A DNA stretch of 34,119 nucleotides from contig JAEEZC010000232.1 of assembly GCA_016288465.1 (NCBI GenBank), positions 1 through 34,119 of the forward strand, given 5' to 3'. The stretch is from Verrucomicrobiota bacterium. GTDB lineage: Bacteria; Verrucomicrobiota; Kiritimatiellia; RFP12; UBA1067. Shown here one piece after another: positions 1 through 34,119 of the stretch. The notes beneath the pieces were generated by a model that was not told the origin of the DNA, did no database searches, and saw only the letters and a program-made list of their open reading frames with translations. Within the stretch, counting starts at the first letter, position 1, and each line of letters begins with the position of its first letter. Both the position numbers and the translations under genes were made by a program.

Positions 1-1
1 C

Positions 2-124
2 AAGGCGGCGTTTCAGGGGGAGGACATGAAGATATACCCCTTCTTCGGTCCATCGGCTGGAACGACATGCGAAAGCCGGGTCTGCGAAACGGCGACCCAG
101 CCTAATACCGACGGGCAACTTTGA
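2..124 (+). CDS. C-terminal fragment of a possible upstream CDS (5' end outside window)
   Basis: Frame 2 is open from the window edge to TGA at 122-124 (KAAFQGEDMKIYPFFGPSAGTTCESRVCETATQPNTDGQL*). Frame 1 is also open to position 105, so the coding assignment is weak. Confidence 0.25.
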   Translation, partial: KAAFQGEDMKIYPFFGPSAGTTCESRVCETATQPNTDGQL

Positions 125-188
125 AGGCCCGTCGGCCGACTGGGCACCCCGCCGTTTCAGGCCGTCAAAGGCCAACGGCGGGCTGGGT
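78..188. other. Multi-stem inverted-repeat region (candidate structured RNA/DNA element)
   Basis: Perfect inverted repeats: ACCCAGCC 95-102 / GGCTGGGT 181-188; CCGACGGGC 108-116 / GCCCGTCGG 127-135; CCCGCCGTT 148-156 / AACGGCGGG 174-182, with an inner GGCC 160-163 / GGCC 170-173. Confidence 0.5.
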
Positions 189-297
189 ACACGGGGTAGG
201 CGCTCTCCCTACACGGGGTAGGCGTTCTTCCTACACGGGGGGTTTGACCTTCCTACACGGAGGGTTTGACTTTCCTACACGAGATTTCGGTAGTTAG
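188..297. repeat. Five tandem copies of a 22-bp unit beginning TACACG
   Basis: TACACG at 188, 210, 232, 254 and 276, exactly 22 bp apart. Units: TACACGGGGTAGGCGCTCTCCC, TACACGGGGTAGGCGTTCTTCC, TACACGGGGGGTTTGACCTTCC, TACACGGAGGGTTTGACTTTCC, TACACGAGATTTCGG... Confidence 0.85.
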
Positions 298-465
298 CAG
301 TTAGGAAAAATCCAAAACCAACGTTGGAAATTTTCGTTTCCTCTGGAGGGAACACCACGGTGCACGGCATTTGACGAACGGGACATGTCGGGAAAGCCCA
401 TCTTCTTCGACCGGGCGCACGCTATTCTGACGAATTGCGCGCGACAAGCGGCAGAATGTGGCAAT

Positions 466-495
466 TTGACTGGCTACCCGCAAAAGTGATAAAAT
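466..495 (+). promoter_or_regulatory. Predicted sigma70-type promoter for the InlB-repeat protein gene
   Basis: TTGACT (466-471), 18-bp spacer, TAAAAT (490-495) preceded by TGA (extended -10 TG-A-TAAAAT). Confidence 0.55.
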
Positions 496-570
496 ACACG
501 GCCAATTCTTGCGGTTGAAGCGGGGATGTCCTACTATCTGCACGAAACAGACCAAACGGAACACGATGAT

Positions 571-3500
571 ATGAAAAAGCTCTATGCCTCGTCCGCGGCA
601 TTCGCCCTGGCCGTTTCTCTTTGCGCACATGGCGCTTTGCCCCCTTTCACGACAGGCGGAGACGACGGCGTCGGCTGGAGTGTCCAGAGCAATGCCGTCT
701 GGCAGAGCGGCGCGATAGGCGACAACCAGTCCACCTGGCTCGAATTCACGGTTACGAACACCCCGTGTCTCGTGTTTTTCGACTGGAAGGTGAGTTCGGA
801 GTCCGGTTGGGACAAGCTGCATTACTATGTTGACGACGTCGAGGCGTCCGATTCGCCAATTAGCGGAGAAGTCGACTGGACGCACAATGCATTCGAGCTT
901 TACGGCACCAACACCTGCATAGTGCGCTTCGTATACGAAAAGGACGGCAGCTCAAGCGGAGGCTCGGACTGCGGATGGGTAAGAAACTTCTCCACGACGC
1001 AAGCAAAACCGCGCACACTGCTGCTAAACGAAAACACAGGAACGACAAACACGACAGAACATACCGTTTATGACGATGCGCCCCTTGGCGCGCTGCCGGT
1101 TCCGACGATGAGCGGCATGGTGTTCGTCGGCTGGTTTACAGACGCTGAAGGCGGAGAACTGGTGACGGCGGAGTCAATTGTCGACGCCTCCTGGACGACG
1201 CTCTATGCGCACTGGGAGGAATCGCCCTTCTCCGCGTCTGGCGGCGCGGCGGACTGGACCGTTGAAGCGGACGGCAGCTGGAAGAGCGGCGCGATAGGCG
1301 ACAGCCAGACCACATGGATAGAGATTATCGTCACCAATGCGCCGTGCATAGTGTCCTTCGACTGGAAAGTCAGCTCGGAGAGAAACTGCGACAAACTGCA
1401 CTGCCGTCTGGACGGAGCCGAAGTGCCAGATTCGCCCATTAGCGGAGAGAAGGACTGGAATGCAAGATCGCTGGAAATCACCGGAACGGAGACTTGCACA
1501 GTGCGTTTCGAATACGCAAAGGACGGCAGCGTACCCAGCGGTTCGGACTGCGGATGGGTAAGGAATTTCGCTATAGTCCCGATAGAAACGCGCACGGTGC
1601 TTCTGAACGCGAACGGCGGAACACTATCGACAGACAGCATTAGGGTTATAGAAGGCGCTGCCGTCGGCGAACTGCCTGTACCTAGCAAGAGCGGACATCT
1701 GTTCCTCGGATGGTTCACCGAATCGGAAGGCGGAGACAAGGTGACGGCGGAGTCCATTGTCGACGCTTCATGGACGACGCTATACGCGCACTGGGAGAAA
1801 TTGCCTTTCTCCGCAACAGGCGGCCATGCCGACTGGACGGTGGAAGGAGACGGAAGTTGGAAAAGCGGCGCCATAGGCCACAACCAGACAACATGGATAG
1901 AGATTGCCATTACCAATGCGCCGTGCCTGGTGTCTTTCGAATGGAAGGTCAGCTCGGAGAGCTACGACGAACTTCATTGCCTTCTGGACGGCGTCGACGT
2001 GCCAGGTTCGCCTGTTAGCGGAGAGGAAGACTGGACGACTAAATCCATTTTTGCTAACGTAACGGGAACTTGCACAGTTCGTTTCGAATACAAGAAAGAC
2101 GGGAGGACAAACGCAGGATACGACTGCGGCTACGTGAAGAATTTTTCAGTAGTCCCCGTAGTGACCCGCACGTTGCTCCTGAATGCGAACAACGGAGCGC
2201 CATCGCCATATAGCATTAGCGTCCTAGACGGCCAGGCAATTGGCGAGCTGCCCGTGCCAAGGATGGTCGGATATCAGTTCCTCGGATGGTTCACCGAATC
2301 GGAAGGCGGAGAGCTTGTGACGGGGGAGTCCATTGTCGACGCTTCCTGGACGACGCTCTACGCGCACTGGGAGGAATCCCCCTTCTCAGCGATGGGCGGC
2401 AATGCCGACTGGACGGTGGAGGCGGACGGAAGCTGGAAGAGCGGCGCGATAGGCGTCAACCAGACAACATGGATTGAAATTGACTTTACCAATGCACCGT
2501 GCAACGTGTCTTTCAGCTGGAAGGCAAGCTCTGAAAAGGGCTACGACAAGCTTCACTGCTATTTGGACGGAAGCGCAAACGATACCGTACCCGCAATAAG
2601 CGGAGAAATGCTCGAATGGGAAGACGTGTCCTTCCAGGTTCTAGAGGCCGGAATTCACACGGTAAGGTTTGCCTACACGACCGACGGCAGCAACAATCTA
2701 CACGACAACTGCGGCTGGGTGAAGGACTTCGCGGCAGTCTCCATCGAAATGCGCGTTCTGCCGCTGAACGCCAACGGCGGCGAGTGCGCGACTGACGAAA
2801 TTCTCGTAGGCGAAGGCGGAACCGTCGGCGAACTGCCGGTTCCGACATTGAGCGGGCACTTGTTCCTCGGCTGGTTCACGGAGCCGGAGGGCGGAGACAA
2901 GGTGACGGCGGCATCGACAGTCGACATTGGCTGGACGGAGCTTTATGCGCACTGGATGAAGTCCCCTTTCTCCGCGGCAGGAGGAGCGGACTACTGGTCC
3001 GTTGACGACGACGGAAGCTGGAGGAGCGGCGTTGCAGACGGCGGACAGTCGTCGTGGGCGGAAATAACGGTATCGAACACGCCATGCAGAGTGTCCTTCA
3101 AGTGGAAGACCAGCTCGGAGGGAACGAACGACACTCTGCGCTGCTACGTCGACTATGCCGGCGAAGGCGGCAGGGACGCCGCGCCGGCGATAAGCGGAAT
3201 CATGGACGACTGGGAAACGGTCAACCTTCTCATAGCCGAGCCTGGAATACACACTGTGCGGTTCGCATACGTCAAGAACGACAGCGTTGACGAGGGCGAA
3301 GACTGCGGATGGGTGAAGGAATTCAGGCCAGTCGACGTGCAACCGCGAACTCTGGAGCTGGACGCGTGCGGCGGCACCTGCGAGACGGATCAGAAGCCGG
3401 TCTGCAACGGATGCCTAGTCGGGGAGCTGCCGGTTCCTGTCTGGAGCGGCATGCTGTTCAGAGGCTGGTTCACGGAGGAGACAGGAGGCGACCGTGTGAC

Positions 3501-4920
3501 CGCGACCAACGTGACGGAGATTTCGTGGACGGCGCTCTACGCGCACTGGATGGCGTCCCCCTTCTCCGCAACTGGCGGCGACGCGGTCTGGACGGTCTCC
3601 GACGACGGAATCTGGCAGAGCGGCGCGATAACGAACTCCCAGAGCTCCTGGGCCGAGCTCACCGTCACGAACACGCCGTGCCTCATTTCCTTCAAGTGGA
3701 AGACAAGCTCGGAGAGGTACGACAAACTTCGCTGCTACATGGACTATGGGTCATACTACTCTTCAGACAGAGGCGAAATCAGCGGAATAAACGACGACTG
3801 GACCGAGGCATCATTCATGATCAACTGGGAAGGATCCCACACAATACGATTCCAGTACGAAAAAGACTACTCCGACAACAGCGCAGACGTGGGCGAAGAC
3901 TGCGGATGGGTAAAAGACTTCGCGGCCACGAAAACCCGCACTTTGTATTTTGACGCCAACGGAGGGGATGCGGTTGAGACCGAGACACTCGTTGCCGACG
4001 GCTTTCCCGTAGGAAGACTGCGCAATCCGTCAAGGGAATACCACAAGTTCCTAGGCTGGTTCACGGACGCGACAGGCGGCGAACATGTCACGGAGGACAC
4101 GCCGATGCAAGCCGCCTGGACGACGCTGTACGCGCACTGGGAAAGTTCGCCGTTCATCGAGCAAAGCGGAGCGCCTTGCTGGTTCCTCGACGCCGACGGC
4201 AGCTGGCGGAGCGGCGCGATAGGCGGCAACAGCTCAACTTGGGTCGAATTCGCGGTGACGAACGCGCCATGCACTGTGTCTTTCGACTGGAAGGTCAGCT
4301 CGGAGGCGGACTTCGACAAACTGTCCTGCACTCTGGACGGCGAGGTCGTGACAGAGCCGATCAGCGGAACGACCGACTGGAGCGTCATATCGTTCGAGAT
4401 CACCGAGGCAGGCGACCACAGAGTCCGAATAAAATACGAAAAGGACGGCGGCGGCGAGGGCGGCGAAGACTGCGGCTGGTTCAGAAACTTCACCGCCATC
4501 GCCGAAAGCTCTGCAGAAGAGGACGTCATCGTGGACGCAGGCGGCGGCAAGACGGTCCGCGTTCCGCAGGCGTGGCTCGCCAGGCATGCGATTGCGCTCG
4601 CGGCGCACAACGGCAACGCGGCGGAATACCTCCACTCTGCTGCCGCCAACGGACGGAAGGTCTGGGAGTGCTACGTGCTGGGACTTGACCCCGAAGAGAA
4701 GGACGACTTCAGGATCACGTCGTTCCCGATGAAGGCCGACGGCACGCCCGACCTGCAGAACATAACGATGCATCCGGCGCACAGCGACTGGAACCTCTCC
4801 GAAGCGCAGCCGAAGCTGAAAGGCGCGGCGCGTCTCGGCGGCGGCGCGGAGTGGCAGACGGTCACGGACGAGAACCAGTCGACGTTCCGCTTCTTCAGGC
4901 TCGAAGTCGTGCTGCCATAG
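571..4920 (+). CDS. Large secreted modular protein: seven beta-sandwich-like modules alternating with six InlB B-repeat (Listeria-Bacteroides repeat) domains
   Basis: ORF 526-4920. The start at 571 gives a signal peptide (MKKLYASSAAFALAVSLCAHG). Recurrent GWFTE..GG..VTA.S.VD.SWTTLYAHWE is the InlB/List-Bact repeat motif. Confidence 0.85.
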   Translation: MKKLYASSAAFALAVSLCAHGALPPFTTGGDDGVGWSVQSNAVWQSGAIGDNQSTWLEFTVTNTPCLVFFDWKVSSESGWDKLHYYVDDVEASDSPISGEVDWTHNAFELYGTNTCIVRFVYEKDGSSSGGSDCGWVRNFSTTQAKPRTLLLNENTGTTNTTEHTVYDDAPLGALPVPTMSGMVFVGWFTDAEGGELVTAESIVDASWTTLYAHWEESPFSASGGAADWTVEADGSWKSGAIGDSQTTWIEIIVTNAPCIVSFDWKVSSERNCDKLHCRLDGAEVPDSPISGEKDWNARSLEITGTETCTVRFEYAKDGSVPSGSDCGWVRNFAIVPIETRTVLLNANGGTLSTDSIRVIEGAAVGELPVPSKSGHLFLGWFTESEGGDKVTAESIVDASWTTLYAHWEKLPFSATGGHADWTVEGDGSWKSGAIGHNQTTWIEIAITNAPCLVSFEWKVSSESYDELHCLLDGVDVPGSPVSGEEDWTTKSIFANVTGTCTVRFEYKKDGRTNAGYDCGYVKNFSVVPVVTRTLLLNANNGAPSPYSISVLDGQAIGELPVPRMVGYQFLGWFTESEGGELVTGESIVDASWTTLYAHWEESPFSAMGGNADWTVEADGSWKSGAIGVNQTTWIEIDFTNAPCNVSFSWKASSEKGYDKLHCYLDGSANDTVPAISGEMLEWEDVSFQVLEAGIHTVRFAYTTDGSNNLHDNCGWVKDFAAVSIEMRVLPLNANGGECATDEILVGEGGTVGELPVPTLSGHLFLGWFTEPEGGDKVTAASTVDIGWTELYAHWMKSPFSAAGGADYWSVDDDGSWRSGVADGGQSSWAEITVSNTPCRVSFKWKTSSEGTNDTLRCYVDYAGEGGRDAAPAISGIMDDWETVNLLIAEPGIHTVRFAYVKNDSVDEGEDCGWVKEFRPVDVQPRTLELDACGGTCETDQKPVCNGCLVGELPVPVWSGMLFRGWFTEETGGDRVTATNVTEISWTALYAHWMASPFSATGGDAVWTVSDDGIWQSGAITNSQSSWAELTVTNTPCLISFKWKTSSERYDKLRCYMDYGSYYSSDRGEISGINDDWTEASFMINWEGSHTIRFQYEKDYSDNSADVGEDCGWVKDFAATKTRTLYFDANGGDAVETETLVADGFPVGRLRNPSREYHKFLGWFTDATGGEHVTEDTPMQAAWTTLYAHWESSPFIEQSGAPCWFLDADGSWRSGAIGGNSSTWVEFAVTNAPCTVSFDWKVSSEADFDKLSCTLDGEVVTEPISGTTDWSVISFEITEAGDHRVRIKYEKDGGGEGGEDCGWFRNFTAIAESSAEEDVIVDAGGGKTVRVPQAWLARHAIALAAHNGNAAEYLHSAAANGRKVWECYVLGLDPEEKDDFRITSFPMKADGTPDLQNITMHPAHSDWNLSEAQPKLKGAARLGGGAEWQTVTDENQSTFRFFRLEVVLP
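1012..4143 (+). repeat. In-frame long tandem repeats (about 576-594 bp, about 192-198 aa) encoding module plus InlB B-repeat
   Basis: Equivalent positions of the (F)xGWFT motif at 1123, 1702, 2278, 2863, 3457 and 4048 give periods of 579, 576, 585, 594 and 591 bp, all multiples of 3. TTCCTCGGATGGTTCACCGAATCGGAAGGCGGAGA is identical at 1702 and 2278. Confidence 0.85.
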
Positions 4921-4951
4921 CCAGTGAAGCGTCGGACAAAGACTCAATATA

Positions 4952-4960
4952 TGGTATAAT
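4952..4960 (+). promoter_or_regulatory. Extended -10 element TGGTATAAT, 7 nt upstream of the thyX-like ATG
   Basis: Perfect TGn-TATAAT match; 7 nt between the hexamer and ATG 4968. Confidence 0.65.
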
Positions 4961-4967
4961 ACAGCGC

Positions 4968-5579
4968 ATGACACCCAAGATCAAATTTCTGAAGGTAAAA
5001 GGCACATGGCGTGAAGTCGCCGATGCCGCACGCACAACCATCAGGCAGGACGAAGGCACCGGCGAGCCGAGCGCAAGGTGGAAGAAACGGATACTTCTTG
5101 CCGAACACTCACCAATTCGCAAGCTCTGCTTCAACTGGAAGTGGTCCGACCTTCCGTATTGGGTGTCGGTGCATTTCGTCCGCCACAAATTCGGCATCGA
5201 GCACTTCGTCTCGACCCAGCGCAGCGACCGCACGGGCGTCGTGCGCGATGCTAACCGCCAGGACGCGCCCGTCATGCACGAATGCTTCGCCAATGCGCAG
5301 GCGCTGATGTTCATCTCGCGCCGCCGCCTTTGCGGGCAGGCAAGCGCCGAGACAAGGGCGGCATGGCGCATGGTAGTGGACGCGGTCGCGGCGAAGGAGC
5401 CCGAAGTCGCCTCCTGCTGCGTGCCCGAGTGCGTCTACCGCGGCTTCTGCCCCGAATTCAAGCCTTGCGGATTCTTCGGCACTAAGGCGTACGAGAAGGC
5501 GCTCGCCGACTATCGCGCGATCCCGCAGGCCGCCTCCCCTTCCGCCGCGGCTTCGGCGAAGAGCGCCTCTGCAGACTGA
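4968..5579 (+). CDS. FAD-dependent thymidylate synthase (ThyX)-like protein, divergent
   Basis: MTPKIKFLKVKGTWREVADAARTTIR... with VRHKFGIEHFVSTQRSDR at the place of the ThyX RHRxxSxNExSxRY motif, followed by NAQALMFISRRRLCGQASAETR. Confidence 0.75.
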   Translation: MTPKIKFLKVKGTWREVADAARTTIRQDEGTGEPSARWKKRILLAEHSPIRKLCFNWKWSDLPYWVSVHFVRHKFGIEHFVSTQRSDRTGVVRDANRQDAPVMHECFANAQALMFISRRRLCGQASAETRAAWRMVVDAVAAKEPEVASCCVPECVYRGFCPEFKPCGFFGTKAYEKALADYRAIPQAASPSAAASAKSASAD

Positions 5580-6444
5580 CAGGCGCGGCGGAGCCGCCTC
5601 CGCTTGCCGCGGCAATCGGCGCGGGCTCAAGACGGGCGAAGACCGCAAAATGGTCCGAGAGGCCGGCGTTCGGCACAAGAGAGGGTGTGCCGACGGCGGC
5701 CATGCCTTTGGCCATGATGTAGTCCAGGGCGCTGTCGCCGTAGCGTCTGTTGGGATGGGTGCCGCGTCCGTTCGGCGGCATGAGCGAGATGAGATTCGCG
5801 TAGCCGGCCGCGTCGAGAGACGAGAAGATGGTCTCGGCCGCGAACTCGCCGCGCCATCTGTCTGCGTTGAAGTCCCCTGCAAGCACGACCCTCGGAGCCC
5901 CTTTCACCAAGGCGATGAACTGGTCGATGGCGTCAGTCCTCTTGGCGCGGTTCTCGTCCGCAAGGGCCTTGGTCGTGGCGCCGTAGTTCGACTTCAGGTG
6001 GACGGCGTAGACCTGTGCGGTCACTGCGGGCGAGACCACAACCGCCGCGAACGCGTAGCCGCGCGGCGGATTTGACTCGCGTCCGCGCTGCCATCGGCCC
6101 CAACCAGAGTCCGCAACGGGAAGAGTCGTAAGTATCGCGTCCTGCTGCTGGTCGAAGCGGTCGCGGCGGCGGTAGGCAGAGATGGACGCCAGCTTCAGTC
6201 CGGGACGTCCGATTCTGGCGGCAAGCGCCTCGGCGACTTCGCGATTGCGAATCTCATTGAGGACGATCACGACGCCTTCGGAGCCGGAGGGATCAGCCGC
6301 GGCGAGCCCGTCGGAGAGCATCTTGCCGGCGGCCGCGATCGTCGCCGCCTCTACGTCAGGGTGCGCCCGGTGCTCGGCGCGGCCGGACGGAAACCAGTTA
6401 CCGTTCCACGTGCCGACAACGAGCGCCAGGATCGCGGCGAGCAT
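5482..6444 (-). CDS. Endonuclease/exonuclease/phosphatase (EEP) fold protein with N-terminal signal/anchor
   Basis: MLAAILALVVGTWNGNWFPSG...VVIVLNEIRN...VYAVHLKSN...VVLAGDFNADRW...DSALDYIMA...LSDHFAVFARL: the ordered EEP motifs (N-W, E, H-K, GDFN, SDH). Confidence 0.8.
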   Translation of the reverse strand: MLAAILALVVGTWNGNWFPSGRAEHRAHPDVEAATIAAAGKMLSDGLAAADPSGSEGVVIVLNEIRNREVAEALAARIGRPGLKLASISAYRRRDRFDQQQDAILTTLPVADSGWGRWQRGRESNPPRGYAFAAVVVSPAVTAQVYAVHLKSNYGATTKALADENRAKRTDAIDQFIALVKGAPRVVLAGDFNADRWRGEFAAETIFSSLDAAGYANLISLMPPNGRGTHPNRRYGDSALDYIMAKGMAAVGTPSLVPNAGLSDHFAVFARLEPAPIAAASGGGSAAPVSLQRRSSPKPRRKGRRPAGSRDSRRAPSRTP

Positions 6445-6453
6445 GTCGTCACC

Positions 6454-7200
6454 TCAAATCGCCTTTATCACGGGCGCCGGCGGGCGGTTGTAGACGCGCG
6501 AGTTCGGCGGGACGGACGAGATGAGCCAGACGCTGCCGCCGATCTCGGAGCCGCGGCCTACGGTCGTGTCGCCGCCGAGAACCGTTGCGCCGGCGTAGAT
6601 CACGACGTCGTCCTCCACGTTCGGATGGCGCTTGATGCCCTTGACCAGCGCGCCGGTGACAGGGTCTTTGTCAAAAGACTTCGCGCCGAGCGTCACGCCC
6701 TGGTAGAGCTTCACGTTTCTGCCGATGACGCACGTCTCGCCTATCACGACGCCTGTGCCATGGTCGATGAAGAACCTCTCGCCGATCTTGGCGCCGGGAT
6801 GGATGTCGATGCCGGTCTTCGAGTGGGCAAGCTCGCTCATGATGCGCGGGATTATCGGCACCTTCAGCTCGTACAGCACATGGGCAAGGCGGTGGACGGT
6901 GACTGCGTAGAGGCCGGGATACGCCATAACGACCTCCATCGGACTAGTCGCGGCAGGGTCGCCCTCGTATGCGGCCTGCACATCCGTCTCGACAAGCCGC
7001 TTGACCTCCGGCAGCGCGGAAATGAAGCTCTTCACGACCTCCTTAGCGTCGCGGCCGGGGCACAGAAGGCCGACTTCACGTTCAAGGGAGGACGCCACGG
7101 CGCCTTCAATGTCCCTGTTACCCAACCCGTCATAGGCGCATGGATGCAGGAGCTCCATGCAGCGTTGCACGACTAACGCGATTCTCTGAGGCAATGTCAT
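6454..7200 (-). CDS. cysE: Serine O-acetyltransferase (left-handed beta-helix hexapeptide acyltransferase)
   Basis: GIDIHPGAKIGERFFIDHGTGVVIGETCVIGRNVKLYQGVTLGAKSF...KRHPNVEDDVVIYAGATVLGG is diagnostic of CysE/SAT. Confidence 0.92.
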   Translation of the reverse strand: MTLPQRIALVVQRCMELLHPCAYDGLGNRDIEGAVASSLEREVGLLCPGRDAKEVVKSFISALPEVKRLVETDVQAAYEGDPAATSPMEVVMAYPGLYAVTVHRLAHVLYELKVPIIPRIMSELAHSKTGIDIHPGAKIGERFFIDHGTGVVIGETCVIGRNVKLYQGVTLGAKSFDKDPVTGALVKGIKRHPNVEDDVVIYAGATVLGGDTTVGRGSEIGGSVWLISSVPPNSRVYNRPPAPVIKAI

Positions 7201-7207
7201 GCCGAAT

Positions 7208-7216
7208 ATTATACCA
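7208..7216 (-). promoter_or_regulatory. Extended -10 element TGGTATAAT, 7 nt upstream of the cysE ATG
   Basis: ATTATACCA on +; cysE ATG at 7200-7198; spacer 7201-7207. Confidence 0.65.
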
Positions 7217-7240
7217 TACCGTGCAATAGGCGGCGTCGCG

Positions 7241-8791
7241 TCAGCGCACCTGGACCTCGCCGAAGGAATTGGCGCTCAGCGTAGCGTTCCACATGCCGGC
7301 GTTCGCGAAGCGTATCGTGCGGCGCGGCGCATCGCCAGGGCGCTCGTCCTTCAGCGGCGCCGACACCCTGACGAACATCTCGCACTTGCCGCGGCGCAGG
7401 CCCTTCGGGACGACGACACGAAGCCCGAGGCGCTTACGCGTTCCGCCGAGGAGATCGGAGAACGAGGGACGGCTGTCGGCCGCCGCCGAGAGCGTCTCGC
7501 CGTTCTGCACAAAGAGCACCTCCGTCCTTGACGGCAGCAGCAGGCGCCCGAAGCCCGTGTTCTCGACGTCCAGCGCGACAAGAGCCGCTTCGCCTGGCTT
7601 GAGCTCCCTGGGCAGCCTCGCATCGCGGACGACGAAGCGGTAGCCCATGTGGTCAAGGAGGAACTTGTGCATGCCGACGCCATCGTACTCGGCGAGAGAG
7701 GGCATCCCCTCGAACTTGTATGCGCGGACGGAGAACACAAGCTCCTCACGTATGTAGTTCGCAAGGTTGTGGTCCGCGGCGCCAAGGTTGCGGAGGTAGT
7801 TCAGATGGCAGTCGTACCAGTCCTTCACCAGATTCCACTGCGAAGGGTCGAAGAGCCTCGAGTTGCTTTCGATGCGGTCGCGCTTGACGTATGCCAGCTC
7901 TCCGCCGTAAGGATGGTCGTTGAAGGTGCTCAGCATGCGGCAGGCGCGTTCGCGGGTGAAGTCGCCGACCCAGGTGCCGTAGTCCTGCCATGTTCCGAGA
8001 TAGCCGTCGTTGTACATGCCGAGCCTTCTGAGGCGCGGGTTGGAGAACGGAAGAAGCGACAGCGTGCCCTCAGCGTCGCATCCTGCCATGCTGCAGATGA
8101 AGGAAGGCGAACGGACCAGAATGGAAATCGGCCCAGGCAGAAGATCGCAGTATGTCGTGAGCACCCTGTTCATGTACTCCGGGCGGCAGTAGTCGGACGA
8201 GTGCATCTCTCCCCAAGGCCCCGCCACGCCCGCCTCCACGCCGACGATGACGTCCTCGAAGTCGGCCATGACACCGCAAAGCGCTCGCAGATGGCCGAGA
8301 ATCACTTCGAAGTCTTCTGGTTCGCAGCCGAGCTCGTCGCTCCACGTGTACCCGATGCGGACAATCAGCGAGCCGCCGGCCCTTCTCGTCTCTTCGAGAA
8401 AGCGGCGCACGTCGGACTTCATCGCGCCAGTCAGCGGAATGTCTGCGGCGCCTACGCGATCGGCGCGCGGGGTTCTGCCGCTCTGCATGCGCCCGCCCGA
8501 GAACCTGCTGAGGTCCCAGAGCGACGACCGGTACGAATCGGCGCCATGCCAGTCGGGCCGTCCTTCGGGATCGAACAAAGTCCAGCCGCCAGCGGCGATG
8601 CCGCGAGCAGGACCGGCAAAGGTCTCCGCCCCGTCCACATAAGAGACGGAAGGACGGAGGTGGCTGCCGCCGTCGTCGCAAGACGCCGTCGCCGCCGCGA
8701 AAAGGGACAAAGCGGAAAACAAGACGCATGCGGCGAAACCGCCATTCATGACGACTTCTCCACGTTCCGTCATACGCCTAGCAACATGCAT
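7241..8791 (-). CDS. Secreted DUF4874/DUF4832-like protein
   Basis: GIAAGGWTLFDPEG..., LIVRIGYTWSDELGCEPEDFEVILGHLRALCGVMADFEDVIVGVEAGVAGPWGEMHSSDY resembles DUF4874, and the C-terminal region resembles DUF4832. Start at 8791 chosen from promoter spacing; 8749 (MNGGFAACVLFSALSLFAAATAS, preceded by GGAGAAG) is an alternative. Confidence 0.7.
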   Translation of the reverse strand: MHVARRMTERGEVVMNGGFAACVLFSALSLFAAATASCDDGGSHLRPSVSYVDGAETFAGPARGIAAGGWTLFDPEGRPDWHGADSYRSSLWDLSRFSGGRMQSGRTPRADRVGAADIPLTGAMKSDVRRFLEETRRAGGSLIVRIGYTWSDELGCEPEDFEVILGHLRALCGVMADFEDVIVGVEAGVAGPWGEMHSSDYCRPEYMNRVLTTYCDLLPGPISILVRSPSFICSMAGCDAEGTLSLLPFSNPRLRRLGMYNDGYLGTWQDYGTWVGDFTRERACRMLSTFNDHPYGGELAYVKRDRIESNSRLFDPSQWNLVKDWYDCHLNYLRNLGAADHNLANYIREELVFSVRAYKFEGMPSLAEYDGVGMHKFLLDHMGYRFVVRDARLPRELKPGEAALVALDVENTGFGRLLLPSRTEVLFVQNGETLSAAADSRPSFSDLLGGTRKRLGLRVVVPKGLRRGKCEMFVRVSAPLKDERPGDAPRRTIRFANAGMWNATLSANSFGEVQVR

Positions 8792-8798
8792 TGCAAGT

Positions 8799-8807
8799 AT
8801 TCTACCA
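8799..8807 (-). promoter_or_regulatory. Extended -10 element TGGTAGAAT, 7 nt upstream of ATG 8791 and overlapping the stop codon of the upstream gene
   Basis: ATTCTACCA on +; spacer 8792-8798. Confidence 0.5.
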
Positions 8808-9968
8808 TTTGTCGTCGCGCGACGCAAGACCGCCCTCGGCGTCGCCGCCGCTCCGGCGCCAGACCGCCGGCGTCACGCCCACGGCCTTCCTAAAGCTCCT
8901 GATGAGAAACGACGAGTGGCAATAGCCGCATCGGGACGCGATCTCGGAAAGAGTAAGGCCGCCCAAAGCGAGCAGGCGCTTTGCCTCCGCAATGCGTCGG
9001 CGGGCTATCTCGGCGCCCACGCTTCGTCCAAGTCTCGCGGAAAAGAGCCTGTCGAGGCGTATGCGAGGGACTCCGAGCGCCTCCGCCAGCTGCGCCGCGC
9101 CGAAAGGACGCGAAAGGTTGTCGCGGATGAGCCCGATGGCCGGGCGAAGCTCGGGGTCGTTGACCGCGAAAGTGTCTGTCGAGGCGCGGGTCACGACGCC
9201 GCGAGGCCGTATGCGCACGAGTCTTCTGTCGGGTTCGCCTCCGCACATGAGCCGCTCCAGCGTCGCGGCGGCCGCGTAGCCCACGCGCTCGTGGTCGTGT
9301 GCGATGGAGGAAAGCGGCACGCCCTGGTGTTCGCAGATGATGCGGTTGTCGTCCACGCCGATTACGGCGACTTCGTCGGGAACGCGGATTCCGGCGCGCC
9401 GGCAGGCGCTGAGGACGTGCGTCGAATCGTAGTCGTTCCATGCGAAGACCGCGAGAGGACGCGGCGACGCGCGGAGATTGGCCTCAAGCCACGCGTTCAT
9501 TCGCCGCCAGTCGCCCGGGCGCGCGCCTGCGACGTCCGGCCAGAGCCACATCATGACGGGTTCGCCGTCCCACGCTTCGCGGAAACCCTCGATGCGCATG
9601 TCGTGGGAATGGTTGTGGCGCACCGAGAAGAACGCCGCATGTCTGAAGTCTCGCTCGGTGAAGTGCCTCGCTGCGAGACGGCCGATCTCGGGATTGTCGC
9701 CGACGACTCGCACGACGTCCAGGCGAGTCACGTTTTCGAGCATGTCGACCACGGGCACGCCCCGACGTCGCACTGCGCGGACGAACGAGACGAGCGCCGG
9801 TATCTCGTCCACCATCGCCAGGACTCCGTCGCCTTCCCATCCGCGAGGAGGCTCGGTGCGAGGCTCGACGCGAAGGTGCCAGCCGCATTCCCCGGCAAGG
9901 CGCGCGACGCCCTGGAAGCGGCTCGGCGGGTCGGGATCTGTCAGCACTAGGACTTCGTGGTTGGTCAT
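8802..9968 (-). CDS. XylR/AraC-type transcriptional regulator (periplasmic-binding-like sensor plus C-terminal AraC HTH)
   Basis: N-terminal LacI-like sensor (VVRVVGDNPEIGRLAARHFTERDFRHAAFFSV...VAVIGVDDNRIICEHQGVPLSSI) and C-terminal AraC HTH (IAEAKRLLALGGLTLSEIASRCGYCHSSFLIRSFRKAVGVTPAVWRR). Confidence 0.88.
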   Translation of the reverse strand: MTNHEVLVLTDPDPPSRFQGVARLAGECGWHLRVEPRTEPPRGWEGDGVLAMVDEIPALVSFVRAVRRRGVPVVDMLENVTRLDVVRVVGDNPEIGRLAARHFTERDFRHAAFFSVRHNHSHDMRIEGFREAWDGEPVMMWLWPDVAGARPGDWRRMNAWLEANLRASPRPLAVFAWNDYDSTHVLSACRRAGIRVPDEVAVIGVDDNRIICEHQGVPLSSIAHDHERVGYAAAATLERLMCGGEPDRRLVRIRPRGVVTRASTDTFAVNDPELRPAIGLIRDNLSRPFGAAQLAEALGVPRIRLDRLFSARLGRSVGAEIARRRIAEAKRLLALGGLTLSEIASRCGYCHSSFLIRSFRKAVGVTPAVWRRSGGDAEGGLASRDDKW

Positions 9969-9978
9969 ACGGTGAGGT

Positions 9979-9987
9979 ATTCTACCA
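9979..9987 (-). promoter_or_regulatory. Extended -10 element TGGTAGAAT upstream of the regulator gene (10 nt to ATG 9968)
   Basis: ATTCTACCA on +; spacer 9969-9978. Confidence 0.55.
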
Positions 9988-9997
9988 AAAATGCCTG

Positions 9998-10016
9998 TGA
10001 TTGGATAGTGCAATCA
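9998..10016. promoter_or_regulatory. Candidate operator: TGATTG-N7-CAATCA inverted repeat in the divergent regulator/uxaB intergenic region
   Basis: TGATTG 9998-10003 and CAATCA 10011-10016 are perfect inverted arms. The site covers the expected -35 position of the regulator promoter. Confidence 0.45.
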
Positions 10017-10055
10017 GACGATTTGACTTTGCTATATCCTTTCACGAGCCCGACA

Positions 10056-10064
10056 TGGTAGAAT
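10056..10064 (+). promoter_or_regulatory. Extended -10 element TGGTAGAAT, 7 nt upstream of the uxaB ATG
   Basis: Spacer 10065-10071; ATG 10072. Confidence 0.65.
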
Positions 10065-10071
10065 ATTAGGC

Positions 10072-11217
10072 ATGAAAACCAAGATACTCCAATTCGGCGA
10101 GGGGAACTTCCTCAGGTGCTTCATTGACTGGATGGTCGAGAAGGCCAACCGGAACGCGGGCTTCGACGGAGCCGTGCAGATAATCCAGCCCATAGGCGAC
10201 GAGCTGAGCGCGCCTTCGAAGGCCCTGAACGCGCGCGGCGGCCGCTACCACACGTGCCTAAGGGGAATCTCCGGCGGCAGGACGATCGAGGAGATCGACG
10301 AAGTCACGTGCGTCAGAGGCGTAGACGTCGCGGCGAACGTCGAGCGGTACGCCGCCGAGCCCGAGCTGCGGTTCGTCGTCTCCAACACGACCGAGGCCGG
10401 CATACAGTACGTCAAGGGCCAGGACACGTTCCCTGCAAAGGTCCTGAGGCTGCTCAAGGCGCGCCGAGCGGCAGGGCTGCCGGGTCTGGTGTTCATTCCG
10501 TGCGAGCTCATCGAGCACAACGGCGACAACCTCAGGAGATGCGTACTCGCGCACTGCGCGGACGATGGCGACGCCGATCTCGCGGCGTGGATTGAGAGGG
10601 AATGCGTCTTCTGCTCCACGCTTGTGGACCGCATCGTCGCAGGCCGTCCCGACCCTGAGTCCGCCGAGCGATACGCCGAGAAGCTGGGCGAGAGAGACGA
10701 GGTGCTCGTCTGCGGAGAGCCCTTCCACTTCTTCGTCGTCGAGACGCCGGAAGGCTTCGACCTTGAGGCCGAGCTACCCCTCGCAAAGGCCGGCGTGAAC
10801 GTCGTATACACACGGGACATGCAGCCCTACCGCACGCGCAAGGTCCGCTTCCTCAACGCCACGCATACGACAATGGTCTATCTTGGGCTTGAACGCGGCT
10901 TCACGGAAGTCGCCCAGTGCATAGAGGACCCGGAGTTCAACAAGTTCGTGCGCAAGGTCGTATTCGAAGAGATATTCCCGACCGTAGCCCTTCCCGACGC
11001 CGAGAAGAAGGAATACGCCGAAAGCGTGCTGGAGCGCTTCGCCAATCCGTTCGCCCACCACAAGCTCGAGTCCATAGCGCTCAACACGATAGCGAAGTGG
11101 AAGGCTCGCTGCCTTCCTGTCGTATGCGACTACGCCAAGGCGTTCGGCAGGCTGCCTGAGGCGATGATGCAGGGCTACGACGCGATCGCGAGGCACTACG
11201 ACAGCTTAGGGCGCTGA
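10072..11217 (+). CDS. uxaB: Tagaturonate reductase (mannitol dehydrogenase superfamily)
   Basis: MKTKILQFGEGNFLRCFIDWMVEKAN...VFIPCELIEHNGDNLRRCVL...FLNATHTTMVYLGLERGF, typical of UxaB. Confidence 0.88.
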   Translation: MKTKILQFGEGNFLRCFIDWMVEKANRNAGFDGAVQIIQPIGDELSAPSKALNARGGRYHTCLRGISGGRTIEEIDEVTCVRGVDVAANVERYAAEPELRFVVSNTTEAGIQYVKGQDTFPAKVLRLLKARRAAGLPGLVFIPCELIEHNGDNLRRCVLAHCADDGDADLAAWIERECVFCSTLVDRIVAGRPDPESAERYAEKLGERDEVLVCGEPFHFFVVETPEGFDLEAELPLAKAGVNVVYTRDMQPYRTRKVRFLNATHTTMVYLGLERGFTEVAQCIEDPEFNKFVRKVVFEEIFPTVALPDAEKKEYAESVLERFANPFAHHKLESIALNTIAKWKARCLPVVCDYAKAFGRLPEAMMQGYDAIARHYDSLGR

Positions 11218-11230
11218 AGCCGGAGGCCGC

Positions 11231-12604
11231 ATGATAATCAACCCGAAGGACAACGTCGAGATACGCGACGACGGGCACAAGTACGCGCTGCGCGACATCG
11301 CCGAGGGCGAGGACGTGGTGAAGTACGGCATGCCGATAGGCCATGCGACGCGGGCCATCCGCAAGGGCGAGCACGTGCACGTGCACAACGTGAAGACGAA
11401 TCTCGGAGAAGTGCTCGAATACCGCTACGAGCCGGACTTCGAAGACGTCGCGCCCATGCCGCCGCCGACAATGACGGCGTTCCGCCATCCCGACGGACGA
11501 GTCGGCATCCGCAACGAGCTATGGATCGTACCGACCGTAGGATGCGTGAACTCGCTTTGCGAGCGGCTCGCGGCCGCCGTCGGCGGCATTGCGCTTTCGC
11601 ATCCGTACGGATGCTCGCAGCTAGGCAGGGACCACGAGACCACTGCCGGACTGCTCGCGGCACTTTGCAGGCATCCGAACGCCGGCGGCGTGCTCGTCGT
11701 CGCGCTCGGATGCGAGAACAACACGCTCGAAAGCTTCAAGGCAAGGCTTGGGATCGGTCCCGACGACGCGGACGGGGCTCGCGCGGGCCTGAACATGCGG
11801 TTTCTGCGGGCGCAGGACGCAGGGGACGAATACGAGCGCGGGCTGGCGCTGCTACGGGAGCTGGACGCGGCGCGCCCCAAGACGCGAGTGGAGGTTCCCG
11901 TCTCGGAGCTTGTCGTCGGTCTGAAGTGCGGCGGCTCCGACGGATTCTCGGGGCTCACTGCCAATCCGCTTGTCGGCCGCTTCTCGGACTGGCTGGCTGC
12001 GCGCGGAGGCTCGACGGTGCTTACCGAGGTCCCGGAGATGTTCGGCGCGGAGACGCTGCTGATGAAGCGCTGCCGGACGCGCAGCGTGTTCGAGAAATGC
12101 GTCAGAATGATCAACGACTTCAAGGGCTACTACGCCTCGCACAACCAGGTCTGCTACGAGAATCCCTCTCCAGGCAACAAGGCTGGAGGCATAACGACGC
12201 TTGAGGACAAGTCGCTTGGATGCGTGCAGAAAGGCGGCTCCGCCCCTGTCGAAGACGTGCTGGACTACGGCGAATGCGTAAGGTCGCACGGCCTCTCGCT
12301 TCTCACCGGCCCCGGCAACGATCTGGTCGCCTCGACGGTCCTTGCCGCGGCAGGATGCCATCTGATACTGTTCACGACCGGGCGGGGCACTCCCTTCGGC
12401 TGCGTCGTGCCGACGGTCAAGGTCGCCACAAACGACGCCCTCGCGGCCAGCAAGCCCAACTGGATCGACTGGAACGCGATGTCCTGCCCAGACACGGAGG
12501 CCTTCGCGGCGAAGGTCGTGTCCATCGCATCGGGCGAACCCGCCCGCAACGAGACTAACTGCGCGCGCGGAATCGCGATTTTCAAGGACGGGGTGACGCT
12601 CTGA
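11231..12604 (+). CDS. uxaA: Altronate dehydratase
   Basis: N-terminal SAF-like domain (MPIGHATRAIRKGEHVHVHNVKTNL), then VGIRNELWIVPTVGCVN...HPYGCSQLGRDHETT...LKCGGSDGFSGLTANPLVGRFSDWL...NPSPGNKAGGITTLEDKSLGC: UxaA motifs. Confidence 0.92.
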   Translation: MIINPKDNVEIRDDGHKYALRDIAEGEDVVKYGMPIGHATRAIRKGEHVHVHNVKTNLGEVLEYRYEPDFEDVAPMPPPTMTAFRHPDGRVGIRNELWIVPTVGCVNSLCERLAAAVGGIALSHPYGCSQLGRDHETTAGLLAALCRHPNAGGVLVVALGCENNTLESFKARLGIGPDDADGARAGLNMRFLRAQDAGDEYERGLALLRELDAARPKTRVEVPVSELVVGLKCGGSDGFSGLTANPLVGRFSDWLAARGGSTVLTEVPEMFGAETLLMKRCRTRSVFEKCVRMINDFKGYYASHNQVCYENPSPGNKAGGITTLEDKSLGCVQKGGSAPVEDVLDYGECVRSHGLSLLTGPGNDLVASTVLAAAGCHLILFTTGRGTPFGCVVPTVKVATNDALAASKPNWIDWNAMSCPDTEAFAAKVVSIASGEPARNETNCARGIAIFKDGVTL

Positions 12605-12648
12605 CGCGAATGCGCCGTCCAAACACGCATTACGGAGAAACACAGGCA

Positions 12649-13749
12649 ATGGAATCACTAAACGTAAAGCCGGCGGAGAGCTGCCGGTGGGACGCCGCCA
12701 GCCTCGGCGAAATCATGCTGAGACTCGACCCGGGAGACGGGCGCATACACACAGCCCGCGAGTTCAGGGTATGGGAAGGCGGCGGAGAATACAACGTGGT
12801 GCGCGGCCTTAGGCGCTGCTTCGGCATGAGGACGACTGCCGTTACCGCGTTTGCCGACAATCCGGTCGGCAGGCTTGTCGAGGACTTCATGCTTCAGGGC
12901 GGCGTCGACGTCTCGCACGTCAAATGGACTCCATACGACGGAATCGGCAGAACGGTTCGAAACGGTCTTAACTTCGTGGAACGGGGCTTCGGGTGCCGCG
13001 GCGCCAGAAGCTGCGCCGACCGCGGCCTTACGGCGGTCAGCCAGCTTAGGCGCGGCGACATCGACTGGGACGGCCTGTTCGGCCGCGAAGGCGTTCGCTG
13101 GTTCCATACCGGCGGCATATTCGCGGCGCTTTCGGAGACGACCGCAGAAGTCGCCGTGGAGGCGCTGAAGGCGGCGAAGCGGCACGGCACGGTCACGTCG
13201 TACGACCTCAACTACCGCGCAAGCCTCTGGAAGTCCATCGGCGGACAGGCGCGCGCGCAGGAGGTCAACCGCGAAATCGCCAAGTACGTGGACGTCATGA
13301 TCGGGAACGAGGAGGACTTCACGGCCGCACTCGGCATCGAAGTGGAGGGCGTGGACAAGAACCTCACCACCCTTCCCGTAGAAGGCTTCCGCAGGATGAT
13401 CGAAAAAGCCGTGTCGGCATACCCGAACTTCAAGGCGGTCGCGACGACGCTTCGCTCGGTCAAGTCTGCGACAGTCAACGACTGGTCGGCGATCTGCTGG
13501 TACAAGGGCACGCTCCACGAGTCAATCAGGCGCCCGGGCCTCGAAATTTACGACCGAGTCGGCGGCGGAGACTCCTTCGCGTCCGGTCTCGTCTACGGCT
13601 TCATGACGTTCGACGACGCCGAGAAGGCCGTCAACTACGGCGCTGCGCACGGTGCGCTGGCGATGACCACGCCTGGCGACACTTCGATGGCGACTCTCTC
13701 GGACGTCGAGAAGCTTGTAGGCGGCGGCTCGGCTCGCGTCGACCGCTAG
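12649..13749 (+). CDS. kdgK: PfkB-family sugar kinase, probable 2-keto-3-deoxygluconate kinase
   Basis: LGEIMLRLDPGDGRIHTAREFRVWEGGGEYNVVRGLRRCFG...DLNYRASLW...GGGDSFASGLVYGFM: PfkB signatures. Position after uxaBA supports KDG as substrate. Confidence 0.82.
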   Translation: MESLNVKPAESCRWDAASLGEIMLRLDPGDGRIHTAREFRVWEGGGEYNVVRGLRRCFGMRTTAVTAFADNPVGRLVEDFMLQGGVDVSHVKWTPYDGIGRTVRNGLNFVERGFGCRGARSCADRGLTAVSQLRRGDIDWDGLFGREGVRWFHTGGIFAALSETTAEVAVEALKAAKRHGTVTSYDLNYRASLWKSIGGQARAQEVNREIAKYVDVMIGNEEDFTAALGIEVEGVDKNLTTLPVEGFRRMIEKAVSAYPNFKAVATTLRSVKSATVNDWSAICWYKGTLHESIRRPGLEIYDRVGGGDSFASGLVYGFMTFDDAEKAVNYGAAHGALAMTTPGDTSMATLSDVEKLVGGGSARVDR

Positions 13750-14498
13750 ATCACCTTCTTAGGCAGAAGCAGGTTCACCAGCTCGTTCAGTCTGAACGGC
13801 AGGACTGAGAGCGACCAGGTCGCGAGGCGCATCGGCCACGGGAACGAGATGAGGCCGACATTGCGGTCTGCGCCGCGGAGAATCTTCTCTGCGGCGCGGT
13901 CCGCCTCCATGAAGAACGGCATGGGACATGTGTTGCCGTCGGTAATTCGCGAGCGGACGAAGCCAGGGCACACGACGCTGACCCTGATTCCGCGGGGAGC
14001 AAGCGCGCCGCGCAACGCCAGCCCCCAGGTCTTGACGCATGCCTTTGTCGCGGAATAGCTCGGGCAGGCGCGCAAAGGGCCATACCCGGCTATCGACGCC
14101 GTGATGACGACCTGGCCGCCACGACCGCCGCGCTCGAATGCGGCGACTGCGGGAAGAACCGTGTTGACGCAGCCTCCGACGTTCGTCGCGAAAGTCCGGC
14201 GGACGTTCTCCTCGTTCTCCACGCCAGTCGAAACGCCGGCGTTGGCGAACACCCGATCTAGCGGGGCCGCGGCGTCGCAACGCTCAATCCAGGCCTTTGC
14301 GGCGGCAGCGTCCGCGACGTCCACGACCTCGCATTCGGCCTTGGCGCGCGACCCGAGAAGCTCCGCGCAGCGAGAGCGGACGGACTCGAGCCGTCCCGAA
14401 TCGCGTCCGCAGAGAAAGAGCGCGTCGCCGCGACGGGCGCAGGCGAGAGCCAACGCCTCGCCGATGCCGGAGCTCGCGCCCGTTATAAGCGTGTTCAT
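13746..14498 (-). CDS. SDR-family NAD(P)-dependent oxidoreductase
   Basis: TGASSGIGEAL (TGxxxGxG), FANAG, SIAGYGPLRACPSYSATKAC (S-Y-K catalytic residues). Confidence 0.9.
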   Translation of the reverse strand: MNTLITGASSGIGEALALACARRGDALFLCGRDSGRLESVRSRCAELLGSRAKAECEVVDVADAAAAKAWIERCDAAAPLDRVFANAGVSTGVENEENVRRTFATNVGGCVNTVLPAVAAFERGGRGGQVVITASIAGYGPLRACPSYSATKACVKTWGLALRGALAPRGIRVSVVCPGFVRSRITDGNTCPMPFFMEADRAAEKILRGADRNVGLISFPWPMRLATWSLSVLPFRLNELVNLLLPKKVI

Positions 14499-14512
14499 GC
14501 CGCCACGCCCTG

Positions 14513-15601
14513 TCAGGCCCTGTAGCCGGCCTCCTTGAGCTTGTTGATGACCGAGTCGGGATCCTGCGCCTTCGTGATGAGCTCCTCGTAGGAGATGAGG
14601 CCCTTCTTGTACAGGTCGGTAAGATGGGAGTCGAGCGTCTGCATGCCGTGCTTTACGCCGGTCTGCAGATCGGACTTGATCATGTTCGTCTTGTTATCGC
14701 GGATGCGCGAGCAGATGGCGTCGGTGCGCGTCATGATCTCAAACGCTGCAACACGCCCGTCGACCTCGCCGTTCGCTCCGAGCCGCGGCAGAAGTATCTG
14801 CGAAATGACGGCCTGAAGGCCCGCGGCGAGCTGCGTGCGGATCTGCGGCTGCTGGTTCATCGGGAAGGCGTCGACGATACGGTCGATCGTCTCCGCCGAG
14901 CCGGTGGTGTGCAGCGTTCCGAAGACGAGGTGGCCGGTTTCAGCCGCCGTGATGGCCGCGGCGATGGTCTCAAGGTCGCGCATTTCGCCCACGAGAATTA
15001 CGTCGGGGTCCTGACGCAGCGCGCGGCGGATCGCCTCGGCGAAGGAAGGCACGTCCTGGCCGATTTCGCGCTGGGTCACGAGCGAATTCTTGGAAGTGTG
15101 GTAGAATTCGATAGGGTCTTCGATCGTGACGATGTGGACGTTGCGCTCCTGGTTGATGACGTCGATCATCGAAGCGAGCGTCGTCGACTTGCCCGAGCCG
15201 GTAGGCCCTGTGACGAGAATGAGGCCGCGAGGCTTGAAGAGAAGCTCCTTCACGACCGACGGCAGGCCGATCTGCTCCATGGAAAGAAGCGTGGACGGAA
15301 TCTGGCGGAGCACGGCGCCGTAGCGCCCCCTCTCCTTGAACACAGACACACGGAAGCGCGTTCCGTCAGGGTGCGCAAGGGCGAAGTCGGCGCCGCCGTT
15401 GCGAAGAACCTCGCCCATCTGCTCTTCGGAGGATATCTCCTTCACAAGCCTCAGCGTGTCCTCCTCCGTAAGCGACTCGTCTGCTATCGGCAGAAGCTCG
15501 CCATGCACGCGCAGTTTCGGCGGCATGTGCGCTCTGATGTGCAAATCCGAGGCGCCCTCGTCGATTGTCGCCTGCAGAAGCTCTTCCATTCTAACGTCCA
15601 T
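14513..15601 (-). CDS. pilT: Twitching motility / type IV pilus retraction ATPase PilT
   Basis: ASDLHIRAHMPPKLRVHGEL...LVTGPTGSGKSTTLASMID...TIEDPIEF...QREIGQD...RQDPDVILVGEMRDLETI...GHLVFGTLHTTGSAETIDRIVDAFP. Start at 15601 preceded by GGAGGAG; the upstream ORF extension is spurious. Confidence 0.95.
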   Translation of the reverse strand: MDVRMEELLQATIDEGASDLHIRAHMPPKLRVHGELLPIADESLTEEDTLRLVKEISSEEQMGEVLRNGGADFALAHPDGTRFRVSVFKERGRYGAVLRQIPSTLLSMEQIGLPSVVKELLFKPRGLILVTGPTGSGKSTTLASMIDVINQERNVHIVTIEDPIEFYHTSKNSLVTQREIGQDVPSFAEAIRRALRQDPDVILVGEMRDLETIAAAITAAETGHLVFGTLHTTGSAETIDRIVDAFPMNQQPQIRTQLAAGLQAVISQILLPRLGANGEVDGRVAAFEIMTRTDAICSRIRDNKTNMIKSDLQTGVKHGMQTLDSHLTDLYKKGLISYEELITKAQDPDSVINKLKEAGYRA

Positions 15602-15645
15602 TATACTCCTCCCTAGCCGGTTTTTGGTGTAGGCGGCGCCACGCG

Positions 15646-17328
15646 TCAGTCGGCGTCGCCCATGGTCACGCGCAGGACCTCCGAAAGCGAGGTCATGCCC
15701 GAGGCGACCTTCAGCATTCCGTCCTCGCGCAGCGTGCGCATGCCCATCTCGCGCGCACGCTGCCTGAGCAGCGTAGCGGGCGCGTGGTCGAAGATGAGCC
15801 TCTGGATCGTGTCGTCCACCTTGAATATCTCGAAGATGCCCTTGCGGCCCTTGTAGCCGGACTTGCCGCACTTGTCGCAGCCGACGCCATGGTACATGTG
15901 GTCGGGCACCTGCACGTTCTTCGACCCGCTCGCAAGGCCCGTCAGCATCTTCATCTCGCGGTCGGTGGGCGTGTAGGACTCCTTGCACTTCTCGCAGATC
16001 GCCCTGACGAGACGCTGGGCCATCGCGGCGCGCAGAGCCGACGCGACGAGGAACGGCTTCACGCCGATATCGAGAAGTCGCGTGACGGCGGACGGCGCGT
16101 CGTTGGTGTGAAGCGTCGAGAACACGAGGTGGCCCGTGAGAGCGGCTTCCATCGCGATGTCGGCCGTCTCGGCGTCACGAATCTCGCCGATCATCACGAT
16201 GTTCGGCGCCTGACGGAGAATCGACCTCAGCGCAGCCGAGAAGTCGAGGCCGACGTCCTTGTTCACCTGCACCTGGTTGATGCCGGACATCTGGTATTCG
16301 ACAGGGTCCTCGACCGTGATGAGCTTCTTGTCGGGCGTGTTGATCTGGCCAAGGCAGGCGTACAGGGTCGTGGTCTTGCCCGAGCCGGTAGGCCCGGTGA
16401 CGAGCACGACGCCGTCAGGCAGCTTGATCAGGCGCTCGAACGTAGTCTGGTCGTCAGACAGGAAGCCGAGCTGCGGAAGGCCGAGCGACAGGTTCGACTT
16501 GTCGAGAATTCGCATTACGATCGACTCGCCGTGGTTCGTCGGCACCGACGAGACGCGCAGGTCGAGGTCCTTCCCGCCGACGCTGATCTGGATTCGCCCG
16601 TCCTGGGGAATGCGCTTCTCGGAGATCTTCATCTTCGACATGATCTTGAAGCGGGAGAGGATGGCGCCCTGGAGCCGCTTCGGCGGCGAGTCCATCTTGC
16701 GGAGCGCGCCGTCGATGCGATAGCGCACGCGGAACTCCTTCTCCATCGGCTCGATGTGGATATCGGACGCCTTCATCTTGATCGCCGTGGTGATGATCAT
16801 GTTGGCGAGCTTGATGACCGCCGAGTCGTCGCCGGTCGCGACGTCGTCGCCGAGGCCCTCCTCGTCGCGCGTCGTGACGTCGGCCGCGCCTGAATCGGCG
16901 TAGAGCTTCGCCTGCACGGCCTTCGCCTCGGCCAGCGGACAGAGCACCGCGTCGATGTCGCGACCGTGAAGCACGTATCGCAGCGAGTCGATCGCGTCGT
17001 AGCCCATCGGGTCGATCAGCGCCACGGTTATCGAATCGTCGGTCACGATAACGGGCACTACCCCGTACCGCTTCGAGATCTCGGCAGTGACCACGGTCGT
17101 GACGTCTTCTTTGATCGCGTCCGCGTCAATGTGGCAGTATTTGAGGCCGAACTGGTCGGCGATAGTGCCGAGAACCGTATCCTCGTCAAGTGCCCCTCCG
17201 GCTACGAGGACGTCAAGCGTCGTCTCGTTGTCGGCCTTCATGGAGGTCGCTGCCGCCTCGACCTGCTCGGCAGTGAGATAGCCGCGCTCGGTCAGCAGCT
17301 GGACCACATATTCGTCGTTGCTCGTCAT
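15646..17328 (-). CDS. pilB: GspE/PilB-family type IV pilus assembly ATPase
   Basis: N-terminal MshEN-like domain; Walker A GPTGSGKTTTLYA; Asp-box VEYQMSGINQVQVN; GEIRDAETADIAMEAALTGHLVFSTLHTNDA; zinc site CEKC...CDKC. Confidence 0.93.
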   Translation of the reverse strand: MTSNDEYVVQLLTERGYLTAEQVEAAATSMKADNETTLDVLVAGGALDEDTVLGTIADQFGLKYCHIDADAIKEDVTTVVTAEISKRYGVVPVIVTDDSITVALIDPMGYDAIDSLRYVLHGRDIDAVLCPLAEAKAVQAKLYADSGAADVTTRDEEGLGDDVATGDDSAVIKLANMIITTAIKMKASDIHIEPMEKEFRVRYRIDGALRKMDSPPKRLQGAILSRFKIMSKMKISEKRIPQDGRIQISVGGKDLDLRVSSVPTNHGESIVMRILDKSNLSLGLPQLGFLSDDQTTFERLIKLPDGVVLVTGPTGSGKTTTLYACLGQINTPDKKLITVEDPVEYQMSGINQVQVNKDVGLDFSAALRSILRQAPNIVMIGEIRDAETADIAMEAALTGHLVFSTLHTNDAPSAVTRLLDIGVKPFLVASALRAAMAQRLVRAICEKCKESYTPTDREMKMLTGLASGSKNVQVPDHMYHGVGCDKCGKSGYKGRKGIFEIFKVDDTIQRLIFDHAPATLLRQRAREMGMRTLREDGMLKVASGMTSLSEVLRVTMGDAD

Positions 17329-17339
17329 GTGTACCTGCT

Positions 17340-17345
17340 ATTATA
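17340..17345 (-). promoter_or_regulatory. TATAAT -10-like element upstream of pilB (11 nt to ATG)
   Basis: ATTATA on +; lacks the TGn extension (GGG-TATAAT). Confidence 0.4.
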
Positions 17346-17360
17346 CCCCAAATAGCCGAA

Positions 17361-18176
17361 TCAGGCAAGGGGCTTGCCTATCGCCGGCGCCGCCTCGAGC
17401 AGCGCCTTTGTGTACTCCTCCCTAGGGCTGCAGAGAACCTCCTCGCAGCTCCCGCTCTCCACAATCCGCCCCTTGTTCATCACCACCACGCTCTCCGCAA
17501 CGCGCCTCGCCGCGCCTATGTCATGCGTGATGAAAAGCACGGCAAGGCCCCTTCTCTCCCTCAGAGACGCAATAAGGTCGAGGGTCTGCGCGCGCACCGA
17601 GAGATCAAGCGACGAAACCGCCTCGTCGCACACCAGAAGGTCAGGTTCCAGCGCCATGGCCCTCGCGATGCATATGCGCTGGCGCTGCCCGCCGGAGAAC
17701 TCGTGCGGATACCTTTCGAGCGCGTCGCCGGAAATTCCGACGTCGCCCAGCAGCTCCGCCGCCCTGTCCCTCGCGTCCGACGCGGTGCAGAGCCCGTGGT
17801 ACAGCATCCCCTCCGTCAGTATCTCGAAAACCGTGTGCCGAGGGTTCAGGGACGCCAGCGGGTCCTGGAAGACGGCCTGAACCCTTCTGGCCCGCTCCTT
17901 CGCCCTGAGCCTCGGCGCCGGCCCCGCGACACGCCCGCCGCCGACGAGAATCTCCCCTTCCCGCGCCGCGACAAGACCTAGTATCGCCCTCGCCGTCGTC
18001 GACTTGCCGCAGCCCGACTCGCCCAGAAGCCCGAGCGCGCCGCCTCGCCTGAGCGAGAACGACACTCCGTCCACGGCCTTCACGTACCCTCGCGCCAGCC
18101 CCAGAACGCCGCGCCTGACGGGGAACCAGACCTTCAGCCCCCTGACTTCGAGTATGTTGCCGCGCTCCTCGCCCAT
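17361..18176 (-). CDS. Oligopeptide/dipeptide-type ABC transporter ATP-binding protein (OppF/DppF-like)
   Basis: LGLLGESGCGKSTTARAILGL (Walker A), VFQDPLASLNPRHTV, EFSGGQRQRICIARAMALEPDLLVCDEAVSSLD (signature and Walker B). Confidence 0.92.
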   Translation of the reverse strand: MGEERGNILEVRGLKVWFPVRRGVLGLARGYVKAVDGVSFSLRRGGALGLLGESGCGKSTTARAILGLVAAREGEILVGGGRVAGPAPRLRAKERARRVQAVFQDPLASLNPRHTVFEILTEGMLYHGLCTASDARDRAAELLGDVGISGDALERYPHEFSGGQRQRICIARAMALEPDLLVCDEAVSSLDLSVRAQTLDLIASLRERRGLAVLFITHDIGAARRVAESVVVMNKGRIVESGSCEEVLCSPREEYTKALLEAAPAIGKPLA

Positions 18177-18179
18177 GCC

Positions 18180-19769
18180 TCAGCCCTTGAAGCCGTCAAG
18201 AACGGTCTGCCGCGTGCGCTTCGACTGCCGCGGATAGTCCAGCGTGTAGTGGAGCCCGCGGCTCTCGTGACGCTTCTGCGCCGACCTGACGATCAGCTCC
18301 GCGCACACCGCAAGGTTGCGCAGCTCCAGCGTGTCCGGTGTCACGAGATAGCGGAAGTAGTAGTCGCGTATCTCGCGTCTGAGCGTGCGGATCCTGTGCG
18401 CGGCGCGCGCCAGGCGCTTGTTCGTGCGGACGATGCCCACGTAGTCCCACATCAGCCTGCGAATCTCGTCCCACATGTGCGACACGAGCACCGCCTCGTC
18501 CGGCGGCACGGCGTTGCCGATCTTCCAGTCCGGTATCCTGGGCGGCCGCGCGCCGAAGCTCTCCGGATGCGGACCAAGCCTCGCCGCCGTCATCCTGGCG
18601 CAGACGAGCGCCTCCATGAGCGAGTTCGACGCCAGCCGGTTCGCTCCGTGCAGCCCCGTGCACGCGCACTCGCCGACGGCGGAAAGTCCCTTTATCGAAG
18701 TGCGCCCGTCCGTCGCCGCCTGGATGCCGCCGCACATGTAGTGCGCCGCCGGCACGATCGGTATCAGGTCGGAGGCCATGTCTATGCCGAACTCCATGCA
18801 CTTCTGGTAGATGTTGGGGAAGCGCGTCATGAGGTACTTGCGCCCCTTGCTGCGGATGTCCAGGAACATGCAGTCGTCGCCGGTGCGCTTCATCTCGCTG
18901 TCGATCGACCTGGCCACGATGTCGCGCGGCGCAAGCGAGCCGCGCGGATCGTACTTCTTCATGAACTCCCTGCCATGCTTGTTCACAAGGACCGCACCTT
19001 CGCCGCGCACCGCCTCGCTGATGAGGAAGCGCTTCGCCTGCGGATGGTAGAGGCAGGTGGGATGGAACTGCACGAACTCCATGTTCTCTATCTTCGCGCC
19101 GGCGCGCCACGCGATCGCAATGCCGTCGCCGGTCGCGGTGTCGGGGTTGCACGTGTACAGATAGACCTTGCCGCAGCCGCCTGTCGCAAGTATCGTGTTC
19201 GGCGTGCGCACCGCGTATATCTCGCCAGTCTCCTTGTCGAGCACGTACGCGCCTACGCACCTGTTCTCGCCCTTGAGCCCTATGCGGCGCGTCATCACGA
19301 GATCGATGACTATCGCCTTCTCGCGGACGTCGACACCCGACCGCCTGATCTTCCTGATCATCGCCGCTTCGCACTTCTCGCCCGTGATGTCGCCCGCGTG
19401 CAGTATGCGCCGCGCGCTGTGCCCGCCCTCCCTGGTGAGGTCGAGTTCTCCGTCGGGCCGCCGCGAAAACCTCACGCCGCAGTCGATGAGGTCGCGTATC
19501 CCCTCGGGCGCATGCTCGCATATCTCGTGGACCACCTCGCTCTTGCCGAGCCAGGCCCCCGCTATCATCGTGTCGCGCTCGTGGTTGCCGAACGTGTCCG
19601 CCTTGTCCATGACGCAGCAGATGCCGCCCTGCGCGAAGTTCGTGTTGCAGTCCTGCAGCCTCCCCTTTGTCGCAAGCACGACCTTGCCGTACGACGCGAG
19701 GTGCAGCGCGCTCATGAGCCCGGCCATGCCGGACCCGACGACGAAATAGTCGCAGTCTATCGTTCTCAT
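18180..19769 (-). CDS. nadB: L-aspartate oxidase
   Basis: DYFVVGSGMAGLMSALHLASYGKVVLATKG...NTNFAQGGI...EGGHSARRILHAGDITG...VQFHPTCLYHPQAKRFLISEAVRGEGA...PAAHYMCGGIQ...GECACTGLHGANRLASNSLMEALV. Confidence 0.93.
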   Translation of the reverse strand: MRTIDCDYFVVGSGMAGLMSALHLASYGKVVLATKGRLQDCNTNFAQGGICCVMDKADTFGNHERDTMIAGAWLGKSEVVHEICEHAPEGIRDLIDCGVRFSRRPDGELDLTREGGHSARRILHAGDITGEKCEAAMIRKIRRSGVDVREKAIVIDLVMTRRIGLKGENRCVGAYVLDKETGEIYAVRTPNTILATGGCGKVYLYTCNPDTATGDGIAIAWRAGAKIENMEFVQFHPTCLYHPQAKRFLISEAVRGEGAVLVNKHGREFMKKYDPRGSLAPRDIVARSIDSEMKRTGDDCMFLDIRSKGRKYLMTRFPNIYQKCMEFGIDMASDLIPIVPAAHYMCGGIQAATDGRTSIKGLSAVGECACTGLHGANRLASNSLMEALVCARMTAARLGPHPESFGARPPRIPDWKIGNAVPPDEAVLVSHMWDEIRRLMWDYVGIVRTNKRLARAAHRIRTLRREIRDYYFRYLVTPDTLELRNLAVCAELIVRSAQKRHESRGLHYTLDYPRQSKRTRQTVLDGFKG

Positions 19770-21394
19770 GGGATGCGCTCGTAGCGCGGCAGGCGCGCAA
19801 GTGGTACGTTCTCAAGGCGCAGCGTCTTCGGCCCTTCGTGAGTCTCGCCGAGGTCGTCGCGCCACTTTCCGGCCGGCAGCTCCACGGTCTTCGCGTCGTC
19901 GGGCGTCACGACCGGCGCGACGAGCCAGCGGCTGCCGAGCATGAACTGCTGCATCGGACGGTTGAAGCCCTGGTGAGGGAACTCGTACTCCATCGCCCTG
20001 ACGATGGGCTCGCCCGTGACGGACGCGTGCCGCGCTGTCTCGAGGATGTACGGCGCGAAGTCCACGTGCAGCTGCGCGAACGCGCGGCAGAGCTCCACGC
20101 CGGACTTCGAAAGGTGCCGCCAGGGCGCCGGCGAGAACTGCATCATCGGCATGAGCGCCTGCATCGCCGCCGAGCGCACGAACAACTTCTCGTCTATCCT
20201 GCCTCCGACGAAGGAGAGCTCAAGGCCCCCGCCCACCATGTCCGCCACAAGATACGGGCAGCCGAGAAGGCCCGCCGCGACGACCTGTGGTATCACTGTG
20301 TCCTGCGCCCTGCTGCCTGTCCACGCATGCGCGCGGTCGTTGAGGCGCGTCACGAGCGGAAGGCCTCCGCACTTCCAGCTCACGCGTATCTCGTGGTACG
20401 GAAACTCCCTCGCCGCAAGCTCCGCGTAGAGGCGCGTGTAGTCGACGGGGTCCGCCTTCTCGTCGTGGAAACGGCAGTCCTCGATGAACATGGCGGGGTC
20501 TCCCGCGTCGAACTTGAAGCCCGTTATGCCGTACTCCGCCGCGAAGTCGCGCAGGGTCTTCGCGTAGAACTCGGCCGCTTCCGGCTTGGTGAGGTCGTAG
20601 ACCGCGCTGATGCCGCTCCACCAGCGCACCACCGCCGCGTCGTGCGAGCCGGGCTTTCTGCGGTAGGCGAGGTAGTCGAGCCCGTTGAGCTTCGGGTGGT
20701 AGCGCAGCCTCTTGTACTCGCGGCTGTCCGGAGTCACGAAGTGCGCCGTCCAGATGAGAGACTTCCAGCCATGCGCGTTGATGCGGCCGAACATCCCCCT
20801 GGGATCGGGAAAGTCCTTCGCGTAGAACTCGTACGAGCCCTGGTGCGAAAGCCACCCGCCGTCCATCATGTACACGCCGCACTGGAACCCGCTCTTCGCA
20901 AGCTCCTCCGTGAACGCGTCCACGGACTTCTGGTTCGTTCCGTTGAGGAATATCTCGATCCAGTTGTTCCACTGCGGCAGCGAGAAGAAGATGTCGGGCG
21001 GCGTCCTGCCCTCGAAGCGCATGTGCGCCTTCGCCGCCGCGAGATAGGCGTCCTTCAGGGTCTTTCCGGCGACGACCGGCTCGACCCTCTCCACGTCGGA
21101 GTCGAGAACGAGCCTGCCCGCCCTGAACTCGTAGCCGAACGGCTTCTCACTCCACACGTAGCGCCCGCACGACGACACCAGAAGAGGCGAGGACGTGTTG
21201 CCGTGGCCGCGCAGGTCTATCCGCCTGCTGTCCGCGATGCCGTACGGCTGGCTCTGGCCGTCCGCGCCGCCGCCGCCCCACCACCGCTCGCCCTCCAAAA
21301 GCGGTATCTCGGTGACGACCGGCACGGCGGCCAGCCGCATCGCGACGAGCGCCGCCACGGAGACGGACAGCGCAAGGCCAGGAGATGACTTCAT
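19766..21394 (-). CDS. Secreted glycoside hydrolase family 31 protein (MYORG-like GH31 branch)
   Basis: Signal peptide MKSSPGLALSVSVAALVAMRLAAVP; GVYMMDGGW...GITGFKFDAGDPAMF...MVGGGLELSFVGGRIDEKLFVRSAAMQALMPMMQFSPAPWR. Start 21394 overlaps the upstream stop (ATGA). Confidence 0.82.
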   Translation of the reverse strand: MKSSPGLALSVSVAALVAMRLAAVPVVTEIPLLEGERWWGGGGADGQSQPYGIADSRRIDLRGHGNTSSPLLVSSCGRYVWSEKPFGYEFRAGRLVLDSDVERVEPVVAGKTLKDAYLAAAKAHMRFEGRTPPDIFFSLPQWNNWIEIFLNGTNQKSVDAFTEELAKSGFQCGVYMMDGGWLSHQGSYEFYAKDFPDPRGMFGRINAHGWKSLIWTAHFVTPDSREYKRLRYHPKLNGLDYLAYRRKPGSHDAAVVRWWSGISAVYDLTKPEAAEFYAKTLRDFAAEYGITGFKFDAGDPAMFIEDCRFHDEKADPVDYTRLYAELAAREFPYHEIRVSWKCGGLPLVTRLNDRAHAWTGSRAQDTVIPQVVAAGLLGCPYLVADMVGGGLELSFVGGRIDEKLFVRSAAMQALMPMMQFSPAPWRHLSKSGVELCRAFAQLHVDFAPYILETARHASVTGEPIVRAMEYEFPHQGFNRPMQQFMLGSRWLVAPVVTPDDAKTVELPAGKWRDDLGETHEGPKTLRLENVPLARLPRYERIP

Positions 21395-23493
21395 TTGACT
21401 GTTGTTCCTTTCATGCCTTCTTTCACAAGCGACAGCTCCTTGAAGCATATCTCGTCGGCAGGCGCCGACGACTTTATCGACATTGCCACAAGCTCGGTCA
21501 CCCCAAGGTCGAAGTCGAGGTCGAGCGAGGCCTCCATCCCGTGCCACGCTCCGTCGGCCGGGCAGACGAACTCGGCCCTCTCGGTCTTCTCGTTCGAGAA
21601 GACCGCCGCCTTCAGCTTCACCGGCTCGGCGTTCCCGGCCTTCGCCTGGAAGGAAAGCCTGTATCTTCCGTTGCCGTGGCGAAGGAACGCGTCCGTGAAT
21701 ATGTTGACGATGCCGGCGTTCCGCTCGCACTGCTTGAGGCGGTAGACTCTCTTTCCGTCCTCCATGCCGACGGCGTCGAACTTGACGAGCCACGACGGAC
21801 TCCTCTGCCACGCGCTCCGCGTCGCCGGCCTGTCGGCAAGCAGGTTCTCCCCGTCGTCCGGCTGCTCCTCGCGCAGCTCGCCCTTCCGGCGGTCAACCTT
21901 GCGGCAGTCGCGCTGGAGCGACGCTCCGATGTAGCGCTTGTAGGGGCATGTCCAGCCGACTTCGTGCCTGTCGGGAACGGCCGGTATTGCGCTCTTCGCA
22001 AGGACGTTCGTGACCGAAAGCCGCATCCGCTCGGGATTCACGACGCACTGCCCGGGTATCGCGTCAAGCCTCTCGCCCCCTACCCAGAGGTTCGTTATGG
22101 CAATCGTGTAGTTGTCGGTGTCGAGCAGCTTCGCGGAGTCGTGGCGGACCACCACCGCCGCTCCGCCGCGCTGCCCTATCGTGCGCCAGTCGTCCTTTCC
22201 TGTCGCATGAGGCACCGCGACGTTCTCGAAGCCGAAGACCTTCGGCAGCGTGCCCATGTTGCCGCCGACGAAGAATCGCGCGTAAAGCACGCAGTCCACA
22301 GCCGACAGGTTCTTTATGTGGAACTGCTGCCTTTGGTGCCTGAGGTCCTGAGGCCCGGGCTCCTTCTTCGCCTCGCCAGTCCCGGTCTCGCTCCACTTCG
22401 TGTTCCGCCGCAGCACTCCGTTGTAGATGTTCTCGATTGTCCCTTCGTCGGCCCTGAACACGTCGACGTTCTCCATCTCCACGCCGTAGTTGCTGCCCTG
22501 CGGGAATATCGCCTTGCACGACGTCCCGATCGCGACGTTGCGGAAGAGGGCCCCGCCGCCGATGCCGCTCACGACGAGCGCGTTGTCGCCCACGTAGAGC
22601 CACGCGCCGTCCACCGTCAGCCCCCGCCCGCCGCACGTTATCCCGTCCGAGCACATCATCGACGCAAGCGCGCGGACGTTCCTGAGCGTCACGCCGTTCG
22701 CGAACGTGCAGTAGTTGAACGTGCGGGCGTCGACGAGCTTCACGTCCTCAACCGTCACGCCGGGCGCCGATATCCTCATGAACCCGCGCGACTGGTTCTT
22801 CACCTGCTCGAAGCGGAACACGTCCGAGAACGGATCCAGCATCATGCCGCGCCCGTGGACGTAGGCGCCCGGACTCCTCACGACGAGACGGGAGTTTAGC
22901 ACTGCGCCGGGCGCAATGTAGACCTCCTTCACGGGCGGCTCGACCACCGTCACGCCGTCCTCTCCCGGCGGATCTGTCCACTTGTCGATGTAAAGGACGC
23001 CAGGCGCCCCTTTCGCCGGCACCTTCGACGGATCCTCCGGCGCGTCTGCGAAGACGGAAAGTATCGTCTTGTCGTAGTCGTTGAGCCTTATGCCGAAGGA
23101 CGCAGGCTTTTCCAGCGTCACGGATATCACGCCGTTCGAGAACGAGCTCCTGAGCCCGAGCCGGGACGGAAAGACCGCGTAGCTCTGCACATCCTCCGCA
23201 ACCACTATGTCGACGCGCACCGGGCCGCCGGAAAACGCGAACTCGCAGAACCTGCGGTTGACGTCCCCTCCGCGCGTCCGCGTGCTCAGCGGGGACTTCT
23301 CGCAGTGGTTGTAGACGGTGACCATCTTCTTGGCGTCGCCCTGCACAACCCGCACGGCGTACGCGTAGTCCCGCTCTATCTCACGAGGATATTCAGGATA
23401 GACGACTATCTCCGCCGCCGCGGACGTCGCGAACGCCGCCGCCATCAGACCGATCGTCCACTGAACCCTGCGCATTTTCCCGAGCATCCACAT
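21391..23493 (-). CDS. Secreted right-handed parallel beta-helix glycosidase-like protein (GH49/GH28-like) with C-terminal beta-sandwich region
   Basis: KEVYIAPGAVLNSRLVVRSPGAYVHGRGMMLDP...ISAPGVTVEDVKLVDARTFNYCTFANGVTLRNVRALASMMCSDGITCGGRGLTVDGAWLYVGDNALVV; signal peptide MRRVQWTIGLMAAAFATSAAA. Confidence 0.7.
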   Translation of the reverse strand: MWMLGKMRRVQWTIGLMAAAFATSAAAEIVVYPEYPREIERDYAYAVRVVQGDAKKMVTVYNHCEKSPLSTRTRGGDVNRRFCEFAFSGGPVRVDIVVAEDVQSYAVFPSRLGLRSSFSNGVISVTLEKPASFGIRLNDYDKTILSVFADAPEDPSKVPAKGAPGVLYIDKWTDPPGEDGVTVVEPPVKEVYIAPGAVLNSRLVVRSPGAYVHGRGMMLDPFSDVFRFEQVKNQSRGFMRISAPGVTVEDVKLVDARTFNYCTFANGVTLRNVRALASMMCSDGITCGGRGLTVDGAWLYVGDNALVVSGIGGGALFRNVAIGTSCKAIFPQGSNYGVEMENVDVFRADEGTIENIYNGVLRRNTKWSETGTGEAKKEPGPQDLRHQRQQFHIKNLSAVDCVLYARFFVGGNMGTLPKVFGFENVAVPHATGKDDWRTIGQRGGAAVVVRHDSAKLLDTDNYTIAITNLWVGGERLDAIPGQCVVNPERMRLSVTNVLAKSAIPAVPDRHEVGWTCPYKRYIGASLQRDCRKVDRRKGELREEQPDDGENLLADRPATRSAWQRSPSWLVKFDAVGMEDGKRVYRLKQCERNAGIVNIFTDAFLRHGNGRYRLSFQAKAGNAEPVKLKAAVFSNEKTERAEFVCPADGAWHGMEASLDLDFDLGVTELVAMSIKSSAPADEICFKELSLVKEGMKGTTVK

Positions 23494-23542
23494 TCCTTTG
23501 TTTAGTTGTCCGACCCTTTCCTAAGACGGACTTGAGTCTGGT

Positions 23543-23551
23543 ATTTTACCA
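23543..23551 (-). promoter_or_regulatory. Extended -10 element TGGTAAAAT upstream of the beta-helix/GH31/nadB gene run
   Basis: ATTTTACCA on +; lies in a perfect TGGTA-TTT-TACCA inverted repeat (23539-23551); 49 nt to ATG 23493. Confidence 0.5.
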
Positions 23552-23609
23552 AATTCCGCGGCGAAAAGCTAACAGACCCGCGCCGCTCCGCGCATAGGCG
23601 CGGCAGTTT

Positions 23610-23618
23610 TGGTATAAT
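23610..23618 (+). promoter_or_regulatory. Extended -10 element TGGTATAAT upstream of the DUF975-like gene
   Basis: TGGTATAAT, 28 nt upstream of ATG 23647; AAGGA at 23636-23640 is a possible ribosome binding site. Confidence 0.65.
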
Positions 23619-23646
23619 ACTCGCCACCTAACAATAAGGATGCACA

Positions 23647-24486
23647 ATGAGATCTAGCAAGGAAATTCGACAGGAAGCCTGGCGCATCGTCATGGACACG
23701 ACATGGCCGCGGAAGATACTGTGCAACGCCTTCGTGCTCTATTTGATACTCATCGGCGCCGCTATCGCAATTTCGGCGATCTACTGTAGCGCCGGCATAC
23801 AGACATGGGAATCTTTCAGAGAGGCTCAGCAAGCAGCCCGGCGCGCTGGCCTTGAGATGACAGTGCCGTCGATTGCCGAAGCATGTCGAATGACATGTGC
23901 AAGCCTGTGTTCATCGTTCATACAGCAGATATTGCAAGGCATCCTCGCGTTCGGAATCGCCACTACGCTCGTCAAATGCATCAGAAACGACAGCGCGAAC
24001 TGGTTCTCTGCCGCGTTCAGCGGCTTCAAGCGTCCTTTCGGGCTTCTGGGGCTGACGTTGCTCATCGCCCTTAAGATGTTCCTCTGGGCGCTGCTTTTCA
24101 TCATTCCCGGGATCATCGCCGCCATCCGCTATACATTCGCGATGTACGTCAAGGCGGAGGATCCCGAAATGGGCGCTAGCGACTGCATCAGACGCAGCTG
24201 CGAACTCATGGATGGCCGCAAGATGAAGTATGTGATGTTCTGCCTGTCCTACATTGGATGGGCAATCCTCACGATAGCTCCGATTTTCATCGCATTTGCC
24301 GTATGCCAACCTGACAGCAAGGCGGAAGAAGTCTCCATGGCAATGGGCGTGACGATGGGCGTCTGCTTCGTGGTCACATTCTTGATGATGATCTTCACCA
24401 GCATCTACATGGCAATCGGAAGCGCCGTCTTCTACAGAGACGCCAAAGCCGAACTCTATGGTCCCCGCGACAACCATATGGTGTAG
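23647..24486 (+). CDS. DUF975-like integral membrane protein
   Basis: Multiple hydrophobic helices with IIPGIIAAIRYTFAMYVKAEDPEMGASDCIRRSCELMDGRKMKYVMFCLSYIGWAIL, characteristic of DUF975. Confidence 0.75.
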   Translation: MRSSKEIRQEAWRIVMDTTWPRKILCNAFVLYLILIGAAIAISAIYCSAGIQTWESFREAQQAARRAGLEMTVPSIAEACRMTCASLCSSFIQQILQGILAFGIATTLVKCIRNDSANWFSAAFSGFKRPFGLLGLTLLIALKMFLWALLFIIPGIIAAIRYTFAMYVKAEDPEMGASDCIRRSCELMDGRKMKYVMFCLSYIGWAILTIAPIFIAFAVCQPDSKAEEVSMAMGVTMGVCFVVTFLMMIFTSIYMAIGSAVFYRDAKAELYGPRDNHMV

Positions 24487-24615
24487 CCTCCTCGTCTCCG
24501 CGTGAGGCCACCACATCGCCATAACTGCCGGAATCTTGCGAAAAGACAGTCATAACGCCCCAAAGGCCATGCCGGGGACAAGAGCTTATTGACATAGTAG
24601 CATTGATATAGTAGC

Positions 24616-24885
24616 TCATGCCAGCCTGTACTCCTGCCTGGGCGACTTCGGACTGTCCAGATCGGTTCTTTCTATCATGCCCTTCTCCATCAGCGGCGTC
24701 AGGTAGTATCTCGAGAAATGGATTGGGCTCCTGATGCCGACCGCCTTCCTTAGCGCAGACGGCCGCATGAACTCCGCGGAGTTCCACATCCTGCGGATGA
24801 ACGAGGACTTGTGCGCCTCGAAGCGCGAGACGTACTTCTTCGTCGGGCGCGCCCGCTTGGAAAGCTCCAGATCCTTGTATCCCAC
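24616..24885 (-). CDS. Small winged-helix-like protein resembling the C-terminal DNA-binding domain of AlbA_2/RecG-like ATP-binding proteins (possibly a gene remnant)
   Basis: RPSALRKAVGIRSPIHFSRYYLTPLMEKGMIERTDLDSPKSPRQEYRLA matches the usual wHTH ending pattern (R..YL.P....G.IE.T.PDKP.S..QKYRL). GTG start at 24885. Confidence 0.5.
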   Translation of the reverse strand: MGYKDLELSKRARPTKKYVSRFEAHKSSFIRRMWNSAEFMRPSALRKAVGIRSPIHFSRYYLTPLMEKGMIERTDLDSPKSPRQEYRLA

Positions 24886-25000
24886 GGCTTGAGCCCTACC
24901 CGCACTGCAGAATACTCGCTCGCAAGCCCGAGACGCGTCCGTGGCTCTACGAGAACCTCAGAAAACACCTCAAAGAACCCGCGAAATGAAGGAGCCGAAA

Positions 25001-25019
25001 GGCTGGTACTACACCAGCC
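25001..25019 (-). terminator. Perfect 7-bp hairpin at the end of the MBL-fold gene (weak intrinsic-terminator candidate)
   Basis: GGCTGGT-N5-ACCAGCC spanning the stop codon, followed on the minus strand by TTTCGGCTCC. The U-tract is poor. Confidence 0.35.
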
Positions 25020-25953
25020 GTTCGCCCCAGAGCGGCATGAGGGCGGAGAAGCCGGCCGCTTCGAGCTGGGCCTTCTCGTTCAGTCCGTCCCGATAGGTCC
25101 AACGGTAGCGCCCCTTTGCATGTCCCATCTCCTGAAGGTGCGCGATCACGGCCGTCTTCGGGCGGACGGCCTCCTGGCATCCCGCAACCGCCTTCATCCC
25201 GCAGCGCGGATGGAACACCCACATGTCCGGCTGGCGCGAGACATGGAGCTTGGCGTGGTCCGAACAGTCTCCGGAATGGAACAGGGTGAAGTTCCCTATC
25301 TCCACTTCGAATGTCGTCGTGTAGTCGATGAGATAGCTGTTGTGGTCGCAAAGGCCGGTGACGATCTTCACGTCGCCGTAGACGAACGTCTTCGTCTTCG
25401 CGCGGGTGTAGCCGCCGAGCTTCCTGTCGCTCACGCCGTAGTTGTCGAAGAAGTTGTTCACGACCGGCTTGTGCTGGACGCGGTCCATGGCGACCTTGAA
25501 CCGCTCAGTGTAGTGGTCGTTGTGGTTGTGCGTGATGAGCGCGAAGTCGAGAAGCGGCGCGAACTCCTCCGCCCGCCGATGATGCAGGTCGATGGAGAAC
25601 ATCGTCTTCGGAGTCTTGACCACGAGCCCCATGTTGTACACATACCATATCGCCGGACGGTTGACGTCTTCAACGACGGTGTCCTTCGCCTCGCGGAACA
25701 CCTTGTCGAACGCCGCCTCCAGACGTCCAAGCACGGGGAATCGGGCGACATGCTCCGCAAGCAGATTGCCGGGCATCTGCGTGCCGGGCGCCCAATACGC
25801 CTCGAATTCCTGCGGCGTGATCGCGTCGATCTCGCTCTGGCGCTCGTCGAGGTCCGGGTCTCCGGTTGGCGTGCGCTGCTGGGCGAAAACCCGTCCCAAT
25901 GCCATCGCAGATGCGGCGGCTACGCAGTTTTTGGTGAATTCACGTCTGTTCAT
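25009..25953 (-). CDS. Tat-exported metallo-beta-lactamase-fold hydrolase
   Basis: MNRREFTKNCVAAASAMALGRVFA (twin-arginine signal); ITHNHNDHYTERF (HxHxDH); FHSGDCSDHAKL. Confidence 0.85.
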   Translation of the reverse strand: MNRREFTKNCVAAASAMALGRVFAQQRTPTGDPDLDERQSEIDAITPQEFEAYWAPGTQMPGNLLAEHVARFPVLGRLEAAFDKVFREAKDTVVEDVNRPAIWYVYNMGLVVKTPKTMFSIDLHHRRAEEFAPLLDFALITHNHNDHYTERFKVAMDRVQHKPVVNNFFDNYGVSDRKLGGYTRAKTKTFVYGDVKIVTGLCDHNSYLIDYTTTFEVEIGNFTLFHSGDCSDHAKLHVSRQPDMWVFHPRCGMKAVAGCQEAVRPKTAVIAHLQEMGHAKGRYRWTYRDGLNEKAQLEAAGFSALMPLWGERLV

Positions 25954-26000
25954 GATGTTGCCGCATTATGACTTGTGCCGCACGCGATTCCAGATGTCCG

Positions 26001-27968
26001 TTATCGCACAGCCATGTCGGAGCTGTACTCCAGCCCAGGCACTTCGCGCGGATGGTCGGTCGTACCTGCTACGGGAATGAACGTGCCGCTCCAGCGATGG
26101 CGCGTCTCTCCTTCGGAAGCGGGATTGGGAATCGTCAGCTTCACGTGGTTCCAGCCCTTGCGCAGCCAGATTGGCGTCGGCTCGCGCATGTAATACTCCT
26201 GGTCCGTGAACGGCTCCTCGTCAGCCTCGTAGAGCGTCCACGCCGGCGTCCAGTCCTCGATTGGCGCGCCCTTCTTCAGTCCCGGGCGCTTCCACTTCGG
26301 CGGAGCGATCTTCTCCCCGTTCAGTTCGACGGACGCTCCGAAGCGGTTCCACTCGCCGACGTCCGGGAGCGGAGCGGAATACACTAGCCCGTGGTCTCGC
26401 GTAATGTTGGTGAAGCCGATCCACGCGCCGACGGTCTGGTCCTTGGGCGACTTTATCCAGGTTTCGGCAATCACAGTCCCGTTGGAGACGCCGCACCCCT
26501 CGCGTCCCGGCGAGATAGTCGCCTGGGCGACGTCCTTCGCGATCAGCGCACCGTCTTCCTGCGTCAGACGCCAGCGCATGTCCGTCTGGCGAAGGAAGTG
26601 AAAGGGATGCTTCAGGTCGCCGAGCGCGCGGTCGCGCTGCGCCACCACTCGACGCTCGATATCCGCCGCCTCGGCGAGCAGCGGATCGCCGCCATGCGGA
26701 AGGCGCTTGCGGAACTGCGGCAGGTCGTCGTCGCGTCCATGCCAGTATGCGTCGCCGAAGAGGACGCACGACGGGAACACCGGCTGGTTGCGCAGAAGGT
26801 TCTCGTACGGAAGCCCGACGAATCCGTCGTGCCACGCGCAGAAGACCGCTCCGAAGTTCTTCTCCCCCGCGTCATGCCAGCGGGCCGCCTTGTGGTATGC
26901 GGCGACCGACAGAAGCTCGAACGGGTCGAAGTCCTCGATGTACATGCCGATTGCGTCCAAGTACGGCCCGGGATGCGTGTCGGGCGAGGCCTTGTCGGTC
27001 CAGAGCATGTTCACATGCGGCGCGGCGCTTTCGTAGTCCTCTCCGGGAACCCAGCTGACGACGGTGCGCCCCGCATTGCCGATCGCCCTGGACATCTGCA
27101 CAAGCGCATCGGCAGTCGCGCCTTCGAAGTCGCGCTTGTACACCTCGTCCGTTCCCATGTGGACGAACGGCATCTTCTCTTTCGGCGCGAGCGAGCATAG
27201 CTCCTCGAACAGCGCGGCGGCGGTCTCGGCGACGCCCGGATCGGACATCGTCTTGAAGCCGAACGCGCGGCGAAACGCGAGCGCGTGTCCGGGGAAGTCG
27301 AACTCCGGCATTGTGCAGATGCCGCGAGCATACGCGTAGTCGACGACTTCCCTGAACTCCTCCTGCGTGTAGAACTTGCCCTTGTGCCTGTGCAGGAACG
27401 CCCTCTCCGACTGCAGCTCCGGGAAGCGCTTCGACTCCAGGCGCCATGCGTAGTTCTCGGTGAGATGCCAGTGGAAGAGGTTGAGCTTGTAGCGCGACAT
27501 CACGTCGATGACGTCCTTGACGCCCTGCACCGGCAGGTAGTTGCGCACAGTGTCCAGCATGAACCCCCGCCACTTGAGGCGCGGCCAGTCCACGATGCGT
27601 CCGCACGGCACCCGCCCATCGCGCGAGAGGCGCACGAGCTGGTCGAGCGTCACGCGCGCCCATCGCTCGCCGCGCGGACCCGGCGCCGTTATCCGCACGC
27701 CTTTCGGAGAGATGTCGAGAATGTAGGCCTCGTCCGCCGTCGCCGCCGGCGCGCCCGGAACCGCTTCGCGGACCACTGTCACGTTCCCGAGCGCCGCCGT
27801 CTGGGCAATGCGCGCCCCGCCCGCCGCCGGCGTCTCCACCTTCGCCGGACGCGGCATCAGCTCGTCAACGACGGAGCCCTCCTGGCTCCCCTGACAAGTT
27901 CGAAGGGCGCATCCGCCGACAATCGCCAGCGCCGCAATGATCCTCAAAATGGATGGTGACGCAATCAT
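26001..27968 (-). CDS. Glycoside hydrolase family 20 beta-N-acetylhexosaminidase-like protein
   Basis: RLKWRGFMLDTVRNYLPVQGVKDVIDVMSRYKLNLFHWHLTENYAWRLE...MPEFDFPGHALAFRRAFGF...FVHMGTDEVYKRD (GH20 catalytic DE). N-terminus resembles a lipoprotein/secretion signal. Confidence 0.92.
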   Translation of the reverse strand: MIASPSILRIIAALAIVGGCALRTCQGSQEGSVVDELMPRPAKVETPAAGGARIAQTAALGNVTVVREAVPGAPAATADEAYILDISPKGVRITAPGPRGERWARVTLDQLVRLSRDGRVPCGRIVDWPRLKWRGFMLDTVRNYLPVQGVKDVIDVMSRYKLNLFHWHLTENYAWRLESKRFPELQSERAFLHRHKGKFYTQEEFREVVDYAYARGICTMPEFDFPGHALAFRRAFGFKTMSDPGVAETAAALFEELCSLAPKEKMPFVHMGTDEVYKRDFEGATADALVQMSRAIGNAGRTVVSWVPGEDYESAAPHVNMLWTDKASPDTHPGPYLDAIGMYIEDFDPFELLSVAAYHKAARWHDAGEKNFGAVFCAWHDGFVGLPYENLLRNQPVFPSCVLFGDAYWHGRDDDLPQFRKRLPHGGDPLLAEAADIERRVVAQRDRALGDLKHPFHFLRQTDMRWRLTQEDGALIAKDVAQATISPGREGCGVSNGTVIAETWIKSPKDQTVGAWIGFTNITRDHGLVYSAPLPDVGEWNRFGASVELNGEKIAPPKWKRPGLKKGAPIEDWTPAWTLYEADEEPFTDQEYYMREPTPIWLRKGWNHVKLTIPNPASEGETRHRWSGTFIPVAGTTDHPREVPGLEYSSDMAVR

Positions 27969-27975
27969 GGAGACA

Positions 27976-29007
27976 TCAGCTGTCGCTTTGCTTCGCGATG
28001 ACCGGCGCGGACAGGTCGATGGCCGTGACCAGGTCGTTCCTCCAATGCTGAATAGTATGCCGCCACGGCGCCATGATGAAGCCCTTCAGACGATCAGGAG
28101 AGATGTTCTTGCGGCAGAAATCCACAGTCCCGGCGAAGTTCTCGACGCAACTGTAGTTGGACCCTGTCGGCATCTGGTCGAATCCGCCGCGCTCAAGGTC
28201 GAGATACGCCTTCACAGTATTGCGCGACGCCGGATCAAACGTCTTGCCGTAGTACCAGTTGGACTGAAGGACGCTCTTGGGCATTCGCTTCAGGAACTCG
28301 TCGGTGTGCTTCCAGATGTAGTCGCTCCATATCCACGGGCGCATTCCGGCCTTCTCGATCTGTTCGACCATCCAGAGCAAGTCGTGCCACCAGAGATCGC
28401 CCTGGCGCACGACGACATACCGATACCGGTCCTGGTGCCCGTAGGTCTCCTCGTCATAGCCGATGTGGAAGAGGCGCGGATGTCCGAAGAGCTCGGCCAC
28501 GTCACGTATCAGGTCGGCGCAGACCTGGTAGTACTTCGGCGTCGAGACCATGCGGCTGTAGTCCTTGAGCCAGATGTCGTGCGCCGTCGAGAAGTTGAGC
28601 TTCGGCACAGGCTCCAATCCCATGGCCCGAAGGCGGGCAAGCTCCTTCCGCAGCTTCTCGGGCGACCAAGACCCCTTCACCGCGAGTTCGGGATGGCTTG
28701 GGTACTGGACGCCCTCGGCAAGGTCCATCAGCAGCATGTTGAAGCCCGCCGCACGAGCCTTGTCGGTGAGCTCCACCCAGAGCGCATCGTCGCACCTGAG
28801 CTCCTCGGACGGCGCCTTGTAGTGCATCTCGTCCGGCTTGAGGTTTCCCCAGCGAGGCGGCACGCAGTCGCACCACATGTTCGTGCCGAGCTTGAGCATG
28901 TAGCACCATGCGAAATCAGGGCGTGCCGGCCCGTCGCTCCAGACAGTCGGGCAAGCGGCCGTCGCGGCGGCCGCGCCCAGAAAACTTCTTCTCGTCATGT
29001 CGTTCAT
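27976..29007 (-). CDS. Tat-exported GH20-like TIM-barrel protein of unknown specificity
   Basis: MNDMTRRSFLGAAAATAACP (twin arginine); ...LEPVPKLNFSTAHDIWL...LFGHPRLFHIGYDEETYG (HxGxDE-like motif), ...GMRPWIWSDYIW. Confidence 0.65.
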   Translation of the reverse strand: MNDMTRRSFLGAAAATAACPTVWSDGPARPDFAWCYMLKLGTNMWCDCVPPRWGNLKPDEMHYKAPSEELRCDDALWVELTDKARAAGFNMLLMDLAEGVQYPSHPELAVKGSWSPEKLRKELARLRAMGLEPVPKLNFSTAHDIWLKDYSRMVSTPKYYQVCADLIRDVAELFGHPRLFHIGYDEETYGHQDRYRYVVVRQGDLWWHDLLWMVEQIEKAGMRPWIWSDYIWKHTDEFLKRMPKSVLQSNWYYGKTFDPASRNTVKAYLDLERGGFDQMPTGSNYSCVENFAGTVDFCRKNISPDRLKGFIMAPWRHTIQHWRNDLVTAIDLSAPVIAKQSDS

Positions 29008-29040
29008 CTTGCTTCAATTCTCCTTTTCCACTTCAGCCCT

Positions 29041-31875
29041 TCAAGGCAAGCTAAAGACGTGTTCGCCGGCAGCGACCTCGCGGCGCGCGCCATCCGGCGT
29101 CTCGACCGTCGCCGTCGTGTTCGGCGGCACCGTCACACGCCATTTCCATCCGCCACCGTCTTCATACGCCCAAGCGCTCTTGATCCGGCCGTACGGCGAA
29201 TCGAAATGCGCGGCGACCTTCCCGATCCTCCTGTCCGGCTTCGGCGCGAGGACGAAATGGCGCCAACCAGGCGACTTCGGGTCGGGCTGGATGCCAGCCA
29301 TCGCACCGTACATCCATTCCAACACTGCGCCGTATGCGTAGTGGTTGTAGCTCTTCATGCTCAGGCGCAGGAACCCCGCCTCCTTCGAATAGCCGTTCCA
29401 GCGCTCCCATATGGTCGTGGCGCCCTGCTCCACAGAATGCAGCCAAGACGGATTGTTCCGCTGGAGAAGAAGCGTGTAGGCGACGTCGGGACGCCCCACC
29501 TCATACGTAAGCACGTCCATGATGATGGGCGTGCCGAGGAACCCAGTCTGCAGGCGGTCGCCATGCTCCTGGATGTTCTTCAGCAGGGCGTCCTTCGTCG
29601 CCGCGATTGCGTCGGGCTTCTCAAGAACGCCGAACTTCAGCGCGAAAAGCGCCGGCGTCTGCATCCCGCGCAGGCATCCCGGCAGCATCCCGTCGTCCTC
29701 CAGAAAGCGCCGGCGCACGTAGGCGAGCGCCTCGTCCGCCATCGCCCGATACATCGCCGCGGCCTCCGCCTTGCCGAGCGCCTCTGCCATCTCCGCGCAC
29801 ATATGCGCATCCATGAGCCAGTAGCAGCCGCCGAGGAAATGCCAGTAGACGAGCGCATCGGCCCTGGGACGCCACTTGCCGTCCGTCCCCTTTTCGAACG
29901 CGCCGCCGTCGTGCGACTCCAGCGGCTCGAACGACACCCAGTCTCCCCACTGATACTCGTTGGCGGCCGGCGAATCGAACCGGTTCTTGGCCGTGAGCGC
30001 CATGTACCGTTCGATTGCGGCGAAGTTCTCCTCCACGATTGCGACGTCTCCGTAGCGCTTCCACATGGTGTACGGCACGATCACCCCTGCATCGCCCCAG
30101 CCGAAGCGCTCCGCATCGTCGCCGAAGAGCCCGGGCGGCGCCACGCCGGCGAAGGAGCCCCCGTCATGCTGCGAATCGCGCATGTCGCGCATCCACTTGC
30201 GCAGGAAGCCGTAGACGTCGGCGTTGCGCGACGCCGCCGCGCAGAACACCTGCGCATCCGCCGTCCAGCCCAGCCGCTCGTCGCGCTGTGGACAGTCCGT
30301 CGGCACCGAAAGGTAGTTCGAATACTGGCTCCAGAGCACGTTCGAGACGAGCTTGTTCACGTCGGCGACGCCCGTCTCGATCTTCCCCGACTCGCTGGCC
30401 TTCGTAACCGAAGAAACCGGCACGGACGCAATCTCGCGGAAACTTACGTCGTCCGTCGCCGTCACGGACAGGTAGCGGTAGCCGAGGTAGGTGAACGCGG
30501 GACGGTAGAACTCGTCCCCGTCGCCCGAGAACACATACTCGACCTTCGCGCCCCAATCCCGCAGGACGCGCAGATTGCCGCGATAGACGCTTCCTTCCGG
30601 TCCGTCGTTCCCGCGGTCCCTGCGTCCGCCTCCGTCGCAAAGCATCTCGCCCGCCTTCGCCACAACCCGCGTCCCCTCGCGTGCCGCAAAGCGGAACTCC
30701 GGCACTGCTGCGGCGTTCTGGCCGAAGTCCACGACGAGCGTCTCGCCCGCCTTAAGCTCGACTTCATTCGCCGCCTCGTACCGACGCAGTATGTTCACCT
30801 TGCCGTATGCCTCTTCGGATTCGCCAGTGACGCCCTTCCAGACGTACAGCGCGCGCGGCGCCATCCGCAGGTCCTCGCGCAGCGACACCGCCGGACCTTC
30901 CATCGGCACAATCTCGCCCTTGAACTCGCGGCAGATCTTCACCGGCGCAAAGGCCGCGTCCTCGCCAGTAGTCATCCAAGGCGTCTTTTCCCGCGCATCG
31001 TATTCCTCGCCGTCGAAAATGCCCGCCGCCTTGACAGGACCCGTCACGCCGCCGCGCCAGCTTTCGTCCGTCCCGAACCGCGCCTGAGTGCCGTCCGCAT
31101 ACCGCAGTATGAGCTGCGCGCGGAAGGCCGACTCCTTGCCGCGGTAGTCCGTCACCTTGTCGCGCCACCAGCCCGCCGTGACGATGGACGAAAGCACGTT
31201 GTCCTCGTCCGCACCCCTGTTCACCAGCCCCGTCACGTCGAAGGTGAAGGAGTGCCGCGTCTTGAGGACATGGTCGAAGCCGGGCTTGAGGAATCCGGGC
31301 AGCGGCCTGCCGTTCACGTACGCCTGGAACACTCCCTGTCCCGTCACAGTCCACCAAGCCTCCTTGACGTCCTTGCCGTTCCTGAGCCGCTTCGCGAAAC
31401 ACGAGGAGCCCGGCATTGCGCGCCGATGCCTGCGGACCTCCCTGGAGACGTCCGTAGCCGCGTTCGGCACGGCGATCCAATCGCTGCCGCTCCAGTCGTC
31501 CGGCGCGATCAGCCCCGTCGTAAACGTAGCCGGCTCCGAAGAGACTTCACGGCCGCGATCGTCCGTCACAACGACCGACCAGACGTACCGCGTTGCGCTC
31601 TTCAGGGCCGGTCCCGTGTATGGCACCGCATGCGACGTCGCCTCGCAGACCTTGCCCGACCGCCAGACGTCCTCGCCGGAAGCTGTGCGCAGGACGATCT
31701 CGTACGCCTTCTGCGCGGCGCCCTTCCGCTCGGTCCGCATTTGCCACGAAAACACGGGCTTCACAATGTCGGAAGGCTCGACAAGGTGGCATACGCGAAG
31801 ATTCTCCACGGTCACGTTTGCAACGGACGCTGCCGCACAAAGCGCGGCAGCCGCTGCCAGCAAACAATTATTCAT
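29041..31875 (-). CDS. Secreted glycoside hydrolase family 78 alpha-L-rhamnosidase
   Basis: Start 31875 gives signal peptide MNNCLLAAAAALCAAASVA; VENLRVCHLVEPSDIVKPVFSWQM...AYEIVLRTASGEDVWRSGKV...YLSVPTDCPQRDERLGWTADAQVF: GH78 hallmarks. Confidence 0.93.
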   Translation of the reverse strand: MNNCLLAAAAALCAAASVANVTVENLRVCHLVEPSDIVKPVFSWQMRTERKGAAQKAYEIVLRTASGEDVWRSGKVCEATSHAVPYTGPALKSATRYVWSVVVTDDRGREVSSEPATFTTGLIAPDDWSGSDWIAVPNAATDVSREVRRHRRAMPGSSCFAKRLRNGKDVKEAWWTVTGQGVFQAYVNGRPLPGFLKPGFDHVLKTRHSFTFDVTGLVNRGADEDNVLSSIVTAGWWRDKVTDYRGKESAFRAQLILRYADGTQARFGTDESWRGGVTGPVKAAGIFDGEEYDAREKTPWMTTGEDAAFAPVKICREFKGEIVPMEGPAVSLREDLRMAPRALYVWKGVTGESEEAYGKVNILRRYEAANEVELKAGETLVVDFGQNAAAVPEFRFAAREGTRVVAKAGEMLCDGGGRRDRGNDGPEGSVYRGNLRVLRDWGAKVEYVFSGDGDEFYRPAFTYLGYRYLSVTATDDVSFREIASVPVSSVTKASESGKIETGVADVNKLVSNVLWSQYSNYLSVPTDCPQRDERLGWTADAQVFCAAASRNADVYGFLRKWMRDMRDSQHDGGSFAGVAPPGLFGDDAERFGWGDAGVIVPYTMWKRYGDVAIVEENFAAIERYMALTAKNRFDSPAANEYQWGDWVSFEPLESHDGGAFEKGTDGKWRPRADALVYWHFLGGCYWLMDAHMCAEMAEALGKAEAAAMYRAMADEALAYVRRRFLEDDGMLPGCLRGMQTPALFALKFGVLEKPDAIAATKDALLKNIQEHGDRLQTGFLGTPIIMDVLTYEVGRPDVAYTLLLQRNNPSWLHSVEQGATTIWERWNGYSKEAGFLRLSMKSYNHYAYGAVLEWMYGAMAGIQPDPKSPGWRHFVLAPKPDRRIGKVAAHFDSPYGRIKSAWAYEDGGGWKWRVTVPPNTTATVETPDGARREVAAGEHVFSLP

Positions 31876-31891
31876 CAATGCGCTGTACACG

Positions 31892-32836
31892 TCAGAAATC
31901 GAAATCGACAAGGATCGGGCGATGGTCGGACGGACGCCAGATGTCGCCCACACCGGCGTAAGTCGGACGCGTGTAGCGGTCGACCACGACACGCGCCTCA
32001 GTTACATGGTCGTAAAGCCCTCGCGTCATATAGACGTAGTCTATGCGCGACTTCTCTCCGCACGTCACGTGGAAGTCGTTCGGCAGCCATTCGTGCATGA
32101 GATCGACGAGGGGCGTGCTTTCGGCAAGCCACCTGTGAACCGCGTAGCGAGGGGAATCCAGCGGAATGTCGTACATCCGCGCATCGACCGGCGAGCGGGC
32201 ATTGTAGTCGCCCGCGACGACCCAGTACTGGTTCGTCGCGTCGGGCACGGTGAAGAACGACCCTTTGAGAACCGTCTCGATCTCGTCGCGGCGGGCCAGG
32301 TCGCCGCCGAACTTCGCCGCGCTTGCCTTGCGCTCGGCGTCCGACTTGCAGCCGCGTCCCCACGGCGTCCAGTTGAGGTGGACCGTAACGATGTTGATGA
32401 CGTTCGTCCCCGCCCTTACCTTCGCCCATCCCGATCCTGTCGGGACGAGGGCCTTGGCGACGCTCTCGATGGGATAGCGCGACGTGATGCCCTGCATGTA
32501 GCACTTCGGGTCTTCCGAACTTATCCAGACGTTGCCGTGTCCGTACCGCGCGGCAAGCTCCGGCCAGCCTTTTGGGAGAATGCGCTGCGATTCGTCCTTG
32601 ACGTGGTCGGTCTTGCCCGTCTGACGCTTCGTCTTCACCTCCGCGAAGACGCAGATGTCCGGCGACAGCTTCTGGACCCATTCCACGAAGCGGTTGAAGT
32701 TGTCGGTCTGCCCGTCCCACATCCCGTCCTGGATGTTCCAGTAGAGCATCCGCGTCGATCCGCAGGCAGTGCCGGCGAGAACGCCGGCAATCAACGCCAG
32801 CGTTCCCGCGCTCAGTATTCGTTGTTTCTTCTGCAT
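31892..32836 (-). CDS. Secreted endonuclease/exonuclease/phosphatase (EEP) fold protein
   Basis: Signal peptide MQKKQRILSAGTLALIAGVLAGTACGS; MLYWNIQDGMWDG...ICVFAEVKT...VTVHLNW...WVVAGDYNARSP...IDYVYMTRG...RPSDHRPILVDF. Confidence 0.88.
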   Translation of the reverse strand: MQKKQRILSAGTLALIAGVLAGTACGSTRMLYWNIQDGMWDGQTDNFNRFVEWVQKLSPDICVFAEVKTKRQTGKTDHVKDESQRILPKGWPELAARYGHGNVWISSEDPKCYMQGITSRYPIESVAKALVPTGSGWAKVRAGTNVINIVTVHLNWTPWGRGCKSDAERKASAAKFGGDLARRDEIETVLKGSFFTVPDATNQYWVVAGDYNARSPVDARMYDIPLDSPRYAVHRWLAESTPLVDLMHEWLPNDFHVTCGEKSRIDYVYMTRGLYDHVTEARVVVDRYTRPTYAGVGDIWRPSDHRPILVDFDF

Positions 32837-32838
32837 GT

Positions 32839-34119
32839 TCACCTTACCACCACCATAGTTCCCGACGGCGTGTACTCCACCCGCGCCGTCGCAGGCTCGC
32901 CCTTTACCGTCTCGTTGAACACCGTGTAGACCGGGACAACCTTGTAGATGCGCACGTGCGGCGCCCTGCCCACCCATGTCAACGTCAGCGAATCGGTCGT
33001 TTCGGGCAGGAGCTTGTCGTCTTCATACCATTCGTAGCTCTGCGCACCCGCGGCAACGCACGTAAGCGTGGACGTGTTCCGGGTGTATGTGAGCCTCGCG
33101 GGCTGCGGCGCGAGCTGGAACTCCTGCCCGGCAAGCGTGGCGCCACGCACCTTGCCGCCAGTCAACGGGAAGAACCTGTTCTGGCATGTCTCGTAAAGTC
33201 CCGCCGCACCGTTCTTTATGCATGGCACGAAGTTCCTGTCCAGAACGCCCGACTTGTAGATCTTCACGCCATAGAGGCGCATGCCTGCCGCATATCTGCC
33301 ATCGCAGCTGCCTCCAATTCGAAGAGTAGTTGAACACGTAGTGGCGGTAAGAGTACCACCATGCTGCGCCAGCTTGAAGGATTCTAGCGCCACGCCTCCT
33401 CTGTATGACGTGACAGTGTCGTTCGGTGCATCGAAGACGAACTTCACCCGTTCATTTGTAATGAAGGTCTTCTTGAACCATTCGTTATCCCCGGTATTAC
33501 GATCCGTGAAGCGCCAGCCATATCGGTATGCGCCCGACGGATAATAAAGGCTGAACCAGATACCGTCGGTACCGCTGCTCTTCTGATGGAAGAATACCGG
33601 AGCTGCAGATGGGGAAATCTTGAAATTGTTGTTCCATACGGCGAAGTCCGCTTCGACTCGGCAATCCTTGGTAACTACATATTCTGTATTTATAAGATGT
33701 CCCTCCACGCCGTCAAAGTCGAGATATGCCTCCTTCGCCGCCGCATCCCCCTGAATGTCGCCGCCGGCCTCGCACACGATGTTCGTGTGGGCGTTATTGT
33801 CAGGGCTTCCGTACACCGTCGAGTTGCGGCTGCCGTACACCGTGGGGAGAAGACCGTAGGTCGGTGCGGCCAGCGTGTCGCGAAGAATCGGCACGCTGTT
33901 GGTGATGCACGGCCGGTAGTCCCGAACCAACGTCTCGACGCCGTTCGCAGTCTCGTAGATCTTGAGCCCATATATCTTCATCGGCATCGCAGGATAACCG
34001 CCGGCGCGGAGGCCGACCTGAAGCAAAGTAGAATTCAAATTCGCCGTTACGGGACTGGAGGACGTGATATTGAAGTTCGTGTAGCCAGCGGTCTCCAGTC
34101 GAATATTGTTTGCGCTTGC
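32839..34119 (-). CDS. LamG/concanavalin A-like domain secreted protein (5' end outside window)
   Basis: The frame stays open to the window edge (ASANNIRLETAGYTNFNITSSSPVTAN precedes the called ORF). AYLDFDGVEGHLINTEYVVTKDCRVEADFAVWN...RFTDRNTGD...MRLYGVKIYKSGVLDRNFVPC; two copies of the K-I-Y-G-[LV]-K-I-Y end motif. Confidence 0.8.
   Translation of the reverse strand, partial: ASANNIRLETAGYTNFNITSSSPVTANLNSTLLQVGLRAGGYPAMPMKIYGLKIYETANGVETLVRDYRPCITNSVPILRDTLAAPTYGLLPTVYGSRNSTVYGSPDNNAHTNIVCEAGGDIQGDAAAKEAYLDFDGVEGHLINTEYVVTKDCRVEADFAVWNNNFKISPSAAPVFFHQKSSGTDGIWFSLYYPSGAYRYGWRFTDRNTGDNEWFKKTFITNERVKFVFDAPNDTVTSYRGGVALESFKLAQHGGTLTATTCSTTLRIGGSCDGRYAAGMRLYGVKIYKSGVLDRNFVPCIKNGAAGLYETCQNRFFPLTGGKVRGATLAGQEFQLAPQPARLTYTRNTSTLTCVAAGAQSYEWYEDDKLLPETTDSLTLTWVGRAPHVRIYKVVPVYTVFNETVKGEPATARVEYTPSGTMVVVR

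Follow-up and report, generated by a model that had tools for sequence, protein, structure and literature searches.

A probable modular, Sus-independent glycan-degradation operon led by a LamG-type protein in a rumen Kiritimatiellota genome

Ruminant Kiritimatiellota are uncultured, and a cluster of six minus-strand genes at the end of a contig from one of them raises the question of whether it represents a concrete type of locus, lacking SusC and SusD, for their breakdown of glycans. The whole stretch of DNA analysed, hereafter the window (34,119 nucleotides), is the entire contig C293 of a rumen-type Kiritimatiellota MAG (G000; 3.52 Mb in 393 contigs, contamination estimate 4.4%), whose closest named relatives are MAGs of Kiritimatiellae/Verrucomicrobia recovered from the rumen and gut. 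A SusD homologue was found nowhere in this genome, which is 82.6% complete, in a search whose control was positive only in Bacteroides, and no ORF for a SusC TonB-dependent transporter is present among the genes of the window. Together with the TatC encoded in the MAG, the absence of SusD supports the view of the preliminary description that the cluster is exported, glycan-degrading and of a non-Bacteroidota kind. The answer developed here, which on balance seems probable, is that it is a modular, exported, Sus-independent operon of rumen Kiritimatiellota for the stepwise trimming of a glycan.

The ORF coordinates (Table 1) confirm six minus-strand genes separated by 2, 16, 33, 7 and 47 nt, as first described. 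All six have homologues in other genomes, most of them at 50-92% identity, and are therefore real genes. No terminator-like site was found on the minus strand inside the cluster. Because the contig ends within the LamG gene, the operon's 5' end and promoter lie outside the sequence. Tight same-strand spacing is by itself common in bacteria; the support above chance for a putatively co-transcribed unit comes instead from the recurrence of its gene combinations in other loci. Export signals are present on all of the cluster proteins, the signal of the LamG-type head being seen in its orthologues.

Table 1. Coordinates of the cluster genes and of selected features within them (positions in the window).
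Feature	Position	Strand	Remarks
LamG-type head, 3' part of gene	32839..34119	-	426 codons seen, cut by contig end; orthologues L077:15687-18044 (82%), L091:2659-4971, L022, L023
C-terminal Ig-like domain (CTD) of head, ~95 aa	32842..33132	-	C-terminus reads ...PSGTMVVVR
EEP-fold secreted phosphodiesterase/phosphatase/nuclease (predicted), 314 aa	31892..32836	-	N-terminal signal peptide, motifs intact
GH78 alpha-L-rhamnosidase (predicted), 944 aa	29041..31875	-	Signal peptide; catalytic Glu aligned to 3w5m
G20L, Tat-exported GH20-superfamily enzyme of unannotated family, 343 aa	27976..29007	-	Profile and fold
G20L D185-E186, GH20-type catalytic pair (HxGxDE), nearly invariant	28450..28455	-	Alignment, profile
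G20L Tat signal peptide MNDMTRRSFLGAAAATAACPTVWS	28936..29007	-	
GH20 beta-N-acetylhexosaminidase (predicted), 655 aa	26001..27968	-	HMGTDE pair; possible lipoprotein signal
Tat-exported metallo-beta-lactamase (MBL)-fold hydrolase (UPF0173/UlaG-like), 314 aa	25009..25953	-	Ligands HxHxDH, H226/D229, H272

From the perspective of the individual enzymes, the domain calls originally made for the GH78, GH20 and EEP proteins proved solid. The GH78 protein matches PF17389 (6.9e-95) and contains all five Rha78A-type modules; its best PDB relative is the Streptomyces enzyme SaRha78A (3w5m, 1.3e-112), and the Glu of QRDERLGW and the Glu of WERWN align with E636 and E895 of that enzyme, which we take to be catalytic. 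This Bac_rhamnosid domain set with its pair of glutamates places the protein, by sequence, in GH78. The GH20 protein matches PF00728 (1.2e-39), with the D-E pair in HMGTDE and the N-terminal sugar-binding Arg in the motif KWRGFMLD. The EEP protein is assigned to its superfamily by a PF03372 match (1.1e-8) and by the intact active-site motifs WNIQ, AEV, VHLNW, GDYN, DYVY and SDHRP, and belongs to a rare lineage, found in 9 of 192 genomes. A second EEP protein, unrelated to that of the cluster, is encoded at 5482-6444 of the window (PF03372, 1e-9). The MBL-fold call misses the Pfam threshold (E 0.011); profile and fold are nevertheless UPF0173/UlaG-like and the metal ligands, HxHxDH and the further ones, are complete, so that the protein is a member of the MBL superfamily; the EEP, MBL and GH20-type folds each span many activities.

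The remaining enzyme, G20L, has no PF00728 match and belongs to no Pfam or NCBIfam family, its only hit being a sub-threshold Tat signal; a known CAZy-type family for it was sought in these collections and not found. Its profile nevertheless retrieves GH20 structures in the PDB (9fyl at 1.1e-9, with DspB among the matches), and its AF2 model (pLDDT 90) matches GH20 TIM-barrel enzymes (E 2.5e-12, probability 1.00, TM about 0.6), which bears out the earlier label 'GH20-like'. All 68 sequences compared have D185 and E186, and an equivalent of the KWRGFMLD Arg motif of the cluster GH20 was not recognised in a comparison made by eye rather than by superposition. By fold and catalytic pair, G20L is accordingly a GH20-superfamily protein with a predicted beta-hexosaminidase activity. 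The earlier suggestion that Tat export signals a bound cofactor is weak, as RR motifs are frequent across both Tat-exported families (in a crude count, 26 of 45 in the G20L family and 13 of 18 in the MBL family); a cofactor in G20L was rejected, given its GH20-type active site and the lack of a recognised cofactor site. Among 192 relatives, 102 have a match to the G20L family; the own genome has 10 matches and several genomes at least 10 copies, and this large unannotated family could hold new substrate specificities. Oscillospiraceae/Clostridiales MAGs labelled as Firmicutes (loci L031, L032) carry two or three G20L genes in a row, which suggests transfer or mis-binning.

The structural matches of G20L bear on one alternative, in which the cluster would scavenge biofilm or cell debris, the EEP protein acting as a secreted DNase and G20L as a dispersin-like hexosaminidase that together dissolve other bacteria's extracellular DNA and polysaccharide. 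EEP proteins do include secreted nucleases, and dispersins are found among the fold matches of G20L, as is DspB among its profile matches. G20L is, however, nearer to lacto-N-biosidase and GH20C than to dispersins, the EEP protein is not close in sequence to any solved nuclease, and no other nuclease genes were seen adjoining the heads, which makes this explanation quite unlikely.

The preliminary description further proposed a candidate six-gene system, which as a fixed set of conserved order was not borne out: the complete set is found in none of the 192 relatives and is unique to its own genome. LamG-EEP-GH78 is kept in four relatives from two genera. In three congeners (G009, G018 and G039) the order is LamG-EEP-G20L-GH78, with G20L and GH78 swapped relative to the window, and a divergent XylR/AraC-type regulator precedes LamG. 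In G086, from another genus (g14), LamG-EEP-GH78 reaches the contig end; the rest of its GH78 lies on a second contig, which overlaps the first by exactly matching 11 nt, and a GH20 that is 81% identical to that of the window comes after it. G004 has an orthologue of the EEP gene three genes ahead of a G20L paralogue. Close orthologues of the MBL protein (70-79%) occur in other contexts, mostly without adjoining glycan genes. Judging from these orders, LamG-EEP-GH78 is the conserved core, GH20 and G20L are frequent partners of it, and the MBL gene is an addition to the cluster in this genome. An assembly chimera, joining LamG-EEP-GH78 to G20L-GH20-MBL, would also account for an order seen whole in no relative, and the MAG is fragmented, with some estimated contamination; it is highly improbable, given that other genomes show G20L next to GH78 and, separately, GH20 following GH78, and that the junctions measure 7-47 nt with intact genes on either side.

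Within the own genome, the same families meet again behind other LamG heads. Contig C387 carries LamG-EEP-G20L, its EEP having no significant BLAST relation to that of the window; C237 carries a LamG tail followed by MBL, an LRR protein and EEP; and C291 carries LamG, two propeller-like proteins, a GH127-like protein and G20L. Within a few genes downstream of LamG heads lie 3 of 7 EEP, 3 of 10 G20L and 2 of 4 MBL genes, for which the rough binomial chance, with the window left out, is 0.002, 0.005 and 0.04, respectively, on the basis of a home-made gene caller, an assumed gene number of 3,300 and loci that were partly chosen through G20L and are partly orthologous to each other. In G004 (contig C55), a double EEP, a metallophosphatase, two G20L and a LamG head stand in one strand run. 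It would be unlikely, in view of this recurrence at separate loci of one genome and of a LamG-EEP-GH78 core kept in two genera, that there is no system at all and that independently mobile genes for exported hydrolases adjoin by chance, an explanation with which the varying gene order and content among relatives and the other contexts of MBL and GH20 orthologues would agree. LamG-CTD-led loci with phosphoesterases and GH20-superfamily enzymes are the more general form of the modular operon favoured here, and the part worth following.

The common element of these loci is the head protein. Full-length orthologues of the window head are 755-785 aa long and carry a Sec signal peptide, and the initial label 'LamG-like' is not returned by Pfam for the window protein or for these orthologues; within the CTD set, 4 sequences out of 50 match Laminin_G_3. 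The PDB profile of the A6 set was uninformative on LamG, being dominated by the GH2 domains of L187-L189. The CTD is common to LamG-type heads, stops exactly at the last residue, and matches by profile in 68 of 192 genomes, with up to 11 matches per genome; besides that of the window, examples are found in the A3 and A6 loci (L091 and L077 in Table 1). Of 63 CTD proteins, 54 end in a terminal motif, hydrophobic-x-hydrophobic-[KR], as do 26 of the 899 remaining genes in these loci. The CTD is not covered by any model in Pfam or NCBIfam, and full-length CTD proteins gave no hit to the T9SS C-terminal sorting domain (TIGR04183, NCBIfam) at E<=1. From its sequence features, the CTD is a candidate protein-sorting signal, and its tail motif is open to testing as such. 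The GH2 proteins L187-L189 have an Ig-like match and are probably not true CTD carriers, because they lack the terminal motif.

Genes directly 3' of CTD heads (n=65) include 7 for metallophosphatases, which trace by motif to four loci, three of them similar, as orthologous loci were partly counted repeatedly, and 2 for GDPD, in addition to GH20, GH127, GH123, GH3, GH35 and esterases. Genome-wide, metallophosphatases number 12-43 per genome in 7 of 8 genomes tested, a rate near 1%. Such recurrent phosphoesterases lend some support to the suggestion, made at the outset for the EEP protein, of phosphate removal, which is plausible. The second position behind a LamG-CTD head is often taken by a gene for a secreted propeller-like protein of ~300 aa without a Pfam family (L097:4327-6230, L108:873-2752, L152:2279-3205, L151:8347-9231 and L134:2446-3414).

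Regulators are found among the 47 genes preceding heads. On C291 (L097 913-4301), an ECF sigma gene overlaps by 4 nt the gene of a protein with a zf-HC2 anti-sigma domain, a TM segment and a LamG-CTD part, and on C387 (L096 11825-14770) an ECF sigma domain and a TM segment are joined directly to a LamG-CTD part, fusions for which a lost stop codon or an assembly frameshift is possible. These two heads are possible glycan sensors. Sigma and anti-sigma domains are absent from the orthologues of the window head, which have a plain signal peptide, and its own N-terminus lies beyond the contig. Gut Kiritimatiellota may, as a tentative generalisation that is still rather doubtful, possess a non-Sus glycan locus. 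Its operons would be led by a LamG head with an undescribed C-terminal domain for sorting or anchoring, ending in P-x-G-[ML]-x-hydrophobic-[KR], and would combine phosphoesterases (EEP, metallophosphatase, GDPD) with hydrolases of the GH20 superfamily and of other kinds; in some loci, fusion of the head to an ECF sigma or anti-sigma factor would let the operon be switched on when glycan is bound outside the cell.

In the mechanism proposed for the window, the LamG-type head, probably secreted and held at the surface through its CTD, would bind or sense the glycan, which the exported enzymes would strip from outside. The EEP protein would take off a phosphoester-linked decoration, GH20 and G20L would release beta-HexNAc units, GH78 would release alpha-L-rhamnose, and the MBL-fold protein may hydrolyse a further ester-type group, a lactone or ester decoration having been suggested for it in the preliminary description. 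A rhamnose polymer with HexNAc and phosphate would suit the joint presence of two HexNAc-type enzymes, a rhamnosidase and an EEP protein. Gram-positive cell-wall rhamnose polysaccharides are one such substrate, put forward as a guess that is more likely wrong than right; in streptococci, these polymers have a rhamnose backbone with GlcNAc side chains, part of which carry glycerol phosphate (PMC10043865). Plant RG-I or glycoprotein glycans may be the substrate instead. A sulfatase-based explanation was dropped, PF00884 having a single match in the whole genome and none in the cluster; marine relatives, in contrast, are sulfatase-rich.

The rest of the contig bears on the main alternative, a locus for plant-pectin side chains in which the GH78 substrate would be rhamnogalacturonan I or arabinogalactan protein and the hexosaminidases would attack the glycans of plant glycoproteins. 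A galacturonate pathway occupies 8802-13749, with a tagaturonate reductase, an altronate/galactarate dehydratase homologue and a KDG-type kinase at 10072-13749, accompanied by a divergent Peripla_BP_3-AraC (XylR/AraC-type) regulator, and a minus-strand GH31 gene overlaps by 4 nt that of a 700-aa beta-helix-like protein without a Pfam match (19766-23493). Both sets would fit pectin, and the best GH78 relative in the PDB, the Streptomyces enzyme 3w5m, is likewise counted in favour. The galacturonate genes, however, lie 12 kb off on the opposite strand, the cluster has no pectin lyase or GH28, and RG-I, being without HexNAc, would leave the two GH20-type enzymes and the EEP protein unexplained; this alternative is considered rather unlikely. 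Elsewhere, the contig encodes a 1464-aa protein with repeated Listeria-Bacteroides (PF09479) domains (526-4920) and an 89-aa fragment, possibly a gene remnant, that matches a Fic-like C-terminal domain (PF21247; 24616-24885).

The modular operon proposed here can be compared with several known systems. The cluster GH78 shares with SaRha78A the full domain order and both catalytic Glu, its rhamnosidase role being predicted. G20L resembles the GH20 hexosaminidases and lacto-N-biosidases (9fyl from Treponema denticola, 8bal Niako3494 and 5a6a GH20C) in fold and in the HxGxDE pair, but is only 14-17% identical to them, has no GH20b domain or PF00728 match, and has 10 matches in its own genome. The MBL protein has the fold and metal ligands of UPF0173/UlaG-like proteins such as TM_1162 (3x2z), from which it differs in its Tat export, its N-terminal helical extension and its position below the Pfam threshold. 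With SigI/RsgI-type polysaccharide sensing in Clostridium thermocellum (PMC4711584), the likeness lies in the tie of an outside binding domain to a sigma switch, which two paralogous LamG heads make here through an ECF sigma or an anti-sigma with a TM segment; these are of the ECF/zf-HC2 type, and are seen in the paralogous heads rather than in that of the window, which is cut short of its N-terminus. Finally, the Bacteroidota SusC/SusD PULs are likewise operon-like sets of an exported binding protein and glycoside hydrolases, and relatives of the window have a regulator nearby, whereas this genome is without SusD and the binding protein is of the LamG type with a CTD of its own.
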